Shown here in pieces: positions 1 to 64,000 of a stretch of 64,000 nucleotides of DNA. A model generated the notes under the pieces. The model made no database searches, was not told where the DNA came from, and saw nothing but the letters and a program-made list of their open reading frames with translations. Position numbers and translations under genes: made by a program. This DNA comes from Salipiger profundus (GTDB lineage: Bacteria; Pseudomonadota; Alphaproteobacteria; Rhodobacterales; Rhodobacteraceae). Numbering within the stretch: the first letter of the stretch is position 1; every line of letters begins with the position of its first letter. The stretch lies in the NCBI RefSeq assembly GCF_001969385.1, contig NZ_CP014796.1, positions 2,621,501-2,685,500 of the forward strand. The letters are read 5' to 3'.

Positions 1-426
1 TACAGTTACGAAGCCCTACAGTCGCGTCTGGCTGAGAACACCTTCGCGCGAGACGGATTGGTCGACCTTTCAGGACCGGTTGTCCGGCTGGCCAGCCTGA
101 CTCCTGAAGATCTCTTCGTACTTCTGGCCAATGTCCGGCGGATCATGCAGGACGATGCCGGTGCTCTGCCGGACGCCGCACTCGAGGCCTTCATGGCGCA
201 TTGCTCGGACCGGATCGGTGAAGCTTACTTCCGCACCCCGCGCAATACGGTGACGGCCTTCGTGAACCTGCTTTCCGTGCTCGAGCAAAACCCCGGTGTC
301 GAGTGGAGCGATCTGATCGAAAAGATCGAAGTCTCCGAAGACCTCGGCGAAGACATGACCGAGGTCGACGAGTCGACTGGCGCCCAAGACCCCGGTGACG
401 ATGACCTGATCAGCTTCAAGCTCTGA
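1..426 (+). CDS. brxD: C-terminal part of BREX-type ATP-binding protein (BrxD-like, DUF2791)
   Basis: The frame is open from base 1, so only the last 141 residues are present. The stretch with YFRTPR followed by an alpha-helical segment ending in an acidic tail resembles the C-terminus of the BREX ATPases of the DUF2791/BrxD type. The Walker motifs would lie left of the window and cannot be checked. The stop is 5 bp before the next start, so the pair is an operon. BrxD followed by an Lhr-like helicase is the known order at the end of type 2 and type 6 BREX loci; related orphan ATPase-helicase pairs also exist. The assignment leans on this context as much as on the residues. Confidence 0.6.
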   Translation, partial: YSYEALQSRLAENTFARDGLVDLSGPVVRLASLTPEDLFVLLANVRRIMQDDAGALPDAALEAFMAHCSDRIGEAYFRTPRNTVTAFVNLLSVLEQNPGVEWSDLIEKIEVSEDLGEDMTEVDESTGAQDPGDDDLISFKL

Positions 427-431
427 CGCCG

Positions 432-2564
432 ATGAGCAGTGCTTTCGACAAGCTGGCGAGGCCTGTGCAGAAATGGATACGCCAGCAAGGATGGCGCGAG
501 CTTCGTGACATCCAGGCGCGATCCATCCGGACGATCTGCGAGACCGATGCCGATTTGATCGTTGCGGCGTCCACGGCGGGCGGAAAGACCGAGGCGGCGT
601 TCCTGCCGTTGATTTCACAGGTGCTTGACGAGCCGTCGGGTGGCACCGGTTTCGACCTGCTCTACATCGGTCCGCTGAAAGCCTTGATCACAGACCAGGC
701 CATGCGGTTGGAGGGCATTTGCCAGGAAGCAGAGCTTCCGGTTGTTCCCTGGCACGGGGATGTCTCGCAATCGATCAAGACGCGCGCGCTGAAATCTCCA
801 AAAGGGATCCTTCTGATAACCCCAGAGTCCCTTGAGGCGCTTTTCATTCGTCGCGGTTTGGAAATTGCCCGCCTGTTTGGGGCGATACGGGCGGTCGTGA
901 TCGACGAGCTGCACACAGTTCTGGACAGCGAACGCGGTGTCCAGCTTCGTTCACTGCTCACAAGGCTCGAGCTCACGATAAAGCGCCCAATCCGTCGGAT
1001 AGGTCTGTCAGCTACGCTGGGCGACATGGACCTCGCCAAGGCCTATCTTCGCCCTGACGCTGCAAACGCTGTCCAGCTCATAGAAGCAGATGGCGGCGAG
1101 GCTGAATTGAGGCTCCAGCTTCGCGGCTACGTATCAGGCGATGAGGATGAAAACAGCCCATCCGCAACGGATGCCATCGCAGCCCATCTGTTCAAGCACC
1201 TTCGAGGCAGCGACAACCTCGTCTTCGCTGGGGCGAGGCAACGAGTCGAGATCTATGCAGATCGGCTGCGGGAACTCTGCGAGCGGGAACACCTGCCGCA
1301 GGAATTCTATCCCCACCACGCGAGCCTCTCCCGAGAACACCGTGACTTCGTGGAACGCCGCTTAAAGGACGCCGCAAAGCCGACAACTGCCGTCTGCACG
1401 TCGACGCTCGAGCTTGGAATCGACATCGGTGATGTGACGTGCGTGGCCCAAATCGGCGCGCCATTCAGCGTCGCCGCGTTGCGACAACGTCTCGGCCGCT
1501 CCGGCCGACGCGAGGGACAGCCAGCCGTCTTGCGGCAGTATGCCGTCGAGACTCAGTTGACGCCAGAAAGCAGCTTCGTTGATCGTCTTCGCCTTGGTTT
1601 GATCCGGTCTATCGCGATGATAGACCTGCTGCTGGAAGGCTGGTGCGAACCTCCAAAACCGCAGGCGCTACATCTCTCGACGCTCGTTCATCAGATACTG
1701 TCAGTCATAGCGCAGCGCGGCGGTGCGTCTGCAAGCGTGGTCTACAACGTGCTCTGCCGCGAAGGCCCCTTTCGGAAGGTCACAACCGAAGTCTTCGCAG
1801 ATGTGTTGCGTGCAATCGGCCACCCAGAAACCGGCTTGATCGAACAGTCCGGAAGCGGACTGCTACTCTTGGGACCTGCAGGCGAAAAGCTGGTCGAACA
1901 CTACAGCTTCTATGCAGTGTTTCAGACGCCTGAGGAATTCCGCTTGGTAGCAGAAGGGAGGGATCTTGGGACCCTGCCGATCGACAATGTTCTTGCCCCA
2001 GGGATGCTTCTGATTTTCTCTGGGCGGCGGTGGGTGGTTCAGGAAATCCATGACCGCGAGAAGGTGATCATGGTCAAGCCCGCGAAAGCGGGCGTGCCTC
2101 CCGTCTTTGGCGGTGATCCAGGTGACATTCATGACAAGGTGATTGATCGAATGTTCGCAATGCTCGAAGGAGGCACCCAACCGGCATACATGGACGCGGC
2201 TTCTCTAAAGATGCTGGCCGATGCGCGTGCACATTATGACCAACTTGGGTTTCGAACCACGAATATCCAGGCTATCGGCGAGCGCACATCGATCATCGCA
2301 ACGCGGGCTGGGACGGTTAAGACGTCAACCCTGGCGCTCGCATTCAGAAGTGAGGGATTTTCAGTCGAGCAGCATGACGGGTTTCTGATGGTAGAGGCCG
2401 GGGATGAAACACCCGATCTTCGGGCGCTACTGGCCGATCTTCGATCCGGCGAACCTGTCGACCTGTTCGCCGGGGCAGGAAACCTGATGTCGGAGAAGTT
2501 TCATCCATATCGTAAACGCTGTCGCCGCCCCACATTGCCGACGGGATCAGCCATTGCGAGTTGA
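432..2564 (+). pseudogene. brxHI: BrxHI-like Lhr superfamily 2 helicase, 3' end cut by IS66
   Basis: This 710-codon frame encodes a DEAD/DEAH helicase of the Lhr type. Motif I is STAGGKTE near residue 48, motif II is VVIDELH near residue 155, and SATLGD (motif III) and LGRSGRR (motif VI) follow. It lies 5 bp after the BrxD-like gene. Up to SEKFHPY near residue 693 it is normal; after that the frame enters the left end of an IS66 element and reads about 18 alien residues (from about base 2512) to a stop at 2564. The native tail lies beyond the element at 4996-5099, in frame once the element and one target copy are removed. Whether the protein with the substituted tail still works is unknown. 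Confidence 0.75.
2504..2511. repeat. left target-site duplication of IS66
   Basis: TCCATATC directly precedes the GTAA terminus of the element and is repeated exactly at 4988-4995. Eight-base duplications are typical of the IS66 family. Confidence 0.95.
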
Positions 2565-3007
2565 TACGCATCCAAAGAGAAGGAGTGCGTTTCGCAATGT
2601 TCGCAAAGAGTTCGTTTCTCACGGCGCTTGGTGTTGAAGTCTTCGCTTCTGGCCAGAGGCGTTGGCCGGATCACGTTAAGGCGCAGGCGGTGGCCGAGAC
2701 GCTGGAGCCCGGGGCGACGGTGTCGGGTGTCGCGGCGCGTTACGAGATCATGCCGAGTCAGCTGACGGCGTGGCGGCGGCTGGCCAAGGAGGGCAAGCTC
2801 GTCTTGCCCGCGGTGGAGGTCAACGAAGCTGTCTTCGCACCTCTGGTGGTCTGCGACGAGATCACGGCGGCCTCTGAGGCTGAACCGCCAAGCGCCGGGA
2901 CGCCGATCAGGATTGTGCGGGGTACGGTCATCATCGAACTCGCGAAGGATGCGCCCGCCGCCCGGATCGCCGAGATCGTCCACGCCTTGGAGGCGCATCC
3001 ATGTTGA
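2561..3007 (+). CDS. tnpA: IS66 accessory protein TnpA
   Basis: This is the first IS66 gene, about 136-148 residues depending on the start (TTG at 2561 or ATG at 2597; the AAGGAG at 2577 favours neither clearly). The N-terminal half has the helix-turn-helix of the IS3/IS66 OrfA type, with VAARYEIMPSQLTAWRR near residue 60, and the C-terminal half is variable. It probably binds the transposon ends. The stop overlaps the tnpB start by 7 bp, implying coupled translation. Confidence 0.85.
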   Translation: MIRIQREGVRFAMFAKSSFLTALGVEVFASGQRRWPDHVKAQAVAETLEPGATVSGVAARYEIMPSQLTAWRRLAKEGKLVLPAVEVNEAVFAPLVVCDEITAASEAEPPSAGTPIRIVRGTVIIELAKDAPAARIAEIVHALEAHPC

Positions 3008-3354
3008 TGCCCTCGCAGGGTGTGCGGATCCTGGTGGCGACGAAGCCGGTCGACTTCCGCAAAGGCCATGATGGCCTCGCGGCGCTGGTGCAGTCGATGC
3101 TGGCCGAGGACCCGTTCACTGGCACGGTCTTCGTGTTCCGCTCGAAGCGCGCCGACCGGTTGAAGATCCTGTTCTGGGACGGCAGTGGTTTGGTCATGGC
3201 CTACAAGCGGCTTGAGGAAAGCACATTCACCTGGCCTTCGATCCGTGACGGGGCCATGACCCTGAACCGCGCACAGTTCGAGGCCATGTTCGCCGGCCTG
3301 GACTGGCGCCGGGTGCGGTCACTGGAGGTCCGCCGTCCGGCTGTGGCAGAGTGA
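3001..3354 (+). CDS. tnpB: IS66 accessory protein TnpB
   Basis: This 117-residue protein is the standard IS66 Orf2, with the family hallmarks TKPVDFRKGHDGL near residue 15 and FVFRSKRADRLKILFWDGSG in the middle. It is needed for IS66 transposition; its biochemical role is poorly known. The ATG at 3001 overlaps the end of tnpA. Confidence 0.95.
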   Translation: MLMPSQGVRILVATKPVDFRKGHDGLAALVQSMLAEDPFTGTVFVFRSKRADRLKILFWDGSGLVMAYKRLEESTFTWPSIRDGAMTLNRAQFEAMFAGLDWRRVRSLEVRRPAVAE

Positions 3355-3408
3355 CTCACCGCGCTGAATAGCCGGACATCGGCACCCCGGGCGCAGTATC
3401 ATCCGCCC

Positions 3409-4959
3409 ATGTCCAGCGCACCGCCCATCGACCTGTCCGCGATCCCCGAGAGCCAGCGCACCGCCGTGCTGGCGCTGTTGCAGGAGAACGGCGCGCTGAA
3501 GGACGCCAACCGGCGGCTGGAGCATCTCGTCGCTGAACTGAACCATGTCGTGCATGGCAAACGCTCTGAGAAGCTGAGCGAGGACGACCGGCAACTGGCC
3601 TTCGAAGACCTGGAAACAGCCGTCGCCGAGGTCGAGACCCGCAAGGAGCAGGCCGCGCCGTCTACCACGACGCCGCGCCGGACGCGTCAGCGCAACCTTG
3701 GCCATTTGCCCGCGGGCTTGCCGCGTATCGAACGGGTCCTCGAGCCGGCCAGCTTCGATTGCCCCTGCGGTTGCGGCCGGATGCACCGGATCGGCGAGGA
3801 CCGCACCGAGCGCCTGGACATCGTGCCTGCGCAGCTCCGCGTGCTGGTCGACATCCGGCCGAAGTATGCCTGCCGCATCTGTTCGGATGGCGTCACTCAG
3901 GCACCTGCCGCGCCCTGGCTGATTGAAGGCGGTCTTCCAACTGAGGGTGCCATTGCACATGTGTTGGTCTCGAAGTTCGCGGACCACCTGCCATTTTACA
4001 GGCAGAGCCAGATCCTGGCGCGCTCCGGCATCCAGGTCGACCGCAGCACACTGGCGGACTGGGCCGGCACTGCAGCCTTCCATCTTGGCCCCGTGGTCGA
4101 TCGGCTAACCGAGCATCTCAAGTCCTCGGGCAAACTGTTCATGGACGAGACCACGGCCCCGGTGCTGGATCCAGGCCGAGGGCGAACCAAGACGGGATAC
4201 TTCTGGGCGCTTGCCCGAGATGACCGCGGATGGGGCGGAGAAGACCCGCCCGGTGTCGTGTTCACCTACCATCCCAGCCGCGCCGGGGCGCATGCAGAGC
4301 AGATCCTCCAGGGCTTCGACGGCACCCTCCAGCTCGACGGCTACACCGGTTACGACCGCCTCACACGCACGTCCCGCAAGGGCGGCGCGCCGATCACGGT
4401 TGCCCACTGCTGGGCACACGCTCGCCGCAAGCTGAAGGAAGTCTTCGACCGGGATGGATCCGAGATCGCTGCCGAGGGGCTGCGCCGCATTGCCGAGCTC
4501 TACCGCATCGAGGCCGAGATCCGCGGCATGGGCTCAGGCCAACGCCTGTCGGCCCGCCAGACCCGCAGCGTGCCCCTCGTGGCCGAGTTCGGTGATTGGC
4601 TGCAGGCACAGCGCCTGCGTATCTCGGCCAAGTCGCGCCTGGGCGAAAAGCTGACCTACATCCATCGCCAGTGGCGCGGCCTGCAGACCTTCCTTCACGA
4701 CGGCCGCGTCGAGATCGACTCCAATGCCGTCGAGAACCTGATCCGCCCGATTGCGCTCACGCGGAAGAATGCTCTCTTCGCCGGCCACGACGAGGGTGGC
4801 CGCACCTGGGCCCGCATCGCCTCCCTGACCGCCACCGCGAAGATCAACGGCGTCGAGCCCTTCGCCTACATCAAGGCGACCCTCGAAGCCATCGCCGCCG
4901 GTCACCCCGCCAGCAGGATCGACGAGCTCCTGCCATGGAACTTGAACCCGTCAAGCTGA
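3409..4959 (+). CDS. tnpC: IS66 transposase TnpC (DDE)
   Basis: This is a 516-residue full-length IS66 transposase. From the N-terminus it has a leucine-zipper-like region, a zinc-binding domain with the CPCGCGRMHRIG cluster (about residues 121-132), and the DDE core: FMDET near residue 245, LDGYTGYDR near 310, and the glutamate in NAVENLIRPIA near 443. It ends with the usual IDELLPW tail. There is no frameshift, so the element looks competent. It lies 54 bp after tnpB. Confidence 0.95.
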   Translation: MSSAPPIDLSAIPESQRTAVLALLQENGALKDANRRLEHLVAELNHVVHGKRSEKLSEDDRQLAFEDLETAVAEVETRKEQAAPSTTTPRRTRQRNLGHLPAGLPRIERVLEPASFDCPCGCGRMHRIGEDRTERLDIVPAQLRVLVDIRPKYACRICSDGVTQAPAAPWLIEGGLPTEGAIAHVLVSKFADHLPFYRQSQILARSGIQVDRSTLADWAGTAAFHLGPVVDRLTEHLKSSGKLFMDETTAPVLDPGRGRTKTGYFWALARDDRGWGGEDPPGVVFTYHPSRAGAHAEQILQGFDGTLQLDGYTGYDRLTRTSRKGGAPITVAHCWAHARRKLKEVFDRDGSEIAAEGLRRIAELYRIEAEIRGMGSGQRLSARQTRSVPLVAEFGDWLQAQRLRISAKSRLGEKLTYIHRQWRGLQTFLHDGRVEIDSNAVENLIRPIALTRKNALFAGHDEGGRTWARIASLTATAKINGVEPFAYIKATLEAIAAGHPASRIDELLPWNLNPSS

Positions 4960-4987
4960 ACAGGCGTGCCGCGGTGACAGCGCTTAC

Positions 4988-4995
4988 TCCATATC
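4988..4995. repeat. right target-site duplication of IS66
   Basis: TCCATATC directly follows the CGCTTAC right terminus and is identical to 2504-2511. Confidence 0.95.
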
Positions 4996-5099
4996 TGTCT
5001 AGCGCGCTTTTAGTTCTGGATGCAGCATCCTCAAAGTTGTCGGTACAAGCGCTTCCCGATGTGGTCGCAGCTATTGTCCGAAAAGGATCCTTCAATTGA
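4996..5099 (+). pseudogene. brxHI: displaced 3' end of the BrxHI-like helicase gene
   Basis: Removing the IS66 element and one target copy joins the frame at 2511 to 4996 and restores HPYLSSALLVLDAASSKL followed by 18 more residues and a TGA at 5097-5099. A helical tail after HPYL is what Lhr-type helicases of this group carry. This fragment has no start of its own and is a remnant. Confidence 0.85.
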
Positions 5100-5455
5100 A
5101 CGCTACGTCCGCCCCACATCTGCTGTCTTCGCTAGTAAGGCCCTATCTGCCCCAAGGATTTGACGCAAAGGGCGGATTCCGGACCTTCTCTGCGCGTGCG
5201 AAGTGAGCTCTGCCAGATCACAGAAGAGGACACTCCGCCAATATCGCGCCGCGGAACCTTGGGTCACCTACAGGGAGGGCGGAGAGCTGACCTTCGCTGC
5301 GCGTTGATCGGATGACTGGAATGGAACCGATTACAGGTGGTCTGGTGCAGGATCTCACTTGAGGACCTAATGTAATTCGCTATCCCTCTTCACCACTTCG
5401 TTCGACAGTTGCCGGCAAACTGGCGACATGCGCGAAAGCGCAATGAAAAGTGTTA
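5100..5455. other. intergenic stretch without a recognisable gene
   Basis: About 355 bp between the end of the interrupted BREX operon and the GNAT gene on the other strand. I see no frame with coding character, no convincing terminator and no IS end. Confidence 0.6.
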
Positions 5456-5905
5456 TCAGCCGGGTACTACATTCAATTCGGAAGCTTCGGGAGGCGAAAT
5501 CACCTTCTGATAGACCCCGACATTGTTTCCGGTGTCGGGATACAAGAACAAGGCTGTGCGCACGAACCCGTTCTTCACAAACAAGCCCGTACTCTCTTCA
5601 TTGTTTTCCCTGATAGTACACTGCAAGATGCGGGCTCTGTCTTTTTTCGCGCGCGCAGTAGCTAAAGTGAGAAGCGCTTGCGCGATTCCCCTCCGACAAT
5701 AATCCCGGTGGACCGTGAGGTGACTGACTTCCGCTTGGTACCACTGGACTTTTTTTACTTCGACGCAACCGACGACTTGATCATCTCGCACTTCGAAAAG
5801 GAATCGTGCGCGAGCACCGAGGATGTCCTTCGCATCGTAGTTTTTGACGAGCTGATTGCGCGTGTTGAGCAAGGCTGCAATCTGTCCGGCGTAGTTCTGG
5901 TCCAT
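5456..5905 (-). CDS. GNAT-family N-acetyltransferase
   Basis: This 149-residue protein has the acetyl-CoA binding motif A of GNAT enzymes, LTVHRDYCRRGIAQALL, around residues 76-92, preceded by the beta strands of the fold and followed by FVKNGFVRTALF. The substrate cannot be read from the sequence. I start at the ATG at 5905, which has GGGGG about 8 bp upstream, rather than at an in-frame codon 20 residues earlier. It is divergent from the OLD/UvrD pair with about 200 bp between them, so the two may share a control region. It could be a cargo gene or part of the defence module. Confidence 0.8.
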   Translation of the reverse strand: MDQNYAGQIAALLNTRNQLVKNYDAKDILGARARFLFEVRDDQVVGCVEVKKVQWYQAEVSHLTVHRDYCRRGIAQALLTLATARAKKDRARILQCTIRENNEESTGLFVKNGFVRTALFLYPDTGNNVGVYQKVISPPEASELNVVPG

Positions 5906-6112
5906 GCTTGTTCCCCCTGTCAGTGCGCCAGCGCGCGGCCGGCTATCGATTCTGGTCGCGGACATGGGTAGCGTAACAGCTCAAGTGGCCCGGGCAACAA
6001 GGCCGCTTAAGCGATGGAACGTTCTGCGGCTGCCATCAAGGTATGGCAGAATGAGCCCGTTTAGTCGTAGCCTCTGTGACAACGGCATTAAAATAGCATC
6101 TTGGGGCAGTGA

Positions 6113-8170
6113 ATGTATTTATCTTCAGTAAAACTGAAAAACTTCCGTTCCTTCGACATTTGTGAGATCGATTTTCAGCCAGACCTTACTGTGTTGGTGG
6201 GCGAGAACAACGGTGGCAAGAGCAACGCGATTGATGCGATCCGCCTCCTAACGATACCGCTCGGCAGCCGCCGCGAGATTTATTGCGAGCCAACAGATGT
6301 AAGGTTTCAGAGCGCTGCCCCACACTTCGAACTCGAAGCGCATTTCTCGGACCTGACAACCGGCCAGCAAGGGCGCCTGATCAGCGCTGCCACGGATACG
6401 ACGCTGACCAAAGCTCTATTCGGATTACGATTTGATGGCAGCCAGACGGGTGTCCGACCGACGGTTTGGGCTGGCAGGGAAGGCAACGCGCCGGAGCCCG
6501 GCTGCCAAGACATGGTGCGTCATGTCTATTTGCCGCCGCTCCGGGATGCAAAACGGACGCTGGCGTCCGGCAATCCGACGCGCATCATGGCGCTATTGAA
6601 TCACTTTCTCGGCGAGACCACGCCTGACGAACTGGCAAAGCACCTCGCACGCAGCCATTCGCATGACGTCCTGACGAGTGTGGACGGTGCTGTGGAAAGG
6701 GGCCTGTCTGAACTTACCTCAGGGGTTCGACGGCAGACCGCTTCGCTCGGATTCGCATCCGACGAGTCTCTTATCGACATCGCACGGGATCTGCGCTTTA
6801 AGCTCGCCGATCATGGCGTGGTGCCGGAAGATTTGCGCTACTCCGGCCACGGTTACGCGAACCTCCTGTTCATGGCGATCATTGCGGTTGAGCTTGAGAA
6901 AGTGCAATCGGCTGACCTCACGCTGTTTTTGGTGGAAGAGCCCGAAGCCCATCTGCACCCGCAATTGCAGGCCGCCGTGCTTGCTTTCTTGCGTGACCGA
7001 GCTGACGCCTCGCGCAAGCAGCCAACGACGAACTCACATGGACCAGCCGGCGAGCTACAAGTAATCGTGGCGACCCATTCCCCCAATCTGTCTGCGTGGG
7101 TCAGCAGCGACCGGCTGGTGGTCTTCAAATCCATCATCGCATCACCCGAGACCAAGACTGAAGACGCCAGTGCCTCCCAATCTCCAGCCTCCGTTTCCAT
7201 TGTGACCGAAGATTCCCTCGCGCGAAGTGGCCCCGAAGAAAGTGTCGAGCCTACTGATGGCCTTGCGACGGCAGTCGCAGCCGCCGCTTCCCGCCGCTCC
7301 ACTCGCTGCATCGCGCTTGCTCGGATGGAGCTTGATCCCATCGATCGCCGCAAGGTGGACAGGTATCTGGATGTCACCAAAGCCGCGCTATTATTCGGCG
7401 GCCGGGTCCTTCTGGTGGAAGGGATTGCCGAGGCGCTGTTATTGCCCGCGATCGCGGAGCACCACACCTTGAAATCCGACAAGGACAAACTCCGTCTCTT
7501 TCGTTCAGCCGTCTTCATCCCGATCGACGGCGTGGATTTCGGCCCCTACGCGACGTTGCTGCTGTCCGCTGTCAACGGCACGCGGATCGCGGACCGCGTC
7601 GTCATCATGACAGACGGCGACAAGGCGACCGGCGGAGACGGCGATGAAGATGATGCCGAGAATCCGGAGGGGGGCATTCCTGATCCAGATGCGGTGCAAT
7701 TAAATGTGGAAGACACCGCTCTATCCAAGGATGACGTGGCGGATGGGATCAAGGGGGCGGAACCATTGACACCTGCTTACAAGGGAAAAGTCGCTCCGGC
7801 GCCGGTGTCGGCGCTTCCGGGCGAGAAGCGGAAGGCGGCCCTAGAAAAGCTCGCCGAGGACTTGGATGCAACGGCGCATCTTGCAGTCCTTACCAGCACC
7901 TACTCGCTGGAGGCCGAACTGCTTGAGGCCGGGAACGGCAATATCCTTCGCAAGGCCTATCTGACTCTTCACCCAAGATCGCAGAAAAAGTGGGACGCCG
8001 TTGCAGCGCTGTCCGGCGATGAGCGTGCGCAAGCTGTCCATGATCTATTCAAGACGACCCGCAAGGGCGACTTCGCCCAAGTGCTTGCACGGTTGGTAGA
8101 AGATGGCGAAGACACCTTTGTGGTCCCAGACTACATGGCAGCTGCGATCCAAGCCGTGGTGGCGCCGTGA
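6113..8170 (+). CDS. gajA: OLD-family ATPase/TOPRIM nuclease, Gabija GajA-like
   Basis: This 685-residue protein has an N-terminal ABC-type ATPase domain: Walker A VGENNGGKS at residues 29-37, the signature-like YSGHGYANLLFMAI near 243, Walker B LFLVEEPEAHLHP near 272 and a switch histidine in VIVATHSPNLSAW. The C-terminal TOPRIM domain has the acidic residue in VLLVEGIAEALLLP near 432 and the DGD motif in VVIMTDGDKA near 495. OLD proteins of this class beside a UvrD helicase form the Gabija anti-phage system, in which GajA nicks DNA when nucleotide levels fall. At 685 residues it is about 100 longer than the best-known GajA; the linker with the acidic and serine-rich stretch near residues 340-380 is the extra part. 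It overlaps the next gene by 4 bp. Confidence 0.8.
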   Translation: MYLSSVKLKNFRSFDICEIDFQPDLTVLVGENNGGKSNAIDAIRLLTIPLGSRREIYCEPTDVRFQSAAPHFELEAHFSDLTTGQQGRLISAATDTTLTKALFGLRFDGSQTGVRPTVWAGREGNAPEPGCQDMVRHVYLPPLRDAKRTLASGNPTRIMALLNHFLGETTPDELAKHLARSHSHDVLTSVDGAVERGLSELTSGVRRQTASLGFASDESLIDIARDLRFKLADHGVVPEDLRYSGHGYANLLFMAIIAVELEKVQSADLTLFLVEEPEAHLHPQLQAAVLAFLRDRADASRKQPTTNSHGPAGELQVIVATHSPNLSAWVSSDRLVVFKSIIASPETKTEDASASQSPASVSIVTEDSLARSGPEESVEPTDGLATAVAAAASRRSTRCIALARMELDPIDRRKVDRYLDVTKAALLFGGRVLLVEGIAEALLLPAIAEHHTLKSDKDKLRLFRSAVFIPIDGVDFGPYATLLLSAVNGTRIADRVVIMTDGDKATGGDGDEDDAENPEGGIPDPDAVQLNVEDTALSKDDVADGIKGAEPLTPAYKGKVAPAPVSALPGEKRKAALEKLAEDLDATAHLAVLTSTYSLEAELLEAGNGNILRKAYLTLHPRSQKKWDAVAALSGDERAQAVHDLFKTTRKGDFAQVLARLVEDGEDTFVVPDYMAAAIQAVVAP

Positions 8171-9897
8171 CCGCACCTTATTGTCCAACCGGCCAACAGA
8201 AGACGGTCATCATTCACGATGGTTCGGCCTTTGTGACGGCGTGCCCGGGCGCTGGCAAGACGCGCACGCTGGTTGAACGTGCCCGGCATCTCGCCGACCG
8301 AACTGACGACAAGCGTGGCGTCGCTTTTCTGTCCTTCACCAACGCCGCGGTGGATGAGCTTCAGAGCCGCCTGGGCTTGTTCGGGCTGCTGACTTCACCG
8401 CTGTTTCCGAGCTTCATCGGTACATTTGACCGGTTCCTGTGGCAGTTCTTCATTGCCCCGTTCGGCATCCCTGGCTGCACGGTGTTGCCGCAATTGGTGG
8501 TCGACAAGAATAATTGGGAGGTGAAGCCACCTTTTGCGAAAGCGCATGCGCTGACCCTCGAGTGCTTCGACAGGAAGACAGGTGCGATCGATGCTGCTCG
8601 CGCTGGAGAACACGGGTTCGACACGACAGAGCGGAATCCCGCAGCTTGGGAAACATGCGCCCGCAGGATCATCCAAAGCGCACGGGCCAATGGGCTGGTC
8701 GATTTTGACGATGTACGGTCGTGCGTAGCCGAACGGCTTGGGGACACGAACTTTGCCGAGCGTGTTGGCAAGGCGCTCGCCGCCCGTTTTCGCGAAATCG
8801 TTGTCGATGAAGCGCAGGACTGCAATCCATCCGACCTTTCCGTGGTCCATTGGCTGCGCCGATCAGGGCTGTCTGTAAAAGTGATCTGCGATCCTCAACA
8901 GTCGATTTTTAAGTTCCGGGGCGGCATCACCAACGAGTTGCTCGACTTCGCAGCTACGTTCGATCCTTCAGAACGGCTCGTGATGAACGGGAATTTTAGG
9001 TCAACGGCAGCGATTTGCTCGGCCATCGTCGCGTTGCGTCCGCCGAGCGCACGGGTCGATAAAGACGAGGCCATCGGTAAGCACAAGGACGATGCAACGC
9101 CGATCCATCTGCTGTCCTATAGTGGGAACGGTGTCTCGACCGCGATTGGGGCAAAGTTTGCTGACCTAGTCCGTTCGCTGGACATTACGATTGGGCACGC
9201 ACCGCTATTGGCATCAACGCTATCAAGCGCCTCGAAAGCGATCGGACAGCCCACCTTGGGCAAAACGAACGAAAAATCGCTGCTCCTAGCGCAGGCTGTG
9301 ATGAGCTATCATTTTTCCTTTACCTCCGGCGGTCGCCGGGAAGCACTGGCGTCCCTGCACAGGATAATCCTGTTCATACAGGGCCACATCGGGACGATGG
9401 GCGACTACCACGCCCATCTCGCCGAAAGCGGTATGATAGACGGGCGCTGGCGGCCAGATGTCATCGCCGTGGCGAACGAACTCAGATACGAGCCGGGAGA
9501 AACTCCCAGCCAATGGCTCGCCAAGGCTCGCCTATCTGTCGAAGCCGACATGGTTAGGGGCCTAAATGTCAATCAGCGTCTTCGATCGCATGCCAACCTC
9601 GCGACTGCTCTGGCGGCTGCACCAGTGGATGCGCCACCGCCACGCACAATTCACTCTGCAAAGGGGCTGGAATTCCCGGCGGTGTGTGTCGTGATGACGA
9701 GCCAAAAAGCCGGAAGAATACTGGATTATCTTGAGGGCGACACAACAAACGGCGCCGATGAGGATGCACGGAAGATTTACGTGGCGGCGTCACGCGCCGA
9801 GCGACTTCTGGTAATGGCAATCCCAAAGAACACTGCCGGTCGGATGCAGGCGCTCCTTACGAGTGTTGGGTGTGCAGTCGAAATCAACAAGATTTAG
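8167..9897 (+). CDS. gajB: UvrD/Rep-family helicase, Gabija GajB-like
   Basis: This is a 576-residue superfamily 1 helicase with all key motifs: Walker A ACPGAGKTRTL near residue 25, motif II IVVDEAQD near 215, motif III CDPQQSIFKFRGG near 241, motif IV NGNFRST, motif V TIHSAKGLEFPAV near 494 and motif VI YVAASRAERLL near 538. The GTG start overlaps the OLD gene stop (GTGA), so the two proteins are made together. In Gabija the GajB helicase senses nucleic-acid ends and partners GajA. It is somewhat longer than the reference GajB, as GajA also is. The stop overlaps the end of a convergent small gene by 3 bp. Confidence 0.8.
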   Translation: MTAPYCPTGQQKTVIIHDGSAFVTACPGAGKTRTLVERARHLADRTDDKRGVAFLSFTNAAVDELQSRLGLFGLLTSPLFPSFIGTFDRFLWQFFIAPFGIPGCTVLPQLVVDKNNWEVKPPFAKAHALTLECFDRKTGAIDAARAGEHGFDTTERNPAAWETCARRIIQSARANGLVDFDDVRSCVAERLGDTNFAERVGKALAARFREIVVDEAQDCNPSDLSVVHWLRRSGLSVKVICDPQQSIFKFRGGITNELLDFAATFDPSERLVMNGNFRSTAAICSAIVALRPPSARVDKDEAIGKHKDDATPIHLLSYSGNGVSTAIGAKFADLVRSLDITIGHAPLLASTLSSASKAIGQPTLGKTNEKSLLLAQAVMSYHFSFTSGGRREALASLHRIILFIQGHIGTMGDYHAHLAESGMIDGRWRPDVIAVANELRYEPGETPSQWLAKARLSVEADMVRGLNVNQRLRSHANLATALAAAPVDAPPPRTIHSAKGLEFPAVCVVMTSQKAGRILDYLEGDTTNGADEDARKIYVAASRAERLLVMAIPKNTAGRMQALLTSVGCAVEINKI

Positions 9898-10109
9898 CGG
9901 GCGATCTCGACCGAGACGAACCAGCCGATCTTACTGCATACTGCTCTTGCTCGCCACGCATTGGGATGCATGATGCCGCCCAATTCCGCGCACATGACGT
10001 GATCGAACGTCTGACTGCTGTGGAGAGCCACAGGAGTTGCTTCGAATGACATTTTGGGAGAAAAACGGACATTGATGACCGGGCGTGCCTGAGATGGCTC
10101 TGCGTTCAT
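9894..10109 (-). CDS. small protein translationally coupled to the caspase-like gene
   Basis: This 71-residue frame starts with an ATG that overlaps the stop of the upstream 300-residue gene in an ATGA arrangement, which argues that it is genuinely translated. The sequence is not recognised. It has no membrane segment and two cysteines; the second half (HVMCAELGG to WFVSVEIAR) looks like alternating beta and helix. A partner, inhibitor or substrate of the upstream predicted protease are all possible; nothing in the sequence decides between them. It converges on the UvrD gene, overlapping its stop. Confidence 0.55.
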   Translation of the reverse strand: MNAEPSQARPVINVRFSPKMSFEATPVALHSSQTFDHVMCAELGGIMHPNAWRARAVCSKIGWFVSVEIAR

Positions 10110-11008
10110 TTTGATGTTGCGCCCGGGTGAGATGACCCGGAGTTTGCCGAGCGCTTCAAAATCCGGTCGAGATCCGCATAGGTGAATGCCGGCGCACGGT
10201 CGATCAGGAAGGATGGCGCGAACAAATCGATCACTTTCTGGCCTGGTTTGAGAGATTCGCGTACCTGGTGCCGGGCCTGTTTTAGTTGTGCACTGGAGGG
10301 GTTTACTATGCCGTTACGTTGCAGAACGGCAGTGACCATGCGCTCCAGGCGATCCTTCCGCATACGACCGATGCAGTAGGTTCGGATGTATCGCAACAGT
10401 GATTGGAGGAACAGGCCCTGACAATGAAATGACTGCATGACGCCTCCGAGTGTCGCCTCGAATGCGGCCGTCACATTCGAGGTTCGGCTCATCTCCCGAT
10501 AGAAGGCCAGTGTTTGCGCCTCTAGGAAGCCGACGCTGATTTTATCAGGTGGGGCGCAAAAGAGATAAGCCGGCACGGGGCGTTTCAGGCTCACCTGTTT
10601 GTAGAGATGCAGGCCGAAGCACAGCGCAAAGATGCAGGTGAGATTGTTGGCCGTCGCAACATTTAGGGACCGCAGGTCTTCGATGATCTCGCCCCAACCG
10701 ACACGTTCGCCGCTCGGAGCAAGCATGAGGCCTTCGGCAACTGAGCCGTGAGCATCGACGTGGAGTACTGGCCTCAATCCTTGCTCGGCCTGCACGGTTA
10801 ACTGCCTGAAGAGATCGCTCAGTTCGACACGATTGCGGACAGCATACTCGAAGACGGGGAAACCGCCGCCGGTGGAAAGGCTCTCAAGGTCCTCGAGGAT
10901 GCGTCGGCTGGGTCCCATCTCCTGATCTGGCAGCGAGTGGATCCAAACGATCGCGTTAGTCTCTAACGTTTCCGAAATTGTGAGGGCACTGTCCGAGTAG
11001 TGTATCAT
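10106..11008 (-). CDS. predicted caspase-like (CHAT/clan CD-type) cysteine protease
   Basis: This is a 300-residue protein without an obvious named family. The predicted order of elements over residues 15-175 matches a caspase-type fold: a strand (AIVWIHSL), a helix, a strand (VFEYAV), a helix, a strand ending in the candidate catalytic histidine (VLHVDAHGS, His87), then a strand ending in the candidate catalytic cysteine (CIFALCFGLH, Cys130), and a further strand (AYLFCAPP) plus helix. The C-terminal 120 residues are basic and helical. The catalytic assignment is inference from pattern. The gene lies 42 bp after the DUF2971 remnant and overlaps the 71-residue gene by 4 bp, so the three probably formed one operon. 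No strong ribosome site precedes the ATG. Confidence 0.55.
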   Translation of the reverse strand: MIHYSDSALTISETLETNAIVWIHSLPDQEMGPSRRILEDLESLSTGGGFPVFEYAVRNRVELSDLFRQLTVQAEQGLRPVLHVDAHGSVAEGLMLAPSGERVGWGEIIEDLRSLNVATANNLTCIFALCFGLHLYKQVSLKRPVPAYLFCAPPDKISVGFLEAQTLAFYREMSRTSNVTAAFEATLGGVMQSFHCQGLFLQSLLRYIRTYCIGRMRKDRLERMVTAVLQRNGIVNPSSAQLKQARHQVRESLKPGQKVIDLFAPSFLIDRAPAFTYADLDRILKRSANSGSSHPGATSK

Positions 11009-11050
11009 TCTGCTGGGGCTCGCCTTGCTCTGGCACCTAATTGGTGTGCA

Positions 11051-11263
11051 CTATACATATCGGGGCTGTCCGAGAAGAGTGGACAACTCAAGGCGATCGC
11101 TGAGTCCGGCGGATGCCACATGCTGAGCGACGGTGGCCCGCTCGGCTTCTGTGGTGGTCGAACCGAGCACGATTCGTTCGATCAAAGCCGAAAGATCGAC
11201 ATCAACAAGGATGCCGTTTTCAGGAACCGGGACGCCATGTGCAGCGACACCGCTGGTGAAACA
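11051..11263 (-). pseudogene. 3' fragment of a DUF2971 gene, separated by IS21
   Basis: About 70 codons with no start of their own: the apparent ATG at 11272 lies in the terminal repeat of IS21. The text ILVDVDLSALIERIVLGS and the following helix and strand up to LLGQPRYV are what DUF2971 proteins have at their C-terminus. The other part lies at 13892-14404 on the same strand and in the same phase (the inserted 2628 bp is a multiple of three). Confidence 0.7.
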
Positions 11264-11282
11264 GCGCGACATCGCAGGTGGT

Positions 11283-13806
<2,524 letters not shown>

Positions 13807-13850
13807 TCTGACGGCCGCAAACCGGCACCGTCAAAAAACGTCACCGTCAT

Positions 13851-13891
13851 CCACCTGCGATGTCGCCCAGCACTCAACTGCGATGTCGCGC
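13851..13891. repeat. paired terminal repeats at the IS21 right end
   Basis: Two copies of CTGCGATGTCGC occur at 13855-13866 and 13878-13889, both inverted with respect to the single copy at the left end. The outer copy extends the match to 14 bp and the inner copy to 16 bp. Confidence 0.75.
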
Positions 13892-14404
13892 CACAACGCC
13901 AAATTCTTCAGCCATGCGAACGGAGATTGCGAGCCGATACTCCCGCTCCCACTCAAAGGCCCTATGCTTGAAAAAGAACCGGTCGAGCATGCCAACGCCA
14001 CGCATGTGAACCTTTGTCAGATCGACATATTGGACCGGACCACCCCACAGATCTTCGACGTCATATTCCGGTTCGAGACGGAAGGGCTTGAAGGCTGAGC
14101 AGATGCGATCAGGCGTGGTGCAGATCGCGATGCCCTTGTGCTCTCCAGCGTAGAGCTTCCACATGGCATCGCTCTCGTACGCGGCGCGATGCCAGCAGCT
14201 GATCTTGGTCAACCGCTTCAGTCGGAAGAAGGCGCGCTCGACACTCTCCATTTCGGCGTAGCGTGGATCCGGAGGCGGCACGTTCAACTGGACAGCCACG
14301 GCACCTTCAAACGGATCGATGAACTGGTTGGCCGATGCAAAATAGAGCCGACTATCCGTCAGCATTGAAAGAAAGCGGTCGAAGCGAAAGTACTTCCACA
14401 GCAT
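13892..14404 (-). pseudogene. 5' part of a DUF2971 gene, cut by IS21
   Basis: The first 171 codons of a DUF2971 protein, whose function is unknown although the family is common in defence islands. Family features are the start MLWKYFRFDRFLSML, the strand plus FASANQFIDPFEGA, the SCWHR segment near residue 85 and the EWEREYRLAI motif near residue 158. I start at the ATG at 14404 with AAGG upstream, because DUF2971 proteins begin this way; a TTG 13 codons earlier is possible. The frame now runs into IS21 and stops within the terminal repeats. The missing tail is at 11051-11263. Confidence 0.75.
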
Positions 14405-15017
14405 CTCGTCGCCCTTAACATGAAGCTCGCCAACCTCGCGCAATATCGCCTCCCAACTTCAACAATACTTGTCCGTCTCTGTCCGCCCATCGGCGAGCGT
14501 CTGCCTTCTTGGTCGGTAATCCATAACCTGAGCATGTAAGCCGGAAAACAGACAGCGTTACCACAGGAGTGAACGGTAGTTCGGTCCGCGTTATTGACCT
14601 CCGACTGTAAGGCCATGCTGCACGATGTCTCGAAGGACGGCACTGGGGAAGCTGCATTGCAGAGATGACCATCCCGACGAACGGCAGGAAAGGGCCGAGG
14701 CTGCATGGAAGCTCTTATTTCCCGAATTCGTGAAGAATGGTTTCCTTGCTGGCCTGCCTGTGGCGGCCCGCATTGGAACAAACTTACACAGGTGCGCCTG
14801 TCCAAGAATATCGTTCCAGGGCAGGCAATGTTCGATCGAGTTTCCACACAGCCTCGGCCGAGAGCGAACATCCCGAGTTGGTCGACCGCGATGATGAGAT
14901 CCAGTTCTGAGGAACGGGTCTCCCCTCAGACCCGGCGGAGAAACCCGCCAGACTGAAGGCGTTTCGCGCCTGCCGGTGCCCGGCGAGTTGGTTGTCGAAG
15001 CCGCGCAGGCTAAGGAG
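14405..15017. other. intergenic stretch without a supported gene
   Basis: About 610 bp between two minus-strand genes. Open frames on both strands lack coding character and any family resemblance. It contains a small GGCGG/CCGCC hairpin near 14933. It may hold the promoter of the DUF2971 operon and decayed sequence. Confidence 0.5.
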
Positions 15018-16160
15018 CTATCGGTTTCCACCCCTTTCTTCCACGATGCCTTTACTGCGGTAGGCATCAAGCATCATGCGCGTATATTCGGCCGTACTCC
15101 GGGTCATAGTGCCCAAACCTGGCCATGCGAACAACGGATCCGACCAAGTAACTTCCAACTCAATTTCGATCCCAAGCAGTGCGGCCACTTTGATCGCAGC
15201 GGTCGGCTCTTTGTCCTCGGGCCAGTAGTGATCCTCGAGGGAAACAACCACGTCGAGATCGTCATCAACCCAGATCTCGGCCAGACTCGCTCCCATTCGC
15301 TCGCTGGCACTCGCGGCATCCTCGAACAGGGCTGATCGGATCAGATGGGTCACCTGGTTCTCGTTGAGATCAAGCCTAGGCCGCGGATCAACAACTGACA
15401 CGATGGGTTCAATCTCTTGCTCTTCGGCGCGGGATTGGACTGGCGCTGGCTTTTCATCGTTCCGTCCCAGCCAGAAGGCTTCTGGAAAGATGTTGATCGG
15501 TGAAGCGCCGCAGCCGGGGCAGTGCCATTGGTTTCCAGCGATCTGTGGACCGGTGATCTCTGCGTCGCAGTGAAGGCAGTACCAGAGGTTTGATTCCTCC
15601 ATCTCCAAGAACGGATGGCGGACCGTGCCCTCTGCGTCCGGTTTTGTGGCGCGCCGTGGCCAATCAGAAAATCGTCGTGCCTTGACGCTCTTCATCAACT
15701 CCTTGGCAATTCCGATCGCCTCTGCAAGCAGCACTCGATCATTTATCGGGCTGTTCTGGGCGTGGCTGATGTCGATCTCGACATTAGGGGCCGCCGAGGG
15801 GTTTTCTGGCAGCACTATTCGCCAGCCCTCACCTTCCATATAAACGTCGCCGAGCATTGTTTTCAACTCGTATGGATGCCCCCTTACATCTCCCCGAGTA
15901 ATTGCATTGGGCCCTCCGAATACATGGTCAAAGGCCGCGCCCTCGTAGGAAGTAATGCGTTCCACAAACGCCTTGATTGAGGCGACTTGTGCTTCGGATG
16001 GGGTCCACTCTCTATTGGCGCTTCCTGTCAATGCGTTCCAATGAGGAAAGCCCAAACGATTGGCAACAAAGTCGAGTGCCACATGTTGCGGCTGCCCCAT
16101 CGCTCTGGCGCAACGCTTTGCCAAGAGCTTCAATGTTTTAAGCTTGTCGTTCTCTGTCAT
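15018..16160 (-). CDS. unknown protein with an N-terminal glyoxalase-related segment and a zinc ribbon
   Basis: This 380-residue protein is of unknown function. The first 50 residues (LKLLAKRCARAMGQPQHVAL to LGFPHWNALTG) resemble the short helical segment often labelled glyoxalase-related. A zinc ribbon follows at about residues 199-223, with CLHC and CPGC pairs 17 residues apart. The C-terminal 100 residues have mixed alpha/beta character with several acidic residues in EIWVDDDLDVVV. There is no membrane segment. It reads in the same direction as the dGTPase operon upstream and the DUF2971 cassette downstream but is separated from both by more than 400 bp. Confidence 0.7.
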   Translation of the reverse strand: MTENDKLKTLKLLAKRCARAMGQPQHVALDFVANRLGFPHWNALTGSANREWTPSEAQVASIKAFVERITSYEGAAFDHVFGGPNAITRGDVRGHPYELKTMLGDVYMEGEGWRIVLPENPSAAPNVEIDISHAQNSPINDRVLLAEAIGIAKELMKSVKARRFSDWPRRATKPDAEGTVRHPFLEMEESNLWYCLHCDAEITGPQIAGNQWHCPGCGASPINIFPEAFWLGRNDEKPAPVQSRAEEQEIEPIVSVVDPRPRLDLNENQVTHLIRSALFEDAASASERMGASLAEIWVDDDLDVVVSLEDHYWPEDKEPTAAIKVAALLGIEIELEVTWSDPLFAWPGLGTMTRSTAEYTRMMLDAYRSKGIVEERGGNR

Positions 16161-16584
16161 GATCCATGTCCAAGCTGGATCCGACTAGGTGCCCGCTGCT
16201 AATCAGACCCGCCGATGGCATGAAGTCTGCTGTTCGAAGTCAAGATCGCTGCAAAGCTTCGCATGGCGGGCACACCGGCCTGCGAGAAAGGCCGAGATCA
16301 ACATCTGCCATTTTCGAGCGCAGGTCAACACCGATGAATTACAGGCGTGGGAGCCCAACAACTAGGCATCGTTTGCCAGAAAGAGTACCAGTTTGACCGG
16401 TTTCACGGCGACGGGGTTGAGGCCTGGGAGAGTGGTTCCCGGCGCCTGTCGCGGGAGATACCCAGATGATGTCCCGGCAACTTGTGTAGCTCCCCGCGGG
16501 CCTCGCGCTTTTAACCAGGCCATCGCGCTTGAACTTCGACGCGGCCGCTAGAGCGGTTGAGCATCGCCCTAGGGACAGGGATCA
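16161..16584. other. gene-free stretch holding the orphan leader
   Basis: This contains the structured leader described at 16397-16465 and presumably the promoter of the minus-strand zinc-ribbon gene. The remainder, 16490-16584, shows nothing recognisable. Confidence 0.5.
16397..16465 (+). ncRNA. orphan copy of the radC-type structured leader
   Basis: GCGACGGG at 16408-16415 pairs with CCTGTCGC at 16445-16452 and encloses an inner CTGGGA/TCCCGG hairpin. GGGAG follows directly and an ATG comes 8 bp later. The arrangement equals that of the leaders at 27.6, 29.7 and 33.0 kb, with stem changes that keep pairing. Here the ATG at 16466 opens a frame of only 7 codons, so the gene it once served is gone. 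All neighbours are on the other strand. Confidence 0.65.
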
Positions 16585-17925
16585 CTAAAGCTTGTCGAAC
16601 ACTGAGCCCATCCTCGGCTCGAACAGCCTTTCATAGGTCTTGAGCAGATAGGTGTCTGTCATACCGGCCACGAAATCGCTGATTTGCCGGAGGTCGCCAC
16701 CTGCTGCTTCCAATTTCGCATGCGCATCGCGCGGCAGCAAACGTTCTGGATCTGATTGCATTGCTTCAAAGACCGAGACAACCATGGATTGCCCCTTGAA
16801 TTCGAGATGTTGTACGCCCGGACTGCGAATAACCACCTGCATTACGAGCTCTTTCAGGGCCTTGAGGAAGCGGGCGGGACCTTCTGGAATCTCGACGCGC
16901 CAGCGGATCAAGGGGTCTTGGAATTCGGGACATTCGATGAAACGGACGGGTGTAATCAGATGATTGACCCACCGGCTGATCCAGCGCTTGCGCGTGTTGC
17001 TGTCGCCAAACAGCCCGTCGACCATGGCCTCGTATGGGGCGTTGCTCTCGGTGGGGCCCTTCAGCCGTCTTTCTTCGACAAAACTCTTGCAGGATTCCTC
17101 GGGAACGAGGTCGCGGAACTGGCGCTCTGTGACGAGCCGAAGTGCAATGGCATCCTCCAAATCATGGACCCCGTAAGCGATATCGTCCGCGAGATCCATG
17201 ATGCTGCAATCGAGAGACTTGTGGAGAGTGCGGGCATGCTTGCCTTCGCGCTTTTCGATCGACGTGAAGGCATCCCGATCAGCATTGCCGAGCGGTTCGA
17301 GAATCCAGTCGACGACGTCGGTTTCGCTGTCGAGATATCCCTTTGGCGGAGTCGAGGCTTTCAAGTCGATGGTTTGCAGAACCGAAGGGCCCTCCTGCAA
17401 CCGCGGGCGCAATTCGGGGTTGCGCAACCTTGAGAGTGCAACAGGGTATTTCAAGACGCCAAGCATGGAACGACGTGACAGGTTGGCCCCTGCGGCGGCA
17501 GAGAAGTTTTCGAGCAGTGCCAGGAGACGCAGGGTCTGGCCGTTGCCCTCGAACCCTTCCGCATCGCGCATGCAGTAGTTCAGTGCTACTTCACCGCCAT
17601 GGCCGAAAGGTGGGTGGCCCAGGTCGTGGGAGCAGGCGATCGCATGGATTTGGCTGCGGTCCGGGAGACTTGCCGTTGCCGAGTGATCGGGGAAACTGCG
17701 CGCGAGCTGGACTGCGAGCCCTCCCGCGATCTGAGCAACTTCCAAGGAATGCGTCAAGCGCGTGCGATAGAAATCACTGTCGCCGAGATTTAGGATCTGG
17801 GTCTTGCCCTGCAATCTTCTGAATGATGCCGAATGGATCACCCGGCCATAGTCGACATCCCCGATATTCCGGGCGTCTTCCTTCTGCGGGTTCCAGGCCT
17901 CTCGGCGAGCATTCCAAGTACTCAA
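16585..17925 (-). CDS. dgt: dGTPase-like HD-domain dNTP triphosphohydrolase
   Basis: This 446-residue enzyme of the dGTPase family hydrolyses dNTPs to nucleosides and triphosphate. The HD metal site is visible: SFRRLQGKTQ near residue 34, TRLTHSLEV with His59, SHDLGHPPFGHGGE with His100-Asp101, and the distal aspartate in MDLADDIAYGVHD near 250. It starts 24 bp after the YhaN gene, so it is co-transcribed with an Mre11/Rad50-like pair. Bacterial dGTPases can defend against phage by emptying the nucleotide pool; housekeeping copies also exist. The location among defence genes favours the former. Confidence 0.9.
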   Translation of the reverse strand: MSTWNARREAWNPQKEDARNIGDVDYGRVIHSASFRRLQGKTQILNLGDSDFYRTRLTHSLEVAQIAGGLAVQLARSFPDHSATASLPDRSQIHAIACSHDLGHPPFGHGGEVALNYCMRDAEGFEGNGQTLRLLALLENFSAAAGANLSRRSMLGVLKYPVALSRLRNPELRPRLQEGPSVLQTIDLKASTPPKGYLDSETDVVDWILEPLGNADRDAFTSIEKREGKHARTLHKSLDCSIMDLADDIAYGVHDLEDAIALRLVTERQFRDLVPEESCKSFVEERRLKGPTESNAPYEAMVDGLFGDSNTRKRWISRWVNHLITPVRFIECPEFQDPLIRWRVEIPEGPARFLKALKELVMQVVIRSPGVQHLEFKGQSMVVSVFEAMQSDPERLLPRDAHAKLEAAGGDLRQISDFVAGMTDTYLLKTYERLFEPRMGSVFDKL

Positions 17926-17949
17926 ATCAACTCTCCTCGGCGCGATGTC

Positions 17950-20900
17950 TTAAAGTTCATGAATGACCGGAGGCGTTACGCAAACGCTCTTTGCGATCTC
18001 GACCACGTGGCGGTGGTGGGTCAGGTAGATCGCTTGGCCGCGTCCGCCGATGGCTTCCATGACGCGGCAGGCGGCGCTGGTGCGCGCCTCGTCGAAGGTT
18101 TCGAAGATGTCGTCGCAAAAGAACGGAAGCCTCGTGCCCTGCGCGACAAGTTGTTCGTGGGCCGCTGCCCGCAGAGCTAAGTATAGTTGGAAGCGCGTGC
18201 CCTTGGACATTCCGGCCGCACGCTTGCTGACCCCATTGCCATCGACGGCGAGCAAAATCTCGGACTCCTTGTCGATCTGGGTACTCAGCGTCGGATAGGC
18301 GCCTTGCGTGAGACTGGCGAAGCAGTCTTCCGTGGCTGTCAACATGCCGCTGCGATGGCTGTCGCGATAGCGCCGGATGGCGTCGGAGGCGAGGTGATGG
18401 CCCAGGGAAAGTTCGAGATGCTCCAAGGCAGCCTCTTCGAGCTGCAGTTCCAGCGTCGCTTTCTGCTCGACCAATTCCGCAACCGTGTCGTCTCCCTTCA
18501 CCTCGGCTAGGGCATATTCGGCGGCTGTGCGGTTTTGAATGGCGAGGGTCAGCTCGTCCTCGGCATGGGCAAGATCGGATCGGTTGCTGTCGAGTTCGCC
18601 CTCCAATGCGGCAACTGAGGTCTCTGCAAGCTGGGCGCGGGCTGTCTCGATGTCGGTCGTGCCCAGTTCGGCCAGGACCTGGCGGGTGATTTTCGCCAGC
18701 GCGGCGCGGTTGTCGATTGCTTTCTGCGTGCGGATTGCGGCCTCGCGAAGGGCGCCGATATCGCCCGGGGTGGTCGTATCGGGGAAAAGCATGGCGATGG
18801 TCGCGACCTCTTGGTCGATGGCGTTTTGCCGATCCTTGTGTTCGACAAGCTCGGCCTCGGCCGTCTCGATCGCGGTGTCGAGTTTTCGGCCCGTCTCAGT
18901 GGCCGAGCGCGCTTTTTCCGCCAAGGTTTTGAGGGCGGCGAACGTCTTTGCCGCCGTTGCATGAGGCTCCTGCTCATGGGCGCGTGCCAGGCTGTCGATC
19001 TCCTGGGCGAACTGCTTTTGGTCCGCCTGCATGGTTGTGATCCGGCGCCCGGCCGCGGCGCGTGCGTTTTCGTGTTCGCGCAAAGCGCGCAGGGGCTCCA
19101 GCGATGCCTCCAGCCGTTCGGGGGGCAATGCCGCTCCGAGGAGGTCGTGGACCAGTGCGCGCCAGGTCTTCTTCGCATCCTCCCTTGCCTTAAACGCTTT
19201 TGCGTAACGCTCTTCGCGCCGGGCGAGATCCCGTCGCGCCTGTCGCAGGGTTGTCTCGGCCGTTGCATGGGCGTCGGTTTCTTTGCGGTCGTCCTCGGCT
19301 TGACGCCGGGCCGCCGCCAGGGCGCCGGTCAGGTCTGCCGGGGGAAAGGGCAGGGTCCGGGTCAGCTCGGCCAGTAGGGCGTCGGCGCGTTGGAGGGTGG
19401 ATTGATTGGCCTCTTCCGTGTCGCGCAGGGCCTGGGCATCTTCGCTGGCCGCGTCATGACTTAGGCTCCAGTCCAACCATTCGGCGGGTGTGATGCTGTC
19501 TGGAAGGCCGACCTGAGCTGCCGCTGCGCTGACAGCGGCCTCGATAGTGCTGCGGTCTTCGCGAAGAGTTTGCAGCCGTTTGTCGGCCTGAGCCGCACGG
19601 GTGCGCGCCTGGGCTTCGGCCTGGCCGATTTCGCGGAGCTGTGCCAGTTCGCGCGACTGCGCCAATCGCGCTTGGGCAGCGATATCATGCGCTTGCATCG
19701 CCTCGTGGAAAACGGCGGCGGTCTGTCTGTCCAAGGCGGCAAGATGCTCTGCCCAGCGTGCATCGCGCCGCGCGCGCAGATCCTCGGCATCGGCATCGGA
19801 GATGAGCTTTGCGTCCCGGGCCAGCGATTTGGCCTGAGCGCCGCGGGCCTCCGCGTCCTCCAGATGCTCGTCGCGCTTTGCCGTTGTCGTGCGCAGGTTG
19901 TGAAGCAAGTCCTGATGGCGCTCGGCCCAGTTGGTTGCCTGGTGACGGGAGGTCGGGCAGGCGGGTAGATGATCGAAAGTGACGCCTGCGAATGAGAGCG
20001 CAGCCAGGGAGCGCCGCGCCTTGATCTTCATATCCCCGATTGCCTGTTGCGCTGCGGCGTAGGCAGGGGCGAGGGTCTCGGCATCGAAGCGCAGCAGAAT
20101 ATCTGCGACCCGTGGCCGATCGTCGTCCTGGGGCGCGACATCCTGCATGGCTGCGGTCGCGGCGATCACCCGCTCTTTCAATTCGGCGGTTTCGCGCGCC
20201 TCGATCTTTTCTTGGGAAATCGCCTCGCGCAGCGTTTCCCTGGCGCTCTCCAGAGACGCAATATCGGCGCCCGACAGGACCAGCCCTTGCAGATCGACCT
20301 CCGGCGAGGTGAGCCCAAGATCCCATGCGGCCTGCTGCATCGATGTCTGCGCGGCCTGCCGTTCCTGCTCGCGCCTATCGAGGTCGAGCTGTGCGGTGCG
20401 ATCCCGTGCGGCGAGGTCCTCTAGCGCCGCTAGCGTGTTCGAGAGATCAACAAGTTTTGGATCCAGAGCGAGGGATTCGCGATCTGCCCTGAGGCGCGCG
20501 ATCTGCTCGGTCAGGCCTGCGATATTCTGTGTGGCTAGCCCGCGATCTCTGTGTAGCTCGATCAGCCGTTCCGGATCGAAATCCAGATGATCTGGATAGG
20601 ACGCGAAAGGTGCAATCGCCTGTTCCAGTTCCTGTATCTCGCCCATCAGGGGCAGGGCACGCCTCTGCGCCTCCATCCGTGCCTTCGTCAGATTCAGCAC
20701 ATCCCGCGTCTTGCGCGCCTCCCGCTCGGCCTCTTGTGCCTTGCCCAAATCTTTCTTGAGGGCCTTCCAGGCGCTGGCGGTCACGTCGCGGTCCTTGATT
20801 TCCTTTTCCACATCGGCCAAGGCGCGTTTCCACTCGGCCTTGCGGGTGGTGCGTCCGCGTTTTTTCCAGAGCGCGTCGGCCCGCTCGCGGACGTGATCCA

Positions 20901-21387
20901 GAACGGTGCTCAGGTCGGCCACGCCCGCTGCAGCGGAAAAGAGCAGGCGCCCGATATCCCCTTCGGCATTTGCGATCTCTTCGCCGCCGCGTTCGATCGT
21001 CTCGTCGTCAAGGCAGAGCAGGCGGCGGTAATCCTCTTCGGACAATCCCGCGAGATGGGCGGAGAGGGCAGCCTCGGGCAGCGCGGTGCCGGTCGCGTCG
21101 ACCAGCGATCCGCTGCGCGTCGGCAGCCGCGTGAAATCACGCAAGACACCGTCGATATCCAGCCTGGCCGAGACTTGGAGGTTATTGCGCGGATGCTTGA
21201 ACGCATACCCCTCCCGCAGCGGGAAGCCGTAGAATAGCCGTAGGACGGCTTCCATCGTGGTGGTTTTTCCGGCTTCGTTCGGGCCATAGATGATGTGGAA
21301 ATCATGGCCATCGGAGGCCGAGCCAAAGTCGAAGTGCCGGTCGGTGAAATGGCCGAAACGATCAAGGGAGAGGCGCTGGAGCCGCAT
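17950..21387 (-). CDS. yhaN: YhaN-type SMC/Rad50-like ATPase
   Basis: This 1145-residue protein has the layout of SbcC/Rad50 relatives of the YhaN type. Walker A is YGPNEAGKTTTM at residues 34-45, long heptad-rich coiled coils fill about residues 180-1000, and the C-terminal half-ATPase has the ABC signature in AAGMSKGTRFQLYLALRAA and Walker B in LPFFCDDIFETFDEARTS. It probably works on DNA ends together with the YhaO nuclease encoded just upstream. Its ATG overlaps the yhaO stop by one base (TGATG). Confidence 0.9.
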   Translation of the reverse strand: MRLQRLSLDRFGHFTDRHFDFGSASDGHDFHIIYGPNEAGKTTTMEAVLRLFYGFPLREGYAFKHPRNNLQVSARLDIDGVLRDFTRLPTRSGSLVDATGTALPEAALSAHLAGLSEEDYRRLLCLDDETIERGGEEIANAEGDIGRLLFSAAAGVADLSTVLDHVRERADALWKKRGRTTRKAEWKRALADVEKEIKDRDVTASAWKALKKDLGKAQEAEREARKTRDVLNLTKARMEAQRRALPLMGEIQELEQAIAPFASYPDHLDFDPERLIELHRDRGLATQNIAGLTEQIARLRADRESLALDPKLVDLSNTLAALEDLAARDRTAQLDLDRREQERQAAQTSMQQAAWDLGLTSPEVDLQGLVLSGADIASLESARETLREAISQEKIEARETAELKERVIAATAAMQDVAPQDDDRPRVADILLRFDAETLAPAYAAAQQAIGDMKIKARRSLAALSFAGVTFDHLPACPTSRHQATNWAERHQDLLHNLRTTTAKRDEHLEDAEARGAQAKSLARDAKLISDADAEDLRARRDARWAEHLAALDRQTAAVFHEAMQAHDIAAQARLAQSRELAQLREIGQAEAQARTRAAQADKRLQTLREDRSTIEAAVSAAAAQVGLPDSITPAEWLDWSLSHDAASEDAQALRDTEEANQSTLQRADALLAELTRTLPFPPADLTGALAAARRQAEDDRKETDAHATAETTLRQARRDLARREERYAKAFKAREDAKKTWRALVHDLLGAALPPERLEASLEPLRALREHENARAAAGRRITTMQADQKQFAQEIDSLARAHEQEPHATAAKTFAALKTLAEKARSATETGRKLDTAIETAEAELVEHKDRQNAIDQEVATIAMLFPDTTTPGDIGALREAAIRTQKAIDNRAALAKITRQVLAELGTTDIETARAQLAETSVAALEGELDSNRSDLAHAEDELTLAIQNRTAAEYALAEVKGDDTVAELVEQKATLELQLEEAALEHLELSLGHHLASDAIRRYRDSHRSGMLTATEDCFASLTQGAYPTLSTQIDKESEILLAVDGNGVSKRAAGMSKGTRFQLYLALRAAAHEQLVAQGTRLPFFCDDIFETFDEARTSAACRVMEAIGGRGQAIYLTHHRHVVEIAKSVCVTPPVIHEL

Positions 21388-22622
21388 CAGTGTCCGGCCC
21401 CCTTCATCTGGGCCAGGACGACGTCGGCGCCGGCCTTGGCCAATTTATCCACCATCGCATCGCGCGCGGCCTCATCCGGCAGCAAGCGGTCGCGCAGGGC
21501 AACGGGCAGTTCCTGCAGGACGGTCTCGACCTCGTCGCGGGCGAGGGCGGCAAAGCCGGGCTCGCCGCGGATCGTTGCCATGATCGTCGCCAGTTCGTCT
21601 GCGGCGCCGCTTGCGCCTTCGGTTGCGTCCGGCGGCGGCAGGTCGAACAGGAGCTTGTCGATCCAGAGTTCCCCGGTGGCCTGGGCAAGCTCGTTCACCT
21701 GTTCGATCCAGACATCGCGATCCCGTAGGATTTGCCAGTGGCGCTTTGGCGTCCCGGTCAAGATCAGTCGGATCACGCCGACCGGCGCCGCGATCTGGTT
21801 GCGCAGCGCTTTCAGGTGGGACTTCAGCAGCGCGCGCAGGGCCTCGTCGCTCTCGGTTTCTGTCACATCCAGTTCGCTTTGGGCGAATTCCACGACGGAA
21901 CTGGGCACTTCGCTAATGTCTATCCGGCCCTGATCGATGGTCAGCAGCGTTGCGGATTTTGGGCCGGACTCGCCTATATCGCGCCCCTGCGGGGTGCCGG
22001 GCATGACAATCCAGGGAGCGGCTGAATGGACCTGCCGTTTGTGGATATGGCCGAGCGCCCAATAATCGAACCCCATGCCGGCCAGATCGGCGAGGCTGCA
22101 GGGGGCATAGATATCATGGCCCACCGCACCGCCCAGCGAGCTGTGCAGCATGGCGATATTCACCGCGCCCGGAACCGGCGGTTTGAACCGCGGCAGAAGG
22201 CTGTCGGGCGCGTGACGGTCCGCGAAGCTGACACCGTGGATCACGATGTCGTCTGTCAGCGGCTCCATGCCGCCGCGTGCATCGAAAGCGTGAACGTGGG
22301 CAGGCAGATCGAGCGTTCCGGTGATCGGGTTCTCGGCATCATGATTGCCTTTGATGTAGAAAACTTTGATCCCGGCATCGCCAAGGCGATCAAGCTCGGC
22401 CATCAGGAAGGCGCCCGTTCTTGCGCTGCGCTCTTTTCCATCGAATAGATCGCCGGAAATCAGGACTGCGGAGAGCTGTTCGGAGATGGCGAAATCGACC
22501 AGTCCGCGGAAAGCGGACCGGGAGGCTGCTGCAACCGCGTCGCGAAGGTCCGAGTTGCGCAAGGCCAGTGACCTGAGGGGAGAGTCCAAATGGACGTCAG
22601 CAGTGTGAAGAATTTTAATCAA
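21387..22622 (-). CDS. yhaO: YhaO-type Mre11/SbcD-like metallophosphoesterase nuclease
   Basis: This 411-residue DNA repair exonuclease is of the SbcD/Mre11/YhaO type. The five phosphoesterase motifs are visible: HTADVHLDSPL near residue 6, ISGDLFDG, IKGNHDAE, the LHSSLGG segment and ALGHIHKRQ. I start at a TTG at 22622 because it gives MIKILHTADVH as in the family and has AGGGG 8 bp upstream; an ATG at 22646 would add 8 unusual residues. It is first in an operon with yhaN and dgt. Confidence 0.9.
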   Translation of the reverse strand: MIKILHTADVHLDSPLRSLALRNSDLRDAVAAASRSAFRGLVDFAISEQLSAVLISGDLFDGKERSARTGAFLMAELDRLGDAGIKVFYIKGNHDAENPITGTLDLPAHVHAFDARGGMEPLTDDIVIHGVSFADRHAPDSLLPRFKPPVPGAVNIAMLHSSLGGAVGHDIYAPCSLADLAGMGFDYWALGHIHKRQVHSAAPWIVMPGTPQGRDIGESGPKSATLLTIDQGRIDISEVPSSVVEFAQSELDVTETESDEALRALLKSHLKALRNQIAAPVGVIRLILTGTPKRHWQILRDRDVWIEQVNELAQATGELWIDKLLFDLPPPDATEGASGAADELATIMATIRGEPGFAALARDEVETVLQELPVALRDRLLPDEAARDAMVDKLAKAGADVVLAQMKGAGH

Positions 22623-22642
22623 GATCGAACCCCTGACATAGA

Positions 22643-22759
22643 TCACGTGAGCCTGGCGCTTGCGTATTGAAAAGTAAGGGAAGTTTCATTTGGCTCCGGG
22701 CGCGAGAGGTTGCTCGATAGTGAAGTTTCTGCGGCACGTTTCTTCCTGCGGGCCACCAT
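22643..22759 (-). CDS. possible 38-residue small protein upstream of yhaO
   Basis: An ATG at 22759 has GGAGG at 5 bp spacing, and its frame ends 20 bp before the yhaO TTG. The predicted peptide starts MVARRKKRAAE and is basic and hydrophilic. There is no family resemblance. The good ribosome site and position in the operon are the only support; it could be just a leader. Confidence 0.3.
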   Translation of the reverse strand: MVARRKKRAAETSLSSNLSRPEPNETSLTFQYASARLT

Positions 22760-22906
22760 GCCATCCTCCATCGAAATTATGCGATAGTGGCCTGTTGCTT
22801 TATGAAGTGGCTGGGGTGCGTCAATGACTTTTCAGCTAAAGTTCTGAGGCGGCGGGTCATGCGGCGGGGGATCGCAAGTGCGGCAGCCACGATCGTCGCC
22901 CATGCA

Positions 22907-23572
22907 CTATCCTCCGAATAAATCTCCTGTTTTGGATCGTTCGTCGAGGAGATCATAGAAGGTTTCCATATGCTTGATGAAGCCCTCTTCAGTAACTCTG
23001 TAACGAAAATCAAAGGTTTCTGCTCTGAATTTTCGTATCCCGGATAGTTCTGGGTACTCTGCCAATATTAAGAAATGCGGGACTTGCCTCTCGGCCGCGG
23101 CAATGGCGTTAACGATCGCATGCCTCTGTTGCTGCTTGAGTGGAGGTGACTTATAGGGATAAATGAAGACTTCGAAAATTTCCTGATTTGCCTTGAAGCT
23201 AAAATCAGGTGAAATGTCGACTTCATGCTTTCCGAAGGCGATAGTCCGTCGCTCACGTTCGATGAAATTTGCCTTACCAATTGGAATATATCCGCAGATT
23301 CCGTCAAAGATTCCTAGTTTTGCAGCGGCTTCCCCAGGCCCATCCAAGGCCGCAATCGTGTCGCGCGCCTTATCTACGGGGTATCCTTTCAGGATCATAG
23401 TCAGGATATGATAGAGATCCTCGTAGTTCCAAACGCCGCCGCGTTGAGCATCATATGCGGCGATTTTTTCTTTTAGTCTTTGCCGCTCTGAGGATGTTCC
23501 CGAAGGCCCATGTGCGCCGGGATTATATTCGCCTAACCCTCTGAGAAATTCGGTCTTTGACGTTCGTCGCAC
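22907..23572 (-). CDS. unknown protein between AbiE and the YhaO operon
   Basis: This 221-residue soluble protein is not recognised. It has a helical N-terminal third and an alpha/beta C-terminal part around ISPDFSFKANQEIFEVFIY and HAIVNAIAAAERQVPHFLIL. The first of these could be the strand-turn-strand of a nuclease-like fold, but no full catalytic set is evident. The start is a GTG at 23572; the frame continues upstream without ATG for another 20 or so codons of protein-like sequence, so the true start or an upstream frameshift is uncertain. A GGAGG within its last codons shows that more translation may follow. Confidence 0.65.
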   Translation of the reverse strand: MRRTSKTEFLRGLGEYNPGAHGPSGTSSERQRLKEKIAAYDAQRGGVWNYEDLYHILTMILKGYPVDKARDTIAALDGPGEAAAKLGIFDGICGYIPIGKANFIERERRTIAFGKHEVDISPDFSFKANQEIFEVFIYPYKSPPLKQQQRHAIVNAIAAAERQVPHFLILAEYPELSGIRKFRAETFDFRYRVTEEGFIKHMETFYDLLDERSKTGDLFGG

Positions 23573-23700
23573 GCGCGCCTCGGATGCAGGATGAAATACA
23601 GATTTGAAGTCAAAACGACCCTTGGCATTGCGTCAAGACGTGACATTGCCAAGATCATCGGATCTCCGCTATCTGGCGTGAAGTCTGTATGCCCACCTGC

Positions 23701-24735
23701 TCAGGTGCGGATGTGCTGATTGTTTGCTGCGAGCTTTGCGCGCTCGGCAATGGATGCGCAACGTTCGATGAGGTCGTCGAAACGCTCAGCGTCTTCAATC
23801 AATAGGCCGTCGTCGACCATGTGCGCGTAGTCGGCCGCAAGCGCGGTGCGAGCCTCTCCGTTTGGGACCAGTTGCAGATTGCCATGAACCGCGGCTTCAT
23901 AGTCCACGGGTGTTCCGCCGGCCGTCTTCTCCGGGAAGAACATACGCTTGTGCCGCGCGACTGCTGAGGCGAGGTCTCGGTCGGAAATAGCCACATCCGC
24001 GATGCCTGCATCGTCGAGGCGTACCAGGTCATGCCAATGGCGCGCGAAGCGCTCCCCACGGAGCCGTCCCTGGACGCAGAAGACATGGATCGCCGTGGCC
24101 TTCTCCCAAAAGGTTCGTTCGGCATGCATCACGCGCGGTGTCGCGGTCGGAAAGGTCACGCCCTCGATCAGCCCGTTTGCGTCGCAGGCGACGTCACGCA
24201 GGCTCGCCGGTTCGCCCGTAGACCTCGCGCCGAATTCCAGCATGACGCTGGGGGCGATGTAACCGGAGCCAGAAGAGGCGGCCTCGTAGTCGATGAAAAG
24301 CTTGTCGCCATCTGCCCGTGTCGAGGCTGACAGCCCTTGCGCTGCAATGGCGTCCTGGATCAGGGGCTGCGTCGTTTCGACGACCCATTTCGGCAATCGA
24401 TCCCGAACAGCTTTCGACCAGCGCTTTTCCTCACTGCGTGTGGTTGGTAGGGGTTCGGCGCGTTCGCCTACCAGATCAGGCGCGATTGCCCGAATGTCAT
24501 AGGTCAGATCAACATCTTCAGAGAAGCGCTTGATCACCCCATAGGCTTTGGAAAGGGATGTTCCGCCCTTGAAAACGAGGTGCTCACCAAGCTCGGAACT
24601 GAAGAGGGTCTGAAGGGCCCAGACAACCCAGACGTCCTTTTCGAGCAGGTGCGCGGGCCGCCCGGAGCGATCTGCAGCTACGGCCAGGGCTTCCTTGCGG
24701 TCTGCAGGCGGCAAAGACAGGAAGGGTTCAGACAT
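23701..24735 (-). CDS. abiEii: AbiEii nucleotidyltransferase toxin
   Basis: This is a 344-residue member of the AbiEii/AbiGii family of nucleotidyltransferases, the toxin of the type IV AbiE system that aborts phage infection. The nucleotidyltransferase signature FKGGTSLSKAYGVIKRFSED with the following DVDL lies at about residues 55-77. The ATG at 24735 is chosen because it overlaps the end of the antitoxin gene by 8 bp in the usual way; an upstream codon would add nine residues. It is cotranscribed with abiEi. Confidence 0.9.
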   Translation of the reverse strand: MSEPFLSLPPADRKEALAVAADRSGRPAHLLEKDVWVVWALQTLFSSELGEHLVFKGGTSLSKAYGVIKRFSEDVDLTYDIRAIAPDLVGERAEPLPTTRSEEKRWSKAVRDRLPKWVVETTQPLIQDAIAAQGLSASTRADGDKLFIDYEAASSGSGYIAPSVMLEFGARSTGEPASLRDVACDANGLIEGVTFPTATPRVMHAERTFWEKATAIHVFCVQGRLRGERFARHWHDLVRLDDAGIADVAISDRDLASAVARHKRMFFPEKTAGGTPVDYEAAVHGNLQLVPNGEARTALAADYAHMVDDGLLIEDAERFDDLIERCASIAERAKLAANNQHIRT

Positions 24736-25321
24736 GCGCCGCCTTTCCGACACTGCGTGCAAGCCAGGTCGGGAACTGCGGTGCTGCGGTTACCAATTCG
24801 TCAAACGCCGCTGCCGGCAGTTTCTGCTTCAGCGATCTAAGAGCTGTCTCTGCGTGTTCCGGTCCGAGCCAGGCTAGGGCGCGAACAGCACTGCCAGCCG
24901 GCCTCTTCCCGAGGGCGAGTTGCCATCGGGGGGCGTGGCGCAGTTCCACGAGTTGTTTGCCCAAGGAGAGCGTGCGGCTGCGACCCGAGGTCAGGTACAC
25001 GGAGCGAACAGGCACTTGCGTGGTCAGGCCAAGTGCATTCGCTTCGGCGGCGCCGGTTGGAACGATGACTTCGCCACGTTGCGCCGCGAGGGCCTCGACG
25101 GCCTGTTCCACGGACGGAGCGCGCGTTCCAAACCGGCTTTTGATCGGTCGCAGGTAAACGCCGCGCCCGGCACGGATCAACTGGCCGCGCTCGGCAAGGC
25201 GCGACAAGGCCTGATCCACACCGGCACGGCTGCCGAGGTGCAGCAGGCCCTTTGCGGCAAGTGGCGCTCCTTCCGGAAGTCCCTCTGCATGGGTCAATAT
25301 CTGTTCTGCAAGGTGCTGCAT
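24728..25321 (-). CDS. abiEi: AbiEi antitoxin / transcriptional regulator
   Basis: This 197-residue protein has an N-terminal winged helix of the AbiEi type (VDQALSRLAERGQLIRAGRG near residues 36-55) and the family C-terminal domain. AbiEi counteracts AbiEii and represses its own promoter by binding an inverted repeat; such a repeat is present just upstream at 25332-25361. GGAG lies 8 bp before the ATG. Confidence 0.9.
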   Translation of the reverse strand: MQHLAEQILTHAEGLPEGAPLAAKGLLHLGSRAGVDQALSRLAERGQLIRAGRGVYLRPIKSRFGTRAPSVEQAVEALAAQRGEVIVPTGAAEANALGLTTQVPVRSVYLTSGRSRTLSLGKQLVELRHAPRWQLALGKRPAGSAVRALAWLGPEHAETALRSLKQKLPAAAFDELVTAAPQFPTWLARSVGKAAHV

Positions 25322-25331
25322 GATCGTTCTC

Positions 25332-25368
25332 CTGTCAGAAATATACGCAGTTTTCTGACAGAATTCAA
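25332..25368 (-). promoter_or_regulatory. abiE promoter with overlapping operator
   Basis: Read on the minus strand, TTGAAT (25363-25368) and TATATT (25340-25345) are spaced 17 bp, a good sigma-70 pair. The inverted repeat CTGTCAGAAA (25332-25341) and TTTCTGACAG (25352-25361), 10-bp arms with a 10-bp spacer, overlaps the -10 box and the spacer. This fits repression by AbiEi. Confidence 0.75.
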
Positions 25369-25456
25369 TCCGTGCTGTTGAGCGAGATGAAGAGGGTGGT
25401 GGCTTGGTGCCATGGGTAGCAGGCTGGCCTTCGGCGATTTTCAGATGGGAACACGC

Positions 25457-25720
25457 CTACCGAAGACCCTGCAGTTGCAGGCATTCCTTGACGGCTGCAG
25501 CCCGCCTCTTGTCCAGGTACTCGGCCAGATCATCGATATGGACGCCTTTGGCGCATTTCTGCGACGCTTCCATTCGGACGAGGGGGAGGGCGATCGAACC
25601 GGCCGAGACTTTGCGGATGAACTTGTCGGTACTCAGACCGAAAAAATCCCTGGCGACATCCTCAGCGGGAATGATCGGTCGCCCGGAATACATCGCTATC
25701 AAGAGAAATGCCGTGTTCAT
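25457..25720 (-). CDS. PrtN-like pyocin activator family protein
   Basis: This 87-residue protein begins MNTAFLLIAMYSGRPIIP and continues with VARDFFGL, KFIRKVSAG, IALPLVRMEASQK and GVHIDDLAEYLDKRR, which is the layout of PrtN, the transcriptional activator of pyocin genes. Relatives occur widely in prophages and genomic islands as small DNA-binding regulators. I start at the ATG at 25720 where the family resemblance begins. No bacteriocin genes are visible here, so the target is unknown; it could be AbiE or nearby phage-derived genes. Confidence 0.8.
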   Translation of the reverse strand: MNTAFLLIAMYSGRPIIPAEDVARDFFGLSTDKFIRKVSAGSIALPLVRMEASQKCAKGVHIDDLAEYLDKRRAAAVKECLQLQGLR

Positions 25721-25955
25721 GATCCCGGAGTGAAACACGCTCGCAGAGATGGGAGAAGGGCGCGCAGCCGGTTGTCGGGGAGACGGATAGCATAGAGCGC
25801 AAATCGGATGGGTACGTTGGGTCGGGGGATCATCTGAAGCGCGTGAAGGGGCAGGAGCCCATGCCCAGGTGGTCGTGCGCAAGGCGTACCTTGGGGCGCA
25901 AACATTCTCGGGTGATCGAATGCGAGCACTTTCGGTGCATTCGGCATGATGCCTT

Positions 25956-27350
25956 TCACGCCTTTGGACCCTTCGACATCAGTTGCTCCAGAGTTGGCGG
26001 TGGGTCCGTGTCGTTCTGGATCAGTGTCTGGGACCAAAGGATCGAGGTCTCGTAGAAACTCCGACACACCGTCTCACCATCCTGGTCGAACCAGTGTGTT
26101 GCCTCCGGCAGAAGCTCAAATGGCAAGGGGTGGTGCGCGAACGGATTGTGAAAGACCTCGATTTCAGCCGACCACGGTTCACTCCCTGTCGGCCAAAGGT
26201 TGCGATATTCATCGCTGGTCACATCCAGGCAGAAAGGGATGCCCCTGAGAGCGCCCGGCGTCCTGTCATAGAAGTTGCCAATCCGCATGTATCGCAGTCC
26301 ACGCGGCGCGCCCTGACCCGATACCGCAACGCGGTTGAGCTTGGCCATCGAACACGCGTTCGAAAAGATAACTGCTGAGAGTTCGGCATGGCCCGCATCG
26401 GCAAACAGGCCGGCGGGAAATCTGGCCTTGCCCTTGAGGTGGGATGCCTTCGTCGGACGCGCATGCATGCGCCCGTCGATTTCAACCTCTTCTGCGCCCT
26501 CGCCATAGAGATATCCAATCAGTCCTTCCCGGCTCCAGATCATCGATGCCGGTGCCTGAAAGTCCGCAATCGCCAGGGCGAAGGGCTGCCCCTTTACATG
26601 CGGCAACTGATCGTAGTTGCGAGCAAGCTTGTTGCCGATCGTTTTGGCAAAGCGCAAAGCTCCGGCGCCGAAAAACGCCTCTTCCCGGTCGGCTGGCAAG
26701 GCGCTCGGCGGCGCGTTCACATGGTTGTAAGGATCTGCGGGATTGGCCGTCACGGCTTCCACCCATGCCGAACCGCCAAGCCTGTTCTCTATGCGGAAAT
26801 CCGGGGACTCATATGGTTGGGTCACGAGCAATCCCTGCTCGCGAAACGTCGCCAGCAACTGCGCCTCCCACAACCGCGTGTGAAAGTTGTTCGTCTGGCA
26901 ATCTCCTGCCCAGTTTCGATCTGGCTTTGGAAGCGCGAGATAGAGCTGGTTGAGTGTCCATGCCGCGGGGCGATGGGACGGCAGCGTCAACGTCGCGAAC
27001 ACTTCGCTCGCCGTCCTCCCTTCCAGATCATAGAGCGCGGGCCGCTGCATGACGCCGGGTGGAACAGGTTCCGGAGGCTCGCCGTCTTTCAGGAGAGGTG
27101 GCAACTGGGCGAGGGCTTCTTTTTCAGCGGCATAGCCTTCACGCTCGGCCGTCACCGTCCAGACTTGGTCGGTTCGCCGCCGCATGACTAGCACCCCATA
27201 GGAGCGATCGTTCAGATCGTGCCTGAGAATGCCACATGAGAGACCGTCTTCGCTGAGCCATGCGCCGACAGGGGGCCGGTTTCCGAACCCATGCCCATTG
27301 GGGAGGGCCAGCGCATAGATGCTGAATTCCCATTGCGGTAGCGCTCTCAA
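25956..27350 (-). CDS. unknown 464-residue protein, possible PD-(D/E)XK-like core
   Basis: A clearly coding, soluble protein without a named family that I recognise. Around residue 180 the text SPDFRIENRLGGSAWVEAV has the spacing of a PD-(D/E)XK nuclease core (an aspartate, then a strand with a glutamate), but the lysine of the last motif is not in place, so enzymatic activity is doubtful. A tryptophan-rich C-terminal region follows. It reads toward PrtN and AbiE. Confidence 0.65.
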   Translation of the reverse strand: MRALPQWEFSIYALALPNGHGFGNRPPVGAWLSEDGLSCGILRHDLNDRSYGVLVMRRRTDQVWTVTAEREGYAAEKEALAQLPPLLKDGEPPEPVPPGVMQRPALYDLEGRTASEVFATLTLPSHRPAAWTLNQLYLALPKPDRNWAGDCQTNNFHTRLWEAQLLATFREQGLLVTQPYESPDFRIENRLGGSAWVEAVTANPADPYNHVNAPPSALPADREEAFFGAGALRFAKTIGNKLARNYDQLPHVKGQPFALAIADFQAPASMIWSREGLIGYLYGEGAEEVEIDGRMHARPTKASHLKGKARFPAGLFADAGHAELSAVIFSNACSMAKLNRVAVSGQGAPRGLRYMRIGNFYDRTPGALRGIPFCLDVTSDEYRNLWPTGSEPWSAEIEVFHNPFAHHPLPFELLPEATHWFDQDGETVCRSFYETSILWSQTLIQNDTDPPPTLEQLMSKGPKA

Positions 27351-27445
27351 AACTTCGTTCCGTCAACTCAATTGGGGGGCGCCGATTGAGCGTTTCAAGC
27401 CTGCTCCCACGACGTCTAGAGATATCCATTTCTAGTCTTTAAAGC

Positions 27446-27463
27446 CGCCGGTGAATAGCCGGG
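27446..27463. repeat. 18-bp repeat, first copy
   Basis: CCGCCGGTGAATAGCCGG, identical to 42244-42261. Each copy lies at the start of a hairpin-rich non-coding stretch leading to a backbone gene (ArdC here, DUF736 there). CCGG-N7-CCGG within it can form a small hairpin. Confidence 0.7.
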
Positions 27464-27543
27464 AGGGGAAAGCCTTCCCCCTGGTCGGCACTGGCGTTGC
27501 CGACGCACCCCCATCAGCGGGGAGACCCCGCAACGCCCCCTTC

Positions 27544-27617
27544 AGAGTGAAAGTGCGGGCGGGTTTTCCGTGACGGGTTGAGGGCTGGAGGAGAGGCCTC
27601 CGGCGCCCGTCGCGGAG
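27544..27617 (+). ncRNA. structured leader of the ArdC gene, radC RNA motif type
   Basis: GTGACGGG (27570-27577) pairs with CCCGTCGC (27606-27613) around an inner GGAGG/CCTCC hairpin. GGAG of the ribosome site follows at once and the ArdC ATG lies 9 bp further. Other copies: 16.4, 29.7 and 33.0 kb. Between copies the second stem pair is C-G, T-A or T-G, which supports a conserved RNA. From memory the shape and the gene classes fit the radC RNA motif found before antirestriction, radC and DNA-methylase genes. Confidence 0.65.
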
Positions 27618-27626
27618 ATCATCCCG

Positions 27627-28589
27627 ATGACCAGAGAGCATCGCGCGGCCCACAAGAGTGGCCCGCGAACGAACCTTTATGACGACATCACCGACAAGAT
27701 CATCGCCGAGTTGGAGGAAGGCCGGCTGCCCTGGGTCCAGCCCTGGGGAACCGCGGCGGCGCAAGCGCCGCTCGCCATGCCGCGAAACGCCAGCACGGGT
27801 CGGCAATACTCCGGGATCAATGTCCTGATCCTATGGGGCGCGGTCATCCAGCGGGGCTATCCAACCCAGCACTGGCTGACCTTCCGCCAGGCGCTGTCGC
27901 TCGGCGGCAATGTCCGCAAGGGCGAGCGGGGCACCACCGTCGTCTATGCCGACCGTTTCACGCCTGAAGACGAGAAGCGCCGCGCCCGGGAGACCGGGGA
28001 AGATGCAAACAGCATCCCGTTCCTGAAGCGCTTTACCGTGTTCAATGCGGCGCAATGCGATGGTCTGCCCGACGACATCGCCGTAGAGGCGCCGCCACCG
28101 CCGCCTGGGCTGATCGAGCCGCAGGTCGAGACGCTGATCGCGAAGACCGGTATCGACTTCCGGATCGGTGGCAACCGCGCCTTCTATGTCCCCGCGCTCG
28201 ACTATGTGCAGGTCCCACCTCCGCAGGCGTATTTCGAGCCGATCAACTGGCACCGCACGGCGCTGCACGAGATGGGGCATGCCACGGGGCACAGCGCCCG
28301 CCTGGCTCGGGATTTCTCGGGCGGCTTCGGAACGAGGAAATACGCCTTCGAGGAACTGATCGCCGAGATTTCGAGCGCGTTCTGTTGCGCCTCGCTCGGG
28401 ATCGTCCCGACGGTGCGCCACGCCGACTACGTGGGCTCGTGGCTGGAGGTGATGCGCGAGGATTCCCGCGCGATCGTCCGTGCAGCCTCGCAGGCCAGCA
28501 AGGCGGCCGACTGGCTGCTGGCCCATCTGCCCGACGACAGCACCGATGTTGAGCGGCAGACCTCGGCGGAAGGGAGCGCTGCGGCATGA
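27627..28589 (+). CDS. ardC: ArdC-type antirestriction protein with zincin-like peptidase domain
   Basis: This 320-residue protein has an N-terminal ssDNA-binding ArdC domain (DUF1738; LYDDITDKIIAELEEGRLPW near residue 17, GINVLILW, LTFRQAL, GNVRKGERGTTVV) and a C-terminal metallopeptidase-like domain with LHEMGHATGH near residue 212 and the downstream glutamate in FEELIAEI. ArdC proteins of conjugative plasmids protect incoming single-stranded DNA from host restriction. It overlaps the DUF2958 gene by 4 bp and carries the structured leader described above. Confidence 0.9.
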   Translation: MTREHRAAHKSGPRTNLYDDITDKIIAELEEGRLPWVQPWGTAAAQAPLAMPRNASTGRQYSGINVLILWGAVIQRGYPTQHWLTFRQALSLGGNVRKGERGTTVVYADRFTPEDEKRRARETGEDANSIPFLKRFTVFNAAQCDGLPDDIAVEAPPPPPGLIEPQVETLIAKTGIDFRIGGNRAFYVPALDYVQVPPPQAYFEPINWHRTALHEMGHATGHSARLARDFSGGFGTRKYAFEELIAEISSAFCCASLGIVPTVRHADYVGSWLEVMREDSRAIVRAASQASKAADWLLAHLPDDSTDVERQTSAEGSAAA

Positions 28590-28981
28590 TCCTCCTGACA
28601 GATGCGCAGCGCGCGCACCTTCTCGCCAATGGTCGCCAACCGGATGTCGATCACATTCCTGTCGTCAAATTCTTCAATCCCTTTGGTGCCGGCGTCTGGC
28701 TCGCGGCCGAACTGGACGCGGACGGTGACATCATGTTCGGCCTGGCCGATATCGGCTATCCCGAGCTTGGCTCCTGGAGCTTCGATGAACTGTGCTCGAT
28801 CCGGCTGCCCTTCGGCATGGGGATCGAGCGCGATTTACTCTTCACCGGCGACGTGCCGATCTCGGTCTGGGCCGACACCGCGCGCCAGGCCGGCAGCATC
28901 CGCGATGCCGAGCGCCTGCTTTACCGCTCGGGCCGCCTGTCGATCAGGCCACCCTCCGATACGGAGGCCCGGCATTCCTGA
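28586..28981 (+). CDS. DUF2958 protein
   Basis: This 131-residue protein has the DUF2958 signature PVVKFFNPFGAGVWLAAELD near residue 25 and DIMFGLADIGYPELGSWS after it. The family is confined largely to plasmids and integrative elements, where it sits beside ArdC and RadC; its function is unknown. ATGA overlap with the ArdC gene implies coupled expression. Confidence 0.85.
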   Translation: MILLTDAQRAHLLANGRQPDVDHIPVVKFFNPFGAGVWLAAELDADGDIMFGLADIGYPELGSWSFDELCSIRLPFGMGIERDLLFTGDVPISVWADTARQAGSIRDAERLLYRSGRLSIRPPSDTEARHS

Positions 28982-29102
28982 TGTCCGGGTTTCCGGCTTT
29001 CCACGCTCGGCGCCGCTCTCTTCGAAGGACGAGGGCGGCGCTTCTCCTCGTGACGCGGTGAAAGTACGGCGCCCGGCCGACTGCCCGTTGGAGAACAGGA
29101 CC

Positions 29103-29591
29103 ATGACACGAAAGATGAGAACACCCGCCGTCGAACCGCAGCCGCTCCGGTTCTCGGCCCAGGAGCAGGCCGTGGTCTATGAAGCCCGGCAGATCCTGCT
29201 GCGCCATCTCAACCAGAACCCTGTCCTGTCGTCCTGGCAGGCGGTGCTCGACTATTGCGCCCTCACCATCAGGGGCGATGTGGAGCGGTTCCATGTCCTC
29301 TATCTCGACCGGAGGAACCGGCTGATCTCCGACGAATGCCTCGCCATCGGCACAGTCGATCATGTCCCGGTCTATCCCCGGGAGGTGCTGCGGCGCTGCC
29401 TGGCACTCAATGCCTCGGCGCTGATCATCGTCCACAATCATCCGGCCGGCGATCCCGAGCCCTCGGCGGCCGACCTCGCGATGACGAAAGAAATCCGAAA
29501 CGCCTCTGCGTCCCTGGGGGTGATACTGCACGACCACATCATCACCGGGGCTGGCCGGGAGACCAGCCTGCGCGCCCGCGGCGACCTCTGA
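29103..29591 (+). CDS. radC: RadC-family JAB/MPN domain protein
   Basis: This 162-residue protein has the JAMM metal motif HNHPAGDPEPSAAD near residue 117 and the RadC features LDRRNRLI, VYPREVLRRCL and DHIITG. It lacks the helix-hairpin-helix N-terminal domain of chromosomal RadC, as is usual for plasmid versions. RadC of mobile elements is thought to act on DNA but its role is unproven. The start ATG has GGAG 10 bp upstream. The 120 bp before it contain a degenerate echo of the leader (GTGACG and GGCGCCCG). Confidence 0.9.
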   Translation: MTRKMRTPAVEPQPLRFSAQEQAVVYEARQILLRHLNQNPVLSSWQAVLDYCALTIRGDVERFHVLYLDRRNRLISDECLAIGTVDHVPVYPREVLRRCLALNASALIIVHNHPAGDPEPSAADLAMTKEIRNASASLGVILHDHIITGAGRETSLRARGDL

Positions 29592-29629
29592 TGGGTCTGC
29601 GCGATCATCCTCGGCTCGGCCATGAGAGG

Positions 29630-29700
29630 GAAAGGCGTGGGGGGAGTTTCGTGACGGGCTGGTTGCCGGAGAGAGAGGCTCCCCGGCGTCCGTCATGGAG
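29630..29700 (+). ncRNA. structured leader of the ParB-like gene, radC RNA motif type
   Basis: GTGACGGG (29651-29658) pairs with TCCGTCAT (29689-29696) around a CCGG/CCGG inner hairpin with the GAGAGAGG loop shared with the other copies. GGAG follows directly at 29697 and the ATG of the ParB-like gene lies 8 bp on. Confidence 0.65.
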
Positions 29701-29708
29701 ACCCTGAC

Positions 29709-31835
29709 ATGGCCACTGCCACGCAGAAGATCACCCTGTCGTCCTCGCGCGACATCCCCTTCAACAAGCTGGTGCTCAGCCAGTCCAACGTCCGGCGGGT
29801 GAAGGCCGGCATCTCGGTCGAGGAACTGGCCGAGTCCATCGCCCGCCGCGGGCTGATCCAGTCCCTGCATGTCCGGCCCGAGCTCGACGCCGAAGGGCAG
29901 GAAACCGGCCTCTTCGAGGTGCCGGCTGGCGGCCGCCGCTATCGTGCGCTGGAATTGCTGGTCAAGCAGAAGCGCCTCAACAAGACCACGCCAGTGCCTT
30001 GTATCGTCTCGGAGGCCAGTGACGACATCCTCATCGACGAGGTCTCGCTCGCAGAGAATATCGAGCGCGCGCCGCTGCATCCGCTCGATCAGTACCGCGC
30101 CTTCCAGGTCCTTCGTGAGAAGGGCATGAGCGAGGAGGAAATTGCCGCCGCCTTTTTCGTCGACGCCAAGGTGGTGAAGCAGCGCCTGCGCCTGGTCTCG
30201 GTCTCGCCGGCGCTGCTCGAGACCTATGCCGAGGACGGCATGACGCTGGAACAGCTGATGGCCTTCACCGTCTCCGACAACCATGCCCGCCAGGAACAGG
30301 TCTGGGAGGCGATCAAGGATGGCTGGCAGAAGGAGCCTTACACCATCCGACGCATGCTGACCGAGACCACGGTGCGGGCCTCCGACAAGCGGGCGCTCTT
30401 CGTCGGTATCGAGGCTTATGAGGCGGCGGGCGGCTATGTTCTGCGCGATCTGTTCCAGCAGGACGATGGCGGTTGGCTCCAGGACCCGGTGCTGCTCGAC
30501 CGGCTGGCGGGCGAGAAGCTGAAGGCCGAGGCGGAGACCATCGCCGCCGAGGGCTGGAAGTGGATCGAGGTCGCGGTGGACTTCCCCTATGGCCATACCA
30601 GTCGCCTGCGTCGCCTGACCGGCACCACAGTCGATCTGACCGACGACGAACGTGCCGAGCGTGAGAAGCTGCGGGACGAGTTCGACGCGCTGGAGGCGGA
30701 ATGCGCCCAAGCCGACGAGTTCCCCGACGAGGTGGACGCACGGCTCGGCGAGATCGAGGTGACGCTGGAGGCCTTCGAGGCCCGGCCGATGCGCTATGAC
30801 GCCGACCAGATGGCTCGCGCCGGTGTCTTCGTCAGCATCCGCCATGACGGCCAGCTTGCCGTCGAGCGCGGTTATGTCCGCCCCGAAGACGAGGCGGCGG
30901 ACGGTCAGGAAGGCGATGGCGCCGATGGGTGTTCTCTCGAGGGCGGCGAGTCCGGTGGTATGCAGCGCGCTGTCATCACCTTGGGCGGTACGGCGACCGA
31001 CCCCGAGGAGGACGAAGAGCTTGAGACCATCCGACCGCTGCCCGATCGGCTCGTCAGCGAGCTGACCGCGCATCGCACGCTGGCGCTCCGCGATGCCGTG
31101 GCGACCAACCCGCATGTCGCCATGTCGGCGCTGCTGCACCGGCTGGTCGCCGATTGCTTCCTGCCGCACTCCATCAGGGGGTGCCTTGAGGCCCATGTCC
31201 GGGAGGTTCATTTCCCGGCGCAAGCCGACGACCTCGGCGAAAGTGTCTCGGCGCGCGCCATCGCCGAGCGGCACGAACGCTGGGGTGATCACATCCCGGC
31301 TGACGATGCCGCGCTCTGGGACTGGCTGGTCGATCAGGACGACGACACCCGCATGGAGTTGCTCGCCCATTGCATCAGCTTCGGCGTCAACGCCTTGCAC
31401 GAGAAGCCCAACCCCTATGGCGGTATGGGCGTCAGCCAGCACGGGCTGGACATTCGCCTGTCCCAGGCCGACCGGCTGGCGCGGGCGACGGGCCTCGACA
31501 TGGTGGCGGTGGGCTGGCGGCCGACCGTCGGCAACTATCTCGGCCGCGTGACCAAGCCGCGGATCATCGAGGCGGTGCGCGAAGGCGCCGGCGAACGGGC
31601 GGCGCAGCTCATCGACCATCTGAAGAAGGGCGACATGGCCAAGGAGGCCGAGCGCCTGCTGGCTGAAACCGGCTGGTTGCCGGAGCCGCTGCGCATGGTC
31701 GATCCCGATGCCGATATCGCGTTGGATGCCGGGGGCGACACGGAGGCGGATGATCTGCCTGAATTCCTTGCCGGCGATGGCGAGGATGAAGACGCCACGG
31801 AGGACGAGGAGCAGTCGATGGTCGCTGCAGAATGA
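29709..31835 (+). CDS. parB: ParB/RepB-like nuclease-domain protein
   Basis: This 708-residue protein has an N-terminal ParB/Srx domain: PFNKLVLSQSNVRRVKA near residue 17, GGRRYRALELL near 76, LAENIERAPLHPLDQYRAF near 115, then the DNA-binding helix-turn-helix EEEIAAAFFVDAKVVKQRL near 141. A long C-terminal extension with acidic stretches makes it about twice the length of chromosomal ParB. No ParA is adjacent. Such long ParB relatives are standard on alphaproteobacterial integrative elements and plasmids and may have roles other than partition. Confidence 0.85.
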   Translation: MATATQKITLSSSRDIPFNKLVLSQSNVRRVKAGISVEELAESIARRGLIQSLHVRPELDAEGQETGLFEVPAGGRRYRALELLVKQKRLNKTTPVPCIVSEASDDILIDEVSLAENIERAPLHPLDQYRAFQVLREKGMSEEEIAAAFFVDAKVVKQRLRLVSVSPALLETYAEDGMTLEQLMAFTVSDNHARQEQVWEAIKDGWQKEPYTIRRMLTETTVRASDKRALFVGIEAYEAAGGYVLRDLFQQDDGGWLQDPVLLDRLAGEKLKAEAETIAAEGWKWIEVAVDFPYGHTSRLRRLTGTTVDLTDDERAEREKLRDEFDALEAECAQADEFPDEVDARLGEIEVTLEAFEARPMRYDADQMARAGVFVSIRHDGQLAVERGYVRPEDEAADGQEGDGADGCSLEGGESGGMQRAVITLGGTATDPEEDEELETIRPLPDRLVSELTAHRTLALRDAVATNPHVAMSALLHRLVADCFLPHSIRGCLEAHVREVHFPAQADDLGESVSARAIAERHERWGDHIPADDAALWDWLVDQDDDTRMELLAHCISFGVNALHEKPNPYGGMGVSQHGLDIRLSQADRLARATGLDMVAVGWRPTVGNYLGRVTKPRIIEAVREGAGERAAQLIDHLKKGDMAKEAERLLAETGWLPEPLRMVDPDADIALDAGGDTEADDLPEFLAGDGEDEDATEDEEQSMVAAE

Positions 31836-31891
31836 TCCTCAGGCGGGGTGGCCTTCGCTGCCCCGCCACACCCGTTCCGTTTCCGCAACTT

Positions 31892-31920
31892 GCCCGGTCC
31901 TCGTGACCGGGCTTTTTCTT
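31892..31920 (+). terminator. rho-independent terminator after the ParB-like gene
   Basis: GCCCGGTC (31892-31899) and GACCGGGC (31905-31912) with a 5-base loop, followed by TTTTTCTT. It lies only 13 bp before the next ATG, so it may also attenuate that gene. Confidence 0.85.
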
Positions 31921-31932
31921 TGGAGAACCCTG

Positions 31933-32238
31933 ATGTCTGCAACGATCGATATCGACCGAATATTCCATGAAAACCGCGCCAGTCCGCCATCCGAACGTAC
32001 GCTGCCCTGGGAGGAAACCCGCGATGGCATCACCGTGGTAGTAGAGCCGAAGCCGCATTGGGCGGACGACATGCGCGCCTTCCGTCTCGAAGCCCCCGAA
32101 TACTGCAGCTACGCCGATTGGACCGCGAACGGCGGTCATGCCCGGTTCTACGGTCATATCGACACCAGCGGTGACGACGTGATGATGACCGCGCGCTCCC
32201 TGATCGCCCGCGAGATTGCCGATGGGCTCTGGGACTGA
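31933..32238 (+). CDS. DUF6878-type small protein
   Basis: This 101-residue protein contains ETRDGITVVVEPKPHW and a C-terminal GGHARFYGHIDTSGDDV. It resembles a small conserved family found beside ParB on alphaproteobacterial mobile elements; the number is from memory and the function is unknown. GGAG lies 8 bp before the ATG. Confidence 0.7.
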   Translation: MSATIDIDRIFHENRASPPSERTLPWEETRDGITVVVEPKPHWADDMRAFRLEAPEYCSYADWTANGGHARFYGHIDTSGDDVMMTARSLIAREIADGLWD

Positions 32239-32471
32239 AGGCCCGTTCACGTCTGACGATAGCCACCGCGGTTGTCGTGTCGTCTGCCTGTATGGCACCA
32301 ATTCCAGCATCACCACGGTGCCGGTCATTATGTTCGGCATCGGTTTCCGCCCCCGTCCTCGACCACATTCCTGATGCCAGCGTGGCGGCAAGGCTGGCCG
32401 GGCGGGGCATCTGCAAGGGGGGATCCGGCGCCTGTTGGATGCAAGACACCACCCCCGCTTCCATTCGCTAA
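32235..32471 (+). CDS. possible lipoprotein-like small protein with CTG start
   Basis: A CTG overlaps the previous stop as CTGA. The 78-residue frame begins KARSRLTIATAVVVSSAC, which has the shape of a signal peptide ending in a lipobox-like cysteine. Codon use is not GC3-rich like the neighbours and CTG starts are rare, so this may be chance. Confidence 0.25.
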   Translation: MKARSRLTIATAVVVSSACMAPIPASPRCRSLCSASVSAPVLDHIPDASVAARLAGRGICKGGSGACWMQDTTPASIR

Positions 32472-32534
32472 CCTTGGTCTGATCCGTCTCTTTGACATTC
32501 AACCCCGGAGGGGTCGGCTTACGCAGACGTGCCG

Positions 32535-32642
32535 CCCTCGGGGATTCGGAAAAAATCCGAACGCCCGAGGGTGAGTGCAGATCCGGTCAGACACGTCGGG
32601 CGCCTGTCGCGCGGGGGATGGTCCCCCGCCTCCAGTGACAGG
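32535..32642 (+). promoter_or_regulatory. double-hairpin leader of the small membrane protein gene
   Basis: The first hairpin has CCCTCGGG (32535-32542) with CCCGAGGG (32564-32571) and an inner TTCGGA/TCCGAA. The second has CCTGTC (32603-32608) with GACAGG (32637-32642) and an inner GCGGGGGA/TCCCCCGC. The closing GG of the second hairpin is the start of the GGAG ribosome site (32641-32644), so folding should reduce translation. The stretch 32472-32534 shows nothing else. Confidence 0.6.
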
Positions 32643-32653
32643 AGCCAATCCCG

Positions 32654-32818
32654 ATGTCCTATGCAGATGCCACCGCTTTCGCCGCCAGCCTCGCCACCAC
32701 TCTGATGGTCGTGATCGTCGTGTTCCAGGCCGGGGACGGAACCCACGGCGCCATGCCCGCCGACGAGTTCGACGGCGATGAGGACATGGTGAAGCTGGAA
32801 CTTGATCCATGGGAGTAA
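32654..32818 (+). CDS. small single-pass membrane protein
   Basis: This 54-residue protein has one predicted membrane segment (about residues 7-24, ending LMVVIVVFQ) and an acidic cytosolic or periplasmic tail ending in LELDPWE. GGAG lies 9 bp before the ATG. It is unrecognised. The preceding double-hairpin leader suggests controlled translation. Confidence 0.6.
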   Translation: MSYADATAFAASLATTLMVVIVVFQAGDGTHGAMPADEFDGDEDMVKLELDPWE

Positions 32819-32943
32819 GGCGCGAAAGCGCCTCACCCCAAACGGCCCGAGCGTGGAGACCCGCGCTTCGGGCCTTCAGTGCCTCACGGTGGTCCCCCAT
32901 CGTCGGCAGCGGAACCGGGAACAAGCCCGGTCAGAGAGGAAGA

Positions 32944-33010
32944 GTGCGGGCCTTTCGGCCGTGACGGGTTGAGGTCTGGAGAGAGAGGCTCACCGGCGCC
33001 CGTCATGGAG
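32944..33010 (+). ncRNA. structured leader at 33.0 kb, radC RNA motif type
   Basis: GTGACGGG (32961-32968) pairs with CCCGTCAT (32999-33006) around a CTGG/CCGG inner hairpin with the GAGAGAGG loop. GGAG follows at 33007 and the ATG lies at 33019. The sequence before the stem (AGAGTGCGGGCCTTTC) matches the ArdC copy. Confidence 0.65.
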
Positions 33011-33018
33011 TGATCCCG

Positions 33019-33570
33019 ATGACCACGTTTTCCAGTTTCGACACCTTTCGCCCCATTAGCCAGATGGTTGCGACCGACGTCATGCCTGCGCTCGCCCGGC
33101 CACGGACGCTGCCCCTGCGGGTCTCCTGCCTCGGCACCGCCAGTCATGGCGATGGTGAAGCCGGCGACAGTTTCGACCGCATCATTCCGCTCGGGGAGTG
33201 CCTGTCGGCCGAAGACGCCATGCGCTTTGCGTCGCTGCGCTTGTCACAGGGCAGCATCTGCACCGGACCGGACAGCTTCACGCATTTCCGTCCGCGTATC
33301 ATGCTCATCGAAGACCGGGAGCACCGCCTGGTCTTGGCAGGCTGCATCCGTGCCCGGGCTATCATCTGGCAACAGCCGGTCGCATCCGATGCCGAGGCAC
33401 GCAGGATTGTGACCGAAGCCAGCCGACTGCGCGGTATGGCATTCCGACCCTCGGAGCCCTGTGATGCGAGACGGCTGCGTTACCGCGCCGCGGCGCTGGA
33501 GGCACGATTGGTTGATCCCTTCTGGCGCGAGACCGCGGCCGATCTGCTCCGCCTGCCACAGGCCGCCTGA
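33019..33570 (+). CDS. unknown mobile-element protein
   Basis: This 183-residue soluble protein is unrecognised, with a central strand pair around PRIMLIEDREHRLVLAGCIR near residue 92 and an arginine-rich helical C-terminus. It carries one of the structured leaders, as ArdC and the ParB-like gene do, so it is probably also expressed during establishment in a new host. ATG at 33019, with a GTG three codons earlier as alternative. Confidence 0.7.
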   Translation: MTTFSSFDTFRPISQMVATDVMPALARPRTLPLRVSCLGTASHGDGEAGDSFDRIIPLGECLSAEDAMRFASLRLSQGSICTGPDSFTHFRPRIMLIEDREHRLVLAGCIRARAIIWQQPVASDAEARRIVTEASRLRGMAFRPSEPCDARRLRYRAAALEARLVDPFWRETAADLLRLPQAA

Positions 33571-33635
33571 GCTTCACCCTTTCCATCCCATTCGGCTCGG
33601 TGTCACGCCGGGCCATGTCTTCTCAGGAGACCATC

Positions 33636-34052
33636 ATGGCCGACTATTTCACCCATTTCTCCTGCCTGCTCGATGTGGGCACCCCCGAGCAGGCCGCCCG
33701 CGCGCTCGATCTTTACAATGCGCTCTCGGATGAGAATGCCGCTGAGGATCCGCCTTCGGACGGGTTTCTGCTTTCTATTCAACCCGAGCATGGCGGAACC
33801 CAGCTCTGGATGCACGATGATGGCACCGGCGATCCTGAGCATGTCATCCAATTCGTCAAACGCTGCGCGAAGGAGTTCGGTCTCACCGGCCTATGGGGGA
33901 TGCAATACGCCAATAGCTGCTCACGCCCGAGGATCGACGGGTTCGGCGGCGGGGCGCACGTCCTCGATCTCGCTACCGGCGAGACGGTGGACTGGATCAA
34001 TACCGATGGTTGGCTTTCCATCGTTCTGGAGGGAGGCAATCCCTATGAGTGA
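33636..34052 (+). CDS. unknown small mobile-element protein
   Basis: This 138-residue acidic protein has VGTPEQAARALDLYNAL near the N-terminus and FVKRCAKEFGLTGLWGMQYA in the middle, ending ETVDWINTDGWLSIVLEG. It resembles hypothetical proteins that accompany the next gene on similar elements. GGAG lies 9 bp before the ATG. It overlaps the next gene by 8 bp. Confidence 0.7.
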   Translation: MADYFTHFSCLLDVGTPEQAARALDLYNALSDENAAEDPPSDGFLLSIQPEHGGTQLWMHDDGTGDPEHVIQFVKRCAKEFGLTGLWGMQYANSCSRPRIDGFGGGAHVLDLATGETVDWINTDGWLSIVLEGGNPYE

Positions 34053-34689
34053 GCTCATCGAGATCACTGTCTATCGCCTCGAAGAGCTTTCCGATGCAGC
34101 CAGGGACAAAGCCCGTGCCTGGTATCGCGAAGGTGGCTTCGACGATGACTGGTACGATGCCGTCTATGAGGATTTCCAGCGCGTCGCCGAAATCCTCGGG
34201 CTGAACCTCAAGACCCGCACCGTCCGGCTAATGGGCGGTGGCACACGGCAGGAACCCTGCATCTGGTTCCGGGGCTTCTGGAGCCAGGGGGATGGCGCCT
34301 GCTTCGAAACTTTCTATGCCTATCGCAAGGGCGCGCCGCGCCTGATCAGGGAATACGCGCCGCAGGATACCGAGTTGCACCGCATCGCCGATGCCCTGCA
34401 GGCGGTCCAGCGGCGTAATTTCTACCAGCTACGCGCCGAAGCCACCCATCGCGGCCATTATTACCATGAGTATTGCATGGCGATCTCGGTCGAGCGTGAC
34501 AGCCTGAGTTGGCAGGACTTGACCGCCGACGCCGAGGAGGTGGTTATCGAGGCGTTGCGCGATCTCGCCCGCTGGCTCTACCGCCAGCTCGAGCGCGAAT
34601 ACGACTATCTGTCCTCGGATGAGGTCGTCGATGAGGCCATCATCGCCAACGGTTACACCTTCACCGAAGCCGGACGCAGGTTCGGCTGA
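34045..34689 (+). CDS. conserved plasmid protein often labelled TA-stability antitoxin
   Basis: This 214-residue protein starts with VYRLEELSDAARDKARAWYR, a signature shared by proteins described as antitoxin of a stability system, though no toxin is seen here and the label is unproven. Aromatic-rich central region (CIWFRGFWSQGDG) and a helical C-terminus. GGAGG precedes the ATG, and the 8-bp overlap with the upstream gene indicates coupling. Confidence 0.7.
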   Translation: MSELIEITVYRLEELSDAARDKARAWYREGGFDDDWYDAVYEDFQRVAEILGLNLKTRTVRLMGGGTRQEPCIWFRGFWSQGDGACFETFYAYRKGAPRLIREYAPQDTELHRIADALQAVQRRNFYQLRAEATHRGHYYHEYCMAISVERDSLSWQDLTADAEEVVIEALRDLARWLYRQLEREYDYLSSDEVVDEAIIANGYTFTEAGRRFG

Positions 34690-34696
34690 TCCTGAC

Positions 34697-34731
34697 AAGC
34701 GCCCCCACCATCCGGTCGGGGCGCTTTGTTC
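34697..34731 (+). terminator. rho-independent terminator
   Basis: AAGCGCCCC (34697-34705) and GGGGCGCTT (34718-34726) with a 12-base loop and TTGTT following. It closes the 33.0-34.7 kb group. Confidence 0.8.
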
Positions 34732-34756
34732 ATGTCGTCGTTTCCAGAGTCAGAGA

Positions 34757-34828
34757 GGTGCCGGGACGGGGTGAGTCCGGGTGGTCGAGAGAGAGCGCCG
34801 TCCGGGCTTGTCCCTCCAGCTCTCCGAG
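34757..34828 (+). promoter_or_regulatory. diverged structured leader of the methylase-helicase gene
   Basis: GGGAC (34763-34767) and GTCCC (34810-34814) enclose a GC-rich inner stem with the GAGAGAGAG loop seen in the other leaders. It may be a distant copy of the radC-type leader; the outer stem is shorter and the spacing differs. Confidence 0.35.
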
Positions 34829-34838
34829 GATCTCCGAC

Positions 34839-37800
34839 ATGAACATCTCGTCTCCCGTGATCGATCCGGTCACGCCGCTCGGCGCCGCACCCGCGATCCT
34901 GGCCGCCGCCAATCTCCTCCTTCCCCATCTCGAACGCGGCCAGCGCGTCGATACCGCGGCCCTGCGAAGCGCCATGGAGACCGCTTTCGGCGCGTCCGAC
35001 GCCACCGGCGCCTGGGACTGGAAGCTCGCCTATGAGGCCTGCGAGGTCGCCACGGTTCTGTTCCTGCGCAAATACGGAAAGGCGCTGTTCCGCAAAGCCG
35101 CCTCTCCGGCGTCCCGGCTCGGCCCTCTGGCGAAGATCGCGGGGTTACTACCGACGCAGACCCGCCGCTCCGAAGAAAGTCAGAGCTTCCAGCAGTTCAG
35201 CACGCCTCTGCCACTCGGCCTTGCCGCGTTGGCGGCGGCCGCGATCACGCCGGACGATGTGGTACTGGAGCCCTCGGCCGGCTCCGGCCTTATGGCGATC
35301 CTCGCCCAGACTGCCGGCGGCTCGCTGATCCTCAACGAGCTTGCCGAGACCCGCGCCGATCTTCTCTCTTCCCTCTTTCCGGCTTTTCCGATCACCCGGT
35401 TCGATGCTGCCCAGATCGACGATCATCTGGCCACGGATGCTGTGCCATCCGTTGTGCTGATGAATCCGCCATTCTCGGTCATGGCGAACGTCACCGGGCG
35501 CGTCTCAGATGCCGCATACCGGCATGTCGCTTCGGCACTGGCCCGGCTCGCCCCCGGCGGACGGCTGGTCACGATCACCGGCTCGAATTTCGGCCCCGAG
35601 GCTCCGGCCTGGCGCGACGCCTTCATACGCCTGCAGGACCGCGGCCGCGTGGTCTTCACCGCGGCCATCGACGGAGCGGTCTTCGCCAGGCATGGCACCA
35701 GCATCGACACGCGGCTGACGGTGATCGACAAGCTGCCCGCCGACGATCCGTCAGTCTTCCCGGCCTCGGCAGGAACTGCACCCGACGTTGTCACGCTGCT
35801 CGGCTGGATCGAAAGCCAGCTTCCGCTGCGTTTGCCGGTGTCGCTGCCGAAGGTCGCTTCTCCCGTGCTGGCGGCTGCCCCGAAGACCGTGCGCGGCTAT
35901 CTCGCTCGCGCCACAGCGTCCCGACCCGTCGCTGCACCAGCGTCCGATCCCGAGGGGGTGGAGCTCGAGTATGAGACCGTGGACTGGGCGCCGCCCGAGG
36001 GCGCGCGCTTGTCGGACGCGATCTATGAGGAATATGCGCTGCAATCGTTGCGTATTCCCGGCGCCGAGCCGCATCCGACCAGGCTGGTGCAATCCGCTGC
36101 CATGGCCTCGGTCGCGCCGCCAAAGCCGTCCTACCGGCCCATGCTGCCGTCCGACATCCGCACCCGACTGTCGGACGCCCAGCTTGAAACGGTGATCTAT
36201 GCCGGTGAAGCCCATGCCGATCACCTCGCCGGTGCCTGGGCCGTGGACGAGCATTTCGACAACGTGCGCGCCGCCGCCGAGGATGCCGCCGGTGCTGTCC
36301 GCTTCCGCCGGGGCTTCATGCTCGGTGACGGCACCGGCGCTGGCAAGGGCCGCCAGTCGGCCGCCATCATTCTCGACAACTGGCTTCGAGGTCGGCGCAA
36401 GGCGATCTGGATTTCCAAATCCGACAAGCTGATCGAGGACGCGCAACGCGACTGGTCGGCGCTTGGCATGGAACGCCTGCTTGTCACGCCACTGTCACGC
36501 TTCTCGCAAGGCAAGCCGATCACGCTGTCGGAAGGCATCCTGTTTACCACCTATGCCACGCTACGCTCCGACGACCGGAGCGAGAAGGTTTCGCGCGTCA
36601 AGCAGATCGTCGAATGGTTGGGATCCGACTTCGATGGAGTCATCATTTTCGACGAGAGCCATGCCATGCAGAATGCCGGTGGCGGAAAAGGCGAACGCGG
36701 TGATGTCGCCGCTTCGCAGCAGGGGCGTGCGGGCCTGCGGCTCCAGCATGCCCTGCCGGATGCCCGCGTGGTCTATGTCTCGGCGACCGGGGCCACGACG
36801 GTTCACAATCTCGCCTATGCGCAGCGGCTCGGCCTCTGGGGTGGCGAGGATTTCCCGTTCCAGACCCGCGCCGAGTTCGTCGAAGCGATTGAAGCGGGCG
36901 GCGTGGCGGCCATGGAAGTGCTCGCCCGCGATCTGCGGTCCCTCGGCCTCTACACCGCCCGCTCGCTTTCCTATGATGGCGTCGAATATGAACTGATCGA
37001 GCATCAGATCACGGATGAACAGCGGCGCATCTATGATGCTTACGCGGCCGCGTTCGCCGTCATTCATGGGAACCTGGACGCGGCGATGGAGGCGGCCAAC
37101 ATCACCGGCAGCGAGGGGACGTTGAACCGCCAGGCCAAGTCGGCGGCGCGTTCGGCCTTTGAAAGCACTAAGCAGCGCTTCTTCGGCCATCTGCTCACCT
37201 CGATGAAAACCCCGACGCTGATCCGCTCGATCGATGCCGATCTGGCGGCCGGCCATGCGGCCGTCATCCAGATTGTCTCGACCGGCGAGGCGCTGATGGA
37301 ACGGCGGCTGGCGGAGATCCCGACCGAGGAATGGAACGACATTTCCGTCGATGTCACGCCGCGGGAATATGTCGGCTCGTATTTGCAGCATTCCTTCCCC
37401 GTTCAGCTTTACGAACCCTTCACCGATGGTGAGGGCAATCTTTCGTCGCGGCCCGTGTTCCGGGACGGTCAGCCGGTCGAGAGCCGCGAAGCCTTGGCCC
37501 GGCGGAACGAGATGCTCGAACAGCTCGGCTCGCTGCCGCCCGTGCCGGGAGCACTCGACCAGATCGTCCAGCGCTTTCGCACCGATCTGGTGGCGGAGGT
37601 CACCGGCCGCTCGCGCCGCATCGTGCGCAAGGGCGAAGGCGCATCGGCCCGCCTTGCCGTCGAGAACCGTGCGCCCTCCGCGAACCTTGCGGAGACCTCG
37701 GCCTTCATGGATGACCAGAAGCGCATCCTCATCTTCTCTGATGCCGGGGGCACGGGGCGCAGCTATCACGCGGACCTCTCGGTGCGGAACCAGCGCCTGC

Positions 37801-39158
37801 GGGTGCATTACCTGCTGGAGCCGGGCTGGAAGGCCGATGCCGCCATTCAGGGGCTCGGGCGCACCAACCGCACCAATCAGGCGCAACCACCGCTCTTCCG
37901 GCCCATCGCCACGGATGTGAAGGCCGAGAAGCGGTTCCTCAGCACGATCGCGCGTCGTCTCGACACCCTCGGCGCGATCACCCGCGGCCAGCGCCAGACC
38001 GGTGGACAGGGCCTGTTCCGGCCCGAGGACAATCTGGAATCCGCCTATGCCCGCGATGCGCTGCGCCAGCTCTATTTGGCTGTAGTGCGCGGCAAGGTCG
38101 AGGGCTGCTCGCTTGAAAGGTTTGAATCCGCCACCGGCCTGAAGCTGATGGACGCGAACGGCATCAAGGACGATCTGCCGCCGATCACCACTTTCCTCAA
38201 CCGACTGCTGGCGCTGACCATCGAGTTGCAGGGCATCCTGTTCTCGGCCTTCGAGCAGCTTCTGCAGGCGCGGATCGATGGGGCCATTGCATCCGGCACC
38301 TATGACATGGGGCTGGAAACGCTGAAGGCCGAAAGCTTCATCGTCACCGACCGGCAGGTGATCCACACCCATCCGGGCACAGGGGCGGAAACCCGGCTCC
38401 TGACGCTCACCGAGCGCAAGCGAAATCAGCCCATCACGCTGGATGCGGCCTTGGCGGAACAGGATGATCCCCGCGCAAGATTGCTCATCAACGAGCGGTC
38501 CGGTCGTGCCGCCGTGCAGATCCCGACCACCAGCGTGATGCTGGATGACGGCGAGATCGAACGGCGCGTTCGTCTGATCCGGCCGATGGAGGCGATGAAC
38601 ATTCCGGTGCGGGCGATGGGCGAGACCCGCTGGGTCGAGGTGGACCACGCTGACTTCGCCACGGCCTGGAAGGCGGAGCTTGTGGAAGTGCCGGAGTTTA
38701 CCGACAGCATCCTGCATATGGTGACCGGGCTGCTGCTGCCGATCTGGAAGCGCCTGCCGCAGGACTCCTCCCGCGTCTATCGGCTCCAGACCGACGAGGG
38801 CGAGCGCATTATCGGTCGCCGGGTCTCGCCCGCATGGGCCGACAACGCCTCGAGCAGCGGTGTCAGCAGCATCACGTCCGATGCGGCCTATGGCGCGCTG
38901 ATCGAAGGTTGCACCATCCTCGATCTGGCCGAGGGGCTGCAACTGCGCCGCGCGCGCGTCATGGGCGCGAACCGGATCGAACTGACCGGCTTCACCGATA
39001 CCATGCGCGAGCGCCTGCGGGCCTATGGGCTCTTCAGCGAGATCATCTCCTGGAAGCTGCGCTTCTTCGTTCCGGTGGGCGCATCGGGCCCGGAGATCAT
39101 CGGCAAGCTCTTCGACCGCTGGCCGGTGGAGCGCATCTCCGAGCGGGAGGCCGCGTGA
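34839..39158 (+). CDS. DNA methylase-strawberry notch helicase fusion
   Basis: This 1439-residue protein has two modules. The N-terminal part has an adenine methylase fold: the SAM loop LEPSAGSGLM near residue 143 and the catalytic LMNPPFSV near 207. The rest is a strawberry-notch-type superfamily 2 helicase: Walker A GDGTGAGKGRQSA near residue 495, DESH box IIFDESHAMQN near 604, and GLGRTNRTNQ (motif VI) near residue 1005. Such giants are hallmark genes of alphaproteobacterial integrative elements and megaplasmids; a role in protecting or restarting the incoming DNA is inferred. I start at the ATG at 34839. It overlaps the next gene (TGATG). Confidence 0.9.
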   Translation: MNISSPVIDPVTPLGAAPAILAAANLLLPHLERGQRVDTAALRSAMETAFGASDATGAWDWKLAYEACEVATVLFLRKYGKALFRKAASPASRLGPLAKIAGLLPTQTRRSEESQSFQQFSTPLPLGLAALAAAAITPDDVVLEPSAGSGLMAILAQTAGGSLILNELAETRADLLSSLFPAFPITRFDAAQIDDHLATDAVPSVVLMNPPFSVMANVTGRVSDAAYRHVASALARLAPGGRLVTITGSNFGPEAPAWRDAFIRLQDRGRVVFTAAIDGAVFARHGTSIDTRLTVIDKLPADDPSVFPASAGTAPDVVTLLGWIESQLPLRLPVSLPKVASPVLAAAPKTVRGYLARATASRPVAAPASDPEGVELEYETVDWAPPEGARLSDAIYEEYALQSLRIPGAEPHPTRLVQSAAMASVAPPKPSYRPMLPSDIRTRLSDAQLETVIYAGEAHADHLAGAWAVDEHFDNVRAAAEDAAGAVRFRRGFMLGDGTGAGKGRQSAAIILDNWLRGRRKAIWISKSDKLIEDAQRDWSALGMERLLVTPLSRFSQGKPITLSEGILFTTYATLRSDDRSEKVSRVKQIVEWLGSDFDGVIIFDESHAMQNAGGGKGERGDVAASQQGRAGLRLQHALPDARVVYVSATGATTVHNLAYAQRLGLWGGEDFPFQTRAEFVEAIEAGGVAAMEVLARDLRSLGLYTARSLSYDGVEYELIEHQITDEQRRIYDAYAAAFAVIHGNLDAAMEAANITGSEGTLNRQAKSAARSAFESTKQRFFGHLLTSMKTPTLIRSIDADLAAGHAAVIQIVSTGEALMERRLAEIPTEEWNDISVDVTPREYVGSYLQHSFPVQLYEPFTDGEGNLSSRPVFRDGQPVESREALARRNEMLEQLGSLPPVPGALDQIVQRFRTDLVAEVTGRSRRIVRKGEGASARLAVENRAPSANLAETSAFMDDQKRILIFSDAGGTGRSYHADLSVRNQRLRVHYLLEPGWKADAAIQGLGRTNRTNQAQPPLFRPIATDVKAEKRFLSTIARRLDTLGAITRGQRQTGGQGLFRPEDNLESAYARDALRQLYLAVVRGKVEGCSLERFESATGLKLMDANGIKDDLPPITTFLNRLLALTIELQGILFSAFEQLLQARIDGAIASGTYDMGLETLKAESFIVTDRQVIHTHPGTGAETRLLTLTERKRNQPITLDAALAEQDDPRARLLINERSGRAAVQIPTTSVMLDDGEIERRVRLIRPMEAMNIPVRAMGETRWVEVDHADFATAWKAELVEVPEFTDSILHMVTGLLLPIWKRLPQDSSRVYRLQTDEGERIIGRRVSPAWADNASSSGVSSITSDAAYGALIEGCTILDLAEGLQLRRARVMGANRIELTGFTDTMRERLRAYGLFSEIISWKLRFFVPVGASGPEIIGKLFDRWPVERISEREAA

Positions 39159-40204
39159 TGGCACGTCTCAACGCTTCCGAACTGGCACACCGTCTCGGCC
39201 GAGAGGCCGAGGCCGTGTGCCGCTACTATCTCTCGAACGGGCGCAAGCAGGGCAATTACTGGCAGGTCGGCGATGTGCGCAACACACCCGGCCGTTCAAT
39301 GTTCGTCCGTTTGACCGGGTCGGAATCCGGGAAAGGGGCCGCCGGCAAATGGACCGACGCATCGACCGGCGAGCATGGCGATCTGCTAGACGTGATCGGC
39401 GAAAGTCTTGGCCTCATCGACTTCGCTGATATTGCCGAAGAAGCGCGCCGCTTCCTCAGCCTGCCGCATCCCGAACCGGAGCCAAAGTCCCGCAGGGCCC
39501 AAACACCGCCAGTACCATCGGGATCGTCCGAAGCCGCCCGTCGTCTCTGGCGTATGACGCAACCGCTCACCGGCAGTCTCGCAGAGGCGTACTTACGGCA
39601 ACGCGGCATTGCGGATTTACGCGGAACCGCAAATCTGCGGTGCCACCCGACCTGCTACTGGCGTGCGGAGGGCGACGGCCCAACCGAAACCTGGCCCGCC
39701 ATGATCGCCGCCGTCACTGACCTCGACGGCAGGATCACTGGTGCGCATCGCACCTGGATTCAACGTGACGGCTCCGGGAAAGCGCCGGTCTATCCGCCGA
39801 GAAAGGCGATGGGAGAGCTGCTCGGAAACGCCGTCCGGCTTGGCGAGGCACAGGATGTCATGGCGGCAGGCGAGGGGATAGAAACCATTCTCTCGCTGCG
39901 CCAGGCATTGCCGATCATGCCGATGGTCTCCGCACTCTCGGCCGGACATCTCGCTGCTATCCTGTTCCCGCCGCATCTGCGCAGGCTCTATATCGTCCGC
40001 GACAACGATCCGGCAGGCGACGCTGCACGGGACAGCCTGGTGGACCGGGCCATCGGGGCCGGGATCGAGGCAATCACGCTTTCGCCCATGCTGGGAGATT
40101 TCAACGACGATCTCGTCAGCTTCGGCCTGGAGGCGCTTCGGGCGCAGATCCGGGTGCAGATCGCCCCCGAGGACGTCAGCCGTTTCATGCCGCGCGCACC
40201 ATAG
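39158..40204 (+). CDS. TOPRIM-domain primase-like protein
   Basis: This 348-residue protein has an N-terminal region with NYWQVGDVRNTPGRSMFVRL and GHWTD-like KWTDASTGEHGDLLD, typical of phage and plasmid primase-like proteins, and a C-terminal TOPRIM domain with AGEGIETILSLRQ near residue 235 and the DxD in YIVRDNDPAGDAA near 280. No zinc finger of the DnaG type is visible. It probably primes replication of the transferred strand. Its start overlaps the stop of the methylase-helicase gene. Confidence 0.85.
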   Translation: MARLNASELAHRLGREAEAVCRYYLSNGRKQGNYWQVGDVRNTPGRSMFVRLTGSESGKGAAGKWTDASTGEHGDLLDVIGESLGLIDFADIAEEARRFLSLPHPEPEPKSRRAQTPPVPSGSSEAARRLWRMTQPLTGSLAEAYLRQRGIADLRGTANLRCHPTCYWRAEGDGPTETWPAMIAAVTDLDGRITGAHRTWIQRDGSGKAPVYPPRKAMGELLGNAVRLGEAQDVMAAGEGIETILSLRQALPIMPMVSALSAGHLAAILFPPHLRRLYIVRDNDPAGDAARDSLVDRAIGAGIEAITLSPMLGDFNDDLVSFGLEALRAQIRVQIAPEDVSRFMPRAP

Positions 40205-40511
40205 CCAGAGAGGGCCGTGATCGGGGATAACCGATCCCGCCATGGGCAAGGGGTTGCGGCACCTCGGCAAGGGGACCGCGCCTTGGCCTTCTTGAGAGGG
40301 CGAGCGGCCCACAAACGCTCCGGCCCGGCAATGGCGACCCCCGACTGATTTCCGTCGGCGGGCAAGCCCGCCTTTACAGCGCGAAGCAAATCAGCCGGGC
40401 TTTGCCATCAAGGCCCTCGCAAAGGGCTCGGGCTGCCAGGCCGGAGCGCCCGTGGGCTTGTCGTCGCCATCAAGGCCGCGACGGTCGCGGTCCAGCCGAA
40501 GGACACATCCC
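40205..40511 (+). other. hairpin-rich stretch between primase-like and DUF2493 genes
   Basis: No gene. A GGCGG/CCGCC hairpin with TTT at 40357-40375 could end transcription. The 12-mer GCCATCAAGGCC occurs twice (near 40406 and 40468), each followed by an inverted GC-rich block, so the leader of the DUF2493 gene may fold. Confidence 0.5.
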
Positions 40512-41438
40512 ATGTATGCCCATGACGAATTCGAACCCGATCACAGCACGTCTCCCACCGGCCATGTCATCGAAGAGCTCGAACTCTATGGCTACCGTCC
40601 CGCCGAGGGCGAGGCCGACCCCCGGATCACGCCCGAGGACAACGCCATCCAGGGCGCGGTTGCCGACATCTTCGATGCCCTGATCTCCACCATGGCCGAC
40701 ACCAGCCTCGATTTCGACCTAGACGAGATCATGTGGTCCACCGTCAACACCTTCCACCGCGCCGTCGAGCGGATCGAACGCAAACTCGACGATAACGAGC
40801 AGGCTCAGAAGCGCCTTCAGCGCGAACAGGACGGAAGCGAGGTGAAATCCGTCCAGTTGGAGACCCTGATCGGCATCGGACAAAACCTGATCGAGCGCCG
40901 CGACAGCATGGAGACCTTCCGCGACACTGCCGCCGACCTCTTCCTGCGCACCACCGGCACGCCTTGGTCGCCGCGCTCCGGCTCGCGGGTCAACCATCGC
41001 CAGATGACCTCGGCCATGATCGACAGCCGAGATTTTCTCGCCGCAAAACGCTGGGCTGACAATGAAGTGCTATTGCCCGCCGGGCCGAAGATCGCCTTCT
41101 CGGGCGGCGACACCACCGATCACCGGCTGATCTGGGACAGGCTCGATCAGGTTCATGCCAAACACCCCGACATGGTGCTCCTGCACGGAGGTTCGCCGAA
41201 AGGGGCGGAACGCATCGCGGCCACTTGGGCCGACAACCGCAAGGTCGCGCAGGTCGCCTTCAAGCCGGACTGGATGAAACACGCCAAGGCCGCGCCCTTC
41301 AAGCGCAACGACCGGATGCTCGACACGATGCCGATCGGGGTCATCATCTTCCCCGGCACCGGCATTCAGGAAAACCTCGCCGACAAGGCCCGCAAGATGG
41401 GCATCCCGGTCTACCGCCTGGCGAAGGGCAGCGCGTGA
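40512..41438 (+). CDS. DUF2493 (SLOG-like) protein
   Basis: This 308-residue protein has an acidic N-terminal half and a C-terminal Rossmann-like DUF2493 domain: KIAFSGGDTTDHRLIWDRL near residue 195, VLLHGGSPKGAERIAATWA near 222, then VIIFPGTGIQENLADKAR near 277. SLOG-type domains are thought to bind nucleotide-like ligands. It is frequent on plasmids and integrative elements; its function is unknown. GAAGGA lies 11 bp before the ATG. Confidence 0.85.
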   Translation: MYAHDEFEPDHSTSPTGHVIEELELYGYRPAEGEADPRITPEDNAIQGAVADIFDALISTMADTSLDFDLDEIMWSTVNTFHRAVERIERKLDDNEQAQKRLQREQDGSEVKSVQLETLIGIGQNLIERRDSMETFRDTAADLFLRTTGTPWSPRSGSRVNHRQMTSAMIDSRDFLAAKRWADNEVLLPAGPKIAFSGGDTTDHRLIWDRLDQVHAKHPDMVLLHGGSPKGAERIAATWADNRKVAQVAFKPDWMKHAKAAPFKRNDRMLDTMPIGVIIFPGTGIQENLADKARKMGIPVYRLAKGSA

Positions 41439-41464
41439 GCGCTGCCAGCAATCCGTCGACACCA

Positions 41465-41500
41465 TGCCCGGCAGAACTCTCGCCATGCCGGGCAGTTTCA
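41465..41500 (+). terminator. hairpin after the DUF2493 gene
   Basis: TGCCCGGCA (41465-41473) and TGCCGGGCA (41486-41494) with a 12-base loop, followed by GTTTCAT. The T tract is short, so termination would be partial. Confidence 0.5.
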
Positions 41501-41571
41501 TGCTATGTTCGCCTTGCGCCATGGTGGTGGTGGAAGGCGCGACCGTTCCACGTCAAACGGGAGACTCCACC

Positions 41572-42009
41572 ATGATCGTTCTCGGAATCCTTGCATCTTT
41601 CGCGGCCATTGCGGGCCTGTGCTGGTTGGTGTTTAACCTCGCGGTCTTCGCCCTGCCGTTCCTCGTCGGACTTCATACCGGCATCTGGGCCTATGGAACC
41701 GGCACAGGCTGGCTCGGTGCAATCCTCGTCGGCGGCTTCGCCGCCGGCTTGACGCTTGCCATCGGTCAGGCGCTGATCATACTCGTGCGCCCGCTCTGGG
41801 CGCGGTTTGTCATCGCGCTGATCTTCGTGGTGCCGGCGGTGCTCGCTGGCTTCCACGCCACCCTAGGGATCGCCAGGGCCATGATGCCCTCGGAGACCTG
41901 GCAGATGATCTTCGCTGTTATTGGCGCTGGCGCTGTAGGCGTGTCCGCCTTTCTCCGCATTGCCGGTTCGGCTGCCGAGCCTTCGGACAGCTCTCCCGTA
42001 AGCGCCTGA
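41572..42009 (+). CDS. four-helix integral membrane protein
   Basis: This 145-residue protein is almost entirely hydrophobic with four predicted membrane segments (about residues 3-27, 35-65, 72-95, 105-125) and a short polar tail. No family is recognised. GGGAG lies 9 bp before the ATG. It could be an entry-exclusion or envelope protein of the element; this is a guess from location only. Confidence 0.65.
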   Translation: MIVLGILASFAAIAGLCWLVFNLAVFALPFLVGLHTGIWAYGTGTGWLGAILVGGFAAGLTLAIGQALIILVRPLWARFVIALIFVVPAVLAGFHATLGIARAMMPSETWQMIFAVIGAGAVGVSAFLRIAGSAAEPSDSSPVSA

Positions 42010-42243
42010 CACTGCCGACGATCCGATGAGGCGGGACTGGATCAGCGCTGGAATGCCATCCCGATCGTCAGATTGCCGGTATGGGGCGGTGTGCGGATCG
42101 GCATGAGACCCGCGTCGCGGCCCGTGGCCGTGCGGTGGAGGGGGCGGAACGTTTGAGCGGCAAACCGCACCTGTGATCGGGCGGGACACGCCGGCCGAGG
42201 CGCATGGAGAACGGCGCGCATGGCCTGTCGCGGGTGAGCGAAC

Positions 42244-42261
42244 CCGCCGGTGAATAGCCGG
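42244..42261. repeat. 18-bp repeat, second copy
   Basis: Identical to 27446-27463; see there. Confidence 0.7.
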
Positions 42262-42381
42262 TCAGGCTGACGGGCATCCGCAGCCGCCATCATCTCCGTT
42301 CCTTGCCCGTCCCATGTCCGCTCCATACGGCCCCTTCAATGGCCTGATCTGGCCGAAGACCGGCAACGCCTCGACCGGCTT

Positions 42382-42483
42382 GGCGCAACAGCGCCGCCAT
42401 AACTTTCTTCCCCTGGGCTGCGCCCATTCCGCGCGGAACAAGAAAGTTCTGCCTTTGCTGTCCAGCCCCCGGCAGGCCGGGGG
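42382..42483. repeat. array of five hairpins including a three-way junction
   Basis: GGCGC/GCGCC (42382-42395) is followed by a closing stem AACTTTCTT (42401-42409) with AAGAAAGTT (42440-42448). Inside it lie two further hairpins, TGGG/CCCA (42414-42426) and TTCC/GGAA (42427-42438). CCCCCGG/CCGGGGG follows at 42466-42483. The middle part is a perfect three-way junction. It may be a regulatory RNA for DUF736 or a single-strand feature of the replicon. Confidence 0.7.
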
Positions 42484-42565
42484 TGCACCGCCGGTCGTCT
42501 CCAGCCTGTCGATCGCCATCGGGCCGCAATGGTGCGGACCCGGAAACGGAAAACGGAGACTTAAA

Positions 42566-42889
42566 ATGGCAACCATCGGCACCTTCAAGAAGACCGGCAA
42601 CGAATTCACCGGCGAAATCGTCACCCTCAGCGTTCAGGCCAAGGGCGTGCGCATCGTCCCCGACACCCGCGCCACCGGCGAGAACGCCCCCAGCCACCGG
42701 GTCCTCGTCGGCCGCGCCGAGATCGGCGCCGCCTGGTCCAAGCGCTCGGGTGAGGGCCGCGACTATCTGGGCCTCAAGCTCGACGATCCGAGCTTCACCG
42801 CCCCGATCTACGCCAATCTCTTCGATGAGGAGGACGGCGAGAGCTACGCGCTGATCTGGTCCCGCCCCAACGGTCGCCGCAGCGAGTAG
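42566..42889 (+). CDS. DUF736 protein
   Basis: This 107-residue protein has the DUF736 pattern MATIGTFKKTGNEFTGEI, then KGVRIVP, HRVLVGRAEIGAAW and YLGLKLDDPSF. The family is very common on alphaproteobacterial plasmids and integrative elements with unknown function. It is one of two in the window (the other at 47.3 kb). CGGAG precedes the ATG. A GGCCCCGGC/GCCGGGGCC-type hairpin follows the stop. Confidence 0.9.
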   Translation: MATIGTFKKTGNEFTGEIVTLSVQAKGVRIVPDTRATGENAPSHRVLVGRAEIGAAWSKRSGEGRDYLGLKLDDPSFTAPIYANLFDEEDGESYALIWSRPNGRRSE

Positions 42890-43027
42890 CGGCGCCGTGA
42901 GGCCCCGGCCGACAGGCCGGGGCCCGCCCGCCAAGCCGGGCAACCGAATCAGTTTTCCGAATTGGCGGTGCTAATTCGAAAGTGCGATATAAATGCAGAA
43001 GAATTCCGGTAGAGATTCTTCTGATAG

Positions 43028-43042
43028 CGACTATAATAGTCG
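43028..43042. promoter_or_regulatory. palindromic operator candidate containing a -10 box
   Basis: CGACTATAATAGTCG, a perfect 7-bp-arm palindrome with TATAAT inside it, lies 42 bp before the XRE regulator gene. A second inverted repeat, AGAAGAAT/ATTCTTCT, is just upstream (about 42997-43022). No convincing -35 box is seen. Autoregulation by the XRE protein is the simple reading. Confidence 0.55.
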
Positions 43043-43084
43043 TAGTTCTGGCGTGCGCGCCGGGCCGGATGGGAGGTGATCTGC

Positions 43085-43333
43085 ATGATCACCGCCCGAC
43101 AGTCACGGGCCGCGCGTGCGCTTCTTGGATGGACACAGGAGCAGCTTGCGGATGAGGCCCGGGTATCTTTGACCGCGCTCAAGCGCCTCGAATCCGAAAG
43201 CGGGCTCGAGGTCTACGAGACCACGCGCGATCAGGTTCGACGGGCGTTCGAAGCGAATGGCATTCTGCTCCTGAACTCCGACCAGGGGATTGGAGTGATG
43301 CATGTGCAGGCGAAGGCCGTCGCTAAGAGCTGA
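43085..43333 (+). CDS. XRE-family helix-turn-helix regulator
   Basis: This 82-residue DNA-binding protein is of the Cro/XRE type: SRAARALLGWTQEQLADEA then VSLTALKRLES form the helix-turn-helix, followed by a short strand that includes GILLLNSDQGIGV. I start at the ATG at 43085 because GGAGGTGAT, nearly the full anti-16S match, lies 5 bp upstream. It probably controls itself and the following regulator genes. Confidence 0.85.
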   Translation: MITARQSRAARALLGWTQEQLADEARVSLTALKRLESESGLEVYETTRDQVRRAFEANGILLLNSDQGIGVMHVQAKAVAKS

Positions 43334-43432
43334 CTATTCCGGCAGGTTTCGCCGTGAACGGAATTGCGCTATTGCCGTGCTCACGAAAACGTCAACCTTC
43401 TGTGCTAGGATTGTGCAGAAGCCGCAGTGGGG

Positions 43433-43702
43433 ATGCGTGTGACGATCAGCAGCTTGCAGGATGTGCCGCCGCAGGGGGCCGTGGTGACGGATTATGACCG
43501 TCGCCACATGGCGCAGTATATGCGTTTGCTCGATGCTGCAGGCGAGGGCGCGAGCTGGCAGGAGGCGGCGCAGATCATCCTGGGTCTCGATACGCAGAAA
43601 GAGCCGGAGCGGGCGCGCCTGGTCCACGACGCCCATCTTGAACGCGCACACTGGCTGAGTTCCGAGGGCTATCGGCAATTGGCGGCGGGGCGCACCGGCT
43701 GA
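43433..43702 (+). CDS. small DUF2285-type regulator
   Basis: This 89-residue protein contains YDRRHMAQYMRLLDAAGEGA followed by SWQEAAQIILGLD and a C-terminal helix with HWLSSEGYRQLAA, the layout of small DUF2285 proteins of Rhizobiales and Rhodobacterales islands. A role as a DNA-binding regulator is assumed for the family. The start is uncertain among GTG 43427, ATG 43433 and GTG 43439, as the ribosome site is poor. Confidence 0.7.
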   Translation: MRVTISSLQDVPPQGAVVTDYDRRHMAQYMRLLDAAGEGASWQEAAQIILGLDTQKEPERARLVHDAHLERAHWLSSEGYRQLAAGRTG

Positions 43703-43809
43703 GAAGGTGATGCGTGCCACGCATCACCTGATGCCTTGGGGCGGACTTCCCAAGTGATTGATCTCTCGGAATCCTTTTCCTGAGATCAACCCAGGGGAGA
43801 GGCGATACC

Positions 43810-44584
43810 ATGCAACCCGACCGCTCGAATTGGCGTGACCAGGCGGCCTATGACTATCTTGATGATTTGGCCGCGCCGGAACTCGGCTGGGAATGCCTGC
43901 GCCGCAATCCTGAATATCAACATGACTATGCAGAGCTTGCAGGAGGACCACCTGAGAGGGCTGACCTGAGGGATCAGGTCGGCCGTCGATGGGGTCTGTG
44001 CTTTCCCGATACGGCCCGGTCTGAGCGCGACTGTCGCAGAGATATTCTGGCGCCCCGAAATCGATACCAGCGCCGTAGTCCTCGTTGTCGCACCCGAGGC
44101 GCTGGCTGAAGAGACAGACGCCCCCGGCGGTGAGATAGTCGCCCCGAAGGGCAGGGCATCCCCCATTGGTAAGCACCTGCGCCACAGGCTGCCGGACGGA
44201 ACATACCTGCATCTCGTCGCTCCTCTGAAAGACCGTGGTCGGCTTGTTGCCACTGTTCCTCTCGGCCCCGAGGGCCTTGATCGCATCGAGGCGATCCAGC
44301 GGCTTCTGGCGGACCAGCATCGACGTCGTTCAATCCCCCGCGACACCCGCCTGACCGCGCAGCAGAAAGCGCGCCTGCGGCGTGTCCTCCAGGCCTCCGA
44401 CGCCGCCTTCGACGGCGCGACCCAGAAGCAGATCGCCGAGGTCCTGTTCCGTACCGGTCACCTGGATCGCGATGAATGGCAGGTCTCCTCGGCCCGTTTT
44501 GCCGTCTCCAGCCTTCTTCGTGAGGGGCGTGACCTGATCGCCGGCGGCTATCGCAAGCTCCTGCGTCACCAGCGCCGCCTCTAG
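43810..44584 (+). pseudogene. DUF6499/DUF2285 regulator with an apparent frameshift
   Basis: The first 70 codons (QPDRSNWRDQAAYDYLDDLA to RWGLCFPDTA) are the N-terminal half of a two-domain DUF6499-DUF2285 protein. At about 44020-44027 the homology jumps to the +1 frame, which then reads ATVAEIFWRPEIDTSAVVLV and on without a stop to a TAG at 44582-44584, ending with the DUF2285 helix-turn-helix region (TQKQIAEVLFRTG, VSSLLREGRDL, GGYRKLLRHQ). One extra base would explain it. The second part has no usable start. It is either a pseudogene, a sequencing error or, less likely, recoding. Confidence 0.75.
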
Positions 44585-44721
44585 GTCCGCGATCCCGCAC
44601 CGCGGTGTGCGAATTTATCCCTGCCAACTCCCCACTGCATCTGACCGGACGCGCTTCGCCATCGTGACCTTCATCTGCCGCTGTTTCGCGGCAGTGGTCA
44701 CATACAGCAGGGAGACGCCCG

Positions 44722-45003
44722 ATGTCCGCCATCTCAACCGAACTTCCCCCGCGCTATCTGCGCACCAAGGAAGCCGCCCAGTTCCTGAGCCTGTCCGCTC
44801 GCACGTTGGAGAAGCACAGGACCTACGGCACCGGTCCCGCCTACCACAAGCTGGGCGGACGTGTGGTCTACGCGATCGAGGACCTGCAGGCCTGGGTCGG
44901 ACGCGGCGCTGTCACCTCGACCTCCGATCCGCGCGGGCAGGTCCTGCCGGCGAAACGCCACGCGCTCGCCAGCCTCCCGCAGCCCGGCCGCTTCGTGCGC
45001 TGA
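44722..45003 (+). CDS. AlpA/MerR-like helix-turn-helix DNA-binding protein
   Basis: This 93-residue protein has a compact winged helix: YLRTKEAAQFLSLSARTLEK then the turn to YHKLGGRVVYAIEDLQAW, as in excisionase-like and plasmid regulators placed just before repA. It lies 18 bp before the repA start and is probably its regulator. The palindrome CACCGCGGTG at 44598-44607 is a possible operator. Confidence 0.85.
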   Translation: MSAISTELPPRYLRTKEAAQFLSLSARTLEKHRTYGTGPAYHKLGGRVVYAIEDLQAWVGRGAVTSTSDPRGQVLPAKRHALASLPQPGRFVR

Positions 45004-45021
45004 CGCAGCGGCAATGCCGTC

Positions 45022-53432: not shown

Positions 53433-54704
53433 ATGCGCCATCAGCCTACTGCAGCGGCGGGTCCCGTCGCCTTCAGAACGACGATCTATCAGGTTGCGCC
53501 ACTGCTGGTCGCGGTGACCGTGCTTTTCCTTGGCCACGGGCTGCAGGGTACACTTCTTGGGGTGCGCGGAGGTCTCGAAGGGATGAGCGCGGGCAGCATT
53601 GGCCTCGTTATGTCCGCATATTTTCTGGGCTTTATAGTTGGGTCGTTCTGGTCGGTACACTTGATCGAGACCGTTGGTCACATCCGCACCTTCGCGGCGC
53701 TTGCCTCTGTGACCTCGGCGGTTGCACTGGCCTATGCGCTCGAAATCAGCGTCATCTGGTGGCTCATTCTACGGATCATCAACGGTTTTTGTTTCGCGGG
53801 CATGATCCTCGTTGTCGAAAGCTGGCTGAACGCCGGCACGGAGTCGCGCTGGCGCGGTCGGGTCCTGGCGATCTACGGCACGATCACACTCGCGGCTTGG
53901 GCTGCCAGCCAACCGATGCTGTCGCTCGCCGATCCAGGCGGGTTCGTTCTGTTTTGCGTCATTTCCATTCTTGTTTCGCTATCGCTGGTTCCAGTGACTC
54001 TATCACGCACCGGCGTGTCCAACGGCATCGGCGCTGACCGATTATCAGCACGCGAATTGTTCGCCATCTCACCCATCGGTCTGATTGGTACATTCCTGAT
54101 CGGCATTTGGGGCAGCGCCTTCTGGGGCATGGGGCCGACATTCGGACAGATGATCGACATGTCCACTGAGGAAATTGCCGCGTTCATGGCCGCCGTGATG
54201 ATCGGAGCGGCAATCGGTCAGTGGCCTATCGGTTGGTTATCTGACCTAATGGACAGACGGATCGTCTTGGCAGGTGGAACGTCAGTCGCAGCAACTAGCG
54301 CCATCGGAGTTTTCGTGGCCGAGGCGCACAACATCCTTTTTCTTTGTGCGGTGCTCTATGGCGCGACCAGCATTACCATGTACTCGATCTGCATCGCCCA
54401 TGTGAATGACCGGGTGTCTCAGACGAAACTACTTGCGGCTGCGAGCGGGCTGCTGATCAGCTACGGCGCGGGATCGACTTTCGGTCCTATCCTTGCCGGT
54501 AGTTTGATGGATCTCTTCGGTGCCGACGCGTTGTTCATTGGCTCCGCGACGGTGCAAGCGATCTTTGCCATATTCGTCTGTTGGCGCATCCGAGTCGAGG
54601 CGGCGGTGCCGAAAGCCGAGAAAGAAGGCTTCGTGGCCATGCCGTCCGCTGCAACCAGTCACGTTGGGGTCGAGTTGAATCGACACACATCTTCGCGAGA
54701 GTAG
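53433..54704 (+). CDS. MFS transporter
   Basis: This 423-residue membrane protein has twelve predicted segments and the major-facilitator layout. The loop between helices 2 and 3 (GFIVGSFWSVHLIETVGHIR) and its repeat in the second half (GQWPIGWLSDLMDRRIVL) carry the family motif. It resembles the small YcaD-like transporters; the substrate is unknown. GGAAG lies before the ATG. It has no relation to conjugation and sits between the CopG gene and trbB, flanked by IS remnants, so it is a cargo insertion. Confidence 0.85.
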   Translation: MRHQPTAAAGPVAFRTTIYQVAPLLVAVTVLFLGHGLQGTLLGVRGGLEGMSAGSIGLVMSAYFLGFIVGSFWSVHLIETVGHIRTFAALASVTSAVALAYALEISVIWWLILRIINGFCFAGMILVVESWLNAGTESRWRGRVLAIYGTITLAAWAASQPMLSLADPGGFVLFCVISILVSLSLVPVTLSRTGVSNGIGADRLSARELFAISPIGLIGTFLIGIWGSAFWGMGPTFGQMIDMSTEEIAAFMAAVMIGAAIGQWPIGWLSDLMDRRIVLAGGTSVAATSAIGVFVAEAHNILFLCAVLYGATSITMYSICIAHVNDRVSQTKLLAAASGLLISYGAGSTFGPILAGSLMDLFGADALFIGSATVQAIFAIFVCWRIRVEAAVPKAEKEGFVAMPSAATSHVGVELNRHTSSRE

Positions 54705-55274
54705 TAACATCTGGTGCAACCGATCGATTTAGCTTGCAGCTGCCCGCAAGTGTCCGGCGGGGACGTTGCGATGCGAGTATCCTCGCCGACCTGCTTGAAG
54801 GAGCGCACATCACAAAAACCACGGAAACTTACGGGTAATTGCAAGCCGGCGTGGACTGCGGTTTAGACCGCCCGCCGAAGTTCAGACGCCTTCCAATCCA
54901 AGGCAGCAGATCCGGCACCCGAGAAGCTGTCGTGCCTGGCAGCCGGGCAAGGGCATCGCCGAGCCAGGCCTGTGGATCGGCATCGTTCATCTTCGCGGTT
55001 GTAGAACGTCATCCATTTCCGGATCCGCCGCATCAGGCTGAGGTGCTGTTCGGTCTCTCCCTTGCCCGCATGCAACTCTCCCGAAACGCCTTGCGTCGTC
55101 TCGGCACCTTCCTCCTGGAGTGGATCTGTGGATCAGTCCGCCGTTTTCCTGTCTTTACACGCCACGCTACTACGCCCCGCGGAAACCTGTTGAGCCATAG
55201 GCATCTACGGCTTTCTTAATCGACCCCGATCCAGGGCGGCCTGTTGGAGGCGCCCGTGAGGGAACGGGGCCGGC
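54705..55274. other. decayed insertion-sequence debris before trbB
   Basis: Apart from the IS66 end at 54835-55010 I see no gene. A minus-strand stretch near 55010-55100 (RRIRKWMTFYN) is reminiscent of other transposases but too short to place. The right part, from about 55200, leads into trbB. Confidence 0.5.
54835..55010 (-). mobile_element. remnant of an IS66-family element (tnpC 3' end and terminus)
   Basis: On the minus strand TTAKMNDADPQAWLGDALAR continues to VPDLLPWIGRRL, the typical end of IS66 TnpC. The sequence then runs to a GTAA terminus at 54835 (plus-strand reading). It is not the same element as the intact IS66 at 2.5 kb. Confidence 0.7.
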
Positions 55275-56270
55275 ATGGCGAAGACCGATCAGAGACCAGA
55301 AGTGATCCGGAGAGGCGCGCGGATGCTGCGCACCGCGCTCGGGCCGGCGATCGCCGGGTTTCTGGACGATCCCATGACCGTCGAGGTGATGCTCAACCCC
55401 GATGGGCGGCTCTGGATCGACCGACTTTCCGAGGGGCTGGCCGACAGCGGCAAGACGCTCAGCGCAGCCGACGGTGAGCGCATCGTACGACTGGTCGCGC
55501 ACCATGTCGGCGTCGAAGTTCATAACCTGTCCCCTCGCGTTTCCGCAGAACTGCCGGAAACCGGTGAGCGTTTCGAGGGGCTGCTTCCGCCCGTGGTCGC
55601 CGCTCCGGCTTTCGCCATTCGCAAGCCGGCCGTCGCGGTGTTCACACTTGAGGACTACGTTACAGCCGGGATCATGACCTCGATGCAGGCTGAAGCCCTG
55701 CGCCAAGCAGTTGCGACCCGTGCCAATATCCTGGTGGCGGGGGGCACCTCGACCGGCAAGACCACGCTGACGAATGCGCTACTCGCCGAGGTGGCCAAGA
55801 CCTCCGATCGGGTCGTGATCATTGAGGACACCCGGGAACTGCAATGCGCCGCGCCGAACCTCGTGGCGATGCGCACCAAGGACGGTGTTGCCAGCCTGTC
55901 CGATCTGGTGCGGTCCTCGCTGCGTCTGCGCCCCGATCGTATTCCGATCGGTGAGGTACGTGGCGCCGAGGCGCTGGACCTGCTTAAAGCCTGGGGCACC
56001 GGCCATCCTGGCGGGATCGGCACCATCCATGCCGGTTCCGGGATCGGCGCGTTGCGTCGTCTCGAACAGCTCATTCAGGAAGCCGTCGTTACCGTGCCCC
56101 GCCCCATGATCGCGGAGACCATCGACCTCGTAGCCGTCCTGGCCGGTCGAGGTTCTGAACGTCGTCTTGCTGAACTCGCCTGCGTCGAGGGCCTCGGGGC
56201 CGACGGCGACTACCGGATTTCACCTGCCATTTCAGATCCCACCACTCACGAACAAGGAGATCCCGCATGA
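55275..56270 (+). CDS. trbB: TrbB/VirB11 secretion ATPase
   Basis: This 331-residue hexameric ATPase of the conjugation apparatus has Walker [13 protein letters not shown] near residue 154, the Asp box [12 protein letters not shown] near 178, Walker [13 protein letters not shown] and the His box [12 protein letters not shown]. It powers pilus assembly and DNA transfer. It is the first gene of the trb operon and overlaps trbC by 4 bp. Confidence 0.95.
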
Positions 56271-56599
56271 TCCGTCACGCCCTGCGCATCCGCCATCACA
56301 TCGCCACGGCCGCCGCCGTCACCTATGTCAGTCTCTTTATGGCCCCGGCCGCCCATGCCTCCGGGTCCTCCATGCCCTGGGAGGCGCCTCTGCAATCCAT
56401 TCTCGACTCCGTCGAGGGGCCAGTGGCCAAGATTGTGGCAGTGATCATCATCATCGTCACCGGTCTGACGCTGGCCTTCGGCGATACCGGGGGCGGTTTC
56501 CGGCGGCTGATCCAGATCGTATTCGGGATTTCCATCGCCTTTGCGGCCTCGTCGTTCTTCCTCAGCTTCTTCAGCTTCGGTGGCGGGGCGCTGATCTGA
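56267..56599 (+). CDS. trbC: TrbC/VirB2 pilin
   Basis: This 110-residue prepilin has a long signal peptide ending near HAHASGSS (about residue 30), then two membrane segments (about 55-72 and 83-103) separated by a short polar loop. It is the substrate of TraF. ATGA overlap with trbB. Confidence 0.9.
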   Translation: MIRHALRIRHHIATAAAVTYVSLFMAPAAHASGSSMPWEAPLQSILDSVEGPVAKIVAVIIIIVTGLTLAFGDTGGGFRRLIQIVFGISIAFAASSFFLSFFSFGGGALI

Positions 56600-56665
56600 T
56601 GGTGACGACCGTTGGCCCGCAGGGACACGAAAGGCTCCGGGGGAGCGTTTCGAGGGAGGAACGCC

Positions 56666-56959
56666 ATGAGCGGTAGCGAATGGCAGAGCTTCGAGGCCCT
56701 CGACGCGGTGCCGGGGTTCAGCGTGCCGGTTCACCGCGCGCTGACCGATCCGATCCTCCTCGGCGGCGCACCACGCTCGGTCGCCATCCTGAATGGCACG
56801 CTCGCCGGTGCGGTCGGCCTCGGGCTTCAGCTCTGGCTGGTCGGGATCCTGATCTGGGCCGTCGGCCACATCGCTGCTGTCTGGGCGGCCAGGCGCGATC
56901 CGCTTTTCGTCGAGGTCGCGCGCCGCCATTTGCGCATTCCCGGTCATCTCTCGGTGTGA
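56666..56959 (+). CDS. trbD: TrbD/VirB3 protein
   Basis: This 97-residue inner-membrane protein has VPVHRALTDPILLGGAPR near residue 18, typical of VirB3/TrbD, followed by one long membrane hairpin. GGAGG lies 7 bp before the ATG at 56666; an upstream in-frame start would add 18 residues without family resemblance. Confidence 0.9.
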   Translation: MSGSEWQSFEALDAVPGFSVPVHRALTDPILLGGAPRSVAILNGTLAGAVGLGLQLWLVGILIWAVGHIAAVWAARRDPLFVEVARRHLRIPGHLSV

Positions 56960-56965
56960 ACCCCC

Positions 56966-59476
56966 ATGATGAATCTCGCAGAATACCGCCGCACCGCCTC
57001 GCGCCTCGCCGATTACCTGCCCTGGGTGGCGCTGGTCGGGGAGGGCGTGGTCCTCAACAAGGATGGCTCGTTTCAGAGGACGGCGAAGTTTCGGGGGCCC
57101 GATCTGGACAGCGCCGTCGCGGCCGAACTGGTCGCGGTCGCCGGACGGCTGAACAACGCTTTCCGTCGCCTCGGTTCCGGGTGGGCGATCTTTGTGGAAG
57201 CACAGCGCTCTGAGGCCGCGACCTATCCGGTGAGCACCTTCCCGGATGCGGCATCGGCGCTGGTCGATGCCGAGCGCAAGGCCGATTTCGAGGAGGAGGG
57301 GAGCCATTTCGTATCCGGCTACTTTTTGACGCTCCTCTGGCTTCCACCGGCGGAGGACGCGGCACGTTCAGAATCCTGGCTCTACGAGGGACGCGAAACC
57401 TCGGGTGTGAACCCCTGGGAACAGGTGCGCAGCTTCATCGACGGTACCGATCGCGTGCTGGCACTGCTCGATGGTTTCATGCCGGACTGCCACTGGCTCG
57501 ATGACGCCGATACGCTGACCTACCTGCATTCGACGATCTCGATCAACCGGCACCGCGTGCGCGTGCCCGAGGTGCCGGTCTATCTCGACGTACTCTTGCC
57601 AGACCAGCCGCTGGCCGGTGGGCTGGAGCCGCGCCTGGGCAATCAGCATCTCCGGGTGCTGACGATCACCGGTTTTCCCAGCGCCACGACCCCGGGTCTG
57701 CTAGACGAGCTGAACCGGCTGGCCTTCCCCTATCGCTGGTCGACCCGGGCCATCCTCATAGACAAGCTGGATGCAACCAAGCTGCTGACCCGGATACGCC
57801 GTCAGTGGTTTGCCAAACGCAAGAGCATCGCCGCGATCCTCAAGGAGGTGATGACCAACGAACAATCCGCGCTGGTCGACACCGATGCGGCGAACAAGGC
57901 CGCTGACGCGGACATGGCCTTGCAGGAACTCGGCGCGGATGTGGCCGGCATGGCCTATGTCACCGCGACGATCACGGTCTGGGACGAGGATGCCCGCCGC
58001 GCCGACGAGAAGCTGCGGCTGGTCGAAAAGATCGTCCAGTCCCGCGATTTCAGCGTCATGGTCGAGACGGTCAACGCCGTCGATGCCTGGCTCGGAAGTC
58101 TGCCCGGGCATGCCTATGCCAATGTCCGCCAGCCACCGATCAGCACATTGAATCTCGCCCATATGATCCCGCTCTCGGCGGTCTGGGCGGGCGAGGCGCG
58201 GGACGAACATTTCAACGACGCTCCGTTGCTCTACGCCAGGACCGAAGGCTCCACCCCGTTCCGGTTTTCTCTTCATGTCGGGGATGTTGGTCACACCCTC
58301 GTCGTCGGCCCGACTGGGGCGGGCAAGTCCGTGCTGCTGGCACTGATGGCGCTTCAGTTCCGCCGGTATCCGCGCAGCCAGATCTTCGCCTTCGACTTCG
58401 GCGGTTCTATCCGCGCCGCCGCGCTTTCCATGGGCGGCGACTGGCATGACCTCGGCGGAGAGCTGACCGCTGCGGACGAGAGTTCCGTCTCGCTACAGCC
58501 GCTGGCCCGCATTCACGAGACGTCGGAGCGCGCCTGGGCGGCCGACTGGATCGTCGCCATCCTGACGCGCGAGAACATCCAGATCACCCCGGATGTGAAG
58601 GAACATATCTGGACCGCACTGACCTCGCTGGCCTCGGCCCCTGTGGGCGAGCGGACCATGACCGGCCTCGCGGTCCTGCTGCAGTCCAACGAGCTGAAGC
58701 AGGCGCTCCGCGCATACTGCGTGGGTGGACCCTATGGCCGGTTGCTCGATGCCGAGACCGAACAGCTGGGATCGGCGGATGTGCAGGCCTTCGAGATCGA
58801 GGGGCTGGTGGGAACCGGCGCGGCGCCCGCCGTCCTCTCATACCTGTTCCACCGGATCGGTGATCGGCTCGATGGACGCCCCACGCTGCTCATCATCGAC
58901 GAGGGCTGGCTCGCACTCGATGACGATGCCTTCGCGGAGCAGCTCCGCGAATGGCTGAAGACGCTGAGGAAGAAGAATGCTTCGGTGATCTTCGCGACGC
59001 ACAGCCTCAGCGACATTGACCGCAGTGCCATCGCACCGGCGATCATCGAAAGCTGCCCGACGCGGCTCCTGCTGCCGAACGAGCGGGCCATCGAGCCGCA
59101 GATTACGGCCATCTATCGCCGCTTCGGCCTCAATGACCGGCAGATCGAGATCCTCGCGCGGGCCACGCCCAAACGCGACTACTACTGTCAGTCGCGGCGC
59201 GGCAACCGGCTGTTCGAGCTGGGTCTCAGCGATGTCGGACTCGCACTCTGCGCGGCGGCGTCCAAATCGGATCAGGCGCTGATTGCTGAGATCTGCGCCG
59301 GGCACGGCCACGACGGCTTCCTCGACGCCTGGCTAAAGGCGCATGGCCTCGATTGGGCCGCCGAGCTGATCCCCGACCTCACCAATCTCGCCATCGACGC
59401 AGAGGGGGCCTCTCCGGCCTCCGCTGTTGTTGAGGACGCCGACATCGACCTTGAAGAAGAGGAAGTCACACCATGA
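56966..59476 (+). CDS. trbE: TrbE/VirB4 ATPase
   Basis: This 836-residue ATPase of the type IV system has the CagE/VirB4 N-terminal domain, Walker A VVGPTGAGKSVLLAL near residue 446, Walker B LLIIDEGWLALDD near 642 and the KKNASVIFATHSLSDI motif near 673. It energises substrate transport. The start is ATG 56966 or 56969, 7 bp after trbD. Its stop overlaps trbJ (ATGA). Confidence 0.95.
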   Translation: MMNLAEYRRTASRLADYLPWVALVGEGVVLNKDGSFQRTAKFRGPDLDSAVAAELVAVAGRLNNAFRRLGSGWAIFVEAQRSEAATYPVSTFPDAASALVDAERKADFEEEGSHFVSGYFLTLLWLPPAEDAARSESWLYEGRETSGVNPWEQVRSFIDGTDRVLALLDGFMPDCHWLDDADTLTYLHSTISINRHRVRVPEVPVYLDVLLPDQPLAGGLEPRLGNQHLRVLTITGFPSATTPGLLDELNRLAFPYRWSTRAILIDKLDATKLLTRIRRQWFAKRKSIAAILKEVMTNEQSALVDTDAANKAADADMALQELGADVAGMAYVTATITVWDEDARRADEKLRLVEKIVQSRDFSVMVETVNAVDAWLGSLPGHAYANVRQPPISTLNLAHMIPLSAVWAGEARDEHFNDAPLLYARTEGSTPFRFSLHVGDVGHTLVVGPTGAGKSVLLALMALQFRRYPRSQIFAFDFGGSIRAAALSMGGDWHDLGGELTAADESSVSLQPLARIHETSERAWAADWIVAILTRENIQITPDVKEHIWTALTSLASAPVGERTMTGLAVLLQSNELKQALRAYCVGGPYGRLLDAETEQLGSADVQAFEIEGLVGTGAAPAVLSYLFHRIGDRLDGRPTLLIIDEGWLALDDDAFAEQLREWLKTLRKKNASVIFATHSLSDIDRSAIAPAIIESCPTRLLLPNERAIEPQITAIYRRFGLNDRQIEILARATPKRDYYCQSRRGNRLFELGLSDVGLALCAAASKSDQALIAEICAGHGHDGFLDAWLKAHGLDWAAELIPDLTNLAIDAEGASPASAVVEDADIDLEEEEVTP

Positions 59477-60255
59477 CACGCAAGATCACGTTTCGGTTCG
59501 CCGGCCCGTCGCTGTTCGCCCTCGCGCTGGCGATGCCCATGGCCATGTCGCCTATTGCAGCGCCGCCCGCACACGCGCTCTTCGGCATAGGCGGGGGGCC
59601 TTTCATCGTCTACGACCCGACCAACCACGCGGAAAACCTCCTGACCGCGGCGCGGGCTCTGGAGCAGATCAACAACCAGATCGCACAGCTCCAGAACGAA
59701 GCGCAGATGCTGATCAACCAGGCGCGCAATCTCGCCAACCTGCCGTATTCCGCGCTCCAGCAGATCCAGCAGAACGTCAGCCGCACACAGCAACTCCTGG
59801 CCCAAGCGCAGAACATCGCCTTCGACGTGCAGAGCATCGACCAGATGTTCCAGCAGGACTATGGCAACCTTTCCCTGACGGCGACCGACCAGCAGCTGAT
59901 CGCCGAGGCCCGGTCCCGTTGGGAGAACACCGTCGGTGGCCTGCAGGATGCCATGCGCGTGCAGGCCGGTGTCGTCGGCAATATCGACGCCAACCGCGCC
60001 GAGATGTCCGCGCTTGTGGGGCAGAGCCAGAACGCGGTCGGTGCTCTGCAGGCCACACAGGCGGGCAACCAGCTCCTCGCACTGCAATCGCAGCAGCTCT
60101 CGGATCTGATCGCGGTGATCTCGGCAAACGGCCGCGCCAATGCGCTGACCGAGGCCGAGCGTGCCACCGCCGCCGAACAGGGCCGCATCCAGCGCGAGCG
60201 GTTCCTGATGCCGGGCTCGGGCTACCAGCCCGGCAATGCGCAGATGTTCAACTGA
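59473..60255 (+). CDS. trbJ: TrbJ/VirB5-like periplasmic protein
   Basis: This 260-residue protein has a signal peptide to about residue 35 (ending AAPPAHA), then FVVYDPTNHAEN-like FIVYDPTNHAENLLTAARAL and long glutamine-rich coiled-coil helices. This is the TrbJ pattern, a minor pilus component. ATGA overlap with trbE. Confidence 0.9.
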   Translation: MTRKITFRFAGPSLFALALAMPMAMSPIAAPPAHALFGIGGGPFIVYDPTNHAENLLTAARALEQINNQIAQLQNEAQMLINQARNLANLPYSALQQIQQNVSRTQQLLAQAQNIAFDVQSIDQMFQQDYGNLSLTATDQQLIAEARSRWENTVGGLQDAMRVQAGVVGNIDANRAEMSALVGQSQNAVGALQATQAGNQLLALQSQQLSDLIAVISANGRANALTEAERATAAEQGRIQRERFLMPGSGYQPGNAQMFN

Positions 60256-60272
60256 GGCCGGGAGGGGCGACG

Positions 60273-60566
60273 ATGGAGGGGAAGGTGCTGGCCCGCATCG
60301 CGGCCATCGCGTTCGTGGCGATCGCGATCACCGCCACGGTGATCGAGATGACACGCGAGGAAGGTCCCGTGCCGGCCAGCACCGCGCCCGCGCCCGCGCT
60401 GCAGCCGCCAGCCGATCCTCTCCGCGCGACGCTGCGCTGGTGCCAGCAGCTCGGCGAGGCCGCTTCCAGCGATGCCGACTGCCTCGCCGCATGGGCCGAG
60501 AACCGCGACCGGTTCCTCGGTCGGATGCCTGCACCCGAAGCGCCGCAGCGTCCGGGAGATCAGTGA
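60273..60566 (+). CDS. trbK: TrbK-like putative entry exclusion protein
   Basis: This 97-residue protein has one N-terminal membrane segment (about residues 7-23) and a C-terminal CQQLGEAASSDADCLAAWAENR pattern of the alternative TrbK family. Entry exclusion is the annotated role, not proven here. GGAGGGG lies 5 bp before the ATG. It has no lipobox, unlike the classical TrbK. Confidence 0.8.
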   Translation: MEGKVLARIAAIAFVAIAITATVIEMTREEGPVPASTAPAPALQPPADPLRATLRWCQQLGEAASSDADCLAAWAENRDRFLGRMPAPEAPQRPGDQ

Positions 60567-60569
60567 GCC

Positions 60570-61919
60570 ATGGGCGGAACCGGCGTCATCGACAACTTTC
60601 TGGGCATCTTCACCAGCTATATCGACAGCGGGTTTGGGCTGCTCGGGGGGGAGGTGGCCTTCATCGCCACGACGCTGATCGTCATCGACGTGACGCTGGC
60701 CGCGCTGTTCTGGGCCTGGGGCGCCGATGATGACATCATCGCCCGTCTGGTGAAGAAGACGCTCTTTGTCGGAGTCTTCGCCTATATCATCTCCAACTGG
60801 AACAACCTCGCCCGGATCGTCTTCGAGAGCTTCGCGGGCCTCGGTCTGATGGCCTCGGGCACCGGGTTTTCCGCTGCCGACCTTCTTCGCCCTGGCCGCG
60901 TGGCCCAGACCGGGCTAGAGGCCGGACGACCGCTGCTCGAAAGCATCTCCGATCTGATGGGCTGGGTCGCGGTCTTCGAGAACCTCGTCCAGATTCTCTG
61001 CCTGTTCTTCGCCTGGGCGCTGGTGATCCTCGCCTTCTTCATCCTCGCGGTTCAGCTCTTCGTCACCCTGATCGAGTTCAAACTCACGACCCTCGCGGGC
61101 TTCGTGCTGATCCCCTTCGGCCTCTTCGGCAAGACCGCCTTTATGGCCGAGCGCGTGCTGGGCAACGTCATCTCCTCCGGCATCAAGGTTCTCGTCCTCG
61201 CCGTGATCATCGGCATTGGCTCGACGCTCTTCGGTCAGTTCACCGCAGGTTTCGGCGGCGTGACGCCGACCATCGATGACGCCATGGCGATTGTTCTGGC
61301 CGCCCTGTCTCTGCTGGGCCTCGGTATCTTCGGCCCCGGCATCGCCTCGGGTCTGGTGTCCGGCGGGCCCCAACTCAGCGCGGGGGCCGCCATAGGCACC
61401 GGCCTTGCCGTTGGTGGCGCTGCGATCGGGGCCGGAGGGGCAACCATGCTCGCAGCGCGCGGGGCCGGGTCTGCGCTCTCCGGTGGCGCCGTTCTGGCAC
61501 GCGGCGGTGCGGCCGCGGCGGGCGCTGCCTCGAGCGCCTACACGCTTGGCTCGATGGGCGGAGGTGGTCTCTCCGGGGGGATGGCTGGTGTGGCGCGCGC
61601 CGGGGCCGCTGCCGCGGCATCACCGCTCAAGAAGGCGTCCTCTCGCGCGGCTGGCGGGATCCAGTCCAGCTACGCCGAGGGCGTCAAGGGCGGTGTTGCG
61701 GCGACTGGCGGAACCACCTCGATGGGCACGGTCGGCGGCGCGGCGCCCGAGCCTGCTTCCGGCCCGTCCGCCTCCGATGGCCCGCCAGCCTGGGCGAAGC
61801 GCATGCGCCATAACCAGGCCGTGAGCCATGGCGTGCGCGCTGCCGCCCACGCCGTCCGGTCGGGCGACAGCCATGGCTCGGGCTCCTCCGTCAATCTCTC
61901 CGAAAGGGATCGCTCATGA
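60570..61919 (+). CDS. trbL: TrbL/VirB6 channel protein
   Basis: This 449-residue polytopic protein starts GVIDNFLGIFTSYIDSGFGL and has six to eight membrane segments up to about residue 280, then a glycine- and alanine-rich low-complexity C-terminus. This is typical of TrbL, part of the inner-membrane channel. It starts 3 bp after trbK and overlaps trbF (ATGA). Confidence 0.95.
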   Translation: MGGTGVIDNFLGIFTSYIDSGFGLLGGEVAFIATTLIVIDVTLAALFWAWGADDDIIARLVKKTLFVGVFAYIISNWNNLARIVFESFAGLGLMASGTGFSAADLLRPGRVAQTGLEAGRPLLESISDLMGWVAVFENLVQILCLFFAWALVILAFFILAVQLFVTLIEFKLTTLAGFVLIPFGLFGKTAFMAERVLGNVISSGIKVLVLAVIIGIGSTLFGQFTAGFGGVTPTIDDAMAIVLAALSLLGLGIFGPGIASGLVSGGPQLSAGAAIGTGLAVGGAAIGAGGATMLAARGAGSALSGGAVLARGGAAAAGAASSAYTLGSMGGGGLSGGMAGVARAGAAAAASPLKKASSRAAGGIQSSYAEGVKGGVAATGGTTSMGTVGGAAPEPASGPSASDGPPAWAKRMRHNQAVSHGVRAAAHAVRSGDSHGSGSSVNLSERDRS

Positions 61920-62605
61920 ACCTCTTCAGGCGCTCCGCCACCCATTATGGCAAGACACCTCAGCCAGAGACGCCCTATCAGAGGGCCGCGCAGGTCTGGG
62001 ACGAGCGTATCGGCTCCGCCCGCGTTCAGGCCCGCAACTGGCGCTACATGGCCTTTGGCAGCCTGATCCTGGCGGCGGGATTTGCTGGCGCCCTGGTCTG
62101 GCAATCTGCGCGTGGTACCGTCGTGCCCTGGGTCGTTCAGGTCGACGCGCTCGGCGAGGCCCAGGCTGTCGCGCCGGCCTCCGCCGATTACGAACCAACC
62201 GATCCGCAGATCGCTTTCCATCTTGGTCGCTTCATCGAGCAGGTTCGTTCCATCCCTGCCGACCCGATCATTGTGCGGCAGAACTGGCTGCGCGCCTATG
62301 AGTTCACCACGGACCGTGGCGCGGCCGCACTTAACGACTTCGCTCGCGCCAACGACCCGTTCACCCGCGTCGGTCGTCAACAGATCGCTGTCGAGGTGTC
62401 CTCGGTCATCCGGGCCTCGCCGGGATCGTTCCGCGTTGCTTGGACCGAGCGTCACTACGAGAACGGCCAGCTTTCCACGACCGAGCGCTGGACCGCGATC
62501 CTGACCGTCGTGATCCAGACCCCGCGCAGCGCCGAGCGCCTGCGCGCCAATCCCCTCGGAATCTATGTCAATGCGATCTCCTGGTCGCGGGAGATGAGCC
62601 AATGA
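61916..62605 (+). CDS. trbF: TrbF/VirB8 protein
   Basis: This 229-residue bitopic protein has one membrane segment near residues 42-62 and a VirB8-like periplasmic domain with VQVDALGEAQAV, LGRFIEQVRSIPADP and NPLGIYVNAISWSREM at the end. It is a core scaffold of the transfer channel. ATGA overlaps both sides. Confidence 0.95.
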   Translation: MNLFRRSATHYGKTPQPETPYQRAAQVWDERIGSARVQARNWRYMAFGSLILAAGFAGALVWQSARGTVVPWVVQVDALGEAQAVAPASADYEPTDPQIAFHLGRFIEQVRSIPADPIIVRQNWLRAYEFTTDRGAAALNDFARANDPFTRVGRQQIAVEVSSVIRASPGSFRVAWTERHYENGQLSTTERWTAILTVVIQTPRSAERLRANPLGIYVNAISWSREMSQ

Positions 62606-63630
62606 CTGAAACGCATGTTCGTGCAATCAGGTCTTCGAGCGTCAACAAGCCCAACTTGGTGGCCTTGCTGCTGTGCTCGTCCTTTCTGGCGGGGTGTGCC
62701 AGTAACCGGGTGCCGGAATTCAGTTACGACGAGTCTGTGCCGCCGCTGCCCACTCCGCCCGCCTCGGCTGCCGAGGAACGTCCTCGGCCCCTGCACACGC
62801 CGCCGGTCTGGACAGTGGCGCATGGCGGAGCGGCGGCAGGCACACCGACCGGCCGTATCGAAAACGCCAATGCCGCCGCCCGGGTCGAACCGCGCCGCGA
62901 GGGCTATTTCAATGCGATCCAGATCTATCCCTGGTCGGAAGGAGCCCTCTATCAGGTCTATGCCGCGCCGGGTCAGATCACCAACATCGCACTCGAGCCG
63001 GGCGAGCGTCTGACCGGCGCGGGGCCGATCGCCGCAGGGGATACCACGCGCTGGATCATCGGCGACACGGAGAGCGGGTCCGGATCAACCGCCCGCGTCC
63101 ACATCCTCGTCAAACCGACGCGGGACGACATCTCGACCAATCTGGTGATCAGCACTGACAGGCGGGTGTATACGATCGAGTTGCGTGCGCGCGAGGCGCT
63201 CTACATGCCCTCCGTTGCCTGGGCTTATCCGGCTGCGCCCCGTGGTGGGCGACAGGCTGTGGCGACCGCGCCGACCATCCCGGCGCCGTCGGCCCGTAAT
63301 CATCGTTACGGCTTGCAGATCCGGGGTGAGAGTCCGCCCTGGCGCCCGGTTTCCGTCTTCGATGATGGCCGCCGCGTCTATGTCGTCTTCCCGGCTGGCA
63401 TCGCCCAGGGCGAAATGCCGCCGCTCTTCGTGCTCGGTTCGGACGGGGAGCCCGAGATCGTGAACAGCCGCATTCACCGGAACGTGCTGATCGTGGATCG
63501 CCTCTTCGGCGCCGCCGAGCTCCGGCTGGGCGCAGGAGACCGCCAGCAGGTGGTCCGGATCGTGCGCATGGAGGAGCGCGAGGCGGATGCGCGGACGGCG
63601 GGGGATGCGCGAAGGGGAGGGGCGTCATGA
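62602..63630 (+). CDS. trbG: TrbG/VirB9 lipoprotein
   Basis: This 342-residue protein has a lipoprotein signal (LLCSSFLAGCAS, cysteine near residue 32), a proline-rich linker and the TrbG/VirB9 beta-rich domain (AIQIYPWSEGALYQVYAAPG near 104, RVHILVKPTRDDISTNLVI near 157). It belongs to the outer-membrane core complex. The ATG overlaps the trbF stop and the stop overlaps trbI. Confidence 0.95.
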   Translation: MTETHVRAIRSSSVNKPNLVALLLCSSFLAGCASNRVPEFSYDESVPPLPTPPASAAEERPRPLHTPPVWTVAHGGAAAGTPTGRIENANAAARVEPRREGYFNAIQIYPWSEGALYQVYAAPGQITNIALEPGERLTGAGPIAAGDTTRWIIGDTESGSGSTARVHILVKPTRDDISTNLVISTDRRVYTIELRAREALYMPSVAWAYPAAPRGGRQAVATAPTIPAPSARNHRYGLQIRGESPPWRPVSVFDDGRRVYVVFPAGIAQGEMPPLFVLGSDGEPEIVNSRIHRNVLIVDRLFGAAELRLGAGDRQQVVRIVRMEEREADARTAGDARRGGAS

Positions 63631-64000
63631 ATGACACAGATCCTGCAGCGCCGATGCGTCTGCGCCCCGATCCGCCGGGCGTGACGAGGCTGTCGCGCAA
63701 GGTTCTGGCCGGTGTCGGAGCGGTCGCCCTGTTCGGCATCGCCGGGGCGCTGATCTATGCGCTCCAGACCCGCGAAGCCGGGCCGGGAGGTGGAGAACTC
63801 TACTCCATCGACAATCGACCGGCCGCGGACGGCCTGGAAGGATTGCCGTCCGACTATACCGGGCCGGTTCTGGGACCTGCACTGCCCGGTGACCTCGGGC
63901 GGCCGATCCTAGATGCGCAGGAGCGCGGAGTGCCCGTGACCCCTCCGCCGATTGTGGGCCCGACCGTCGATCCGGAAGCGGAGCGCCGCAGGGCAGAGGA
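63627..64000 (+). CDS. trbI: N-terminal part of TrbI/VirB10
   Basis: The first 124 codons, cut by the window edge. It has a short cytosolic N-terminus, one membrane segment (VLAGVGAVALFGIAGALIYA near residues 26-45) and a proline-rich periplasmic linker with LPSDYTGP and LGPALPGDLG, as in TrbI. ATGA overlap with trbG. Confidence 0.9.
   Translation, partial: MNDTDPAAPMRLRPDPPGVTRLSRKVLAGVGAVALFGIAGALIYALQTREAGPGGGELYSIDNRPAADGLEGLPSDYTGPVLGPALPGDLGRPILDAQERGVPVTPPPIVGPTVDPEAERRRAE

Follow-up and report, generated by a model that had tools for sequence, protein, structure and literature searches.

The window, the whole stretch of 64,000 nucleotides analysed here, carries on its minus strand a gene for a predicted 300-residue caspase-like protease of an unnamed family (10106..11008) and, upstream of it, a DUF2971 gene that is split into two pieces flanking an insertion. 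The N-terminal part (residues 1-183; 13896..14443, minus strand) has a TTG start at 14443, slightly beyond the end given in an earlier sequence-only reading of this DNA, and is contained in a 189-aa ORF (13874-14443, minus strand) whose sole Pfam match is DUF2971 (7e-5). The C-terminal remnant (last 61 residues; 11051..11237, minus strand) has its stop codon at 11051-11053, and 42 bp (11009-11050) separate this stop from the start of the caspase-like gene. A 71-aa ORF, probably not a gene (9894..10109, minus strand), overlaps the 300-aa gene by ATGA. Both minus-strand frames, the gap and the overlap were found as that reading had described them, and its placing of the locus in a defence island was right as well. 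The Gabija genes adjoin on the plus strand: gajA (6113..8170; PDLC00100, 1038.7 bits), a neighbour outside the cassette, and gajB (8167..9897; PDLC00149, E = 3.5e-256), a convergent neighbour.

The element that splits the DUF2971 gene is of the IS21 type (11238..13895; 2,658 bp). It is missing from a near-identical copy of the locus in Carideicomes alvinocaridis SCR17 (L009), in which DUF2971 is intact and the DNA around the locus matches the window in three blocks of 99.96-99.99% identity. Alignment with L009 placed the insertion between 11237 and 13896 and revealed a 6-bp target-site duplication (11232..11237 and 13896..13901); the ends of the element read TGT...ACA and agree with each other at 18 of their 30 outermost positions. 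Its plus strand encodes an istA-like transposase (11417..12943; weak Mu-transpos_C_2 and rve_3 matches, below cut-offs) and the IS21 helper ATPase istB (12940..13806; Pfam IstB_IS21, E = 9.9e-65). Because the predicted transferase gene is split by this element, the module in the window copy is probably broken or reduced to its protease.

The product of the 71-aa ORF had been proposed as a small partner or substrate, a role that our comparisons do not support. A tblastn search of the loci with the caspase-like gene (L001-L025) matched only copies of the same element (L001, L002 and L009), and searches of plasmids, phages, Pfam and PADLOC gave no match. DNA homology stops at window position 10084 (L011, L012 and L013) or 10110 (L010), where the ORF begins; the corresponding position in L011 and L012 is filled by the last part of a DUF4238 gene, 86% identical between the two. 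The G+C content of its codon positions (0.54, 0.49, 0.62) is uninformative. Judged from these comparisons the ORF is most likely not a gene; of the suggested three-gene cassette, the close linkage of the caspase-like and DUF2971 genes stands and the third gene is not upheld.

The window genome and the L009 genome (G272) belong to different genera of one family and have at least about 95 kb of DNA in common. The match starts at position 29793 of the G272 contig, corresponding to window position -4235 (left of the window), and continues in five blocks of 92-99.97% identity (four of them at least 99.0%) through window position 90993, the end of the compared DNA. The first 29.8 kb of the G272 contig show no match of at least 300 bp to the compared 144 kb of the window's chromosome. 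The simplest explanation is that the DNA was transferred recently and not inherited from a common ancestor; a mixed-up assembly was considered as a source of the common DNA and is unlikely, because the contig that carries the match has a different flank. Two tRNA-Glu genes are found about 1.8-2 kb ahead of the left edge. At 48.6-62 kb the window contains genes for a DUF3363 protein, which we take to be relaxase-like, a coupling protein, a T2SSE (TrbB-like) protein, a TrbE/VirB4-like protein and TrbL, and its DNA therefore belongs to a Trb-type integrative conjugative element. L009 is a copy of the same element and thus no independent witness of the gene pair. The part of the window at 34.7-41.4 kb is matched at about 74% in L013, where the same gene pair sits elsewhere.

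Predicted folds of the two proteins

The AlphaFold2 model of the 300-aa protein (pLDDT 88) has a caspase fold at about residues 18-197, followed by a C-terminal part (about 200-290) that is predicted to be helical; its best match among solved structures is the CHAT part of SAVED-CHAT, followed by caspases. The predicted catalytic residues are His87 in an HxDxHG motif (codon 10748..10750, minus strand), aligned with the histidine of the C14 GHG motif, and Cys130 (codon 10619..10621, minus strand), aligned with the cysteine of the C14 DAC motif, conserved in this order and in register with C14. Of 123 family rows, 117 have the histidine (the six exceptions are fragments of 181-244 aa) and 122 the cysteine. 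A caspase-like fold is thus well supported by the modelling, and the guess of a caspase-like protease, made from the letters of the sequence, agrees with both the predicted fold and the conserved dyad.

The family is recognised by none of the Pfam, NCBIfam and PADLOC models, and 18 of its members gave no match to the Pfam C14 and CHAT models at E values up to 10; we have therefore filed it as a separate family within the caspase fold, belonging to neither Pfam family. Comparison of profiles gave at most 0.7% for the protease and CHAT (three sequences only), though the structural search ranks the CHAT protease first; profile comparison is weak here, because CHAT and C14, relatives by fold, scored only 14.9% against each other. 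Among PHROGs the protease matched phrog_38219 (E = 2e-24; annotated as function unknown), and so phage or prophage collections contain members of the family. A search of PDB sequences returned only a hemin degrading factor (E = 0.4) and the TorS sensor (E = 8.5e-4), the latter match falling on the helical half of the protein.

The predicted fold of the DUF2971 protein most resembles DarT ADP-ribosyltransferases, and the leading structural matches, of moderate confidence, are transferases; a DarT-like transferase fold is therefore a probable assignment at the level of the model. Residues E166 and E168 are invariant, lie at a predicted helix-strand junction and resemble an ExE motif; Y18, H85, W95 and Y98 are conserved as well. 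In the proteins linked to the caspase-like gene no additional insertion stands out, and just three positions are specific to the clade. The DUF2971 profile had no match among PDB sequences; among viral predicted structures there were seven matches (E up to 0.001), all to uncharacterised or unnamed proteins. PDC-S31, a single-gene defence candidate of PADLOC, is matched by both the intact protein of L009 (E = 1.8e-19) and the N-terminal piece in the window (E = 2.8e-15).

Co-occurrence of the two genes and their neighbours

Of the 21 caspase-like loci counted, four (L009, L010, L011 and L013) contain DUF2971 by profile search, always upstream of the caspase-like gene, in identical order and at a distance of 41-42 bp. 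This count omits two partial loci at contig ends (L019, L025), three that represent the window's own copy or the L009 genome (L001, L002, L026) and L003, which is the same gene as L017; it includes two near-duplicates (L004, L005), and three loci with short upstream DNA (L017, L020, L024), whose whole genomes have no match to the A4 DUF2971 profile. A whole-genome search with this profile covered the 15 genomes of L009-L024 (L019 excepted) and found one copy each in those of the same four loci. The short Pfam model found DUF2971 in 2 of 15 genomes (the copy of L013 and a distant one in the genome of L021, outside that locus), which is why the A4 profile was used. Unlinked homologues of the 300-aa protein, which the earlier reading named as a refutation, thus make up most of the family (17 of 21 loci), but in the clade of this protein the pair recurs in four lineages, with order and spacing kept. 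In L011 and L013, homologous DNA starts at the start of DUF2971 and stops just past the stop codon of the protease.

The caspase-like gene was detected in 3 of 394 genomes of the window's family, and in samples of the order, class and phylum its profile matched 1 of 390, 1 of 385 and 2 of 398 genomes, respectively, the window genome being counted each time. Among 388 family genomes, DUF2971 profile matches with E below 1e-100 were confined to the window genome and G272, which have the element in common, and four others gave E values of 4e-11 to 7e-4; the third family genome with a caspase-like gene (G327, 66% identity) is not among these six. No caspase-like locus was found in IMG/VR or phage records, and for a gene of Klebsiella type (L008) the E. 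coli records gave no match at the DNA level.

Among the 120 of 577 DUF2971 rows listed, eight pairs of caspase-like and DUF2971 clusters have longest contigs of coinciding length (caspase-like identity at least 82%), an indirect sign that the two genes share a contig. In a tree of 45 rows of the caspase-like family, the ten scored as linked (three from loci and seven from contig matches, including that of L010) all fall into one 23-row clade (support 100/99), together with an unlinked Ancylobacter gene and 12 rows without known linkage status. Linkage requires two changes on this tree, compared with a mean of 5.6 after shuffling (0 of 500 shuffles as low). Distances of the two proteins correlate weakly over ten pairs (Mantel r = 0.45, a value reached in 84 of 5000 permutations; one matching pair was dropped as a fragment and that of L010 counted once). 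At five other DUF2971 loci, four of 27 plasmid records and one IMG/VR locus, no caspase-like gene was present.

PADLOC was applied to chosen neighbours of 11 caspase-like loci, Gabija in L009 being assigned by identity with the window, and known defence genes were found near the caspase-like gene in six of them. In addition to Gabija (L009) these are a CBASS cyclase and phospholipase (L007), an AbiD/PD-T4-5-like gene (L012), Cas9 (L016), a cyclase with AriA/GajA-like ATPases and TmtA (L022), and, in L023, an Avs3-like STAND gene whose end precedes the caspase-like match by 57 bp. The scanned neighbours of L014, L015, L018 and L020 gave no match, and those of L011 only a weak one to DUF4238 (1.7e-4). 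Among L001-L025, gajA and gajB were detected only in copies of the element (the window, L001, L002 and L009), bar a 54-residue P-loop match in L014. We had considered the pair as conserved further genes of Gabija loci and rejected this, as among the loci compared (L001-L025) gajA and gajB accompany only copies of this element.

A possible protease-transferase module

The pair likely serves in defence. The conserved caspase dyad, found among defence genes, leads us to suggest an infection-triggered protease, and our leading reading, held at slightly under even chances, is a two-gene module of a DarT-like transferase and a caspase-like protease, carried as cargo of a conjugative element, specific to one clade and split in the window copy. 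We favour such a module because a caspase activates a nuclease in Canu and a transferase is freed by antitoxin degradation in CmdTAC. That the protease controls the transferase, by analogy with the caspase-nuclease systems of the Canu type, is put forward with roughly one chance in three; the want of a clear added insertion in the linked DUF2971 proteins and the solitary occurrence of each gene call for caution here. The protease would be inactive until infection, when either its helical part or a phage product might provide the trigger; once active, it would cleave a target, and growth or replication would stop. In the linked clade the DUF2971 transferase would be the co-expressed partner, adding ADP-ribose to nucleic acid or protein under direct or indirect control of the protease. 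The trigger, the substrate, the coupling of protease and transferase and the anti-phage activity are what we infer here. A bolder version, rather unlikely in our estimate, is that a minimal caspase switched on by infection proteolytically activates or releases the DarT-like transferase, and that the protease family is a general plug-in recruited by Avs3-like systems and those neighbouring CBASS.

Canu (CanABC) is an example of a caspase able to switch on a partner nuclease; infection-triggered proteolysis is supported there, and its authors propose that the same mode of activation may extend to enzymes of other classes (PMC12799240). As far as the accessible text of that report goes, the likeness consists in a caspase-family protease gene beside an enzyme gene, located in defence islands; a proteolytic trigger is only proposed for our pair. 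By the same text, the caspase gene of Canu is followed by that of a gated MBL nuclease, and CanB and an Ig-like fold are present, whereas here the gene of the predicted DarT-like protein is upstream, CanB was not seen and there is no obvious gating insertion; the C-terminus of the Canu caspase is Ig-like, that of the 300-aa protein predicted to be helical. SAVED-CHAT proteases carry a SAVED sensor. Compared with SAVED-CHAT (PDB 8tl0), the 300-aa protein has only about 100 further residues, predicted to be helical, and does not match Pfam CHAT. CmdTAC is an anti-phage ADP-ribosyltransferase system in which the enzyme is freed by degradation of its antitoxin (PMC11618068); the likeness is a defence transferase whose activation involves protein degradation, as proposed for our pair, but CmdTAC uses an antitoxin and a chaperone, and no dedicated caspase is named in the accessible part of its description.

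In DarTG systems the toxin gene precedes that of its regulator. DarT is an ADP-ribosyltransferase that occurs with DarG (PMC5179494), and our pair resembles this arrangement in the DarT-like model and in an enzyme gene that comes first with a second gene directly downstream. In L009, L010, L011 and L013, however, the downstream gene is caspase-like instead of encoding a DarG macrodomain, and DUF2971 is also found without a caspase-like second gene. The entries of the PDC-S31 models, which DUF2971 matches, show no protease partner. The literature searched, which covers no subscription papers and few preprints, contained no mention of DUF2971 together with phage, or of PDC-S31, and no caspase-DUF2971 pairing showed in the titles and abstract openings listed for work on caspases or DarT in defence; the statement that no system of such composition has been described held within this body of work. 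DUF2971 by itself is named in one paper, a Halomonas reannotation.

Caspase-like proteases are a theme common to bacterial and animal immunity, and the recurrent pairing suggests that bacterial caspases may control effectors beyond nucleases and pore-formers. DUF2971, a defence candidate, gains a biochemical hypothesis, ADP-ribose transfer from NAD+; a caspase-transferase axis, if true, would extend protease-activated effectors past the Canu nuclease.

Nearly as likely as the favoured module, at about one chance in three, is that protease and DUF2971 are separate defence cargoes of one gene each, acting alone but moving together, their adjacency going back to one founding event inherited by the clade. 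Each family is also found without the other; Ancylobacter has the protease alone, and DUF2971 stands alone in an IMG/VR contig (L042), where the surrounding genes look to us like phage baseplate genes; the match to the candidate PDC-S31 and the confinement of the linked rows to one clade point the same way. What argues against independent cargoes is that four lineages keep the same order and a spacing of 41-42 bp, that homology in L011 and L013 runs from the start of DUF2971 to just past the protease stop, and that the correlated distances give a weak mirror signal. Much less probable, on the order of one in eight, is a protease acting as an antitoxin-like restraint that cleaves the DarT-like toxin, so that loss of protease activity during infection would free the toxin. 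The order of toxin and then regulator, as in DarTG, and the release of the CmdTAC transferase by antitoxin degradation (PMC11618068, accessible text) are consistent with this, but DUF2971 lacks a caspase-like neighbour at five of five other loci, the protease occurs without DUF2971 at 17 of 21 loci, and it persists in the window copy despite the split DUF2971. A three-gene system with the 71-aa product as substrate or partner of the protease, as first envisaged, is very improbable given that this ORF has no relative outside copies of the element (L001-L025, plasmids and phages) and that homologous DNA stops at its start in L010-L013; in its favour there is the ATGA overlap.

The mobile element carrying the island

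Comparison of the DNA of Salipiger profundus with that of Carideicomes alvinocaridis SCR17 revealed a shared tract of at least approximately 95 kb, which extends from 4235 nt to the left of the first position of the window (-4235) to at least position 90993. Although the two genomes are placed in different genera, most of this tract shows 99.0 to 99.97% identity; the DNA before its left edge is unmatched between them, and two tRNA-Glu genes are located 1.8 to 2 kb before this edge. The tract is most simply read as a recently transferred integrative conjugative element.

An insertion at about 2512-4987 of the window is absent from the C. alvinocaridis copy and contains a 516-aa ORF for a putative IS66-type transposase. 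A DEAD-box helicase gene (start 432) loses its 3' end to this insertion and is, besides the split DUF2971 gene, a second island gene broken in the window's copy. Further along, the stretch 16585-22646 holds a dGTPase-like gene (PADLOC dGTPase, E 7.5e-141) with two neighbours, one coding for an AAA_27 ATPase, the other for a calcineurin-type phosphoesterase.

Neighbours of caspase-like homologues

In Pseudomonas helleri, a caspase-like gene lies 57 bp downstream of a gene (L023:3470-10837) for a 2,157-aa protein matching Avs3a, with the best stretch at residues 10-816; the two possibly represent a STAND-caspase pair. In Mesorhizobium (L011) and Ancylobacter (L012; 10879-12153) a DUF4238 gene, 86% identical between the two, is located tail-to-tail with the caspase-like gene, and despite this common neighbour only the Mesorhizobium locus includes DUF2971. 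At locus L016, rpoC is followed by the caspase-like gene and then by a Cas9 gene; an upstream neighbour gene is common to L015 and L016 (97% identical), and the site might be an insertion hot spot.

Relatives on plasmids and in IMG/VR

A distant caspase-like homologue (L008:5980-6858) is found on Klebsiella plasmids, in most cases close to 110 kb in size (16 of the 20 matches to plasmids), and some of these plasmid homologues are annotated as 'HMG-box'. A DUF2971 gene with 47% identity stands alone in an IMG/VR contig (L042:5971-6708), surrounded by what are presumably phage baseplate genes, judging by their resemblance.
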